From the NCBI GenBank assembly GCA_963965975.1, contig OZ014423.1:1-64000 (forward strand): DNA of 64,000 bases, in the 5' to 3' direction. Under the pieces are notes generated by a model, which was not told the origin of the DNA, did not search any database, and saw only the letters and a list, made by a program, of their open reading frames with translations. Positions 1-64,000 of this stretch are shown here, piece after piece. A program made the position numbers and the translations under genes. Source of the DNA: Xestospongia bergquistia (lineage: Eukaryota; Porifera; Demospongiae; Haplosclerida; Petrosiidae). Every line of letters starts with the position of its first letter. Position 1 is the first letter of the stretch.

Positions 1-715
1 TGCTAAAACACATACAGGGACATATGTCCCTGTATGGTTTCCCATTTTTTTAATGAAATAGGTGTGGCTACTTTAGGTCTACCCAACCCCACAATTAATT
101 CATTCCAGGCCAATAAGTTTTCAGATTTATTCAAAAAGTCCCACAAGGACATATGTCCCTAAAAATGACCCATCTTTTTTATGTATGGTCATGTACAACT
201 ACCTCAGGTAAAACTATAACAGAAACTACTTTGCACCAGGGCACACTCTATTTGTAGTTATTGCTCAAAGACCTAAACATGAGGGACATAGAGAGACGTA
301 TTTTATTTCATTGAAGAGGGAGGAGCTATGGTTCAGGTAAACATTCATTGTGGTTGACCTTCACAAGACATGCAACCACACCCATTTGTAGGAGTCTAGT
401 GCGTTATGTTAAATGAGGGACGTAAGGGACATAAGGGACATAATATGTCCCTCGAGGAAGAAATGATATTCATAGATGTTTATGGGTACCATGGTAACCA
501 TCAACCAAAACCCTACTGAAAGCACCGAAACTCCCAACTCTCAGCTTTTGTATACAAGACTTATACCCTAAAACATAATGTGCCTCAAAAAATAATGATA
601 TTCATTGGTACCAATGTGACCCTTAACTCAACCTCTACTAAATGCACTAAAATTCCCAACTCTCTGCTATTGTATACAAGAGTTAGCCATTTGTCACTGA
701 AGATTTAATGATGTT
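1..715. other. Non-coding left flank with palindromic GGGACATATGTCCC sites
   Basis: No convincing exon was seen. The stretch contains a 26-bp perfect palindrome at 11-36, a half-degenerate copy at 146-160, single GGGACATA half sites near 283, and a compound cluster at 415-457 (three direct GGGAC(A/G)TA half sites followed by an inverted ATGTCCCTC). Two stretches near 481-560 and 600-690 resemble each other (both have a GGTACCA-type core followed by an AACTC-CAACTCTC segment and TATACAAGA), suggesting an old short duplication. Confidence 0.5.
11..36. repeat. 26-bp perfect palindrome with AGGGACATATGTCCCT core
   Basis: The 26 bases read identically on both strands, centred between 23 and 24. 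The inner 16 bases are AGGGACATATGTCCCT, the same palindrome found at 6641-6656. A perfect dyad of this length repeated on both sides of a recombinase gene is what a protein-binding or strand-exchange site would look like; binding is inference. Confidence 0.75.
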
Positions 716-1390
716 GATGCAGTAATACTGTATTAATGCAGTATTGATGCAGTATCATTGCAGTGCTGATGCAGTAATGCAGTATTGATGCAGTATTGCT
801 TCCGTATTGCCATATTAATGCAGTACCAATGCAGTATTGATAGCAGTATCAATGCAGTAATGACGTATCGATGCAGTAATGCAGTATCGATGCAGTATCA
901 ATGTACTAATGCAGTATCGATGCAGTATCAATTCAGTAATGCAGTATTGATGCAATAATGCAGTATCAATACAGTATCGAAGCAGTAATGCAGTATCGAT
1001 GCAGTAATGCAGTATCAATGCAGTATCGATGCAGTATCAATACTGCATTACTGCATCAATACTGCATCAATACTGCATTACTGCATCGATACAGTATTAA
1101 TGCAGTATCGATGCAGTACCGATGCAGTACCGATGCAGTAGTAATGCAGTATTGATGCAGTAATGCATTAATGTTGCCGTAATGCAATATTGATGCAGTA
1201 TCAATGCATTAATGCAGTATTGATGCAGTAACGCAGTATTGATCCAGTATTAAAGCAATAATGCATTAATGCTGCCGTAATGCAGTGTTGATGTAGTATT
1301 GATGCAGTAATGCAGTATCAACGCAGTAATGCAGTGTTGACGCAGTATTGATGCAGTAATGAAGTATCGCTCCAGTATTGCTGCAATAGT
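716..1390. repeat. Minisatellite of TGATGCAGTA-type units
   Basis: The stretch is built from irregularly alternating short units: ATGCAGTAATGCAGTAT, GATGCAGTAT, ATCAATGCAGTA and a few inverted copies (ATACTGCAT near 1040-1090). Unit length drifts between about 8 and 12 bases. Both strands give open frames of 60-70 codons (for example 815-1018 and 958-1155), but these only read the repeat (YCID/QYRCS peptides) and are not genes. The inverted block at 1040-1090 allows cruciform pairing with its neighbours. Confidence 0.85.
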
Positions 1391-1868
1391 GTATTAAGCA
1401 CTGCCGAAACCCTAACCGTGGGAAAGTAAACTTGTTGCATTGTTAGAAAGTTTCATTAGAAGGAATATTGTGTGCAGAGTTTCTGAAAAACTGCAGGCAT
1501 TCTATGTGGAATAATGTCATCCATTTTAAATAGTCCACACCTATCAGAACACACCTATTCAAAAAAATGGCCTACAGGTTAGTTTATTGGCTTGGTGAAA
1601 TGTTGCATTTTACTTCTTCTGTGCAAAGAAAAACTATCAAAAAAGTATCGTGCCGCCTGTCACTAAGCAAAGGGTCATTAGTAAGGTAAAAATTTTAAAG
1701 TGCCTACAACATGCTTTAATAACATTATTTCATATCAGATTAATCAAGAGACACACACCGTCAAGGTAACTTTTATTGACAAAATGTATTATATCATTGC
1801 ACATTTCAGATCCAACATCTCCTCAGGTAATGAAATATCGGATACGTAAATGGCAGTGAGTCATTGGC
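1391..1868. other. Unassigned stretch upstream of the recombinase gene
   Basis: Apparently single-copy AT-rich sequence. An upstream exon of the SET-recombinase gene should lie here or inside the next low-complexity tract, because the exon at 2191 begins at a splice acceptor. One weak candidate is an ATG at 1600 followed by about 28 open codons up to AG/GTAAAA near 1688; its exit phase does not match the exon at 2191, so it is not called. Nothing else was recognised. Confidence 0.35.
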
Positions 1869-1876
1869 CATATATG

Positions 1877-1934
<58 letters not shown>

Positions 1935-2180
1935 TATATAGATATATATAGATATATATATGTATATATATATATAAATTTATTTATTTATTTATTTTAC
2001 TTTATTTTTAATTTATTTTATTTATTTTATTTTAAAATAAAATGAAATAAAATAAATAAAATAAAATAAATAATCTAAAATAAAAATTAAAAAAATAAAA
2101 TAAATAAATAAAATTAAATAAATTAATAAATAAAATAAAATAAATTAAAATAAAAATAAAATAATTAATTAATTTTTATA
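1869..2180. repeat. (TA)n and (AAATAAAATA)n low-complexity tract
   Basis: An alternating TA tract (about 1869-1975) runs into T-rich ATTTATTT sequence and then its A-rich complement AAATAAAATA (to about 2165). The T-rich and A-rich halves around 2030 are mutually complementary and could fold back. It ends a few bases before the splice acceptor at 2189-2190. Confidence 0.85.
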
Positions 2181-2190
2181 TACTTCCAAG

Positions 2191-3510
2191 ATGAATCTAC
2201 AGAGGCGTCTGTCCACAACAGAGGAAAAGGTAAGTTTGCTGTCACAAATTTCTTTATTTTTTATTTGTTTTTTGTTCCAAGACGAATCTACAAAGGCAGC
2301 TGTGCACAGCAGTGAAGAAGGTAAGATTGTGTTAATTTTATTTCTTTATTTTCCATCAGAACTGATTCGTTCGTCTCAAAAGAGAATGTAAGTAAAACTT
2401 ACAATATCCTTATTTTATCATGTCACCTAGACGTACAATGAGCAGTAGCAGCGACGAAGGTAAGCCAAAGTATATTCTACTATCTAATGTTACATGTTTT
2501 ATAGATCTTCACAGACAAGGTATGTAATGTTGCTCTTTTTATGAATATCATCCAACAGTCTCAGTATCTCCTTCGTCGCATGAAATAACGTGAGTAACAC
2601 TTGCTATACATTTATCTTATCATGTGGCATAGACCTTCTTTAAGTGAAGAGAGCTTATCAGAAGGTAAGCCATGGGTTTGGTACACTCTAATGTTTTATG
2701 TTTCATAGATGACAATGTCACAGAACCACAAGGTATCCAGTGTTCAGTTTCGTATATTTCAATATCTTTGAGCAGTTGCTGTAACTCCACCTCCTCTTCC
2801 TCCTCCTCTCACTGTAACTCCTCCCCCTCTTCCTTCTCCTCCCAGGACAAGGTGAATAAAGCTTATAATAGTCTTATTTTATCATTTTGCCCAGAACTTC
2901 AGCACGCCTACTGAAAGGGTAAGTAATGCAAAGAATATATACAACTCTTACAATTAGAATGTTTAGACAAAAGTCTATCCTGTCATATTACAGCCAAAGA
3001 CAAAGTTTGCAATGATTAGTTGTATGCATTGATTTAAATTTTACAGGTCCAGTTACAACTACACAAGAACATTGTAAGTAGTCTCTCTAACATGTACATT
3101 TTGATTTTTTGGATAAATTACAGCTCCTCTCCCATCTCCACCGATAGACTGTAAGTGCAGGTAGTATTTTGCATTGTAGATTTTGACACTTCTAATAGCC
3201 GATATACAACTCACGGGTTTCGAAGAAGGTATGCAATGTTTACTTTTATGTACTAACTCACATGGTCCAGGACCAGACATCCAAGAAATCGTCTCAGATG
3301 AATTAGGTTTGCATTTACTATCTTGCATTTAACTCAAGTCATACAGGTTACTCAGCTGACTCTGAGACATCATCTGATGAGTCACTGCCAGTTGAAGAAA
3401 CAAGTAAGATCAAAGAATAGTTTCTTTAACAGAGTATAATGCATGTAAACCTTCAATCTACAATACTTTCTAGCATCAGACGACAACCTGAGAAGATCCA
3501 CTAGAGTCAG
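2191..3510 (+). other. Micro-exon ladder with about 75-bp exon+intron period
   Basis: Sixteen exons of 15-76 nt, mostly 24-39 nt, are separated by introns mostly of about 40-50 nt with GTAAG/GTATG donors and AG acceptors. Exon starts recur at about 71-78 bp: 2282, 2360, 2431, 2505 and again 3047, 3124, 3199, 3271, 3347. Many exons are phase 1 at both ends, so they can be added or skipped without breaking the frame. Exons 2191-2229 and 2282-2320 are clear duplicates: both 39 nt, both start after a TTCCAAG acceptor, and they encode DESTEASVH and DESTKAAVH in the working frame. The same pattern resumes after the SET domain at 4197, 4273 and 4349, three 30-nt exons spaced exactly 76 bp. Confidence 0.75.
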
Positions 3511-6102
3511 GTTACCAATTTAATTGCACTTCATAATATGAATGCATCATTAGGCACATAATATCACCCAAGGAATACGTTATTACATGCCTGGACAGAA
3601 ACATTGAGGCAAACCTGGAGATAAGATTTCTCCCCGCACGAGGTATGTGCATGGTAGTAATTTCTTGAATTTGTTCCTTTAGGAAGATCCGTCTTTGCGA
3701 AGGAGCCAATCAAGTCAGGAAATTATATAACAGAGTACAAGACCGTGAGTGTCTTGAAAGAGAGACAGTACAGAGTTAGAGAGAGAGAATACCTCCGAAA
3801 CGAGGAAAAGACGGCGGCCGTTGAGGCCAAAATTGATGGTCACCGTTACTTTTTCGATGCCACCAGACGATTGGAGCAATATGGCGCCTATATTAATCAC
3901 TCGATTAATCCAAACATACGACCGTTCCCTCCTGTGTTTGTGCGCGGAAAATATAGATTTGGCTTCTTGGCCATGCGTGACATAAGTCCCGGGGAGGAAT
4001 TGACCTGGGATTACAATACTAGAGATCCCAAATGGCCTTGGTTGAGCGGTCTTGATCCTCCCAAGGCTGAAAAAGGTAAGTTAATATTTGTAAGTGGATG
4101 CTTTTCATTTTTCCCAATACAACAAACAGCATCCCAATCCCCCCCAATGAGTAAGTGTACAGAATTCTTAACTAGCACTTTCATAACTTCCTTTAGGCTC
4201 TCTCTCACCTCCACCGTCTCCATCCCGTAAGTCTAGAGTATTGTAATTTGACAGTTTTCCAACTTGCTTTAGGATCTCACTCTTCACCGAAAGCTATGTC
4301 ACGTAAGTCTAGTGTGTTCTTGTCTTGCACTTTTTTCACTTCCATTAGGAACAACTCCAAAAGTCAAGACATCTAAGAGTAAGTTTATTAGATGGTCAAT
4401 AATAACATCATGCCATTACAGCCAACTACAAGACATACAGAAAATCTTATTTCTGCCCTGTGGACGGCTGCAGAAATACCAAGGCAATTAAGAAATTGTC
4501 CAACCATCTCATAGCCTTCCACAGGTTAACTGACGTTACAGTGAGGAAAGAGCTGCTCCGCAAGGCAAAAGTCGCAGGGCCACAGCCCCATGGCAGACAC
4601 CAAATTACCATAACTCAAGCTCTCTCCTCAGCATCGTCGTCGTCTGCAACGACGCATCTCGTAATCCCACAAGTAAGTACCTAACATGTCACATCATGCA
4701 AGTGTACACTAGAGTACTCACTACAGACCACAACAGCATACTGCATGCTACAGCGCACTAGATATCTTTTCAATAAAATGTAGGGTCCAAAAAAAAGAGG
4801 TTCAACACGGCATTTTGCTAAATATAGTGAAATACATCCTGAGCTTTTACAGTTGTACTCTAATCTCGTTTCTTTCGATGGGGGGTCCAGGCCCCCCAAA
4901 GAAGTCAAGCAAATTGTTGCTGACATATCTAAGGTATTAGCCTTTCGCCAGCAGGGACCACTCCAGTGGTCCCTGCTCACTGACATCGAGCACATCAAGT
5001 CATATGTAGACACTCTTCTTACCAATGACATCGGGCCCGACGGAGTGTCTACTAAAATTGACCGCATTGTCATGGGCCTAAACTACCTCTCTAGAATGAA
5101 ATACATAAGTCACCCTCAAAATACCATCTCTCGGTTGAAGGAGTGGCAGACCTCATTCAAACGAGCCAAGTTTATGAAGGACCATGCCAGGGCGCTTAAA
5201 ACACCGGCCCCTGACACACTAGATACTGTAAGAGCTTTTTTTGAAAGCGAACACCTGAATCACTTTCTGTCACGTATGGAAACCTCACTGTCTCCCAGTT
5301 CAAGCGAAACAGACATAAACCATCTTGTCACATTTCTCTTCTGCTCCCTGACATACTCAAACCTTCAGCGCCCGGGTGCCGTCATCAATATGACTGTGCC
5401 CGAGGCAACAGCTGCAATACCTGGAGAAGATGGTCATTTCGTCTACACTTCAGCAGACCATAAAACAGGGAATGTGTATGGTCCGGCCCACATGGTCTTG
5501 AATCCCCAGGCTGCCCATCTCTTTTCAATGTACCTAAAAGACGTGAGACCAACTATCGTCTCATCATCTGATAAAGCCCTGGTCACATACAATGGCTCGC
5601 CATTGACTCATTACAGGGATTTAATTAGATCACTCTGCACAAAATTCCACCTTCAGATGCTACCTAATCTCACCACCATGCGAAAGGCAGGAGCAACTGC
5701 TGCTGTGAGTGACTTACCACCTTCCGAAATGGAGGTGGTAAGTCACCACATGTCACATTCGAGTTCCACATCGGAGCGGTTCTATAGAGAAAGAAATAGA
5801 ACCACTGAGGCGCAGCAGGCATTCAAGGCAATTTCAGCCGTAACAAGTAAGGTCTTGATGCATCTATATTGAATTAAAGTCTTGTGTTTATAGCTAACCC
5901 GAGACCAAAGCCACAACCGAATAGAGGCTTTAGCCTTGAAGTCATCAACTTGATTGAAGAGGACCTTCAAATGTTTATAAACACCCCTAAGACGGCTCCA
6001 CTCTCAGTTTGCCGTCAATTTCTCAAAAAACACAGCATCACTGACAAGACAGCTAAACAGCTGCAAGATAAACTGAGGTCTATATATAAAAGTAAGAACT
6101 AG
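2191..6102 (+). CDS. SET domain - zinc finger - tyrosine recombinase protein (5' incomplete)
   Basis: Exons read from GT/AG sites and an unbroken frame: 2191-2229, 2282-2320, 2360-2387, 2431-2459, 2505-2519, 2559-2589, 2633-2664, 2709-2732, 2776-2851, (2895-2918), 3047-3073, 3124-3150, 3199-3228, 3271-3305, 3347-3403, 3474-3510, 3554-3642, 3683-4075, 4130-4150, 4197-4226, 4273-4302, 4349-4378, 4422-4672, 4784-5846, 5894-6102 (TAG). About 880 codons. The N-terminal part is Ser/Pro/acidic low complexity; then come a SET domain (3554-4075), a short SP-rich linker, a C2H2-like finger (4422-4672), a tyrosine recombinase (4784-5846) and a C-terminal Myb-like tail (5894-6102). The frame holds on each side of 2852-3046 but I could not carry it across that gap, so an exon is misread or a 1-nt lesion exists. 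The true start lies upstream: the exon at 2191 starts at an acceptor, and its ATG is out of the working frame. The protein should act in the nucleus, inserting its element and perhaps methylating chromatin; the methylation role is inference. Confidence 0.82.
3683..4075 (+). other. SET-domain exon, KMT5A-like
   Basis: Together with the exon at 3554-3642 this encodes a SET methyltransferase fold. Landmarks are the N-flank GRSVFAKEPIKSGNYITEY, the INHS motif of the cofactor and pseudoknot site (AAT-CAC-TCG at 3895-3903), and SPGEELTWDYNTRD near the C-terminus with the expected tyrosine. The domain ends with DPKWPWL instead of a Cys-rich post-SET zinc site. This order best matches SETD8/KMT5A-type lysine methyltransferases (H4K20 in the known members); the substrate here is unknown. 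All hallmark positions I can check are present, so the domain may be active. Confidence 0.85.
4422..4672 (+). other. C2H2-like zinc-finger exon
   Basis: The exon encodes a Cys-x4-Cys-x12-His-x4-His arrangement (YFCPVDGC ... LSNHLIAFH) followed by a basic helix (VRKELLRKAK) and a Ser/Thr-rich linker. Single fingers of this kind just before a tyrosine recombinase are known in animal Crypton-like proteins. Its likely job is DNA or chromatin binding for the element. Confidence 0.65.
4784..5846 (+). other. Tyrosine recombinase (Crypton-like) catalytic exon
   Basis: The domain shows the tyrosine recombinase residue order: Arg I in YSNLQRPGAV (codon 5369-5371), the beta-hairpin Lys in DHKTGN (5462-5464), Arg II in TTMRKAGAT (5681-5683), the His of HHMSHS (5756-5758) and the nucleophile Tyr in ERFYR (5783-5785). 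The His usually found three residues before Arg II is Thr here, as in several Crypton-like families. An upstream helical region (4850-5250) matches the core-binding part by position. The reading frame is intact, with no stop from the acceptor at 4783 to the donor at 5847, so the copy may be functional. If the donor at 5847 is not used, the frame ends at 5872 without the C-terminal tail. Confidence 0.85.
5894..6102 (+). other. C-terminal Myb-like / homeodomain-like tail exon
   Basis: The last exon joins in frame (phase 1) after the recombinase and encodes about 69 residues: a proline-rich linker, then a predicted helical segment with spaced hydrophobics (FSLEVINLIEEDLQMF) and a basic end (QLQDKLRSIYKSKN) before TAG at 6100-6102. 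Crypton-like proteins often carry a DNA-binding tail at this place; that is family knowledge, and the fold here is not proven. Confidence 0.6.
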
Positions 6103-6440
6103 GACAGGTCTTTTTTTGTCTGTATATTTTCATTTATCATTGTATATTTTAATCACAATTTATTATAAATATATTGTCTGTATACCATCACTTATGTAAT
6201 CCAATCTTGTAAATATATATTTTAATCACCATTTATCATAATATATATTTATTTATCATTATATATTTTAATCACCATTTATCAAACATATATATATATA
6301 TATATACAGTTATAAAGTCTAAGTACATAAGACCAAGTCTAAGTACATGAGACCAAGTGGTACTTGAGACCAAGTGAAAGTACATGACACAAAGTAGACA
6401 TGAGACAACAACACTGTCAATGTAATTACCCATAAAAATA
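6103..6440. other. AT-rich 3' flank of the recombinase gene
   Basis: No gene was seen. Two near-identical segments (ATATTTTAATCACCATTTATCA at about 6214-6235 and 6264-6285) form short direct repeats, followed by a TA run (6287-6305) and repeated GTACATGAGACCAAGT-type units (about 6320-6380). Presumably this is 3' UTR and element filler. Confidence 0.5.
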
Positions 6441-6768
6441 AAGAGACATATGTCCCTGAGGGACATCAGAGCAAGTATAAGTACATGAACCTAAGTATGA
6501 GTACATGACAATAAGTATATATAAATACATGAGACTAAATAAAGGGACATATATCCCTGACAGACATAATTTGGAGGCTCACAACACCAAACAACTCTAA
6601 ATGTACAATTATGATAAACCACAAAGTTCAAAAGATAGTGAGGGACATATGTCCCTAGGAAAATATGTCCCTGACAAAATTTTTCAGGGACATATATGTC
6701 CCTCAAAAAATTTTTCCGGGACACAATATGTCCCTCCAAACACAAAAGGGACATATCCCGGGACATAA
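6441..6768. repeat. Right cluster of AGGGACATATGTCCCT palindromes
   Basis: At least six copies: 6443-6457 (one mismatch) plus a half site to 6466, 6543-6557 (GGGACATATATCCC), 6641-6656 (perfect 16 bp), a half site 6662-6673, 6686-6703 (perfect 18 bp with two added bases at the centre), 6718-6735 (imperfect) and 6747-6768 (two half sites in direct order). Half-site spacing varies while GGGACATA is constant, which points to a protein recognising GGGAC half sites rather than to one duplicated hairpin. Confidence 0.75.
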
Positions 6769-6775
6769 AGTCAGG

Positions 6776-7385
6776 CCTAAACCCTAAACCCTAAACCCTA
6801 AACCCTAAACCCTAAACCCTAAACCCTAAACCCTAAACCCTAACCCTAAACCCTAAACCCTAAACCCTAAACCCTAAACCCTAAACCCTAAACCCTAAAC
6901 CCTAAACCCTAAACCCTAACCCTAAACCCTAAACCCTAAACCCTAAACCCTAAACCCTAAACCCTAACCCTAAACCCTAAACCCTAACCCTAAACCCTAA
7001 ACCCTAAACCCTAAACCCTAAACCCTAAACCCTAAACCCTAAACCCTAAACCCTAAACCCTAAACCCTAAACCCTAAACCCTAAACCCTAAACCCTAAAC
7101 CCTAAACCCTAAACCCTAAACCCTAAACCCTAAACCCTAACCCTAAACCCTAAACCCTAAACCCTAAACCCTAAACCCTAAACCCTAAACCCTAAACCCT
7201 AAACCCTAAACCCTAAACCCTAAACCCTAAACCCTAAACCCTAAACCCTAAACCCTAAACCCTAAACCCTAAACCCTAAACCCTAACCCTAAACCCTAAA
7301 CCCTAAACCCTAAACCCTAAACCCTAAACCCTAAACCCCTAAACCCTAAACCCTAAACCCTAAACCCTAAAACATAAACCCTAAC
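6776..7385. repeat. CCCTAAA telomere-like heptamer array
   Basis: About 86 near-perfect copies of CCCTAAA run head to tail on the + strand. Six places contain a hexamer CCCTAA instead (near 6841, 6914, 6966, 6985, 7140 and 7285), and one contains CCCCTAAA near 7337. The heptamer is the plant-type telomere unit; animals normally have CCCTAA. The array begins directly after the palindrome cluster of the mobile element and ends at a sharp inversion. Confidence 0.95.
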
Positions 7386-8195
7386 ATTAGGATTAGGGTT
7401 TAGGGTTTAGGGTTTAGGGTTTAGGGTTTAGGGTTTAGGGTTTAGGTTTAGGGTTTAGGGTTTAGGGATTAGGTTTTAAAGTTTAGGGTTTATGGTTAGT
7501 GTTTAGGAGTTATGGTTTAGGGTTTTAGGGTTTTAGGGTTTAGGGTTTAGGGTTTAGGGCATTAGGATTAGGGTTTAAGGTTTAGAATTTAGGATTTAGG
7601 GTTTACATTTAGGATTTAGGGGTCAGGGTTTATGATTTAGGGTTAGGGTTTAGGGATTAGTGTTTAGAGTTTTGTTTTTAGCGTTTAGTAGAGGGATTAG
7701 GGTTTAGAAGTAAGGGGTTAGGGTTAAGGGTTTAGGTATAGAGATTTAGGATTATGGACTAGGATTTAAATTTTAGGATTTACGCTTTATGGTTTAGGGC
7801 TTTAATGTTTAGGATTCAGTGTTTAGGATTTAGGGTTTAGGGTTTTTGAGTTAGGATTTAGAGTTTAGGTTTGGGGTTTTGGGGTTTAGGTTTTAGGTTG
7901 TTGGGTTTAGGGTTTACGGTTTAAGGTTTAGGGTTTCAGGGTTTAGATTTTAGGGTGTAGGTGTTTGTAATTAGGTTTTAGAGTTTAGGGTTTTGTTTAG
8001 GTTTAAGGGTTTAGGTTTTAGGCTTTAAGATTTGTTCTTTAAGGTTTAGGTTTTTTGTGTTAGCTTTTAGGGTTTTGTGGATTAGGTTTTATGTTTTACG
8101 GTTTAGGGTTTAGGGGTATATGGTTTGGGTTTAGTGTTTAGGGTTTAGAGTTTTAGGGTTATGGTTTTAGAGTTAGGGTCTAGAATTTAGGCTTT
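7386..8195. repeat. Inverted, decaying TTTAGGG array
   Basis: At 7380-7390 the sequence turns over through CCTAACATTAGG and continues as TTTAGGG on the + strand. The first ten or so units are clean; after about 7450 the units carry more and more substitutions and indels, and by 8100-8190 only a TTTAGG-like texture remains. The decay is one-sided: the CCCTAAA arm is pristine. Confidence 0.9.
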
Positions 8196-11100
8196 AGAAA
8201 TTTTGAAACTCTTTTTTTCTTAGTTTTTGGAGCCAAAAATTTTTAAAAATTAATCCTTTAATTCCTACGTTTTTTGGTGCCTAAATATGCTTATTTTAAC
8301 CACTTAGTCACCCACAAAAGGTTAGAAATTTATAAACTCTTTCTTTCTGAGTTTTTTTGGCGCCAAATACTTTTTAATTACTACGTTTTTAGGCGCATAA
8401 ATACGCGTATTTAACCCCTTAGTCACCTACAAAAGGTTACTAATGTTTAAAATCTTTTTCTAAGTTTTTTCGCGCCAAAAATTTTTAAAAATTTACCCTT
8501 TAATTCCTACGTTCTTTGGCGCCAAAATAAGCGTTTTTTAACCCCTTAGTCACCCAAAAAAGATTAGGAATTTTTAAAGTCTTTTCTTGTAAGTTTTTTG
8601 GCGCCAAAAAAATTTAAAAATTAACTCTTTAATTCCTACGCTTTTAGCGCCTAAATACACGTGTTTTAACCCCTTAGTCACCAACAAAGGTTAGGAATTT
8701 TTAAACTCTGTTGCTAAGTTTTTTGGGTGCCAAAAATTTTTTAAAAATTAACTATATAATTCCTACATTTTTTACGCATAAATCGCGTATTTCAACTAAG
8801 TCACCCACAAAAGGTTAGAAATTTTTTAAATCTTTTTTTCTAAGTTTTTTTGGCGCCTATAGTTTTTAAAAATTAACCCTTTAATTCCTACGTTTTTTGT
8901 CGCCTAAATACGCGTATTTTAACCCCATAGTCACACACATAATGTTAAGAATTTTTAAACTCCTTTTTTTTCTAAGTTTTTTTTGCGCCAAAATTTTTTA
9001 AAAATTAACTCTTTAATTCCTACGTTTTTGACGCCTAAATACGCGTATTTTAGCCCTTTAGTCACCAACAAAATGTTACGAATTTTGAACTTTTTTTTAA
9101 AAGTTTTTAGGCGATAAAATTTTTTAAAAATTAACCCTTTAATTCCTACGTTTCTTGACGCCTAAATACTCGTATTTTAACCTCTTAGTCACCCACCAAA
9201 AATGAGGAATTTTTGAATTTTTTTTTCAAAATTTTTTGGCGATAAAATTTCAAACTTAACCCTTTAATTCCTACATTTTTGCACGTAAATACGCGTCTTT
9301 TAACCCCTTAGTCAACCTCATAATGTTAGGAATTTTTAAACTCTTTTTTTATAAGTTTTTTGGGCGCCAAAATTTTTAAAAATTAACCATTTAATTCCTA
9401 CATTTTTTACGCATAAATACGCGTATTTTGACCCCTTAGTCACCCACAAAAGGTTAGAAATTTTTTAAATCTTTTTTTTCTATTTTTTTTTGCGCCAAAA
9501 TTTTTTAAAAAATTAACCCTTTAATTCCTACGATTTTTGGCGCCTAAATACGCGTATTTTAGCCCCTTAGTCACACACATAATGTTAAGAATTTTTAAAC
9601 TCATTTTTATCTAAGTTTTTTTTGCGCCAAAATTTCTTAAAAATTAACCCTTTAATTCCTACGTTTTTTGGCGCCTAAATACGCGTATTTTACCCCTTTA
9701 GTCACCAACAAAATGGTTAGGGATTTTTAAAAATTTTTTTTAAAGTTTTTTGGCGATAAAATTTCAACATTCACAATTTAATTCCTACATTTTTTGAGCC
9801 TAAATACGCGTATTTTAACCCCTTAGTCAACCTCATAATATAAAGAATTTTTAAACTTTTTTCTAAGTTTTTTTGCGCCAAATTTTTAAAAAATTAACAT
9901 TTTAATTCCTACATTTTTTACGCATTAATACGCGTATTTTAACCCTTTAGTCACCCACAAAAGGTTAGAAATTTTTTTAATCATTTTTTTCTAAGTTTTT
10001 GCGCCAAAATTTTTTAAAAATTAACCCTTTAATTCCTACGCTTTTTGGCGCCTGAATACGCGTATTTTAGCCCCTTAGTCACCAACAAAATGTTAGGAAT
10101 TTTTAAACTTTTTTTATAAAGTTTTTAGGCGATAAAAATTTTTTAAAATTAACCCTTTAATTACTTCGTTTCTTGACGCCTAAATGTTCGTATTTTAACC
10201 CTTTACTCAACTACATAATTTTAGGAATATTGAAAGTCTTTTTTTTCTGTTTTTTCGCGCTAAAAATTTTTAAATATTAACCCTTTAATTCCTACCTTTT
10301 TGCGCTTAAATACGCGTATTTTAACTCCTTAGTCACCCACAAAAGGTTAGAAATTTTTTGAATCATTTTTTTTCTAAGTTTTTTTTTCGCAAAATTTTGT
10401 AAAATTTAACCCTTTCATTCCTACGTTTTTTGGCGCCTAAATACTCGTATTTTAGCCCCTTAGTCACCAACAAAATGTTAGGAATTTTTAAACTTTTTTT
10501 TAAAGTTTTTAGGCGAAAAAAATTTTTAAAAATTAACCCTTTAATTCCTTCGTTTCTTGACGCCAAAATACTCGTATTTTAACCCCTTACTCAACTACAT
10601 AATGTTAGGAATTTTTAAACTCTTTTTTTTCTAAGTTTTTTCGCGCCAAAAATTTTTTAAATTAACCCTTTAATTCCTACATTTTTGTCGCCTAAAGACG
10701 CGTATTTTAACCCCTTAGTCTACCTCATAATGTTAGGAATTATTAAGCTCTTTTTTTTCAAAGTTTTTAGGCGATAAAAATTTTTAAAAATTAACCCTTT
10801 AATTCCTACGTTTCTCGACGCCTAAATACTCATATTTTACCCCCTTAGTCAACCTCATAATGTTAGGAATTTTTAAACTCTTTTTTTATAAGTTTTTTTA
10901 CGCCCAAAATTTTTAAAAATTAACCCTTTTATTCCTACGTTTTTTGGCACCTAAATACGAGTATTTTAACCTCTTAGTCACCCAAAACATGTTAGGAATT
11001 TTTAAACTCTTTTTTTCTTGGTTTTTTTGGCGCCAAAAATTTTTAAAAAATAACCATTTCATTCCTACGTTTTTTGGCGCCTAAATACGCGTGTTTTAAC

Positions 11101-14100
11101 CCATTAATCACCCAAAAAAGTTAGAAATTTTTAAACTCTTTTTCTAAGTTTTTTAGGTGCCAAAAATTTTTTTTAAAAACCATTTAATTCCTACGTTCTT
11201 TGGCGCTTAGTATGCGTGTTTTTACCTATTAATTACCCACAAAAGGTTAGGAATTTTTAAACTCTCATTTCGAAGATTTTTTACGCAAACATTTTTTTAA
11301 ATTAACCTTTTTTCCTACGTTTTTTTGTAGCCTAAATACGCGTATTTTAACCTTTTACTCACCCACAAAAGGTTAGGAATTTTTAAACTATTTTTTTCTA
11401 AGTTTTTTGTGCGCCAAAAATTTTTAAAAATTAACCATTTAATTCCTACATTTTTTGCGCATAAATACTCCTATTTCAACCCCTTAGTCACCCACAAAAG
11501 GTTAGAAATTTTTAAAATCTTTTTTTTTTAATTTTTTTGTTGCCAAAAATTTTTAAAAAATTAAACCTTTAAATTTTACGTTTTTGGGCTCCTAAATATG
11601 CGTATTTTAACCCGTAAGTAACCCACAAAAGGTTAGGAATTTTTAAACTCTTTTTTTTCAAAGTATCTTGGTGCCAAAAATTTTTTTTAAAATTTACCCT
11701 TTAAATCCTACTTTTTTTGTCGCATAAATGCGCGTATTTTAACCCCTTAGTCACCCAAATAAGGTTAGGAATTTTTAAACTTTTTCTAAGTTTTTTGGCG
11801 CCAAAAATTTTAAAAATTAACCCTTTAATACCTACGTTTTTTGCCGCCTAAATACACATATTTTAACCCTTTAGTCACCAAAAAAAGGCTAGGAATTTTT
11901 CAACACTTTTTTCCAAATTTTTTTTAGTGCCAAAATTTTTTAAAAATTAACCCTTCAATTCCTACGTTTTTTGCCGCCTAAATACGCGTATTTTAACCCT
12001 TTAGTCACCAACAAAAGGTTAGGAATTTTTAAATCTTTTTTTCTAAGTTTTTTTGGCGCCAAAATTTTTTAAAAATTAACCCTTTTATTTTTATTTTTTT
12101 AGACGCCTAAAGAAGCGTATTTTAATCCGTAAGTCACCCACAAAAGGTTAGGAATTTTAAACTCTTTTTTTTCAAAGTTTCTTGGCGCAAAATTTTTTTC
12201 AAATTTACACTTTGATTCCTACGTTTTCTGGCGCCTCAGTACGCGTACTTTAACCCTTTAGTCACCCACATAAGGTTAGGAATTTTTAAACTCTTTTTTT
12301 CTAATTTTTTTGGCACCACAAATTTTTAAAAATTAACTCTTTAATTCCTACGTTTTTTGGCGCCTAAGTACGCGTATTTTAACCCCTTAGACACCCACAA
12401 AAGGTAAGAAATTTTTCAAAATGTTTTTTTTTAATTTTTTTTGGCGCCAAAAATTTTTAAAAATTAACTCTTTAACTCTTACGTTTTTTGCGCATAGATA
12501 CGCGTATTTTAACCCCTCAGTCACCCACAAAAAGTTAGGACTTTTTAACTTTTTTTTTTAACTTTTTTAGCGCTAAAATTTTTTTAACATTAACCCTATA
12601 ATTCGGACGTTTCTTGACTTCTAAATACGCGTATTTTAATACCTTAGTCACCCACACAATGTTAGAAATTTTTAAAGTCTTTTTTTTCTAATTTTTTTGG
12701 CGCCAAAAATTTTTAACAATAAACTTTTTAATTCCTACTTTTTTGTCGCCTAAATACGCGTATTTTAACCCCTTAGTTAACCCTATAATGTTAGGAATTT
12801 TTTAACTTTTTTTCTAAGTTTTTTTGTGCCAAAACTTTTTAAAATTAACCCTTTTATTCTACGTTTTTTGGCGCCTAAATACGCGTATTTTAACCCCTTA
12901 GTCACCAACTAAATCTTAGGAATTTTTAAACTTTTTTTTCTAAGTTTTTAGGTGATAAAAATTTTTAAAAATTAACCCTTTAATTCATACGTTTTTTTCA
13001 CGCCTAAAGACGCGTATTTTAACCCCTTACTCAATCACATAATGTTAGGAATTTTTAACCTCTTTTTTTTTCTAAGTTCTTTTGCGCCAAAAATTTTAAA
13101 AATTAACCTTTTAATTCCTACGTTTTTTGGCGCATAAAAACGCGTATTTTAACCCCTTAGTCACCAAAAAAATGTTAGGAATTTTTAAACTTTTTTTCAA
13201 AGTTTTTTGGCGATAAGAATTTTTAAAAATTAACCCTTTAACTCCTACGTTTTTTGACGCCTAAATACGCGTTTTTTAACCGCTTAGTCACCCACAAAAG
13301 GTTAGGAATTTTTTAACTCTTTTTTCTAATTTTTTTACACCAAACATATTTAAAAATTAACCCTTTAATTCCAACGTTTTTTGGAGCCAAAAAACGTGTA
13401 TTTAACCCCTTAGTCACCCACATTAGGTTAGAAATTTTTAAACTTATTTTGCTAAGATTTTTTGCGCCAAAATTTTTAATAATTAACCCTTTAATTCTTA
13501 CATTTTTTGCCAAAACACGCGTATTTTAACCCCTTAGTTACCTTCAAAAGGTTAGAAATTTTAAAAATCTTTTTATCTAAGTTTTTTTTGCTCCAAAAAT
13601 TTTTAAAAGTTAACGATTTAATTCCAACATTTTTTGGCGCCACAATACGAGTATTTTAACCACTTAGACACCAACAAAATGCTAGGAATTTTTAAACTCT
13701 TTATTTCTAATTTTTTACAAGCCAAAAAAATTTTTAAATGTTAACCCTTTAATTCCTACGTTTTTTGCGCCTAAATACGCGTGTTTTAACCCTTATACAA
13801 CCACATAATGTTAGGAATTTTTAAACTCTTTTTTTTCTAAGTTTTTTTTACGCCAAAATTTTTTAAAATTAACTCTTTAATTCCAACGTTTCTTGACGCC
13901 TAAATACTCGTATTTTAACCCCTTAGTCACCCAAAAAATGTTATGAATTTTTAAACTCTTTTTTTCTAAATTTTTTTGGCACCAAAAATTTTTTAAAATT
14001 AACCCTTTAATTCCTACGTTTTTTGCTGCCTAAATACGCGTATTTTAACCCTTTACTCACCCACAAAAGGTTAAGAATTTTTAAACTATTTTTTTCTAAG

Positions 14101-17100
14101 TTTTTGGGCGCAAAAAATTTTTAAAAATTAACCCACTAATTCCTACATTTTTTGCACATAAATACGCCTATTTCAACCCCTTAGTCACCCACAAAAGGTT
14201 AGAAATTTTTAAAATCTTTTTTTTCTGTTTTTTTTTGGTGCCAAAAATTTTTTAAATTAAACCTTTAATTTTTACGTTTTTTGGCGCCTAAATACGCTTA
14301 ACTTAACCCGTAAATAACACACAAAAAGTTAGGAATTTTTAAACTCTTTTTTTTCAAAGTTTCTTGGCGAAAAAATTTTTTTAAAATTTACCCTTCAAAT
14401 CCTACTTTTTTAGCGCCTAAATGCTCGTATTTTAACCCCTTAGTCACCCACATAAGGTTAGGAATTTTTAAACTCTTTTTTTCTAAGTTTTTTGGCGCTA
14501 AAAATTTTAAAAAATTAACCCTTCAATACCTACGTTTTTTGCCGCCTAAATACGCGTATTTTAACCCTTTAGTCACCAAAAAAAGGTTAGGAATTTTTAA
14601 ACATTTTTTTCGCGCCAAAATTTTTAAAAATTAACTCATTAATTCCTAAGTTTTATGCGCCTAGATACGCTTTAAACTTCTTTAAGTTTTTGGCGCCAAA
14701 AATTTTTTAACCTTAACCCTTTAATTCCGACGTTTTTTGACTCCTAAAAACGCGTATTTTAATCCCTTAGTCAACCACATAATGTTAGGAATTTTTAAAC
14801 TCTTTTTTTTCTAAGTTTTTTGGCGCCAAAAATTTTTAAAAATTAACCATTTAATTCAGACGTTTTTTAGCGCCTAAAGACGCGTATTTTAACCCCTTAC
14901 TCACCCACATAATGTAAGGAATTTTTAAACCCCTTCTTTTTTTAAGTTTTTTCGTGCCAAAAATTTTAAAAATTAACCCTTTAATTTCTACGTTTTTTTA
15001 TGCCTAAATACGCGTATTTTAACCCCTTAGTCACCTACAAAATGTTAGGAATTTTTAAACTTTTTTTAAAAAGTTTTTAGGCGATAAAATTTTTTAAAAA
15101 TTCACAATTTAATTCCTACGTTTTTTGCGCCTAAATAAGCGTATTTTAACCCCTTAGTCAACCTTATAATGTTCGGAATTTTTTAACTTTTTTTTTCTAA
15201 TTTTTTTGCGCCAAAATTTTTTACAAATTAATCCTTTAATTCCTTCGTTTTTTTCGCCTAAATACGCGTATTTTAACACTTTAGTCACCAAAAAAATGTT
15301 AGGAATTTTTAAACTTTTTTTAAAAGGTTTGAAGGAGATAAAAATTTTTAAAATTAACCCTTTAATTCCTACGTTTTTTCATGCCTAAATACGCGTATTT
15401 TAACACCTTAGTCAACCACATAATGTTAGGAATTTTTAAACTCTTTTCTAATTTTTGGGCGTCAAAAATTTTAAAAATTAACCCTTTAATTTGTTTTTTT
15501 ATGCCTAAATACGCGTATTTTAACCCCTTAGTCAGCCACAAAATGTTAGGAATTTTTAAACTTTTTTTAAAAAGTTTTTAGGCGAAAAAATTTTTTTAAA
15601 ATTCACAATTTAATTCCTACGTTTTTTGCGCCTAAATAAGCGTATTTTAACCCCTTAGTCAACCTTATAATGTTCGGAATTTTTTAACTAAATTTTTTTC
15701 TAATTTTTTGCGCCAAAATTTTTTACAAATTAATCCTTTAATTCCTACGCTTTTTGGCGCCTAAATACGCGTATTTTAACACTAGTCACCAAAAAATGTT
15801 AGGAATTTTTAAACTTTTTTTTCTAAGTTTGAAGGAGATAAAAAATTTTAAAATTAACCCCTTAATTCCTACGTTTTTTCACGCCTAAATACGCGTATTT
15901 TAACACCTTAGTCAACCACATAATGTTAGGAATTTTAAAACTCTTTTCTAATTTTTTGGCGTCAAAAATTTTAAAAATTAACCCTTTAATTTCTATGTTT
16001 TTTTATACCTAAATACGCGTATTTTAACCCGTTAGTCACCCACAAAATGTTAGGAATTTTTAAACTTTTTTAAAATAGTTTTTAGGCGATAAAATTTTTT
16101 TAAAATTCACAATTTAATATCCTACTTTTTTTGCGCCTAAATAAGCGTATTTTAACCCCTTAGTCAACCTTATAATGTTCGGAATTTTTTAACTCATTTT
16201 TTTTCTAATTTATTTGGCACCAAATTTTTTTACAAATTAATCCTTTAATTCCTACGTTTTTTTGGCGCCTAAATGCGCGTATTTTAACACTTTAGTCACC
16301 AAAAAAATGTTAGGAATTTTTAAACTTTTTTTTCTAAGTTTGAAGGAGATAAAAAATTTTAAAATTAACCCTTTAATTCCTACTTTTTTTCACGCCTAAA
16401 TACGCGTATTTTAACACCTTAGTCAACCGCATCATGTTAGGAATTTTTAAACTCTTTTCTAATTTTTTGGCGCCAAAAATTCTTAAAAATTAACCCATTA
16501 ATTCCTACGTTTTTTGCCGCCTAAATACGTGCATTTTAACCCTTTGGTCACCCACAAAAGGTTAGGAATTTATAAACTCTCTTTTTCTAAGTTTTTTTCA
16601 GGCCAAAAATTTTTTAAATTTAACCCTTTAATCCCTACGTTTTTTGGCGCTTATATACGCGTGTTTTAACCCCTTAATCAACCTCAAAAGGTTAGGAATA
16701 TTTAAAATCTTTTTTTCTAAGCTTTATGGATGCTAAAAAATTTTTAAAATTAACCATTCAATTTCTACACCTTTTGCGCATAAATACGCGTATTTTAACC
16801 CCTTAGTCACCCACAAAAGGTTAGAAATTTTTAAAATCTTTTTTTCTAAGTTTTTATGGTGCCAAAAATTTTTAAAAATTAAACCTTTCATTTTTACGTT
16901 TTTTGGCACCTAAATAAGGATATTTTAACCCGTAAGTAACCTACAAAAGATTACAAATTTTTAAACTCTTTTTTTCAATGTTTCTTGGCTTCAAAATTTT
17001 TTTTTAATTTACCCTTGAATTCCTACTTTTTTTGGCGCATATATGCGCGTATTTTATCTTCTTAGTCACCAACAAAATGTTAGGAATTTTAAAACTCTTT

Positions 17101-20100
17101 TTTTCCAACTCTTTTTGGCGCCAAAAACTTTTTTAAAATTAACCCTTTAATTCCTACTTTTTTGAGCCTAAGTACGCTTATTTTAACCCCTTAGTCACCC
17201 ATCAAAGGCTAGAAATATTTACATCTTTTTTTCTAAGTTTTTTTGCGCCAAAAATTTTTAAAAATTAACCCTTTAATCTCTACGTTTTTTGGCGTCTAAA
17301 AACGCGTATTTTAACCCTTTAGTCACCAACAAAATCTTAGGAAGTTTTAAACATTTCTTTCAAAGTTTTTTGGCGATAAGAATTTTTAAAAATTAACCCT
17401 TTAATTCCTACGTTTTTTGACGCCTAAATACGCGTATTTTAATCACTTAGTCAACCACATAATGTTAGGAATGTTTAAACTCTTTATTTTCTAATTTTTT
17501 TTGCACCCAAATTTTTTTAAAATTAACCCATTAATTCCTACGTTTTTTGCGACTAAGTACGCGTATTTTAACCCCTTAGTCAACCTCATAATAATATTAG
17601 GAATTTTTAAAATTTTTCTAAGTTTTTTGCGCCAAAAATTTTTAAAAATTAACCCTTTAATTCCAAAGTTTTTTGGCGCCTTAAAACGCGTATTTTAACC
17701 CCTTACTCACAAACAAAAACTTAGGAATTTTTAAACATTTTCTTCAAAGTTTTTTGGCAATAAGAATATTTAAAATTAACCCATTAATTCCTACTTTTTT
17801 GGACGCCTAAATACGAGTATTTAAAACCCTTAGTCAACCACATAATGTAAGGAATGTTTAAACTCTTTTTTTCTAAGTTTTTTTGTGCCAAAAATTTTTA
17901 AAAATTAACCCTTTAATTCCTACGTTTTTTGGCTCCTAAATACGCGTATTTTAATCCTTAGTCACCCAAAAAATGTAGGAATTTTTAAACTTTTTTTTCT
18001 AAATTCTTTTGGCACCAAAAATTTTTAAAAATTAAACTTTAATTTCTACGTCTTTAGGAGCCAAAATACGCGTATTTTAAAACCTTAGTCACCCACAAAA
18101 GGTTAGGAATTTTTAAACTCTTTATTCTAATTTTTTGCACAAAAATTTTTTTAAAATTTACTTTTTAATTCCTACGTTTTTTGGCGTCATAAAATGCGTA
18201 TTTTACCCCTTAGTCACCCACATAAGGTTAGAAATTTTTAAACTTTTTTTTAAAAGATTTTTTTCACCAAATTTTTTTTAAATTAACCATTTAATTCCTA
18301 CATTTTTTGGCGCCTCAATACGCGTATTTTAACCACTTAGTCACCAACAAAATGTTAGGAATTTTTAAACTCTTTATTTTAAGTTTTTTAGCGCCAAAAT
18401 TTTTTTAAAACTAACCCTTTAATTCCTACGTTTTTTGCGCCTAAATACGCGTAATTTAACCCCTTTGTCACCACAAAAGGTTAGGAATTTTAAACATTTT
18501 TTTCTAAGTTTTTTAGCAATAAATTTTTTTTCAATTTTCCCTTTAATTCCTTTTTTTTAACGCATAAATACGCGTATTTTAACACCTTTGTCAACCACAT
18601 AATGTTAGGAATTTTTAAACTCTTTTTTTGTAAGTTTTTTTGCGCCAAAATTTTAAAAAATTAACCCATTAACTTCAACCTTTTTTGGCGCCTAAACACG
18701 CGTATATTAACCCCTTAGTCACCAACAAAAGGTTAGGAATTTTTAAACTCTTTTTTTTAATTTTTTTTGCACCAAAAATTTTTAAAAATTCACCCTTTAA
18801 TTCCTACGTTTTTTAGCGCCTAATTACGCGTATTTTAACCACTTAGTCACCCACATAATGTTAGGAATTTTAAAACTCTTTTTTCAAAATTTTTTTGATC
18901 CAGAAATTTTTAAAAATTAACCCTTCGATTTCTACGGTTTTTGGCGCCTAAATACGCGTATTTTAACCCCTTAGTCACCACATTATGTTAGGATTTTTTA
19001 AACTCTTTTTTTCTAAGTTCTTTTTTGCGCCAAATATTTTTAAAAATTAACCCTTTAATTCCTACGTTCTTTAGATACATAAAAAGCGTATTTTAACCCC
19101 TTAGTCACCCATACAAAGTTATGAATTTTTAAACTTATTTTTCTAAGATTTTTTACGCCAAAAATTTTTAAAAATTAACCGTTTATTTCCTACATTTTTT
19201 TGAGACTAAATACGCGTATTTTAACCCCTTAGTCAACCACAAAAGGTTAGAAATTTTTAAAATCTTTTTTTCCAAGTTTTTTTAGGGCCAAAATTTTTTT
19301 AAAATTAACCCTTTAATTCCTACGTTGTTTGGCAACAAAATACACGTATTTTATCCCCTTCGTCACCCACAAAAGGTTAGGAGTTTTTAAACTCTTTTTT
19401 TCTAACTTTTTTTTGCCAAAAAATTTTAAAAATTAACTCTTTAATTCCTACGTGTTTTAGCGCCAAAACACGCGTATTTTAACCGTTTAGTCACCCACAT
19501 AAGTTTAGGAATTTTTAAACTTTTTTTCAAATTTTTTTGGCTCCAAAAATTTTTAAAAATTAACCCTTTAATTCCTACGTTTTTTGACGCCTAAATACGC
19601 GTATTTTAACCCCTAAGTCACCAACAAAAGGTTAGGAATTTTTAAACTCTTTTTTTTCTAATTTTTTTGCGCTAAAGATTTTTAAAAATTAACTATTTAA
19701 TTCCACATTTTTTTGCGCCTAAATACGCGTATTTTAACCTTTTAGGCACCCACAAAAGGTTAAAAAATTTTAAAATCTTTTTTTTAAAGTTTTTGGGCGC
19801 CAAAAATTTTTAAAAATTAACACTTTAATTCATAATTATTTTGGCACCTAAATACGCGTATTTCAACCCCTTAGTTACCGAAAAAATGTTATGAATTTTT
19901 AAACTCTTTTTTTCCAATTTTTTTTAGAGCCAAAAATTTTTAAAAATTAAACCTTTAATTCTTACGTTTTTAGGCGCCAAAATACACGTATTTTAACCCC
20001 TTAGTTACCCACAAAAAATTAGGAATTTTTAAACTCTTTTTTCTAATTTTTTTGGCACCAAAAATTTTTAAAAATTAACCCTTTAATTCCTACGTTTTTT

Positions 20101-23100
20101 GGCGCCAAAATACACGTATTTTAACACCTTAGTCACACAAAAGGTTAGAAATTTTTAAAATCTTTATTTCTAGGTTTTATTGCACCTAAAATTTTTAAAA
20201 AATAACCCTTTAATTCCTACGTTTTTTGACGCCTAAATAAGCGTATTTTAACCCCTTAGTCACCCACAAAGGTTAGGAACTTTTGAACTCTTTTTCTAAT
20301 ATTTTTACGCCAAAAATTTTTAAAAATTAACCATTTAATTCCTACATTTGCGCCTAAATACGAGTATCTTAACCCCTTAGTCACCTACAAAAGGTTAGAA
20401 ATTTTTCAAATTTTTTTTCTAAGTTTCTTTGTCGCCAATTTATTAAAAATCAACCCTTTAATTCCTACGTTTTTTGGCGCTTAAATAAGCGTATTTTAAC
20501 CCCTAAGTCACCAACAAAAGGTTAGGAATTTTTAAACTCTTTTTTTTTAAGTTTTTTTGCGCCAAAAACATTTTAAAACTAAACCTTTAATTCCTACGAT
20601 TTTTGGCGCCAAAATACGCGTATTTTAACCCCTTACTCACAAACAAAAGGTTAGAAATTTTTAATCTATTTTTTCTAAGTTTTTTTTAACGCCAAAAACT
20701 TTTAAAAATTAACTCTTTAATTCCTACGTTTTTTCACGCCAAAATACACGTATTTTAACCCCTTAGTCACCCACAAAAGGTTAGAAATTTTTAAACTCGT
20801 TTTTTCTAAGTTTTTTTGCGCCAAAAATTTTAAAAATTAAAACTTTAACTACTACATTTTTTGGCAACAATAGTCACGATTTTTAACCCCTTAGTCACTC
20901 ACAAAAGGTTAGGAATTTTTAAACTCTTTTTTCTAAGTTTTTTTGCGCAAAAAAACTTTTAAAAATTAACCCTTTAATTCCTACATTTTTTGCGGCTAAT
21001 AACGCGTACTTTAACACCTTAGTCACCCAAAAAAGTTAGGAATGTTTAAACTCTTTTTCTAAGTTTTTTGGCGCCAAAAAATTTTCCTTTAATTCCAACG
21101 ATTTTTGGCGCCAAAATACGCTTATTTTAACCCCTTAGTCACCCACAAAAGGTTAGGAATTTTTAAACAATTTTTTTCAAAGTTTTTTGGCGACAAAAAT
21201 TTTTTTTAATTTACCCTTTAATTCCTACGTTTTTTGACAACCAAATACGCGTATTTTAACCCTTTATCCCCCACAATGGGTTACAAATTTTTAAGCTCTT
21301 TTTTTTCAAAGATTTTTGGCGCCAAAATTTTTTAAAAATTTACCCTTTAATTCCTACGTTTTTTGATATCTAAATACGCGTATTTTTACCCCTTAGTCAC
21401 CCACATAATGTCAGGATTTTTTAAACTATTTTTTTTCTAATTCTTTTTGCACCAAAAATTTTTAATAATTAACCCTTTAATTCTTACGTTTTTTGGCGCC
21501 TAAATACGCGTATTTTAATCTCTCAACCACATCATGTTAGGAATTTTTAAACTCTTTTTTTTCTAAGTTTTTTGCACCAAAAATTTTTTAAAATTAACCG
21601 TTTATTTCCTACATTTTTTTGCGCTTAAATACGCGTATTTTAACCCCTTAGTCACCCACAAAAAATTAGACAAATTTAAACATCTTTTTTTCTATGCTTT
21701 TTTAGCTCCAAATTTCTTTAAAAATTAACTCTTTAATTCCTACGTTTTTTGCGCCTAATACGCGTATTTTAACCCCTTATCACCCACAAAAGGTTACGAC
21801 TTTTTAAACTCTTTTTTTTCAAAGTTTTTTGCCGCCAAAATTTTTTTGAATTTTACCCTTTAATTCCTACGTCTTTTGGCGTCTAAATACGCGTGTTTTA
21901 ACCACTTAGTCACCCACATAATGTTAGGAATTTTTAAACTATTTTTTTCTAAGTCTTTTTGCACCAAAAATTTTTAATAATTAACCATTAAATTCCTACC
22001 TTTTTTGGCGTAAAAAACACTTATTCTAACCCCTTAGTCACCCACAAAAGGTTAAGAATTTTTAAACTCTTTTTTTCTAATTTTTTTGGCGCGAAAATTT
22101 TTTAAAATTAACCGTTTATTTCCTACCTTTTTTGCGCCTAAATACGCCCTTTTAACCAACAGTCACCCAAAAAGTTTAGACATTTTTAAAATCTTTTTTT
22201 CTATGTTTTATTAGCACCAAATTTTTTTAAAAATTAACCCTTTAATTCCTACGTTTTTTGGCAACAAAAATACGCGTATTTTAACCCCTTAGTCACCCAC
22301 TAATTTTAGGAATTTTTAAACATTTTTCTAAGTTCTTTTGGCGCCAAAATTTTTTAAAAATTAACCCTTTCATTCTTACGTTTTTTGGCAAAAAAAGGAC
22401 GCGTATTTTAACCCCTTAGACACCCACAAAAGGTTAGGAATTATTAAACTTTTTTTTTCTAATTTTTTTGCGCCAAAAATTTTTAAAAATTAACCATTTA
22501 AATTCCTACATTTTTTGCTCCTAAATACGCGTATTTTAACCACTTAGTAACCCACAAAAAGTTAGGAATTATTAAACTTTTTTTTCTAATTTTTTTGGCG
22601 ACAAAAATTTTTAAATATAAACCCTTTAATTCCTACGTTTTTTGGCGCCTAAATACGCTCATTTTAACCCCTTAGTCAACCACAAACGGTTAGGAATTCT
22701 TAAACACTTTTTTTTCAAACTTTTTTGGCGACAAAAATTTTTTTAATTTTACCCTTCCATTCCTACATTTTTAACAACTAAATACGCGTATTTTAACCCG
22801 TTAGTCACCCACATAACGTTAGGAATTTTTAAACTATTTTTACAGTCTTTTTGCACCAAAAATTTCTAAAAAGTAACACTTCAATTCCAACGTTTTTAGG
22901 CGCCTAAATACGCGTATTTCAACCTCTAAGTCATCCACATAATGTTAGGAATTTTTAAAATCTTTTTTTCAAAGTTTTTTGGAGAGAAAAATTTTTAAAA
23001 ATTAACCCTATCAGTCCTAGGTCTTTTGGCGCCTAATTACGTGCATTTTAACCCTTAAGTCACTCAGAAAAGGTTAGAAATTTTTTTTTGCGCCAAAAAT

Positions 23101-23451
23101 TTTTTTAAATTAACCCTTTAATTCTTACGTTTTTTGGAGCCAAAATACGCGTATTTTAACCCTTTAGTCACCCACAAAAGGTTAGGAATTTTTAAACACT
23201 TTTTTAAAAGCTTTTTTGGAGCCAAAATTTTTAAAAATTAACACTTTAATTCCTACATTTTTAGGCGCAAAAATACGCGTTATTTAACCCCTTAGTCACC
23301 CACAAAAGTTTAGGAATTTTTAAATTCACTTTTCTAATTTTTTTGGCGAAAAAAATTTTTAAAAATTAACCGTTTAATTCCTACGTTTTTTGGCGCCAAA
23401 AAACGCGTATTTTAACCCCTTTGTCACCCATATTAGGTTAGGAATTTTTAA
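8196..23451. repeat. 130-bp satellite with GGCGCC and ACGCGT dyads, >100 copies
   Basis: Monomers of about 125-133 bp, all in one orientation, run for about 15.25 kb, giving roughly 115-120 copies. In each monomer the order is: TTAATTCCTACG, T-run and GGCGCC, TAAATACGCGTATTTTA, AACCCCTTAGTCACCCAC, AAAAGGTTAGGAATTTTTAA, a T-rich tract, CTAAGTTTTTTGGCGCC, AAAAATTTTTAAAAATTAAC. Three dyads stand out: AAATACGCGTATTT, TTTTGGCGCCAAAA and AATTTTTAAAAATT. Divergence between neighbours is considerable, so no cleanly recent subfamily was seen, but locally repeated variants exist (around 15,110, 15,600 and 16,100). Open frames inside it (for example 10363-10566, 15206-15388) only read the repeat. No gene was seen. 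Confidence 0.95.
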
Positions 23452-26400
23452 AAAGTATACTGGTAACCATCTCAGAGGTCTGATGCATTGAAGAACGCTG
23501 GCCCACAACACACTGGAAATCACAACTGTTTTACTTTCTTTATATATGTACTGAAGATTGTCTTCATGCTCTTGTGGGGCGCCTATGAATCTCATTAACG
23601 ATAACTGACCAGCAATGGTCAACTAAATTGGCTATTTAAATAATTAAAACTATAAGAAACCATATATTTTTTTTTTTAAGGGACAAGAATAAACTCATCC
23701 TATTTATGCAGGAACCGGGCCCCACAATACACGAGCCTCATCTCCATAAAGAGAGACTACCAGCCCTATTCTCTAGCCGGCCTTTGGGATACTCCAAAGA
23801 GTAGGCTGGTAACCATCTCAGAGGTCTGATGCATTGCAGAACACTGGCCCACAACACACTGGCAATCCCAACTGTTTTACTTTCTTTATATATGTACTGA
23901 AGATTGTTTTCATGCTCTTGTGGGGCGCCTATTAATCTCAATAACGATAACTGACCAGCAATGGTCAACTAAATGGCTGTTTAAATAATTAAAACTACAA
24001 GAAACTATATATATTTTTTTATAGGGACAAGAATAAACTCATCCTATTTATGAAGGAACCAGGGCGCCACAATACACCAGCCTCATCTCCATAAAGAGAG
24101 ACTACCAGCCCTATTCTCTAGCCGGCCTCTGGGATACTCCAAAGAGTAGGCTGGTAACCATCTCAGAGGTCTGATGCATTGCAGAACACTGGCCCACAAC
24201 ACACTGGCAATAACAACTGTTTTAGTTTCTTTATATATGTACTGAAGATTTTCTTCATGCTCTTGTGGGGCGACTATGAATCTCATTAACGATAACTGAC
24301 CAGCAATGGTCAACTAAATTGGCTGTTTAAATAATTAAAACTATAAGAAACTATATTTTTTTTAGGGACAAGAATAAACTCATCCTATTTATGCAGGAAC
24401 CAGGGCCCCACAATACACCAGCCTCATCTCCATAAAGAGAGACTACCAGCCCTATTCTCTAGCCGGCCTTTGGGATACTCCAAAGAGTAGGCTGGTAACC
24501 ATCTCAGAGGTCTGATGCATTGCAGAACACTGGCCCACAACACACTGGCAATCACAACTGTTTTAGTTTCTTTATATATGTACTGAAGATTGTCTTCATG
24601 CTCTTGTGGGGCGCCTATGAATCTCATTAACGATAACAGACCAGCAATGGTCAACTAAATTGGCTGTTTAAATAATTAAAACTATAAGAAACTACATTTT
24701 TTTTAGGGACAAGAATAAACTCATCCTATTTATGCAGGAACCAGGGCCCCACAATACACGAGCCTCATCTCCATAAAGAGAGACTACCAGCCCTATTCTC
24801 TAGCCGGCCTTTGGGATACTCCAAAGAGTAGGCTGGTAACCATCTCAGAGGTCTGATGCATTGCAGAACACTGGCCCACAACACACTGGCAATCCCAACT
24901 GTTTTACTTTCTTTATATATGTACTGAAGATTGTCTTCATGCTCTTGTGGGGCGCCTATGAATCTCAATAACGATAACTGACCAGCAATGGTCAACTAAA
25001 TTGGCTGTTTAAATAATTAAAACTACAAGAAACTATATATATTTTTTTATAGGGACAAGAATAAACTCATCCTATTTATGAAGGAACCAGGGCCCCACAA
25101 TACACCAGCCTCATCTCCATAAAGAGAGACTACCAGCCCTATTCTCTAGCCGGCCTCTGGGATACTCCAAAAAGTAGGCTGGTAACCATCTCAGAGGTCT
25201 GATGCATTGCAGAACACTGGCCCACAACACACTGGCAATAACAACTGTTTTAGTTTCTTTATATATGTACTGAAGATTGTCTTCATGCTCTTGTGGGGCG
25301 CCTATGAATCTCATTAACGATAACTGACCAGCAATGGTCAACTAAATTGGCTGTTTAAATAATTAAAACTATAAGAAACTATATTTTTTTTAAGGGACAA
25401 GAATAAACTCATCCTATTTATGCAGGAACTAGTGCCCCACAATACACCAGCCTCATCTCCATAAAGAGAGACTACCAGCCCTATTCTCTAGCCGGCCTCT
25501 GGGATACTCCAAAGAGTAGGCTGGTAACCATCTCAGAGGTCTGATGCATTGCAGAACACTGGCCCACAACACACTGGCAATCACAACTGTTTTAGTTTCT
25601 TTATATATGTACTGAAGATTGTCTTCATGCTCTTGTGGGGTGCCTATGAATCTCAATAACGATAACTGACCAGCAATGGTCAACTAAATTGGCTGTTTAA
25701 ATAATTAAAACTACAAGAAACTATATATATTTTTTTATAGGGACAAGAATAAACTCATCCTATTTATGCAGGAACCAGGGCCCCACAATACACCAGCCTC
25801 ATCTCCATAAAGAGAGACTACCAGCCCTATTCTCTAGCCGGCCTCTGGGATACTCCAAAAAGTAGGCTGGTAACCATCTCAGAGGTCTGATGCATTGCAG
25901 AACACTGGCCCACAACACACTGGCAATAACAACTGTTTTAGTTTCTTTATATATGTACTGAAGATTGTCTTCATGCTCTTGTGGGGCGCCTATGAATCAC
26001 ATTAACGATAACTGACCAGCAATGGTCAACTAAATTGGCTGTTTAAATAATTAAAACTATAAGAAACTATATTTTTTTTAAGGGACAAGAATAAACTCAT
26101 CCTATTTATGCAGGAACTAGGGCCCCACAATACACCAGCCTCATCTCCATAAAGAGAGACTACCAGCCCTATTCTCTAGCCGGCCTCTGGGATACTCCAA
26201 AGAGTAGGCTGGTAACCATCTCAGAGGTCTGATGCATTGCAGAACACTGGCCCACAACACACTGGCAATCACAACTGTTTTAGTTTCTTTATATATGTAC
26301 TGAAGATTGTCTTCATGCTCTTGTGGGGCGCCTATGAATCTCATTAACGATAACTGACCAGCAATGGTCAACTAAATTGGCTGTTTAAATAATTAAAACT

Positions 26401-29400
26401 ATAAGAAACTATATTTTTTTTTAGGGACAAGAATAAACTCATCCTATTTATGCAGGAACCAGGGCCCCACAATACACGAGCCTCATCTCCATAAAGAGAG
26501 ACTACCAGCCCTATTCTCTAGCCGGCCTTTGGGATACTCCAAAGAGTAGGCTGGTAACCATCTCAGAGGTCTGATGCATTGCAGAACACTGGCCCACAAC
26601 ACACTGGCAATCACAACTGTTTTAGTTTCTTTATATATGTACTGAAGATTGTCTTCATGCTCTTGTGGGGCGCCTATGAATCTCATTAACGACAACAGAC
26701 CGGCAATGGTCAACTAAATTGGCTGTTTAAATAATTAAAACTATAAGAAACTACATTTTTTTTAGGGACAAGAATAAACTCATCCTATTTATGCAGGAAC
26801 CAGGGCCCCACAATACACGAGCCTCATCTCCATAAAGAGACACTACCAGCCCTATTCTCTAGCCGGCCTCTGGGATACTCCAAAGAGTAGGCTGGTAACC
26901 ATCTCAGAGGTCTGATGCATTGCAGAACACTGGCCCACAACACACTGGCAATAACAACTGTTTTAGTTTCTTTATATATGTACTGAAGATTTTCTTCATG
27001 CTCTTGTGGGGCGCCTATGAATCTCATTAACGATAACTGACCAGCAATGGTCAACTAAATTGGCTGTTTAAATATTTAAAACTATAAGAAACTATATTTT
27101 TTTTTAGGGACAAGAATAAACTCATCCTATTTATGCAGGAACCAGGGCCCCACAATACACCAGCCTCATCTCCATAAAGAGAGACTACCAGCCCTATTCT
27201 CTAGCCGGCCTCTGGGATACTCCAAAGAGTAGGCTGGTAACCATCTCAGAGGTCTGACGCATTGCAGAACACTGGCCCACAACACACTGGCAATCACAAC
27301 TGTTTTGGTTTCTTTATATATGTACTGAAGATTGGCAATCACAACTGTTTTAGTTTCTTTATATATGTACTGAAGATTGTCTTCATGCTCTTGTGGGGCG
27401 CCTATGAATCTCATTAACGATAACTGACCAGCAATGGTCAACTAAATTGGCTGTTTAAATAATTAAAACTATAAGAAGCTATATATATTTTTTATAGGGA
27501 CAAGAATAAACTCATCCTATTTATGCAGGAACCAGGGCCCCACAATACACGAGCCTCATCTCCATAGAGACTACCAGCCCTATTCTCTAGCCGGCCTTTG
27601 GCATACTCCAAAGAGTAGGCTGGTAACCATCTCAGAGGTCTGATGCATTGCTGAACACTGGCCCACAACACACTGGCAATCACAACTGTTTTAGTTTCTT
27701 TATATATCTACTGAAGATTGTCTTCATGCTCTTGTGGGGCGCCTATGAATCTCATTAACGATAACTGACCAGCAATGGTCAACTAAATTGGCTGTTTAAA
27801 TAATTAAAACTTTAAGAAACTATATATTTTTTTTTTAAGGGACAAGAATAAACTCATCCTATTTATGCAGGAACCAGGGCCCCACAATACACCAGCCTCA
27901 TCTCCATAAAGAGAGACTACCAGCCCTATTCTCTAGCCGGCCTCTGGGATACTCCAAAGAGTAGGCTGGTAACCATCTCAGAGGTCTGATGCATTGCAGA
28001 ACACTGGCCCACAACACACTGGCAATCACAACTGTTTTGGTTTCTTTATATATGTACTGAAGATTGTCTTCATGCTCTTGTGGGGCGCCTATGAATCTCA
28101 TTAACGATAACTGACCAGCAATGGTCAACTAAATTGGCTGTTTAAATAATTTAAACTATAAGAAACTATATCTTTTTAAGGGACAAGAATAAACTCATCC
28201 TACTTATGAAGGAACCAGGGCCCCACAATACACGAGCCTCATCTCCATAAAGAGAGACTACCAGCCACACTGGCAATCACAACTGTTTTAGTTTCTTTAT
28301 ATATGTACTGAAGATTGTCTTCATACTCTTGTGGGGCGCCTATGAATCTCATTAACGATAACTGACCAGCAATGGTCAACTAAATTGGCTGTTTAAATAA
28401 TTAAAACTATAAGAAACTATATTTTTTTTTAGGGACAAGAATAAATTCATCCTATTTATGCAGGAACCAGGGCCCCACAATACACGAGCCTCATCTCCAT
28501 AAAGAGAGACTACCAGCCCTATTCTCTAGCCGGCCTCTGGGATACTCCAAAGAGTAGGCTGGTAAACATCTCAGAGGTCTGATGCATTGCAGAACACTGG
28601 CCCACAACACACTGGCAATCACAACTATTTTACTTTCTTTATATATGTACTGAAGATTGTCTTCATGCTCTTGTGGGGCGCCTATGAATCTCATTAACGA
28701 TAACTGACCAGCAATGGTCAACTAAATTGGCTGTTTAAATAATTTAAACTATAAGAAGCTATTTATATTTTTTATAGGGACAAGAATAAACTCATCCTAT
28801 TTATGCAGGAACCAGGGCCCCACAATACACGAGCCTCATCTCCATAGAGACTACCAGCCCTATTCTCTAGCCGGCCTTTGGCATACTCCAAAGAGTAGGC
28901 TGGTAACCATCTCAGAGGTCTGATGCATTGCTGAACACTGGCCCACAACACACTGGCAATCACAACTGTTTTAGTTTCTTTATATATGTACTGAAGATTG
29001 TCTTCATGCTCTTGTGGGGCGCCTATGAATCTTATTAACGATAACAGACCAGCAATGGTCAACTAAATTGGCTGTTTAAATAATTAAAACTATAAGAAAC
29101 TATATCTTTTTAAGGGACAAGAATAAACTCATCCTACTTATGAAGGAACCAGGGCCCCACAATACACCAGCCTCATCTCCATAAAGAGAGACTACCAGCC
29201 CTATTCTCTAGCCGGCCTCTGGGATACTCCAAAGAGTAGGCTGGTAACCATCTCAGAGGTCTGATGCATTGCAGAACACTGGCCCACAACACACTGGCAT
29301 CACAACTGTTTTGGTTTCTTTATATATGTACTGAAGATTGGCAATCACAACTGTTTTAGTTTCTTTATATATGTACTGAAGATTGTCTTCATGCTCTTGT

Positions 29401-32400
29401 GGGGCGCCTATGAATCTCATTAACGATAACTGACCAGCAATGGTCAACTAAATTGGCTGTTTAAATAATTAAAACTATAAGAAGCTATATATATTTTTTA
29501 TAGGGACAAGAATAAACTCATCCTATTTATGCAGGAACCAGGGCCCCACAATACACCAGCCTCATCTCCATAAAGAGAGACTACCAGCCCTATTCTCTAG
29601 CCGGCCTTTGGCATACTCCAAAGAGTAGGCTGGTAACCATCTCAGAGGTCTGATGCATTGCTGAACACTGGCCCACAACACACTGGCAATCACAACTGTT
29701 TTAGTTTCTTTATATATGTACTGAAGATTGTCTTCATGCTCTTGTGGGGCGCCTATGAATCTTATTAACGATAACAGACCAGCAATGGTCAACTAAATTG
29801 GCTGTTTAAATAATTAAAACTATAAGAAACTATATCTTTTTAAGGGACAAGAATAAACTCATCCTACTTATGAAGGAACCAGGGCCCCACAATACACCAG
29901 CCTCATCTCCATAAAGAGAGACTACCAGCCCTATTCTCTAGCCGGCCTCTGGGATACTCCAAAGAGTAGGCTGGTAACCATCTCAGAGGTCTGATGCATT
30001 GCAGAACACTGGCCCACAACACACTGGCAATCACAACTGTTTTGGTTTCTTTATATATGTACTGAAGATTGTCTTCATGCTCTTGTGGGGCGCCTATGAA
30101 TCTCATTAACGATAACTGACCAGCAATGGTCAACTAAATTGGCTGTTTAAATAATTTAAACTATAAGAAACTATATCTTTTTAAGGGACAAGAATAAACT
30201 CATCCTACTTATGAAGGAACCAGGGCCCCACAATACACGAGCCTCATCTCCATAAAGAGAGACTACCAGCCACACTGGCAATCACAACTGTTTTAGTTTC
30301 TTTATATATGTACTGAAGATTGTCTTCATACTCTTGTGGGGCGCCTATGAATCTCATTAACGATAACTGACCAGCAATGGTCAACTAAATTGGCTGTTTA
30401 AATAATTAAAACTATAAGAAACTATATTTTTTTTAGGGACAAGAATAAATTCATCCTATTTATGCAGGAACCAGGGCCCCACAATACACGAGCCTCATCT
30501 CCATAAAGAGAGACTACCAGCCCTATTCTCTAGCCGGCCTCTGGGATACTCCAAAGAGTAGGCTGGTAAACATCTCAGAGGTCTGATGCATTGCAGAACA
30601 CTGGCCCACAACACACTGGCAATCACAACTATTTTACTTTCTTTATATATGTACTGAAGATTGTCTTCATGCTCTTGTGGGGCGCCTATGAATCTCATTA
30701 ACGATAACTGACCAGCAATGGTCAACTAAATTGGCTGTTTAAATAATTTAAACTATAAGAAGCTATTTATATTTTTTATAGGGACAAGAATAAACTCATC
30801 CTATTTATGCAGGAACCAGGGCCCCACAATACACGAGCCTCATCTCCATAGAGACTACCAGCCCTATTCTCTAGCCGGCCTTTGGCATACTCCAAAGAGT
30901 AGGCTGGTAACCATCTCAGAGGTCTGATGCATTGCTGAACACTGGCCCACAACACACTGGCAATCACAACTGTTTTAGTTTCTTTATATATGTACTGAAG
31001 ATTGTCTTCATGCTCTTGTGGGGCGCCTATGAATCTTATTAACGATAACAGACCAGCAATGGTCAACTAAATTGGCTGTTTAAATAATTAAAACTATAAG
31101 AAACTATATCTTTTTAAGGGACAAGAATAAACTCATCCTACTTATGAAGGAACCAGGGCCCCACAATACACCAGCCTCATCTCCATAAAGAGAGACTACC
31201 AGCCCTATTCTCTAGCCGGCCTCTGGGATACTCCAAAGAGTAGGCTGGTAACCATCTCAGAGGTCTGATGCATTGCAGAACACTGGCCCACAACACACTG
31301 GCAATCACAACTGTTTTGGTTTCTTTATATATGTACTGAAGATTGGCAATCACAACTGTTTTAGTTTCTTTATATATGTACTGAAGATTGTCTTCATGCT
31401 CTTGTGGGGCGCCTATGAATCTCATTAACGATAACTGACCAGCAATGGTCAACTAAATTGGCTGTTTAAATAATTAAAACTATAAGAAGCTATATATATT
31501 TTTTATAGGGACAAGAATAAACTCATCCTATTTATGCAGGAACCAGGGCCCCACAATACACGAGCCTCATCTCCATAGAGACTACCAGCCCTATTCTCTA
31601 GCCGGCCTTTGGGATACTCCAAAGAGTAGGCTGGTAACCATCTCAGAGGTCTGATGCATTGCAGAACACTGGCCCACAACACACTGGCAATCACAACTGT
31701 TTTGGTTTCTTTATACATGTACTGAAGATTGTCTTCATGCTCTTGTGGGGCGCCTATGAATCTCATTAACGATAACTGACCAGCAATGGTCAACTAAATT
31801 GGCTGTTTAAATAATTAAAACTTTAAGAAACTATATATTTTTTTTTAAGGGACAAGAATAAACTCATCCTATTTATGCAGGAACCAGGGCCCCACAATAC
31901 ACCAGCCTCATCTCCATAAAGAGAGACTACCAGCCCTATTCTCTAGCCGGCCTCTGGGATACTCCAAAGAGTAGGCTGGTAACCATCTCAGAGGTCTGAT
32001 GCATTGCAGAACACTGGCCCACAACACACTGGCAATCACAACTGTTTTAGTTTCTTTATATATGTACTGAAGATTGTCTTCATGCTCTTGTGGGGCGCCT
32101 ATGAATCTCATTAACGATAACTGACCAGCAATGGTCAACTAAATTGGCTGTTTAAATAATTAAAACTTTAAGAAACTATATATTTTTTTTTAAGGGACAA
32201 GAATAAACTCATCCTATTTATGCAGGAACCAGGGCCCCACAATACACCAGCCTCATCTCCATAAAGAGAGACTACCAGCCCTATTCTCTAGCCGGCCTCT
32301 GGGATACTCCAAAGAGTAGGCTGGTAACCATCTCAGAGGTCTGATGCATTGCAGAACACTGGCCCACAACACACTGGCAATCACAACTGTTTTAGTTTCT

Positions 32401-32450
32401 TTATATATGTACTGAAGATTGTCTTCATGCTCTTGTGGGGCGCCTATGAA
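23452..32450 (-). repeat. 342-bp satellite derived from an RNA gene, about 26 units
   Basis: Units of about 341-346 bp start inside the last 130-bp monomer (junction about 23452) and stop mid-unit at about 32450. Read on the - strand, each unit has an upstream block (GTTAATGAGATTCA ... GCGCCCCACAA ... GCATGAAGAC), a TATA box (ACATATATAAAG), then a region matching the first 100-130 nt of the structured RNA gene at 62461 on the + strand (GCCAGTGTGTTGTGGGCC, the TACTC-loop-GAGTA hairpin, GGGCTGGTAG). Beyond that point similarity is lost and no T-run terminator is present. A 76-codon open frame (ATG to the end of GSLSLWR) recurs in most units, but it is not conserved in the 62-kb copy, where indels break it. 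Both array edges cut within a unit. Confidence 0.92.
27840..31850 (-). repeat. Higher-order repeat of about 2,005 bp, two copies
   Basis: Distinctive unit variants recur at an offset of 2,004-2,005 bp: 27898 and 29903, 28491 and 30495, 28772 and 30776, 29447 and 31452 (all near-identical). The block includes one shortened unit (the deletion joins CTACCAGCC directly to ACACTGGCAATC at about 28260 and 30270) and one unit with a 45-bp internal duplication of the TATA segment (about 29290-29385 and 31300-31395; a related copy at 27290-27385). An earlier pair at an offset of about 2,058 bp (24083/26141, 24424/26483) hints at an older round. Confidence 0.85.
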
Positions 32451-32780
32451 CCACAATAACCCACCAATCAGACATCATCTGCCACACCCACTGACTATTT
32501 TAATTGTGGCTTACTTTGACCACACCTCATATTTCAATTATTCCTAGGTCAGCCTAGAATATAAGCCTGACTATACACACAAATATTACAGCTGACACAC
32601 CTACCAACAATTGGGTGTGGCATATTCTGACCACACCTCGTATTTCAATTAATCCCTAGGTCAGCACCACGCACAATTATAGTAGACAAGCCTATCAACT
32701 ATTGGGTGTGGCTTATTTGGACCACACCTCATACTTTTATTAATGCTCTAGGTCTGCCCAGAATAGCCTTGGCATGTTTG
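32451..32780. repeat. Three degenerate copies of a TGTGGC...CCACACCTC unit
   Basis: Three blocks at about 32503, 32613 and 32705 each read TGTGGC(T/A)TA followed by GACCACACCTC(A/G)TA, an AT stretch and CTAGGTC(A/T)G. TGTGG and CCACA make each block a short inverted repeat. GTGTGGC elements of this kind also appear as single copies elsewhere in the window (for example 46454, 50567). No coding potential was seen. Confidence 0.6.
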
Positions 32781-32918
32781 GGGGTGGAAACAAGACAACT
32801 AATTTGTTGCTTGTGACTTCCTCAGCCTTCTCCTGGATTATATACTCACCTTTTTTCCTTACTCTAGAAGGTATAATTGTATTGTACTTTAATTACAAAT
32901 ACACACTACCAAATCTAT

Positions 32919-33543
32919 GACTGTCAAATGTACCACTCTCAAATGATATACTACCAACAACTACACTTTATGACCTTGTGTAAAATACTAGTAAACTTAC
33001 ACCCTCAGTGTGGAGATAGAAGAATGTCTTGAGACAGCAACCCCCAACCTAAAAATCTGTAGAAAAAAAGTTGAAAAAAGAAGAAAAAATATGAAATAAT
33101 ATATAATAAAAATTATAAAATAAAGCATACATTATTGTTACCTCCAACTTACAACCACACCTAGATCCTGGACTCCAACGATGCTATAAAAAGAAACAGA
33201 AATAAGAAATAATATTATGCTATAAACTACTAAGTCAACATAATGCACATCACTAACTTACACCCTGAGATGGAGAGATGTGTTTTGGGCAGCACCCCCA
33301 ACCTAAAGATCTGTAGAAAAAAAATTAAGAAAAGAAGAAAAAATATGAAATAATATATAATAAAAATTATAAAATAAAACATACATTATTGTTACCTCCA
33401 ACTTACTACCACCACACCTAGATTCAGGACTCCAACGATGCTACATAAAGAAAGAAGAATAAAGAGTAATTATGTAATATAGACTAACATTACATTACAA
33501 TATATTGACAGTATATCATTTGAGAGTGGTACATTTGACAGTT
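32919..33543. mobile_element. MITE-like element with about 32-bp inverted ends
   Basis: The left end, GACTGTCAAATGTACCACTC then TCAAATGATATAC, reappears inverted at 33509-33543. The roughly 560 bases between have no open frame. They contain two direct copies of a block of about 190 bp (33001-33190 and 33245-33440; both with CCCCCAACCTAAA, a purine-rich AAGAAGAAAAAATATG stretch and TGTTACCTCCAACTTAC). The right inverted repeat is followed by a further partial copy (GTTGTACATTTGGCAGTA). Size and structure fit a non-autonomous DNA transposon; superfamily unknown. Confidence 0.55.
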
Positions 33544-33635
33544 GTACATTTGGCAGTATCACAAAATAAAAGTTACTGAAGTACTCTTAACAGTTTTACT
33601 AACAAATAAGAAACTTACACTTTATAAAGTCTTTA

Positions 33636-34398
<763 letters not shown>

Positions 34399-34797
34399 AA
34401 AAATGTAAACAAAATTAAATAGAATGGATTCTTACAAATATATTTAGACATCAGGCTGTTCCTATAGCCACACACATTTGGCTAACAAGTTTTATAAACT
34501 CATTATAAGCCTGTGATAAAGAGTGAGAGAACACACAATTAATTATACTACAGTCTTACATATTCCTTATCATCCAGAAGTTAGTATACAAATCTGACAA
34601 TTTATTCAACTCCATGAACACTTATGAATTAGAAACATATCAATATTGCAATGTAGAATGGCAGACCTTCAATTCTTCTTCGATTCTTGCTTGTAGCAAT
34701 GTCTATTTTTAAAAGTTATTGCGCCAAATTCTGCGCAATCACGTGATTTGTAGTATACTGACGTAGTGCACGTATTCAGTATATTATAACTATGACC
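34399..34797. repeat. 390-bp dispersed duplication, copy 1
   Basis: From CAAAAATGTAAACAAAATTA to TATTATAACTATGAC this block matches 36102-36491 in the same orientation with few differences. It includes the AGCCACACACATTTGGCTAA inverted repeat, a CTTCAATTCTTCTTCGATTC stretch and a GTATACTGACGTAGTGC segment. Copy 1 has about 15 bases (around CTGCGCAATCACGTGATTTG) replaced in copy 2. No coding sequence was seen. Confidence 0.85.
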
Positions 34798-36101
34798 TGT
34801 AGTATACTAAGTCAGTATACTGTAAGTTACGTGAATGTATACAATTTTCGACCATAATACTGAACTACTGACATTGATGCAGCAAGAATTGAAGAAGGAT
34901 TGAACTCACAGTTGTTAATACAGTAGAATATATGTGACCTAATTTGCGACCACTTCTGTCAAATAAAAAATCTCAGTATGGACAGAAAAAGTGATGATAT
35001 CAATATTTTTGGGAATTTGAGTTAAACCAAAAACAAAGACAATAGTACCTGACAGTCATTTTAAAGCGTCTATAAATCCAAAGTTCTTTCTGGATTAGCA
35101 CGTAGAACCATTCGCGTTTTCATATATTATTGTACGGTATGCGGGGGTGGAAAATTAAATTCCACTTTTCTCAAAATTAATTTTTGGTAGTAGCCACTGT
35201 GTTTCCCTTTATATCTTGTTTCTTTAGCAACACATGCATTTATCCAAGGTATCAACAATTCAGCATTATCTATACTTTAAAATGGTATGAAAATGTGAAA
35301 ATGACAGAAATGACTCAAGTGGTCCCTTTTGCATATCCAGTCACATATAGTCAGATTTATGTTTTAACTCCTGGATAATGAAGAACATGCAAGATTGTGT
35401 TATATGTAATGTTGTTGTGTTATCTCTCTGTGTGTTATTGATCTTTAATAACTTTTTACAATTGTACTGTTCTCAACAATGAGATTATGTTCTTGATATA
35501 CATGGACAACAAGTTAACTATAAAATATGAAACTCAAATCCTCTTCATGGCTCCTCAGAAAAGCCAAATACTTGTCATCAAAATCAACAGCAAACATAAT
35601 CAAATCTAACTGGTTCTTTTCATATGGTCTTCTTTGAAACTTTTTATGTACCTAATCTATAATATCTCCCATTGCTCATCAGTTAGCCCAGTTAATCACA
35701 AACATTAATAGAAACAGTTCCTGTATCAATGTCAAGAAGTCCAGCTGGATTCCCAAATCATAACAACTATAATATGGAGGTCATAACACCTACCACATTT
35801 CATATATTGTTATATTATATACTATTACACTTAACAAATCAACATGTGAAAAAATAGCTCCATCAAATATTGTCCTGAACTTGATATTAAAGTTAATTAA
35901 AAATTGTGTTCAACTGGTGTTACCACTAATAGAGTAATTTTTCACAAACGTTTTAATGTGTGTAAAATAAATGTATTATTAAAGCAAAGAGTAATATTAT
36001 AATATATTTAATGACTAAATTAAAAAGACAATACATTATTAATCTCTAGGATAATCCACATGATGTATTAAAGGAATCATGGCATCTGCTAGTTCTTTAT
36101 C
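34798..36101. other. Intergenic stretch between the two duplicate copies
   Basis: AT-rich, with no supported gene. GTAGTATACTGACGTAG-type sequence continues to about 34830 in partly inverted form. The segment about 35706-35840 is a diverged relative of 36565-36700 (both contain ACAGTTCCTGTATCAA and a GGATTCCCAAA/GGACTCCCAAA stretch), so an older, larger duplication probably underlies the 390-bp pair. Confidence 0.45.
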
Positions 36102-36491
36102 ACAAAAATGTGAACAAAATTAATTAGAATGGATTCTCACAAATATATTTAGACATCAAGCTGTTCTTATAGCCACACACATTTGGCTAACGAGTTTTAT
36201 AAACTCATTATAAGCCTGTGAAAAGAGTGAGAGAACACACAATTAATTATACTACAGTCTTACATATTCCTTATTATCCAGAAGTTAGGATATAAACCTG
36301 ACTATTTTATTCAACTCCATGAACACCTGTGAATTAGAACCATATCAATATTTCAATGTAGAATGAGAGACCTTCAATTCTTCTTCGATTCTTGCTGTAG
36401 CAATGTCTGTTTTTAAAAGTTATTGCGCCAAATTCAAGTGTTCGTAAGTATACTGACGTAGTGCGCATATTCAGTATATTATAACTATGAC
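36102..36491. repeat. 390-bp dispersed duplication, copy 2
   Basis: Second copy of the block at 34399-34797, same orientation, about 1.7 kb downstream. It ends at TATTATAACTATGAC like copy 1; the flanks then diverge. The 380 bases that follow, up to the prominin stop codon at 36872, contain no other gene and probably include that gene's 3' UTR. Confidence 0.85.
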
Positions 36492-36871
36492 TCACAATAA
36501 AGCAACACAACCACACCAGTCTAAGAAAGTTTTATTTCTGAGTGGCAAAAGTTCTACACCTCTACAAACAGTTCCTGTATCAACATCAACAAATCCAACT
36601 TTATTTGTACTGGACTCCCAAACCATGACATAACATGAATATCAAGGTTGTAATATCAACCATTTTTCATGCATTATTATTATTATATGTTTATTGAACT
36701 TGTAAATTGTGAAATACTAGCACAAAACAATTGTTTACATCATAAATATAAAGTACTTATTTTTTTTTACTTTAAATAATATTATAACAACAAACAAAAC
36801 TATATGTTAGTAGGTTTTCAATCTGTAATAAAAGAATGATAATTTAATCAAAATAAGTCATATCATAGAAC

Positions 36872-39800
36872 TCACGGAAAACTGTCTTCATAAGGAATAC
36901 CGTGGTCTTCGTCATACTTCATTCGACGGTAATATTGAGATGTGACAATAGCAAATACAATGACAGGAATCAGAAAAACACCACACAATCCAAGAGATAA
37001 CCAGAATCCATTCTAAAGAAAAAGACAAGATGAAAACTTTTTAAATTTATCTCACCAATCCATCTAAAGTAAAACCACAAAGTGCATTAAAGAATCCAGT
37101 GTACACAGCATAGACTGGATAGCAATTACCAACATCATTTTGAAGCTATAATAACAAGATTATATAAACAATCACTACAGTTATACTTACAGCTGAAAAT
37201 GCATGATCAATTAATTGTTGTGAATATCCAATTGCTCGAGGAAAGACAGTTTGAACATCCTAGCAGCAATACAAAATATTATATCAAGTATTGTGTGCAC
37301 TAACTTGAACTAGAGGATCAACACCTTTTTCAATGAAATTGTTAAACGTAGAGTTGATATCAGACAACAGATCATCAATACCATTCTAATCAATCATATT
37401 AGGTATAATAACTAAATAAACATTTAGAATACCTTCAATATTTGTGTGTTGTTATCTAATTGAGACACTTGTTGATCTAATAAATTCTACCAAAACATTG
37501 AAACTTAGTTTATAAATCATACCACTTGATTCTGAATACTGTTAACTGAATTATTGACTTGAACTAACTGATTAATAATGACTTGTACATCATCTGCAGT
37601 CTGATTTGTTCCATTCAACTTTAAAAAATGCAAATAATACATGAACATAATTAGTTTATAACTTACTGTAAGGTTGATAAGACTATCACGAAGGATGGTA
37701 AGATCATTAATTTGCATATCTATATTAAAATTAAGAATGTTACGATCTAGAGTTTCCCTGAACTGAGAGATGTTGATGCCTTCAACTCCAGTAGAAGTGA
37801 AGTCATTTAAAGTGTCCTGCACATCTTGTGGCACAAATGTATTGGGACTAATCAGATTTGACAAATTTCGAGTTAATTCATTAATCTCTCCAGTTAAGTC
37901 AGGAACAAGCTACAAACAGTAGTACAGTAATTATATTTTATTGGATTTAAGACATACTTGAGAAATGTTAGTAAAGTTCTGTATTTCTTGAATAAACTCT
38001 GCCTGTTCCAACTTTAAGGCATTATAGACTGTAGTATTACCATTACCACAAGCTAACAAAATACCAGATACTGTAAGAGGAATAGAACCATTTTGGAGAA
38101 TAAATTTAGACAATAAATACTCTCCTCCAGTAATACTTGGGTCATCTACAGTCTATAAGGAGAGTTATCAAAATACTAAAGGAGTTTTACACTCACTTTA
38201 GCAAAAACAACATACTCTGGACTTTCAAAATCTTGACAAAACTTATCAATGACACCACCACCAAAAAATACCAATGCTGCTAAGATCATCACCAGAAACC
38301 CAAAGATAAATCCCAAAAAGGCAGCACTACATGATCAAAACTAACAATAATGTTATTATTTGTTATCTCATTACAATATCAAAGTAATTCCACCACAGTT
38401 GGACAAATCAGTTCTTTCATAGGGAGCTCTATCTGTTCGAAATCCACACACACCACAGGTAACACCTAATAACACTACCACTATAACAATGGCAGTAGAA
38501 CAGCTAAAAACCACACCCACTGCAAACCTATATATAGATAGATCATATCAATAATAAAGCAGTTAATGAAATACCTACCTTGCAGTATCATATTGACGGA
38601 CATAGTCAAAATTTTCTTGGACAGTATCTCTAGCATCATTAATATGTCCAGATGTACCAGTGATAGGATCAGTGATATTATGTATAAGATCACTCACATC
38701 AAATACAGTACCACGTAATTCACTAACACCAGATTCAATTTCTGTCAAAATGATTGTATCAAACTCCTTCTCTTACTGTAACCAAATGATACCTACCTGT
38801 ATTAGCATCTCCAGTAAGACTTCGAACATCATTTAGAGCATTATTAAATGTAGTGTTTCCCTAAGTATATTAATGTAAGTCTTAAAATGGACCATTATTA
38901 TATTACCTCTCTTGCCAGTTCAGTCAAGTTGATATTAGATAATAGATTTTGAACATTTTGAAGTTCATCAGTAGTATTTGGTAACTATATCAGTAAATAT
39001 GAAATGTATGAGAAAGTAACAGTAAACTACTAAAAATACCTGTTGAAAATCATTGTTTAACCCATTTTCAAAAGTTCCTGCATTTAAGGTGCCACATAAA
39101 TTCATACAAGTACTTATAGTATTATTGACATTGGTAGAAATATTCTGCAGAGCCTCATTAAGAGAAGCTGCACTTGTCTGCAATCCAGTCACACTGGTAC
39201 TGATATTGGACAGTGTAATTTGAACAACCTCCAGAGCTATAAAGATATTATACACGGCTAAAACTATACCATATACTTACCAGTTGAAAGATCTACTGCA
39301 GTGTCAACAACATCATAAATGCTTCCACTGAAATTGCCAATGGTATCATTGGCTCGTGTCACCAATCCTACAATGATAACGTATTCTAATATGAGGTTAA
39401 GTTCAGATCTGCTAACCTTTTGCTTGACCCACTGTTATATCTAATGTCTCATTAAGTTGGCAAAACAAGGTGTCAATTTGCTATATTTACAATGCGTGAC
39501 AGACAGGAAGTAATAACAAATTATCTTACCAAAACACTGTCATTAACAAAGTTCTCAGCTAAAGTAAAAGTATCTCCAATAGTCTCCTGAAATTCATTGA
39601 CACTGTTAAAAATTTGTTGATTACTAAAAAATGCTAGCACTACTCCCGCTCTATTCAAAGACACATGTACATGATGTCAAAGTGTTAATAAATCTCATTA
39701 ACTTACAACAATCCACAAGTAAAGAGAACTAGGACTATTGTAAACATTATTGTCAGACAATTCATTGACTTAGTTTCTTCTTGTTTCAGACTTCCTCCAC

Positions 39801-40367
39801 ATTTACCACACAGTCGACAGATACCAAAACAACAGCAACAACAGCAAAAAGAACATGCTAATAGTCCACCCAATACAGTCAAAGCTATGATACCTTTCCA
39901 CCAATCAGCCAACTAAAATAATATAATATTTAAATATAAACGTCACATCAAGCCTTACATTTCTACCAATATCTTGTAATTCACTGGTATCAAAGTCAGA
40001 ATTAGTCAGATTTTGTTCCCTTATAATTGGCACAATGACATCTATGATAAGAAGAAATGTACCAACATGACCATAAAAGGTATATCACATGACATTTTGT
40101 TGAACAACTACCTTCTGTAACACTGCCAGGTTGAATAGTATTAATAATTCCACTGGCAATATCATACCAAGCCCCCAATGCACCAGGGTCATAGCTAACA
40201 TCAGGGGAGTCACTATCAGGAGGAAAGTTAGCGAAAACTAAAACATTATTGTCAGTCGATGATATGTTTACAAGAGCCTCAACGGGACAAACTAATTGTT
40301 GTCCGGAACTCCCATCTGGTAGCACCAACATGCATCCTAACAACAGCGGTAGGACAGAGAACAACAT
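36872..40367 (-). CDS. Prominin-like five-pass membrane glycoprotein
   Basis: Read right to left: ATG at 40367, a hydrophobic signal segment (MLFSVLPLLLGCM), a short ectodomain, then a membrane segment running into a Cys-rich cytoplasmic run (LLACSFCCCCCCFGICRLCGKCGG, exon 39707-39912), long helical extracellular loops rich in N-x-T/S sites, a second Cys-rich membrane region (around 38400-38500), another loop, and a last membrane segment with YYRRM (exon 36872 to about 37013; stop TGA at 36872-36874). About 17-18 exons are separated by introns of about 40-60 nt. This is the prominin plan: membrane protrusions and cilia, cholesterol binding. Domain order and the C-terminal NGFWLSLGLCGVFLIP helix agree with the paralog on the other strand. 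It starts 195 bp from that paralog. Confidence 0.88.
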
Positions 40368-40562
40368 TATTAATAGAGAAGACACTTTCTTTCAATACAC
40401 AGTAACTTTGTCTTAAGAGAAACCAGTCCAGTACTCTCGTAAATAGTAAACGACTTGTCAGCAATCACTCTTCCCTCAAAAATTTACACGACTAATTAAT
40501 TATCATTTCAAGTGGGCGTGACTTATTGTGCATATCTAAGCAACAGACATATCCATCACAAC
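40368..40562. promoter_or_regulatory. Shared divergent promoter of two prominin genes
   Basis: Only 195 bp separate the two start codons, so both promoters and 5' UTRs must fit here. No TATA box is evident; a GTGGGCGTGACTTATTGTGC segment lies at 40511-40530. Shared control is inference from spacing. Confidence 0.5.
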
Positions 40563-43500
40563 ATGACATTTTACTGGATAGTTATCTTTCTACTACAAAT
40601 TAGTTGCATATCTGCAACTGTGTCTCTTCCTAATAAGTCTGAAATTTTATCTGGAACTATTTATGCTGAAGGAATTGCTAGTTCCTATTCAAATGCACCA
40701 CGAGGACTGATAAACATCCTTCAGCCTAACAGCTTTCCTTATGGTAAAGTAGAATGCAATTATGTGCTTAATAACAAATCCCTCTGTAGACTCTATATAT
40801 CCTGCTTTATCAGCTGTAGGTTTAAACAGTACTGGTAGGCCTGATTTGCAGGAAATAATACAGCAAGTACATTCATCATCATATAATAGTGTGTTGCTTA
40901 AGTTATTAAATAGATTTTGAAATGGCAAGCTCCAATACTTGTCATGGCTATAGTTGGATTTCTATTAGCCATTAGTTTTCCACTGTGTGGCTGCTGTTTC
41001 CTTTGCTGTCGTTGTTGTGGTAATTGTGGAGCCAAAAGTCACATGTATCCTCATAATCATGAAATGATTAAATGCTCAATTCTGTCTATTCTTCTATTTG
41101 CATCACTTCTTTGTGTATTGTAAGTTAACTGCCTAACAGAACTCCTTCATTGATGTACTTTAGGATTGGGACAGTTTTTGTTTTCTTGGGTAATGAACAA
41201 ACATCACAGGGTGTTGCAGATGTTGCAAGTGCAACGAACTCTGCTTTTACTGATGCCATTAATTTTGTCAATGATACTGTGAATGTATGTACATCAATTA
41301 AGATTATAATTATAATTGACTTCTCTGTAGGCTGTTGAAGACCTAGCTGTGAACCAACTAGATCAATTAGTACAGACTATATTGAACCAAATACGAGGTA
41401 TGCTAACTATTTTATTGAATTACATCTCATTTTCACTGCAGACTTGGGAAATATATTAGCTATACCAATAGAAGATCATCTCTTGCCACAAGTTACATTA
41501 TTGATGAGAAATACAAGTACACTTGCTAATAGTGAGGATATGTAATAGTAATCAATCAATATGTGTAATTAATGTTGTGTAGCAATTGATCATACTCAAC
41601 AATTACTGGATGCTGTGAATGTCACTTCTACTAGACTGCAGTTATTGCACACTGATCTGATGTCACTCATAGTTGATATTAAAACAAATCTGACCATATT
41701 ACAAGCTAACTGCACAACAGAAGGAACACCTTTTGATACACTGTGCAACAACTTACTACCTGACCCAAATTCTATACAACTACAAGCTAATTTTTCACAA
41801 GTAACATTCTAAGGAGGAAACATTTTATGTCCTCCTAGTTACCCACTATAGACTCTGAGATACAATCAGTCAAATCATTAGCTGATCTTGGAATAGAACA
41901 AATTGTGACATCTGCTAATTCAACCTTTCATTCTCTCTCTTCACTTATTAATGATTTGATTGCTAACTCAACAGGAGGTAAATAAAATAAAATAATGACA
42001 ACCATGTGGTCCCAGATCTTCAAGGCAAAGCTTCCTCATTGTCTTCCCAAGTACAAAATATAGTAACTGGTTTCACCAATATCACTGATGACTTCTTGGG
42101 AGAAAATGGCATTGTAAAGACTGTAAAGACATCGCTGACTGCTGTTGTAGGAGATGATGGATCTCTTCTAAAGTACAATAATATAAGGTATACATTCCTT
42201 CTTGTAATGATAGTCATTAAAACCTGTTCAGAAAAGGAACAGTTATTGGAATTACTTGTTTGATTCTACTGTTTGTATTGGTCACTTGTTTCGGACTGTT
42301 TTGTGGATTGTTTGGATATACACAAAACACTGAACCATCAGAAAGATCTTCTTTGTCAAACACTGGAGCTAAAGTATTGATGAGGTTTACTTCTTTGAAT
42401 ATGATAGCAAATTAAGATAATTATTCTTTAGCATTGTAGGTCTGACATTTTGTTTTGGTGGAACCTTCTTTATTACATCATCATTGCTTTTTCTCTTGGC
42501 TGCACCTACTCAATTGATTTGCAATGAATTAAAAGGACCAGAATATAATGTTTTTAATAAAGTATATTAATGACCAAATTATCTGTATTGGATCACATCT
42601 TTTTATGCAGATTATTGACAATAATGAGGCTTGGGGTGGTTCTTCACCAGTAAGTCAATTAACATCAAACATTGGAATTGAGTTGAATATTACCAAACTT
42701 CTTCGGTTTGTTATTTGAAATAATTTTAATCATAGTAATTATATTGCAATCTATAGTGATTGTGAGAACAATGCTACACTCTGGCAAGTTTTGAAGTTAA
42801 ATAATCTTGTTAATTTATCTAACATTGAAGATATTGTTTTGACATCTGAGGTGAATAGTTATAATAGTATTATGTTTCCATCATTTCAAAAAAATATTTT
42901 TCATTTTAGCTTCTACCAGACTCATCTAATTTCACATTAGCTCTTAACCTCTCATCTGTTGATATCATTCCTGCAAGTCTTAGACCAAATCTTGTTAATT
43001 TTAATAATTCAGGAATTGGTGATCTTGATTTCAATCAGTTTCGCAGCATTTTAAACACATCACTTCTTGGGTTTGATATAACTGAAGCTATTAATAATCT
43101 GACAATGTTATCATCAAACTTGGTCACAAAGGTCGGTGTAAATCAATATCTATGAATATCAATTATTCTAGTTACATGCAGCCATCATTAGCTAATCAAA
43201 CAGAAAATGTAGTTACTGGACTCTACACTATTAACAACATATTTGTACCATCAATGGAATATCATATTGTAAGCTAAATAACATAATGTACAAATGATAC
43301 TACTTTTCAAACAAATTAGTTTTTACTTCAAACCAATTTGTCTGAGCTTGAGTCTTTGGCACTAAATGTTCAAGGAGAGGTCTCAATGTCATTGACAAGT
43401 CTTGATACCTTAACATCAATACTGGGCAGTTCTAATATAACTGATATAATTCATAATATTGTGAATTCTACTTTCACAAGTTTATTAACTACTGTTGATG

Positions 43501-43957
43501 ATTTTATTGAGAGTGTTGTTGACTCTCTACAAAATAAGATTGGTCAATGCTCTCCAATACATACCATCTATACCTCTATGTATAATGCAATATGTCAGTC
43601 AACATTAAATGGATTGGTAAGATAGTATCAACTGTATATATGATTGACTCTTTTCTGTTAGAACGGGTTCTGGTTTGCATTAGGTTGGATTGGTGTGTCA
43701 CTAATTACATTAACAGTCACAACTCCTTTGCTATACAGTTACTTACGCAGGGCTGATACTCCTATAGAATGTGTCACTGATGTGGAATATGAGTAAGTAT
43801 TTACATAACATTGTATACGATAAACTCCTTTGTTGTTTTTAGATTGTATCCCAACCTGACACCAATTAGGTAAACCATTATCATTATATATAATATATCT
43901 ACTTTGACTTGACTTGTCCTCAGAGCTCTCAATGAAAGAACCACTAGTCTTGAGTAA
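40563..43957 (+). CDS. Prominin-like five-pass membrane glycoprotein, second paralog
   Basis: Start ATG at 40563 opens a signal peptide (MTFYWIVIFLLQISCISA); an in-frame GTG further upstream is not a plausible start. Exon 1 ends at 40743; exon 3 (40914-41119) carries a membrane helix followed by CGCCFLCCRCCGNCG. Next come helical loops with many N-glycosylation sites and a Cys pair (LCNNLLPDP), two membrane helices around 42250-42310 and 42430-42520 (VTCFGLFCGLFGY; SSLLFLLAAPTQLICNE), a second loop, and the C-terminal GFWFALGWIGVSLITLTV helix with YSYLRR. Stop TAA at 43955-43957. The frame at 40867-40913 needs a 47-nt intron. Domain order and Cys positions match vertebrate prominin-1. The protein is diverged from its neighbour, so the duplication is not recent. 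Confidence 0.88.
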
Positions 43958-44143
43958 AAGAAACTAAAATATAATTTAATGTTATATTGCAGTAATGATG
44001 AGAGTAGTGAATACATCATACTTATGATAATAAAAATGATAAAGAGATTGATGTTATGAAAGGGACAAGTCACAGTGATTGCTAAAAACATTAAAAACTT
44101 AAAGTGTAAGATAAATAACACACACACACACACACATACAATA
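43958..44143. other. Convergent 3' spacer with (AC)n
   Basis: About 186 bp between the prominin stop and the HSPA12-like stop. It contains a short (AC)9 tract at 44119-44136. No gene. Confidence 0.6.
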
Positions 44144-46308
44144 TTATTTGTTGAGGAAATCAATGGCACAATGTGCTACAGTACCACTTGTCAAATCTAT
44201 GGCTTCAACTCTTATTTCAGTATCTCCAAACATCATGGTCATTTCAAGCTCACGACCTTTGCCACCAGTAGTGTCAGGCATTTCTAAATAAAGCTCACCT
44301 CCACGTCTTACACCTGGATCAGTAGTATACATGACATGTTCTTTTTCACTACAGTACACACCAATAATTGTTGATGTTTGATATGACTTGGCTGGAGTAT
44401 AACGTCGTGTTACTTTCTCTCCTAATGCAATTGATTGATCAACTGTAACAAATGTATCAAAAATGTCTGTACACCATTCAATACTATCTTTTTTAATACG
44501 TTTCTCAGGAGGATGCTTGCCTGGTAGGAAGCGATTTAATACACCCACTCCATAAGTCAGTGCTGACCGTCTGACACGAACCACAGTAGGATCTAAACCA
44601 AACATCACAGCTCCTTTCAAGATAGTTAAACCGACATCTTGTGGTATGATAACTCTTACTTCTGATGAAAATGCACGTCTTATTTCAGTTTGAAGTAATG
44701 GAGATTCAGCAAATCCACCAACTAGGAACAAAAACTTAACACTTTCTAGTTCTGGCTTTCGAAGTAGATCAGCAATATGTCGTACTATGTCTCTGGTCAC
44801 AGGCTCAAATAACGCATGCATGGCTGCTGGTGAGAGTCTTAGCATACCCTGAGATGACCATCTAATATCTTTATTCCCAAACTTTCTGATAGCAGCTTCA
44901 ACATTATGACCTTTCAGCTTCAAGTAGTGCTCAATAAAGGAAAATGGTAAAGAGATGTTGAGAGGAGTAGCTTTAGATGGATTGGCTGTACGTTTCTTGG
45001 CTTCAAAGGCAATCATTAAATCAACCCAACCAGCTGGTTTTGTACTCTTGAAACTAACAACAAAATCAATGCCAAAAATCTTCACTAAAAGATTCTCAAA
45101 TTCTCGGTCAACTCCAATAGCTCCCCAAGCTCCACCTGAAGCTTTATAAAGTTCTTTAAGAGTTCCAGACCCCTCTATTTCATGAACTGTCAAGTCTACT
45201 GTACCTCCTCCACAGTCAACTACAATATATCTTGTACCTGACTTGAATTCAGCAGAAACTGGGATCCCATAATTGGCAGCACTTAATCTCCGTACACCTT
45301 TAGCCGATGAACTCATCTGAGAGCTTTGACCTGATAAACTAAAGTCCTCTTCAGGAACAAGTTCTCGTAACTTTAACTTTCGGCAATAGATAGATGCAGC
45401 TTCAGGCTCAAGAGCTATCAATAATTGACTAGGATTCATAGAAGTAGCAAGGCCAGCCTATTAATTAGAAGGAAACAAACATAACCACTTCTAAGTCATA
45501 ACTACAGCTTACATCATAAGCAGCTTGTCTCATAAACTGTTTGGCAGGTTGACGCCAAATAGCTGGGACTGTGATTACCCAACGAATATCATCGTTAACA
45601 ATTCGAGTTGATGATTGGTCTGATAACTCTTGAAGACAATGATCTTTGAAAAATCTCAAAGCATGAGCAAATACAGTCAAAGCTAACATCTTCTTGTTAT
45701 TAGCAGCAGTCAACTCAACTCCCTTATGTAAATCCTACGTGTAGAATCAGTCAGAGAGCAAAGGTCACAGTACATACATGTTGTTATGATAATCTTACCT
45801 GACTAGAATGAAGAGACATTTTAAATTTTTCAAAATAAAACCATTTCTTTGCTTCACTCTCCTCTAAATCATGATAAAAATCACGAGCACCAAAACCAAA
45901 AGAATGAAACTCTCCATTTGGTTTTGTCAATAGAGTGGTTGGTGTCTACAGTTAATGATACATTCTCATCATACTTGACAATCTAGTATAACATACTATT
46001 ACTATAAAAGCAGTGATAGTAATTTGAAACCATTACCACCAAGAAGTCAATGTAAATTCAGAAATACTTACCTTCATATTGGTCACACCAGGATCACCTC
46101 CTTCCCATTTACGCATCATATGAATACTATCTGGATCACGAGTAAATGCAAAGGCATATCCACTATATGTTGTCCCAAAATCAATAGCTGCTACTACAAA
46201 ATGTTGATCAGGCTCTGGTCTTGTTGATATGGGTGGACCAGGTGTGGGAATAGGTGGGTACCCATTTTGTCGAGTGTCTGTTGGAGTCTCTTGATAATAA
46301 GTTGCCAT
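44144..46308 (-). CDS. HSPA12-like Hsp70 ATPase, - strand paralog
   Basis: Four exons: 46072-46308 (ATG), 45799-45945, 45513-45734, 44144-45457 (stop TAA at 44144-44146). All four lengths are multiples of 3, giving 639 residues, close to the 675 of human HSPA12A. Actin-fold ATPase motifs are present: phosphate-1 [15 protein letters not shown] (about residues 40-54), phosphate-2 [16 protein letters not shown] (about 280-295) and the adenosine loop [12 protein letters not shown] (about 447-458). As in other HSPA12 proteins, the classical Hsp70 peptide-binding domain is replaced by a short beta-rich end. Predicted as a cytosolic ATPase or sensor-like chaperone relative; clients unknown. A proline-rich N-terminus precedes the ATPase. 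Confidence 0.93.
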
Positions 46309-46538
46309 ATCTATAGAATAAAGATATCAATCTTGTGTGATAATGACAATTTCATACAACAGATCTGATAATAGATACGTCGAAACCTTAACAAAACAAC
46401 TACTAACTTCGTTAATATAACTTGACGACTGACTAACAACAGGAAGTAAGGTTGTGTGGCATTAAGCTGGGGGTGTGGATGTTACATAACAATGGGTGGA
46501 TATAAACAAGCGGTCAGTTCAGTGCAAAAAAGTCTACA
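46309..46538. promoter_or_regulatory. Divergent promoter between two HSPA12-like genes
   Basis: There are 230 bp between the two ATGs. A TATAAACA sequence lies at about 46500, some 40 bp before the + strand ATG, and could serve that gene. GGGTGTGGATG and GTTGTGTGGCATT (46450-46485) resemble the GTGTGGC elements scattered in the window. No clear heat-shock element (nGAAnnTTCn array) was found. Confidence 0.5.
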
Positions 46539-49073
46539 ATGGCAAGTCCAACTTCATCCAATCATTCTCGAAAGCTTAGTAAACTGAGTCCCAAGAGATT
46601 TCCCACCAAGTCAAAGAGTAAAGAAGTAGCTAGAGGCTTTAATTTAGAGGAACGAATACCAATGGAATTACTCAATGAGGCTGCTGCACATCCATCTACA
46701 GTTGCTGTAGTAGCTATTGACTTTGGGACTACATATAGTGGTTATGCATATGCTTTTACTCAGGACTCTACTAGCACTGTCCATATGATGGAGATACCAC
46801 GTTACTTAGGTCGTGGAAGTCAGCAACCTACAGCACTGTTACTAACACAAGAAGGTGACTTCCATTCTTTTGGATATGAAGCTCAAGAGTATTATCATGA
46901 TATGGATGAAGACGATTCTAAGAATTGGTTTTACTTTGAGAAATTTAAAATGGAATTACATTCCAGAGAAGTGAGTTTTATAATGTTTCTTTGCTATCTC
47001 TTATGATTTATTTTCTAGCATTTACATGAAGGAATGGAACTAGTTGCAGCAAATGGCTGCACTGTGCTTGCACTAACAGTGTTTGCTCATGCTCTATGTT
47101 ATTTCAAATATTTATGTTTACGAGAACTGTCAGAAATATCTACAACAGAAATAACTGCAGACAATATTCAATGGGTCATTACTGTACCAGCTATTTGGAG
47201 ACCGTCTGCCAGACAGTTCATGAGAAGAGCAGCCACTGAGGTAATGCATTAACAAACAAAAGGTGAAGGGTCAGTGATAAAAAATGCCTGTGACTACTCT
47301 ACTGGTATAGTTCAGATACTAATCTACTTATAGGGTTCAAATACTAATCTACTAGTAAAGTTCAGATGTTACTCTACTGATAAAGTTCAGGTTATGAATA
47401 CTTTAGATTGTGTACTTTACAAGCGATATTTCATGCATGACATGATTATAATTATTATGTAATACCATATAAAGTAATCATACTCTGATATCAAAATAGG
47501 ACACTTCCAATTTGGCAGTTATATTTACAATAATAATTATATAGTTTGGTTTCTGTTTGGAATAAACTATTTTTTTATTGCAGGCTGGACTAATTACAAC
47601 ATCAGAACAGAGAAAGTTGATCTTAGCTTTAGAACCTGAGGCTGCTTCTGTTTATTGTCGAAATCTACAATTAAAAGACTGTATATTCCCATCTGTTGCA
47701 TCATCTGCACATTCCAGTTTAAGCCCATCTCCTTCAACAGGTGCTCCTCGATATTCTTTATCATATAGTAAGTATATTTATTATTGGAATGTCCTACTGT
47801 ATGCTCTCAATTCATATGACTTCTTAAATTATGCTTTCATCTTATTACAGGTAGTACCAGCAGTGGCAGTCCTGGACAACATCCACTTAGTAACTCTTCC
47901 ACACCAGACACTCATCCCAAGTTAGCCAGTACAGGTCAAACTTTAACAAAAGCAGCAGCAACAATGTTTCCAGGTGTGACTTATTTAGTAGCTGACTGTG
48001 GTGGAGGAACAGTTGACTTAACAGTGCATCAGATTGAAGAAAATGGCCAACTTAAAGAACTCTGTAAAACTACGGGAGGTGCTTGGGGCTCAATTGGAGT
48101 GGATTGTCAATTTGAGATGATGCTTGTTTCAATCTTTGGTGAGTCTCTTATTCAAGATTTTATTAATAGACATCCAGTGAGTTGGTTAGAATTGATGAAA
48201 TCTTTTGAAGCTAAAAAAAGGGCATTTAATCCATCACGTCATCATGCTTCAAATATCTCACTTCCTTTTTCCTTTATTGAACACTTTCGTAAACGAACCA
48301 GAAAGACTGCTGAACAAGCTATTCTTGCATTTGGTCATGAAGCAGTTCAGTGGTCATCTCAAGGAATGCTTCGTCTTTTAACTCCTGCTATGATTCAATT
48401 GTTTGAACCAGTTGTGAACACAATAGTCAAACATATTAATCGCATTATATCACATCCAGATGTAGGAACTCCTGATTATCTCTTTCTTGTGGGAGGGTTT
48501 GCAGAGTCACCAGTTTTACAACAAGCAATTCAAGACGCCTTCAGCAGTTCCATTAAAGTCATTATTCCTCAAGAAGTCAGCCTAAGTATTTTAAAGGGTG
48601 CTGTTTTATTTGGTTTAGATCCAGGTTTAGTACATTTAAGACGTTCTGTACTGACATATGGTGTAGGTTGTCTTCATAAATTTGATCCAGGACGTCACCC
48701 ACCAGAAAAACGTGTTGTTAAAGATGGTGTTGAATGGTGTACAGATGTCTTTGATACTTTTGTATTTTCAGGTCAACCTATTCCTCATGGCCATAGTATT
48801 ACACGTTGTTATAACCTGGCACGTTTAGGTCTTCAATCAACTGTTATCACTTTATTTGCAAGTGAAAAGGACACTGTACGATTTATTACTGATTCTGGTG
48901 TTAGAAAAATTGGAGAAGTTCGTTTAAATATGCCTGCTACTGCAAGAGGGAGGAGTCAACGAGAATTACGCATGACAATGACATTTGGTGACACTGAAAT
49001 ATCTGTCAAAGCTATTGACAGTGCAAGCAGAGAAACAGCATGTGCACAAATCAATTTTTTATATAAGGAATGA
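46539..49073 (+). CDS. HSPA12-like Hsp70 ATPase, + strand paralog
   Basis: Exons 46539-46970, 47019-47240, 47584-47767, 47851-49073 (TGA) give 686 residues. Motifs: [17 protein letters not shown] (about 57-72), [16 protein letters not shown], and the adenosine loop [13 protein letters not shown]. Exon 2 has exactly the same length (222 nt) and phase as its counterpart in the - strand paralog, showing shared ancestry of gene structure. Differences: a longer basic, Ser-rich N-terminus (SRKLSKLSPKRFPTKSKSK) and a Ser/Pro/Thr-rich insertion at the exon 3-4 junction before phosphate-2. Intron 47768-47850 splits this insertion and is absent from the paralog. Role as for the paralog; the basic tail could confer different localisation (inference). 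Confidence 0.93.
47290..47400 (+). repeat. Intronic repeat of about 28 bp, three copies
   Basis: Three imperfect copies of a (T/A)A(T/A)AGTTCAGAT(A/G)(C/T)TAATCTACT-type unit lie in the 343-nt intron of the + strand HSPA12-like gene, unusually long for this region. The repeat seems to account for part of the extra length. Confidence 0.65.
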
Positions 49074-49254
49074 TATTAACTGGTTATTGTTTATTAATTA
49101 TCATTTTTGCATATCACTGTATTAAATATTGTTTTTATTGCTCATATTTATATTATCACATACCACTGCTCATATTCCAGACATTTATTATTATCACATA
49201 CCAATGAATAAATATATCATGTTGTCCCTGACAACTTCTTTAGACATGATAGAA

Positions 49255-51569
49255 TTAAAAATTATTGCCTCTTGTTAAAACAATACTAGCATATGGTTCT
49301 TGTTGTGTGGCATTTAACACACCTCTTGTCAATAACTCTATACACAACAATAATATAACACTCTTAATATTAATACATTACCTAATACATGAGAAAATCT
49401 TATTGCTGCAGTTAATTTTGTACATTGAGAAAAAGGTAAAAGGTCAGACAATTGAACTTGAACTTTTTCCCGAAAATTCTTAACTACAACACAGCTATGT
49501 ACACACAGACACAGTGTCACTATGATGTCATATTACCTCACCTAAAAAATGCATTAGTATCACTCTCAATTGGACCAGCAGATTCTATTGAAATGTTATC
49601 TAATGGAAAATTATCATCATATTCATCTCCATCAATAATTGGAGAGAGATGACTCAAAGGAACAAGACTCATTCTTTCTAAAGTTCTATGAAAAAGACAA
49701 TATTAATTATTCATAATAAATATATAAACCTTTGTGTTGATGAAGTGATAAAATCAAATTCACTAGAATAGTTTATTGATATTATACCTCCAGACACATC
49801 TAACAAGATATAAAATCACATGATGGATCACGTGACTGATACCAGTAGAAAAGGGTGTGGCATTAGCCCAAGAGGGATCTCGGGCTGTTTCGTTGTAACT
49901 TGATCCAGCTCTCAAAACTTCTAAATCACTTTTGAACAATGACTCAGTTATTGTTGACTAATGCTAACAATAATGTTATCAATAACAATAATAACATAAA
50001 ATACCTGAATATCATCGCAATCAAAATCTAATAACAGCAATAACATCAGAGGTAAACAGTAATAACAACATCAATGACATCAGAGGTAAACAATAATGGC
50101 TTATATACCTGTTAATTCATAACTGTTCCTTTTCCAAAGATCCCATAATATCATGTTCTGTCCAACTAACACAAATTACATAGTCAATACAATTATATTA
50201 TAACTAACTTGTAATAGAACAACAAGGTTCAGATAGAAGAATTTTAGCTGCTATTTTCTTATGAAACTAAATAAAATAATGTAATAATATGTTCTTGTTA
50301 TAATATGTCATACATTATTTGCACGTCGAGGAGTACAAACTCTCTTTAACTGTTTCTCAGTTAACTCAATCACAGCATCAAATGCTAGTTTTCTTTTAGC
50401 CTTACCTGGTTTACCTTGAGGTGCCACATCAACCTCAGGCAATGGTGATATAAAAATATCTTCCTACATTATCATGAGTCAATCAGCATTGTAAAAAATT
50501 CATTACATTGTAATGAGGAGTATGATGATGATCAGAAATATTTGAATTAATTGGTTGTAGAGTGGGTGTGGCTTCAAGTGGAAAAGTACATCTTGGTGGA
50601 GTAGGTGTGGTCAACATAGTGGGTTGTGGCATAGGTGTGCCACCTAAAACTGGTATAGGACCATAGGATAGTTCACTTCCATCAAAGTCACAGTCACCAG
50701 GAATCTAGTGATAACTTAAAGCACACATTAACTATTACACTAACTTCATAGAGAATTGATTCTGATGAGAAATCTTCACTCATTGTAATATCTCGCTGAT
50801 CAATAACTGTGTACTCTAATATGAGTTGTCATAACAAACAAACATAATATTATATCAACTTACCTACATCTTCTGCACAATTAAGAGAGAAAAACTCACT
50901 CTCCTAAAGCAATGTTATAGATGTATTATATAGTAATGTGTCAGTAACATACTGGTAAGATAGTTATATCAGAAATAGATGGAGGATCAGAGAATGATGT
51001 GACCATCAATAAAGGATCAATTAATGTCACTTGGTTCATTCTAATGAGCATTATATTGTATTACAAATTGTATAGTTAATAGTACCTTGCTGGTTTTGAG
51101 CAAGTAGGGTCTTCTAATTTACTAAATGTCATCTGAAGACGAACCCAAACATTTTTTACATCAGCTATTAATAAATGGAATAGCTTTGATCTGTATAATA
51201 AGTTAAACCTTACAATAAACATAGCATGTTTGTTTCTCTAGAACTTTTACCAACCCAAATAATAGTATTGCAAATATACGTAATGTTAACCAGGGTCTCT
51301 TTAATGTTGTTAATTGGTTCATATCAACGCTATAAATAATACAATATTCATAAATTGTTCATTCACAGATATACTGACCATACTGACAGAAGAGGTACTT
51401 GCTCCCAATGTCTCCTAGTCAATCTACTGCTATTGTGAGCAGCCCTCCTGTCATGAATATTCATATAACATTCCTCACCCACGTGTATTTACCAGACAAT
51501 GTACCAGTGGATGTTGCTGTACAAGATGTTGTATAAAGCGTCCATGTTCTCTGGAGTAACATCATCCAT
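49255..51569 (-). CDS. Alpha-kleisin, RAD21/REC8 family cohesin subunit
   Basis: Multi-exon - strand gene (about a dozen short exons), stop TAA at 49255-49257. N-terminal exons give WRAAHNSSRLTRRHWEQ, then LKRPWLTLRIFAILLFGLVKV and SKLFHLLIADVKNVWVRLQM, which follow the kleisin N-domain plan (WLAAHWDKKLTKAHV ... GHLLLGVVRIY ... ADCNEAFIKIKMAF). A middle exon has KRKLAFDAVIELTEKQLKR, the conserved kleisin RKLIVDxVKEL block. The C-terminal winged-helix part ends LSDLLPFSQCTKLTAAIRFSHVL, then TQQEPYASIVLTRGNNF, matching the RAD21 C-end (TQEEPYSDI). It bridges SMC1 and SMC3 in cohesin. Two in-frame ATGs (51569 and 51545) are possible. Odd: the usual MFY start is missing and the protein is strongly diverged, so RAD21 versus REC8 or RAD21L is open. 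Confidence 0.8.
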
Positions 51570-51677
51570 ACTTGTCTTCTTCTAGTAAGTTACTGCGTTA
51601 AATGGCGCAAAGTTTATATTTAAATCTGAGCACCTGTTTTACTTTTTGAATGAATAAGATTGTTATCAATATTATTA

Positions 51678-52798
51678 TTATATGGCTGTAGGTTGCAAAT
51701 TAATGAGAGTATTGCTGGACTGAGCTAGTTCACTAAGTGAGACACGTCCTCGCTGTCGAATAAATTTAGCCACACCCTCCAATTCTTGTACACTGATATA
51801 AATGAATTTCCCACGATCATCAATTACTCCAGTCAATTGACGAGACTCTTGAAGACTTTGAACACGAGCGATGACATCCTATTAAATATTTCTCATAAAG
51901 ATATTTTATCAAAGGGTCTGTCTACTTGTGTTCTCATGTTGAATTCAGCAGCAAGGTCCTCTAGAAACACCACTTTATTCTCCTGTAAACATTAATGTAT
52001 TATTTGAACATGGGACATAATATATTTACTTTAATGTATTGAATAAAATCTTTAATTGACTGCAACACAAGACACATATCTCACTCAGTTGAATTAGTTG
52101 ATGAATAAACTAACTTTAGATTCATCTTCCTCTCTCATATATCCTTCTTCTTCAACAACAAAGCTAGCTTTTAGTTCCAAATATTGTTCATGTTCTTCCC
52201 TCTCTAATTGTAAACGTTTTTCAATTTCTTCTTGTTCCTACACAGATATATATGTTTGGTAACTAGCAAGAGTAGCCAGTCACCTCTTTTTTCTTTTGTT
52301 CCTCTTCTTCTTCTTCTTGTTTCTTTAATTCTTCTTGTCTAAGAGCTTCTCTCTTCTTAACATCCTCTCTGAATGCTTCTTCTTGCTATACTAAAATTAA
52401 TATGACTTTTCAGTACAAGAGATACAAACTTCTCGAAGTGCTTTCTTCTCAGCTTTAGCTCGAAGTTTGATCATTTTCTTCGTTCCAATCTTTTTCATTT
52501 GTTTATCGTCTTCATCACCAGCCGTAGTCTCATCAATGTCATTGTCAACTAAAATATTAAATACTCAAAAACTTGTTTGATATTCAAATGGCCCACCGTT
52601 ATTAACTCTAGGTCTTCTTCTAGCTCCACCTACTACAAATTCTGGTTCCTGTTCTAAAAACAAAATAGTAGCATTGTTACAGCAGTTGATACCTCTGGGT
52701 TGTTCTGGTGGTCTAGTAAAAAAGTTCTGAATAAATGGAATAGAGAGAAGAAGAACAGCTACAATAACAGCACCAGCCAACCATAGAAGTGGATCCAT
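51678..52798 (-). CDS. DDRGK1: DDRGK domain-containing protein 1 (UFMylation, ER membrane)
   Basis: ATG at 52798 opens an N-terminal membrane anchor ([18 protein letters not shown]), followed by a Pro/Arg-rich piece, a long charged E/K/R/Q coiled coil (exons about 52110-52540, with [12 protein letters not shown]) and the C-terminal winged-helix region: FIKYI exon 52030-52059 (30 nt), [19 protein letters not shown] (51926-51982) and the last exon 51678-51878 with [12 protein letters not shown], the family signature, and [18 protein letters not shown]. Stop TAA at 51678-51680. DDRGK1 (UFBP1) anchors the UFM1 ligase UFL1 at the ER membrane and acts in ER homeostasis and ribosome UFMylation. An in-frame ATG 30 codons upstream exists, but the family places the anchor at the very N-terminus. 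It lies about 110 bp downstream of the kleisin start, same strand. Confidence 0.92.
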
Positions 52799-53280
52799 TC
52801 TTTCAGCAGGTAGCCACACCCATAATCGCACACCTCCTCCCACGTGGGTTGTGGCTATTTGCCTATAAAAACAAACGTCACTCGAAAGTTGCATTAGTGC
52901 AGAAGAGTTAGTTTGTGTGTATGTTGGATTACGTGAGAGCTCTAGTTTTGCAGCCTCTCAGATGTTGACACATCAGTCTTTGACTTCCAATTCAAGGTCA
53001 GTAGTAGAGATAATCCAATGTCCATTATGTATGTACGAGCAATGCATGTTTAGATAATGTATATTATCAGGTATGTATGGAATGTAGTGGGAGGATGACC
53101 CAGCCTTGCTGTGGGAGTATCTCATATAATAGGATTGTTTATCAATACTCCCTTTGTCAGAGATCTGATACAGTATACCTTTTATTGTTCAGGGAATTGC
53201 CTCCCCCTGACAGTAATTAATGAACAGGAACAACTAGTTCAACTGTAAACTGTTATTTCTATTACAATAGAAAATACAAA
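52799..53280. promoter_or_regulatory. Divergent promoter region, DDRGK1 and MIEAP-domain gene
   Basis: About 480 bp between the two start codons. It contains CACGTGGG and GTGGGAGG elements near 52835-52850 and 53085-53095. A possible 5' UTR intron for the right-hand gene starts at GTCAGTAG (about 52996) and could end at one of the AGs before 53281. No core promoter motif is decisive. Confidence 0.4.
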
Positions 53281-55649
53281 ATGCAGCGTATATTCAATTT
53301 GCCTCGAGTTCGAAGAAGAAGTGTTGACCATGTGACCCAAACAATGCCAATTGCAGGAGGTGGCCATACACGTACTATAGTGAAACGTACTGAAAGCAAA
53401 ACAGAGTATGAATTAACTTCAATACGCATTTGTCAACTTCTCGAAAGAAAAAAATATCAAAAAGTTGTTGACATTCTGCGAGAAACATCATGTGAGCATA
53501 TTTTAAAATGCCTTGAAAGTTTTCCCTTTAAAGCCTTAAATAAAGGAGTTCCAGATAGTTTTCCAATATGGGAGACACTTCTTATTAAGTTACATAATGT
53601 GGAAGAAGGCTACATAGTCCAAGTACCTAATACTGCTTATGATGAACTGGTAGTACGTATTGCCTACATTTTGTCATATCTTGACCGAGATCCCCAGCGG
53701 GACCAATCTGATCTCTTTGGTCAATGTAGAAGAGTACTTAAAAAAGTCTACATGCAATATCATGAAATTATTAATAATTTGTTAACAGAAAATGAGAAAT
53801 TGTCTCGTGTTTTATATTCATTAACATTACACATTCCTCTGGGCACTGATTCATTAGCTGTTACTCTCCAACAAGCTATTTATGATGAAGTCAATGCAAG
53901 TCTCATTGATTTTAAAGATGCAATAGAACGATTGGAAGATTTAACACAACATGATATCTCTCATCAACCAGAGAATCCAACAAAGAATGGCTTTTCCATG
54001 ACACGTAATTATAGTCAACGTGAAATTCAAGAAAGGCTTTATTTCAATCAATGTGTAGTAAGAAGTGTCACACCTTGTAAAAGGAAAGATAACTTGGATC
54101 AATTGTTAGAAATGCTTGGATCTCGTATACAAGGTGACAAAGATGTATTGTCAATATTTGCTGGTGTGAGGGAACATAATGATCATATAACAGAGAATGA
54201 ACCTGTTGAGCCCTGGTTACGACATTATCAACATTCCATTGAATGTGCTATTACTTTATTGAGAGAAATTGAAAGTGAATTAGCCATCAAATCACCATCT
54301 TCTAGTCCTCCAGGAGAGAAAAGGGAGGAGTTAATATCACCAGATTTGGAGCCTTTGACTGCCTTTCCTGTATCCTCAGTGAGTTTAGATCATGATCAAT
54401 TTCCTACATTAGATAAAGAAACTGCCCAGCACCATTCTATATCACGTCACAGATCATCTAGTGAAAAATTGTTACTGATTCGACCAATGTCTGCTAATTT
54501 AATGGATACTAGCTCTAGTGATCAAGATATATCTGTCAAGTCTTTGAACCATCCATTACAAAAATCTCAATCTCCTATAGTAATAGCAGGAATGAAAAAA
54601 AGACCAAGTCTTAATCCATTACGTCGAAGTCTTCGTAACAGTATGAGACGTTTGTCATCTTCAACTGGTAACATGTCATTAAAATCAAAACGCTTCATGG
54701 CTCGTTCTAGTTCAGGTGGAAAACCAAGTGATGATGATATTCAATTAGAAATAACTAAAAGAGAATTATTTGATGCAAGAGAAAAAATACAGTCTTTAAG
54801 ACGTCGAGAACGAGAGCTTACTGACAGGTAAGTATGACATTTAATTATGTTATATATTATCTGGAACCTGCAGGTTATCAGAAACAGCACAACGTCATTT
54901 GCAAGACAGTGAACGATTTGAAGATATTTTAATGGGAGCAAACCGGCCATCCCTTGTTGTTCAACGTTACCAAGAGTTATACTCTCAAGAAAGAATTGAA
55001 GCGTATGATGCTATAACTGACATTGAAGGCTTGGATGACATCATTTTTATTCCTGAATTTCTTCTAGATATTCTCAAGGTATTGACTGATATTATATAAA
55101 CACAATTTATTTTGTTGATAGTGTTCCCACAGTGCTGCCCAATGTAACCTGGACTCTCTTCATAAAGGATGGAAGAGATCTCTAGGTGTCAAAGAAAGTT
55201 ATGCATCAGATGAGCGCTCAATGGCAGCTATAAGACAATTACAATCTGCAGTATCTGTGTACATACGCAAGATGTCTTCTTCCTTTGACATTGAAAACAT
55301 TGTCAATGTTAGTTTAATATTTATTGAATGAAATGTCTCACTTTTACCAAATTAGATGATACAGTGGGATCTTGAAAAACGCTATAGTTCACTACCTTTT
55401 TTCCACCTCATTATAAAGTCACCTCCTGTTCTGTGTTACATTGAAGAGTGTGCCAAATTAGGATGGGATTTGGTCATTCAAAACCCACCGATGGTATTAA
55501 ACTATCATGAAACAGATTTCTCACCTGAACTTCATACTCGATTTCACAGTGCTGATAGCAGTTCTGAAGTTATTATATGTTACCAATGGCCTACCCTAAT
55601 ACATCAAACTTCAGGAGCAGTTCTTATTAAAGGAATTGTGATTACATAA
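53281..55649 (+). CDS. MIEAP-domain (mitochondria-eating-protein-like) protein
   Basis: Exons 53281-54827, 54874-55078, 55122-55307, 55356-55649 (TAA) encode 743 residues. The N-terminal half is helical and acidic/basic (KTEYELTSIRICQLLERKKYQ, DEVNASLIDFKDAIERLEDL), followed by a Ser-rich disordered stretch with basic RRSLRNSMRRLSSS motifs (about residues 350-470) and a coiled coil (LFDAREKIQSLRRRERELTDR). The C-terminal 220 residues (RPSLVVQRYQELYSQERIEAYDA ... SPPVLCYIEECAKLGWDLVIQ ... YQWPTLIHQTSGAVLIKGIVIT) follow the C-terminal domain of SPATA18/MIEAP, which ends VWPALM...VIMKGEAVT. Human MIEAP acts in mitochondrial quality control and binds cardiolipin; whether this protein does so is not shown. 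Invertebrates carry many MIEAP-domain proteins, so orthology is not claimed. Confidence 0.78.
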
Positions 55650-56065
55650 TGTTATTTATTTTTAATTTTATTTATTTTATATATTTATTTTTTTAGTTTT
55701 AATATTGATTGTGGTGGTACTGTAAAGGCAGATGGTGGTAATAATTGACATTGTTGAGGTACCAGTAATTCAATATGGTGTAGCTTGTTACCATGGTGAC
55801 TGCTGTCACTGGAAGTAGACAGGAATGTGAAAGATTCTGATTTATTAAAGGAATTGTGATTACATAATTAATGTTATTTATTTTTAATTTTATTTATTTT
55901 ATATATTTATTTTTGTAGTTTTAATATTGATTGTGGTGGTACTGTAAAGGCAGATGGTGGTAATAATTGACATTGTTGAGGTACCAGTAATTCAATATGA
56001 TGTAGCTTGTTACCATGGTGACTGCTGTCACTGGAAGTAGACAGGAATGTGAAAGATTCTGATTT
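55625..56065. repeat. 218-bp tandem duplication across two convergent gene ends
   Basis: The block 55625-55842 is repeated at 55843-56065 almost without change (one visible G/A substitution near 55774/55999, a few extra bases near TACATAATTAATG and a shorter T-run). Copy 1 contains the last codons and stop of the MIEAP-domain gene followed by a relic of the SFI1-like C-terminal exon; copy 2 contains a relic of the MIEAP-domain end followed by the working SFI1-like end (stop 55907-55909). The original convergent stops must have been only about 40 bp apart. Confidence 0.9.
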
Positions 56066-59000
56066 AGTAAGAGTGGGTGGAGTTGTTGGACGAGGGGAAG
56101 TTACATTAGGAACAATGTCCCTATAATTAAGAGTGGATTGAGCAGTCAAATGAGGTGTAATGTCTTCTCTCTTATCAGAAAGTGTTGTTAAATAGTCAGG
56201 TTTACGAGGTGGTAGTCGTGGATATGATGGAATATCAAATGTCTTCACTAATTGATCCCAATATGTCGTATCTAATGACAGTAATAATAATAACAATAAT
56301 ATAACAATGTATGTACCTCTACAATGAGACTGCCCCTGTTCTGATTGTTTTTGATGTTTGATATCTTTCATTTGTTTCTGACTTGGATGAGATTGTTCTA
56401 ACTGAATTCTACAATGAGGAAGTCCCTGTTTTCTCTTAATAGTAATTGTTCTCCAATGAGTAGCACATTTTTGAACACATAGCCACAATCTATTATTAGC
56501 CTATATTTACAATATATTATTAACAACAAGAATTATTAATATTACTTCAGATTGTTGTGTAAGTGCTCTCTTTGAACGACATGATTGAATAGATGTAGCA
56601 ACCTAAAGAGAATAGTCAATAAGCATCATTTAGAGTATCCTAACTTTAATCCATTGAGTAACTCCTCTGGTCAATAACTGTGTACGATATACGTCCATTG
56701 CTATGTTATATCGCCACTTCTTTCTTTTCTTATCAATAACATGATCATACCAGTATTTAATAACCTACAGAGGTAGTGGTTAAGTATTTATAATCATTGT
56801 AGCATTATTACTTTGTGTTGTAATGCTTGGCTCCATTGCCATAATGCAACTGATGTTTGATGTGACTGAACTAAATGTTCCATGAACTATATAATATATA
56901 CTAATTAAAGTGATAATATTAAGGAGTATGTTCTACCTGAACCCTCCAATAAGAGTAATGTAATGATATCACTCGCATTTTATTAAAATGATGACTTTTC
57001 TGAGACAAATTCTAGACAAAGTATTGAACTATTAATATTGTAATAATAACACAATAATAACAATTGTCTACCTTTATTTTTAATTTCATTTGATGATACA
57101 TCAGCCATTTATAAAGTGCAACTTTTAATAATCTTCTAGAATTAAACTGATAAGCTCTCTGATTTTTTTTCTTCCATAAAACTTTATTTTTAACTTGTTC
57201 ATGCCATTTATTAAAACAATAGGTCAATTTAACTATCAGAAAATAATAATAAATTCAATATAATAATAATAAATTCAATATCTTTACCTTGATTTAAAAC
57301 TTCTGTTGCCCTAGCAACTGATTGATTTTCTGCTTCAACTAACTGTGACATCTCATAGGTTCTAATTCTCCAGTAAATCAGTGCCTACTCATTGCCCCTC
57401 TAATTAACAACTAATAATAAATACTTAATTACTTTCTTTAAAATAGATTTGTGTTGATGTTGCAAAGCCAAAGTCAGTTGAGTTCTCATTTCAATAACAT
57501 TATTAACAGCAACATGCCATTGATTAAATACTCTCCTGTAATTAGTTTGTTAATAGATTTTCTCCATTAAATCATCCTACCTCTTAATAACTTCATTATA
57601 ATGATCAAGGGCACAATGAACTTTGACCTTTTTCTTACAACTCTTGCAATAATGAGCCTAATAATCCAGGGGTCCTCTTGTTATAGTTCAAAGTTTTATA
57701 TATTCTCTTACTTTCCATGTTGTAATACATTGTTTTAATAGAGTAAGTGAATAGAATTTATGAGCAGTAGTGAGTTGATGCATTTTTTCTCTCTTCCTAA
57801 GTACATACTAAAAAACAACAATAAAAATATTATTATATAACTAACTATCTTCCAGCTTTGCCAAACTTGTAATAATTGTTTTCTATGATGGAAGTTACCA
57901 GCCATTATATAGAGTTGATATCTACACAACACACACATACACACCATATGTTATTATATCACTAACCTCTTGTGTATAACTTTTATTTTGTTCCTCCATT
58001 TACTGAGTGTAGTATACTTTAATTTAAAATGATATTGATTGTCTGCTAAAACCTAGTATGATACTAATATAACACTATATATATATATATATAGTCTTAT
58101 AATGACTTTTAAATGACTTGAATGAAGTCGTTTATAAGCAGCTCTTCTCCATTTGATCAGTACAGTTTTCATCAATGCTATCTCATGCTATTACAAGTTA
58201 GTGGTCATATAATAATAATAATATATATATATACCTTTACTAGAAATAGTTTCATATCATGTTGATATAGACTAGTTCTCCACCAATGATAATAGCTCTT
58301 ACATAGCAGAGTTTCACTACATGTAATGATAACGACCCTACTAATTAAAAGATAAAATTACCTTCTAAAATTATCAGCCATTGTTTTTAATCTTCTGTTC
58401 TCATGAACAAGTTGTACATTCTCTTTAAACACATACATAAATCTAAAGAGACACACATTATATTATATTATTAGAACATACTTACTTTGGCATCATCTTC
58501 ATTTTAAAATGACAGATTGCTTTGTGATATAACTTAAACTTCATTTGTTGTTTCATAACATATTGCTGCCAATTTCTCCAATAATAAAGTAACACTTTAT
58601 TACTACATAATGTATGTATCCCCTGATATATTATACTTTAATTAATCATTACCAATGATACTCTCTAGCTCGTTTTGTTAGTGAATGTAAATTGATTTCT
58701 TCACAATGTTCACAACGTTGTAGCCATACCTTCCATACAGTTTGTATGCACTATTGGCATTATAATACATAATGTCTTAACATTCAATACCAACCTTCAT
58801 TTGATGGAACCCAAGAGCTGTTTGATGTTGATGTCTGGACAACTGTTGACAATGTTGATAGTTAACTAAACCATGTAATCCCTTTGACTACAACAGATAT
58901 CATTAGTAAGAAAATAAAATATAGTATATACTTTGAGATGTTTCTTGTAATGTTCAGTAGCTAGTACTCTCAGATAACTTTGATAATGTTGATTCTCTAC

Positions 59001-60464
59001 ATCTGACGATATAATATAAATATAGTCACATGACAATAGTCTTGGCTCACATGATCTCCAAGCTAATAGAGTTCTTTGCAGTAGCACACTTTGAACCTTA
59101 CATTCTATAATGCTGAAAATCTTATACAAGTTTTGTTGGTGTTGTGTTAAGTATTTCCAGTAATAGAAATAATGATATAGACATTGATGATGATAAAAGA
59201 TATCAGCTTGATCTAAGAGAGAGAATGGATGGAAATAAGAGAAATGTTAAATACCTTGACGTGCTCTTTTGTTAGTTCTACTGACAACAAATTGACACCA
59301 TATTTTCCAGTAATATTTAATTAAGACACTGTTATAATGAGCAATTGCAATATTATATTGACAATAACTGTGTCTTTTATTACAATATCTGATATACCAG
59401 ACTCTATAGAACTATAGCAATTGTTAGTGTCACTCAACTCTTTCTACTTACTTTAGCCAACAGTACAGTATTCCAATGTCCCTGTGCTTTACTGGTCATT
59501 TCTTTATAATTAACTAACTGATGTTGGCTATGATGCCATCTGTTAACAGCTCTTCTATCATATAATTCATATCATGTGACTGAACTATGGGATCACATGA
59601 TCACAAACCTTATTAATAGTAAGTTATAAAATTCAGTAGCTCTTTGTTTGTATTGTTGTTGTTCTTTTTGCTGTACTAGATAATATGACCATTGTCTGAA
59701 ACATTGCCTCTTCTGATTACAGAGTGCTATATAAAGTCACATGACTTTGTCAATACATCATGTGACACCAAACAAACCCATTTCTTGAGCCAATATATAT
59801 TTTTTGTTTCTTTTATGTTTCATTGCAACATATTGTCTCCATCTCCTCCAACACATATACCAAAGTCGATATCTATATAGACACACCCATTATGATCTCA
59901 TATGATGTCATAGTTTACCTATTATGACAATCAGCTCTTATAGATAATTTCCATTCATATCGAGCTGTCCATGACAGATTATGCCAAACTTTAAATATAT
60001 TACCAAGTAGTTTTTGACGATAATGTCTCCTATAGCAATAGTATCATTATGTCACATGACAATGACATTATTACCTAGCAACTGATGGTAATACCCGACC
60101 AAAGACCTTATGTTGCCATAACAATCCATACTTCCTCAATAAATACCTAAAAAATTTTGTCGCTAGTCATGACCACTAGATCATTACCTTGATTGTGATG
60201 TCACTACTTTGGGCTTCTTAATGACAAAAGTCTGTCTCAATGGTTCACGACATTGTCGAGAGGGAACTGTAACAGTCCATGGATTACAAGACAAAGGGGG
60301 AGTGTCCTTACTTCAATAATAAAAATGTAAATTATACATGTCCTCTTACAGACTTACTATGACACTATTGGTCGAGATGAGTTGACTTTTGTTCGGTCTC
60401 TCTTGTTACTAAAAGACGTCTGCTTTATCTTCTTTCCTTGTACAGAGAGGTGACGGAGTGCCAT
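55907..60464 (-). CDS. SFI1-like centrin-binding repeat protein
   Basis: Multi-exon - strand gene: ATG at 60464 (MALRHLSVQGKKIKQTSFSNK), stop TAA at 55907-55909, more than 20 short exons with introns of about 40-60 nt. Most exons encode one or two helical repeats of about 30 residues built on the pattern (A/L)LxxW...: LTYCFNKWHEQVKNK, LLKVALYKWLMYH, QLLQVWQSWKI, RTLLAWRSCEP. Such repeats form the long helix of SFI1, which binds a row of centrins at centrioles and spindle poles. The N-terminus (TVTVPSRQCREPLRQTFVIKKPK) and the C-terminal exon 55907 to about 56270 (Pro/Ser/Thr-rich, YPRLPPRKPDYL) are non-repetitive. Repeat type is clear; the exact exon list and full length are not established here, and another Trp-helix repeat protein cannot be excluded. 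Confidence 0.7.
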
Positions 60465-60813
60465 TAGCCGGAGAAGGTTAGCCTTCAATTTTTAAACCAA
60501 TAGGCCTACTGGTCCACGCATGCGCAAACTATATACGTGTATTCGTGGAATAAAATTATAGCCATGCCTTTTTACATAATATTACAGCCTCCTTGTATCA
60601 CCAAGACACCAACACAGCTAGCAATTGCTATGTCAGTGGTGTCCTCCAGTGTCTGATGAACCACCCTATTTTTTAGAATTCCATTAATCAACCAGCAAAC
60701 ATATGTACAAAGTCTGATATAATATTTTAAAGTTAAAAAAAATTCAAATTAATGCAAACTTATGCAGTTGCACAGGAGTATGTTTACTGAAGGCATTACT
60801 AAACTTATACAGG

Positions 60814-60983
60814 ATGTACAGGTATAACAGTGGTACAACAACACTTTTGTTAGAATCTCTTGATCAAACTCTATCAAGTAAAAGAGAAAAATACAAAAAA
60901 TATCAGAACTTATTATTGAAAACAGATACTCATGAGTATTATGTTCAACTAGTCAATAATTTAACTGAATTATTTGATGCAAG
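60814..60983 (+). pseudogene. Possible exon or gene relic
   Basis: From ATG at 60814 an open frame of about 56 codons (MYRYNSGTTTLLLESLDQTL ... VNNLTELFDAR) with helical, charged composition ends at a good donor, AG/GTAAGG. The next acceptor that keeps the frame (about 61078) leads to a stop after some 46 codons. Further down, 61199-61393 encodes another helical peptide (YYVEQGIYLQDLILKELDNS) in isolation. This could be a decayed gene or chance. No family was recognised. Confidence 0.2.
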
Positions 60984-62020
60984 GTAAGGCCTTGTATCAC
61001 ATTTTAAAATGGTTATTATTGATTACTGGACAAAACAACTAGTAGAACAAAATTTTCTAATAACTGGATGGAAACAGGTTACAATTCAGTAATATTTTTA
61101 TCAGCTATCTGACTCTTTTTATCACAGTGACATGTAACAAATGCAATTACACCAACAGTAAGACACAGACTAGTAGTGTGTGCTTGTATTGAAAATACAT
61201 GTTAGTAATGATATTAAGAGTGATACTAGCTCAATATTATGTTGAACAGGGAATCTACCTTCAGGACTTGATTCTTAAAGAATTAGATAATTCAGATAAT
61301 ATTCTAGACTACATTTGTGAAGGGTATGCACCTATAATCCTGTTATTTGATAAGATCAGTCATAGATTTGTCTCTAAGTTTAGTATAATATAAATTTAGG
61401 CATGGAAGCTGTGGTGAATCTCTTCAGACTTTGATATAACAAAACATGCCAACCTTTATGTATTCACATAACAAAGACTTCAACATCGTTAGTCAAACAT
61501 ATTGTAACAAATAACATTATGACATCAATTGTTATGTTAATAGAACTGAGTGTCCAGTTGTTCAAGTACAGGTATAAAACATTAGATAAGATGTATTGTA
61601 GCTAACACATATATGCACTGTATGTATGTTTATTTGTATCGCATTCAGAAAACTACATTAAAAGGCAGCGCCATTTATAAACTTGTGGGGATAGTGAAAT
61701 ATCAGAATAGACACTACTCTTCATTATACACTCCAAAGAAAGCAATACTTCATAGTTCTATATCAGTAACACTAATGTATGTGCAAAATTGTATTTAATT
61801 GTACAATCAATCACCAGTAACATAGGTTACTCCTGTTAATACAGCAAAATCATTCAACAAGATCCATTCATGCTTTTCTATCATTCAGATGAAGGTTCAA
61901 ATGTACATGCACTTTTCATATAGAACATGTAAACTGCAGGCAACAGAAACAACCACTGTCTATGTCATCTATTATATGTCTCACTACAATGGACTACCTA
62001 ATAGATGAGGTGAATACTAT

Positions 62021-62068
62021 GACTGACCATATAATATACACATATATGTGTATACTATATGGTCAGTC
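62021..62068. repeat. 48-bp near-perfect palindrome
   Basis: GACTGACCATATA at the left end is matched by TATATGGTCAGTC at the right end, and the whole 48 bases are self-complementary with one mismatched pair (A/A-type at the fourteenth position from each end). The centre is CACATATATGTG. There is essentially no loop, so it is a cruciform-type dyad and not a transcribed stem-loop of usual form. Confidence 0.85.
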
Positions 62069-62370
62069 TGAAGAAAATGATTTCATATCATTCAAGTGTA
62101 TATGGACATCATAACGGCAAAGGCATTAACAAACTACCAAAGATCACGACATTGTCGATTCACAAGATCAGTGTACAATTGAGAAGTTAATATTAGAACT
62201 ACCTGAAGATTTACACCTACTGCAAAATTAAGAGAGATAAAATGAAGCCTAACTTCTTTGTTTAACCTACAAAATAATAATTATACAAATAATCGAATCA
62301 GTTAGTAGCTGCCATTAATAAACACGTGGAACCAGGATTAACAAAGTAATCGTATTCGCAGCCCCCGTTA

Positions 62371-62441
62371 ATGAGATTCACGATCGACACAACCGCGCCC
62401 CACAATAGCATGAAGACAAAATCTGCAGTACATATAAAAGG
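62371..62441 (+). promoter_or_regulatory. snRNA-type (PSE + TATA) promoter of the structured RNA gene
   Basis: The blocks GTTAATGAGATTCA, GCGCCCCACAA and AGCATGAAGACAA and the TATA box ACATATAAAAG (TATAAAA at 62433-62439) are conserved in the 342-bp satellite units at similar spacing, while the bases between them have changed by substitution and indel. TATA lies about 28 bp before the likely start. Upstream element plus TATA plus a T-run terminator is the arrangement of type-3 RNA polymerase III genes (U6, 7SK, RNase P/MRP RNAs). Which block is the PSE is inferred from position only. Confidence 0.65.
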
Positions 62442-62460
62442 AAACCAAAACAGTCATGAG

Positions 62461-62824
62461 TGCCAGTGTGTTGTGGGCCAGCGTTCTGCAATGCATCAGA
62501 CCTCTGAGATGGTTACCAGCATACTCTACGGAGTATCCGAAAGGCCGACTAGGATAGGGCTGGTAGTCTCCCTTTAAACGAGAAGAGGCTGGTGTATTTG
62601 TGGTTCCCGGTTTCTGAATGCGACATTCCCTAAGAGCTGGAATCCCGTACGGCTGGTTTTAAGTTAGGGCGACGCTCCAGCCAGGATTACCTCGCGAAGA
62701 CGAGGGTTACCAAGCCAGGTGGCGGTCCCAGCTAGCAATAGCAGGGAATCCTGGAGCCTAAGTGGAAGCCTGAGTGGGTGAGCGAGTAGGAATCGTTTGG
62801 GCAACACACAAGGGTTTTTTTTTT
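62461..62824 (+). ncRNA. Structured Pol III-type RNA gene, about 360 nt, family unknown
   Basis: The 5' end GTGTGTTG (62466-62473) pairs with CAACACAC (62802-62809) just before the terminator, closing the molecule. Inside, TACCAGC (62514-62520) pairs with GCTGGTA (62559-62565) and encloses three hairpins: TACTC-TACG-GAGTA (62522-62535, a UNCG-class loop), CC-GAAA-GG (62537-62544, GNRA) and CC-GACTA-GG (62545-62553). The 3' half has GCTCC/AGGATT (62674-62688) pairing with AATCCTGGAGC (62747-62757), with CCTCG-CGAAGA-CGAGG (62690-62705) and GCTA-GCAA-TAGC (62731-62742, GNRA) inside it. In the satellite copies the first hairpin keeps its stem while its loop is TTTG. Candidates by size and promoter are RNase P RNA, RNase MRP RNA or a 7SK-like RNA; I could not fix their signature motifs. 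The GC content is well above the surroundings. Confidence 0.72.
62815..62824 (+). terminator. T10 RNA polymerase III terminator
   Basis: A run of ten T residues directly after CACACAAGGG, eleven bases or fewer beyond the closing helix. Four or more T residues terminate Pol III in animals. The satellite copies lack any such run on the transcribed strand. Confidence 0.75.
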
Positions 62825-63100
62825 AATTTAGATTTATTTTGTGATTAAGTTCTGTGTAGACAGAATCAGACAAATGTAAATTATCATTGTCTCTTTTTTA
62901 TGTTACAACAAATAAAAATCCTTACCTAAACACTATCAATCCACAACGTGTAATTACATAAGAGAATGCAATAAAACTTAAAAAAAGGGGTTAAAATTTT
63001 AGATAACCTAATAGCTGTGGAGGTGACGACTTTTCTCATTAATAATTATTGTTAATTTGTTACCATGGTAACAACCTCCCCTGGCGTTACAGTAAACAAA
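62825..63100. promoter_or_regulatory. Spacer and likely promoter of the THEG-repeat gene
   Basis: About 276 bp between the RNA gene's T10 and the ATG. It contains GTTACCATGGTAAC (63059-63072), a perfect 14-bp palindrome of the X-box type bound by RFX factors (consensus GTNRCC/N-N/RGYAAC), located 29 bp before the ATG. RFX sites drive cilium and sperm-flagellum genes, which fits this gene. Confidence 0.6.
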
Positions 63101-64000
63101 ATGACTGGGAAGGAAGGTAAGCTCAGTATGATATTACTTCTTATTAAATACATTATAGATGCCCAAACTGAGAGACCTCAATCTGATCGTAAACTACCAA
63201 CTACTCACAAAATTCGAGGATGCCATGTTACTAGACCGTAAGTTAACATGATTATTTCATTTAGTTTGAGTTATTATAGGAGCAGTGCACGTATTACACA
63301 ATTAGCAATTCCCAAAGACTCAAAAACAATTTGGTCAACATCATTTGGGTAACTCATCATTAATTGTCCTATTTTCTACCTTTTTTTTATTTATTAGTCC
63401 ACGTTTGACGTGGGGTAATCAGGAACCTATGTGGCCCATCAGTCTAGCAGCATTACGTCATATTCCTTCAGCTCGTCTACAAACATTAGCTCAGCCTAAA
63501 GTAGATCATCGTCCTCCCAACACCCTAATGTAAGAACATAAATGTCTTCTCTATGTTAACCACACCTCTCATATAGTCCAGAGTATCAATATAGTTGTGG
63601 ACGCGAATCCCAAATATGGAAAGTACAACCATCTACACAAACTGCTGTCACTTCAGACAGGATTAACTATTTATCAAGACATAAAACAGTGCCAGAAGCT
63701 TACTTAGAACACCGCTATCAATTTGTCTTTGGGTGTGGCCGTTCTTCCCCAATATGGCGACCTTCTAAAGCTGCAATGACAACATCGAACAGACCACGTA
63801 CAGCAAATTTAGCAAGACCCAAATTACCCCATCCTAACTATCAACCCCCTCGTCAGGTAAGCCCCTCAATCACAGGTCCATATAACAGGCTATATAACTA
63901 GGTTCAAACCATTGTATCAGCAGCAGCAAAACAGTGCATACCATCTCCCGAAATAGAGAAATTAGCAACACCAAAGGTAAGACCAGATGGTCCATTTAGA
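63101..64000 (+). CDS. THEG-repeat sperm microtubule protein (SPMAP2-like), 3' truncated by window
   Basis: Exons 63101-63116 (ATG, 16 nt), 63159-63237, 63280-63348, 63398-63529, 63577-63856, 63902-63976, then a donor GTAAGA; the gene continues past 64000. All junctions keep the frame. The protein is built of spaced short repeats of the LAxPK type: RITQLAIPKDSKTIW, RLQTLAQPKVDHRPP, TANLARPKLPHP, IEKLATPKVRPDG, with intervening W/Y-rich pieces (FGPRLTWGNQEPMWPIS, QYSCGRESQIWKV, FVFGCGRSSPIWRPS). This is the THEG repeat (testicular haploid expressed gene; SPMAP2), found in microtubule-associated proteins of sperm flagella. A role in the axoneme is inferred from the family. About 210 residues are visible. 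Confidence 0.82.

Follow-up and report, generated by a model that had tools for sequence, protein, structure and literature searches.

The window, i.e. the whole analysed stretch of 64,000 nucleotides, starts inside a copy of an F1 element with open SET and tyrosine recombinase (YR) exons on the plus strand (1..6775). Ten plus-strand exons between 3474 and 6102 join into one open frame encoding a KMT5A-like SET domain, a C2H2-like finger, the YR and a conserved tail, bearing out the preliminary description, which had read splice-joined exons from SET through the finger into the YR. AG acceptors are found at all ten exons and GT donors at all except the last, the first stop of the spliced frame being the final TAG. 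Two exons (3474-3510 and 3554-3642) lead into the SET exon (3683..4075), followed by a linker of four in-phase mini-exons of 21, 30, 30 and 30 bases (4130-4150, 4197-4226, 4273-4302, 4349-4378), the finger exon (4422..4672), the YR exon with its R, K, R, H and Y residues (4784..5846) and the C-terminal tail exon with the stop codon (5894..6102). A candidate first exon (2191..2229, plus strand) has an ATG at 2191 and a GT donor after 2229; its joins to later exons are a proposal, exon tracing having covered 3474-6102. The gene ends at 6102, while the element continues to 6775 and begins before base 1.

Further copies in the genome independently support the window joins, since finger and YR lie in a single unbroken frame in C1:37.7k (509 aa), C1:61.4k (503 aa) and C1:28.16M (435 aa). 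Removal of one 43-base GT-AG intron in C1:37.7k joins SET to finger-YR over 675 codons with no stop. Counterparts of the sequence RHIISPKEY..., encoded by the exons at 3474-3642, precede SET in the C1:61.4k, C4 and C1:27k copies, and counterparts of the tail exon follow the YR in C1:37.7k, 61.4k, 27k and 68k, one being left over in an F3 element of C3. From these joins we infer that the SET-finger-YR-tail gene is spliced as one unit. The finger exon reads CPVDGC...H...H in frame, in agreement with the C2H2-like finger of the preliminary description, while zinc-finger Pfam matches all stay below the cut-off; the Myb-like character ascribed to the tail was not borne out, its sole Pfam match being unrelated and below the cut-off.

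The window SET matches Pfam PF00856 over its full length (profile 1-105 of 105, E 6.3e-19) and has matches in the PDB. Its assignment as KMT5A-like is supported but not settled by sequence comparison. For the C-terminal half of the C1:27k SET, 14 of 14 matched PDB chains are KMT5A/SETD8 (best E 2.3e-4), whereas the N-terminal half gives mixed matches (4ldg, KMT2D, SETD2, KMT5A) and the window SET alone has ASH1L as its best PDB match. The element SET profile matches 4ldg best, then SETD2, ASH1L and KMT5A, with the SETMAR SET also among its PDB matches.

The catalytic residues of the YR are in place as originally described: in alignment A2 the second R, the H and the Y are invariant in all six rows, and all four rows that cover the first R and the K retain them (C1:27k and C1:68k were left out because their match holds a stop). 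Sequence methods do not recognise the domain. The window YR has no credible match in Pfam or PDB, and a YR profile search of the PDB gave none; a Pfam search with six YR members returned no Crypton or integrase family, only four unrelated families with one member each (best E 0.017), and PHROGs gave single unrelated matches without named function (best E 0.0013). Alignment by hhalign to three phage integrases (lambda, HP1, P22) reached 0.2% probability, which says little because the template is poor, consisting of three sequences, two of which share 15 and 22% identity with the first. None of 31 pattern matches in viral_contigs was a relative by tblastn. AlphaFold2 modelled the window YR alone with a pLDDT of 46.8, 64 of 355 residues reaching 70 and residues 130-355 lying below 50. 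The identity of the YR rests on the motif and on the behaviour of its elements, from which recombinase activity is predicted. The label Crypton-like fits the mode of working described below; for sequence membership, a match to the Crypton-derived Pfam family is missing.

The host telomere repeat here is (TTTAGGG)n; Wnt at three loci and Prominin mark the host as an animal. The element terminates in ...AAAGTCAGG at 6775, adjoining a telomeric array (CCCTAAA)n of 87.7 copies with 97% matches (6776..7384, plus strand) to which it is joined at CCTA; the 3' terminal region (6443..6775) contains palindromes and the terminus GGGACATATCCCGGGACATAAAGTCAGG. The 3' ends of the window, C1:78k, 37.7k, 61.4k and 28.16M copies read AGG(C/G)CTAAACCC, in 78k as AGGCGTAAACC. 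At the other side, subterminal palindromes GGGACATATGTCCC (17..159; 17-30 exact, 146-159 with one mismatch) form the end of an array of ~130-bp repeats. This motif has five matches in the window at up to one mismatch (0.01 expected); a complete 3,611-bp derivative carries six exact matches in its 5' part, spaced by 128-130 bp. Base 8 of the window corresponds to derivative base 1543, suggesting that the first ~1,535 bp of the window element lie beyond the contig start and that its full length would be ~8.3 kb if collinear with the derivative. Rfam gave no matches in the window.

Element 5' ends begin at CCCTA|TAT within telomere arrays at at least 14 sites. Of 23 genome matches of CCCTAAACCCTATAT, 14 show such an array running into one of three element starts, with none in the reversed control; 13 of these 14 junctions have the same orientation relative to the chromosome end. 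The F1 start searched without telomere letters occurs at least five times, four at an array and one head-to-tail; the F3 start occurs at least 13 times, with six at an array and three head-to-tail among the nine read. Head-to-tail copies are joined via the same CTA core; a short pattern for the F1 join matched two places, one of them unrelated (reversed control 3). TCAGGNCTAAACCCTAAA has at least six genome occurrences, all at chromosome ends (reversed control 0). Among 20 contig ends read, three carry telomere repeats, eight are masked and nine have other sequence. Seven internal-deletion derivatives of F1 (on C2, C5 (three), C8 (two) and C15), located at six chromosome ends, share one identical sequence of 2,735 bp, a finding that can also stem from subtelomere recombination or assembly error. 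Direct repeats flank the elements, CCTA on both sides of F1 and CTA (3 bp) for F3, without long terminal inverted repeats, a result read from copies other than the full SET-YR ones, whose 5' ends were not read and in the window lie off the contig.

SET and YR travel together, as the preliminary description would have it: YR lies downstream of SET, in the same orientation, in at least eight places, i.e. the window and seven further loci (C1:27k, 37.7k, 61.4k, 68k, 78k and 28.16M, C4:5.05M), in which the gap between the two matches is 0.4-2.4 kb. Genome match counts are lower bounds. Five of the eight copies are damaged, the matches of 27k, 68k, 78k and C4 having stops and the SET of 61.4k changing frame; the window, C1:37.7k and C1:28.16M are open over SET and YR. 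Telomere repeat lies at the end of five of the eight; for C1:27k, 68k and C4:5.05M no telomeric junction was found in the DNA read around them, the last being located far inside a chromosome. The YR of C1:37.7k is 44% identical, and identity falls to 38% in an open copy. For the YR, pS is 0.81-0.85 versus pN 0.39-0.46 (six pairs of four of the eight copies) and for SET 0.92-0.95 versus 0.31-0.39 (three pairs of three copies). In these comparisons synonymous sites are saturated, yet SET and YR are conserved, showing selection on both parts. The additional pair of window and C1:78k shows a pN/pS of 0.26 for the YR; over the initial 68 aa of SET its pN is 0.045 and its pS 0.192.

These data support with high confidence a model according to which the locus is a YR DNA transposon whose sole predicted protein combines SET, C2H2-like finger, YR and tail and which inserts at a specific site of telomeric repeats. 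Element ends, target phase, domain order, selection on both parts and identical copies at several chromosome ends can all be seen in the DNA itself. The telomeric target, which goes beyond the preliminary reading, is the key to the element.

Within this transposon model the role of SET allows a variant. In the element SET profile the YMYYF of chain 4ldg aligns to AAVEA, the stretch being altered in window, C1:37.7k, 61.4k and 28.16M, so that full methyltransferase activity is doubtful. A dead or changed SET that binds histones and tethers the recombinase at telomeres is a realistic possibility, to which we give somewhat less than even weight: the tyrosines of YMYYF are lost while purifying selection on SET continues, whereas NHS is invariant in all four SET rows and the final DY is kept in the three rows reaching that point.

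Among explanations competing with the transposon, a host subtelomeric SET-YR gene family, spread by ectopic recombination between ends and now lacking transposition of its own, survives best and is still improbable. In its favour, array junctions are located mostly at chromosome ends, identical stretches occur on six ends, and 13 of 14 array junctions share one orientation, which is what such recombination would give. Against it stand exact ends on both sides, the same core in head-to-tail joins, inner flanks varying between copies and one junction phase common to three families with different starts, a phase which the CCCTAAACCCTATAT pattern imposes but the F1 and F3 start searches without telomere letters do not.

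That a SET gene and a YR transposon are merely neighbours encoding two proteins is very unlikely. SET and YR do occupy separate exons in the window and the open copies; however, they are connected by in-phase joins via four mini-exons, in C1:37.7k by one short intron, they keep an identical order in eight copies, and both evolve under selection and rank alike in divergence. Chance neighbours were rejected on the basis of the in-phase joins and the eight copies.

Descent from a large DNA virus of the endogenous nimavirus type, inserting in telomeres and now reduced to integrase and SET, is less probable still and was rejected. Such viruses use a YR with C2H2 and insert in telomere repeats (PMC10871703), but the element would measure ~8.3 kb by collinearity, none of the 31 pattern matches in viral_contigs is a relative by tblastn, and no further frame with a Pfam family was found among those searched. 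Apart from the exons of SET and YR, the longest frames in window 1-6790 are 92 aa on the plus strand (finger) and 133, 121 and 99 aa on the minus strand; no Pfam family was found in these three minus-strand frames or in six of seven further frames, the other giving one weak unrelated match. The longest frame in the first 1,700 bp of the derivative is 95 aa, and no frame for viral core genes was found in window 1-6775 or the derivative. A retrotransposon was rejected because no reverse transcriptase was found, nor RNase H, among the frames scanned in window 1-6790, where introns could hide pieces.

For the transposon, we propose a mechanism in which the YR would cut out, or copy, the element as a circle. 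The circle junction would form a lox-like site with short inverted arms flanking CTATAT, predicted as AGTCAGG-CCTATATA-CTTGACC for F1 (circle junction sequence GTCAGGCCTATATACTTGACC) and as AAGGG-CTATAT-CCCTG for F3; the head-to-tail junctions carry the sequence expected of it. The CTA of this site would recombine with the CTA in CCCTAAA, and orientation would therefore be fixed and genes spared. The palindromes that recur every ~130 bp near the 5' end are putative binding sites for finger or tail. SET would most likely act on telomeric nucleosomes. There it would either place lysine methylation of the H4K20 type, an activity predicted from the domain, near copies of the element itself or keep the recombinase attached to telomeric chromatin. 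The chromatin function proposed in the preliminary description, silencing or opening the target or protecting own copies, is speculation. As a tentative extension, which we regard as rather unlikely, the family in telomeric repeats would write the histone state of occupied chromosome ends via its own KMT5A-type enzyme, with element stacks building part of the subtelomeres and perhaps joining in chromosome-end structure.

If true, the model unites a telomere-finding recombinase and a histone methyltransferase domain in one transposon protein, a pairing absent from the titles and abstract openings among the matches listed, with Repbase reports and subscription papers outside this scope. It would make it possible to test whether a mobile element takes a chromatin function of its own along to a safe harbour, supply a natural site-specific recombinase that acts on telomeric DNA, and serve as a model for subtelomere building. 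The predicted protein, the target and the predicted recombination site are specified closely enough for in vitro testing.

Cryptons are YR-only DNA transposons without long terminal repeats, with a 4- to 6-bp terminal direct repeat and a proposed circle intermediate, some groups having extra domains such as C48 peptidase or GCR1_C (PMC3212892). The sponge element resembles them in its YR as sole recombination enzyme, its short direct repeats, the lack of long terminal repeats, the circle intermediate proposed for it and, like some groups, an extra protein domain; it differs by its telomeric target, its SET and the lack of a match to Pfam families including DUF3504, named there as the Crypton-derived family. 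TATE of trypanosomatids, a YR retrotransposon, sits in telomeric repeats at a constant relative position, in tandem clusters (PMC6681497), similar to the tandem, fixed-position arrangement found here, where in contrast no reverse transcriptase was found, the host is an animal and SET is present. Endogenous nimaviruses of crustaceans have a telomere-specific YR with C2H2 and a SAM-like domain inserting into animal telomeres (PMC10871703); compared by description only, they share a C2H2-bearing recombinase and animal telomere repeats as target, whereas their genomes are large and the portion of the source at hand does not mention SET. With KMT5A/SET8, the histone H4K20 methyltransferase, the element SET shares the C-terminal ...DY...PWL ending, while being fused to a recombinase and changed in the YMYYF stretch. 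SETMAR, a domesticated host gene, joins SET to a mariner transposase; the protein predicted here likewise combines SET with a transposon recombination enzyme, the fusion in this case sitting in the mobile, multicopy element itself.

The SET domain and the predicted tyrosine recombinase (YR) of the window element read as one gene. Ten predicted exons between 3474 and 6102 join at AG/GT sites into a single frame whose first stop is the final TAG, with four small exons of 21, 30, 30 and 30 bases lying between the SET domain and the C2H2-like finger; the exon at 3683-4075 holds a complete SET domain by Pfam profile search (E 6.3e-19). In other copies, named by contig and position, finger and recombinase share one uninterrupted frame (509 aa in C1:37.7k, 503 aa in C1:61.4k and 435 aa in C1:28.16M), and in C1:37.7k the SET domain is parted from this frame by a single 43-base GT-AG intron, the removal of which leaves 675 stop-free codons. 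The segment preceding the SET domain (RHIISPKEY in the window) has equivalents in C1:61.4k, C4:5.05M and C1:27k, in the latter two in frame with the SET start. The frames of these copies support the predicted window joins, by which the exons would be spliced into one message, and the SET-to-recombinase reading of the preliminary description, including its call of a SET domain, holds.

Searches of the 146-Mb assembly (21 contigs, 15 of them >5 Mb; the window is C13:1-64000) returned at least 35 matches to the window recombinase exon and at least 20 to the SET exon. Eight places have a SET domain with a same-strand recombinase after it: the window, seven-fold repeated elsewhere at C1:27k, 37.7k, 61.4k, 68k, 78k and 28.16M, and at C4:5.05M. 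The two parts are thus found together in other copies, as the preliminary description required. Identity to the window is 88% for the recombinase and 87-88% for the SET domain in 78k, 44% and 62% in 37.7k, 39% and 52% in 61.4k, and 38% and 49% in 28.16M. Three of the eight copies are open; stops fall within the matches of 78k, 27k, 68k and the C4 copy, and the 61.4k SET domain contains a frame change. Both parts are kept by selection: among the window, 37.7k, 61.4k and 28.16M recombinases pN is 0.39-0.46 at a saturated pS of 0.81-0.85, and among the SET domains of the window, 37.7k and 28.16M pN is 0.31-0.39 at a pS of 0.92-0.95. Compared with the broken 78k copy, the window shows a recombinase pN/pS of 0.26 and, over the first 68 aa of SET, a pN of 0.045 and a pS of 0.192.

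The assignment of the SET domain to the KMT5A type was borne out in part. Against solved structures, the window SET alone matched ASH1L best (E 1.6e-10) and KMT5A more weakly (1.9e-5), whereas a profile of four element SET domains placed 4ldg, which we take to be a SET8-type protein, first (51.2 bits), followed by SETD2, ASH1L and KMT5A (44.5 bits). In the C1:27k SET domain, the C-terminal half matched 14 chains, final PWLK included, all of them KMT5A or SETD8, though weakly (best E 2.3e-4), and the N-terminal half matched mixed SET families. NHS is invariant in 4/4 aligned rows and the final DY is present in 3/3, but the YMYYF stretch of 4ldg is aligned to AAVEA in the profile of the element SET domains. 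We therefore regard the element SET as KMT5A-like and a putative methyltransferase, which may have a role in chromatin.

Among 20 contig ends read, three had CCCTAAA/TTTAGGG tips: the right ends of C2 and C15 and, starting some 20 bases in, the left end of C14; eight ends were masked and nine carried other sequence, two of which (C5 right, C8 right) fall inside elements of F1, the family of the window element. We take TTTAGGG, a plant-type repeat here in an animal genome, as the host telomere repeat. The last base of the window element is 6775, and 609 bp of (CCCTAAA)n begin directly after it. Homology to the window stops at 6793 in 78k and 37.7k and at 6799 in 61.4k, thus covering the terminus and a short stub some two to four telomeric repeats long, and the 28.16M copy (recombinase 38% identical), near the other C1 end, terminates as CGAGG|GCTAAACCC before a telomeric array. 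A telomeric 3' junction is thus present in 5/8 SET-recombinase copies; in C1:27k, C1:68k and C4:5.05M the 1.5 kb examined beyond the recombinase match contained none. At window 6776-8197 the CCCTAAA array beside the element is followed inward by a degenerate TTTAGGG array in opposite orientation, a head-to-head order found at five places.

Seven shorter F1 copies (two at C5 right and one each at C5 left, C2 right, C15 right and the two ends of C8) are deletion derivatives in which window 6-878 is fused to 5667 onward, all identical across the 2,735 bp compared. The whole derivative measures 3,611 bp at C2 right and C8 left and starts as CCCTA|TATACTTGACCGG behind a telomeric array. The pattern CCCTAAACCCTATAT gave 23 genome matches (reversed control, 0). 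In 14 of them a telomeric array runs into the start of an F1 (four), F2 (four) or F3 (six) element, F2 and F3 being further telomere-inserted families; the other nine are not of this kind. This pattern imposes the junction phase, and the F1 and F3 starts were therefore also searched without it: F1 occurred at five places, four at an array and one directly behind another F1 element, and F3 at 13, with six at an array and three directly behind another F3 (C3:6600, C1:10081, C14:6316) among the nine read. The element ends are exact and the insertions hold a target phase. The 5' end faces the chromosome tip in 13 of the 14 array junctions, the exception being C10:7302837, 33 kb from the end. Telomere-inserted sites comprise C2:3977, C3:2958, C5:11190, C14:2293 and C1:6180-17883 for F3, and C8:7964, C10:7290155 and C10:7302837 for F2. 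Four F3 starts on C1 are spaced by exactly 3,901 bp. F3 is related, the C3 unit of 3,642 bp retaining a piece of the conserved C-terminal tail domain (44% over 32 aa). The F2 stretch retrieved was mostly masked. F2 and F3 both occupy chromosome ends, and on C5 and C8 they form stacks with F1.

The head-to-tail joins, AGTCAGG-CCTATATA-CTTGACC in F1 and AAGGG-CTATAT-CCCTG in F3, have short inverted arms flanking a core that holds CTA, also present in the telomere unit CCCTAAA. They share the plan of tyrosine-recombinase sites, given in the available text of PMC3212892 as two inverted repeats around 6-8 bp, but their arms fall short of the 11-13 bp stated there. The short F1-join pattern occurred at two places, one unrelated, versus three in the reversed control, and is therefore not specific by itself. 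Subterminal palindromes number six in a row in F1 (GGGACATATGTCCC, 128-130 bp apart) and seven in F3 (GGGCCATATGGCCC, 130-131 bp apart), the symmetry being kept and the sequence different; in the window the F1 palindrome has five matches with at most one mismatch versus 0.01 expected. These palindromes are likely candidate binding sites, to which an element protein would bind, and the element may pass through a circle intermediate with strand exchange at CTA. The recombinase fold was recognised by no method tried, and a single-sequence structure model was poor.

Decayed SET/recombinase clusters lie deep in chromosomes at C4:5.05-5.12 Mb and C7:5.97-6.02 Mb, the latter with a further derivative fusing window 299-874 to 4816-5218; these clusters could be former chromosome ends. 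Dense clusters on C7 (0.84-0.90, 3.43-3.95 and 4.32-4.34 Mb) contain dozens of SET-domain matches, all of them absent from the 20 matches listed for the window SET protein. Window 8373-20000 is a 128-129 bp satellite with a GGCGCC palindrome in its unit and a period near the 128-131 bp at which the subterminal repeats of the elements recur; by eye, the C4 start resembles it, and C6, C9 and C12 begin with sequence resembling the ~341 bp tandem repeat with a repeated minus-strand frame at 23377-32474. The regions 37520-43622 and 44147-49070 carry Prominin-like exons on both strands, of which the plus-strand one passes the Pfam cut-off, together with a pair of similar frames that run in opposite directions; one of the pair gives a sub-cut-off Hsp70 match, presumably of HSPA12 type. 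Wnt genes at three loci and the Prominin match mark the host as an animal, and the genome further contains one partial telomerase RNA-binding domain match (E 1.5e-5).

In the titles and abstract starts searched, a SET domain in a telomere-choosing YR element was not described. The label Crypton-like given to the recombinase was half right: tested by sequence, membership of the Cryptons found no support, but Cryptons and the SET-recombinase element have a common working plan. As far as the available texts report, YR elements choosing telomeres include the retrotransposon TATE (PMC6681497) and, on the viral side, nimaviruses with telomere-specific recombinases (PMC10871703), and these cases show that YR elements are able to choose telomeres.
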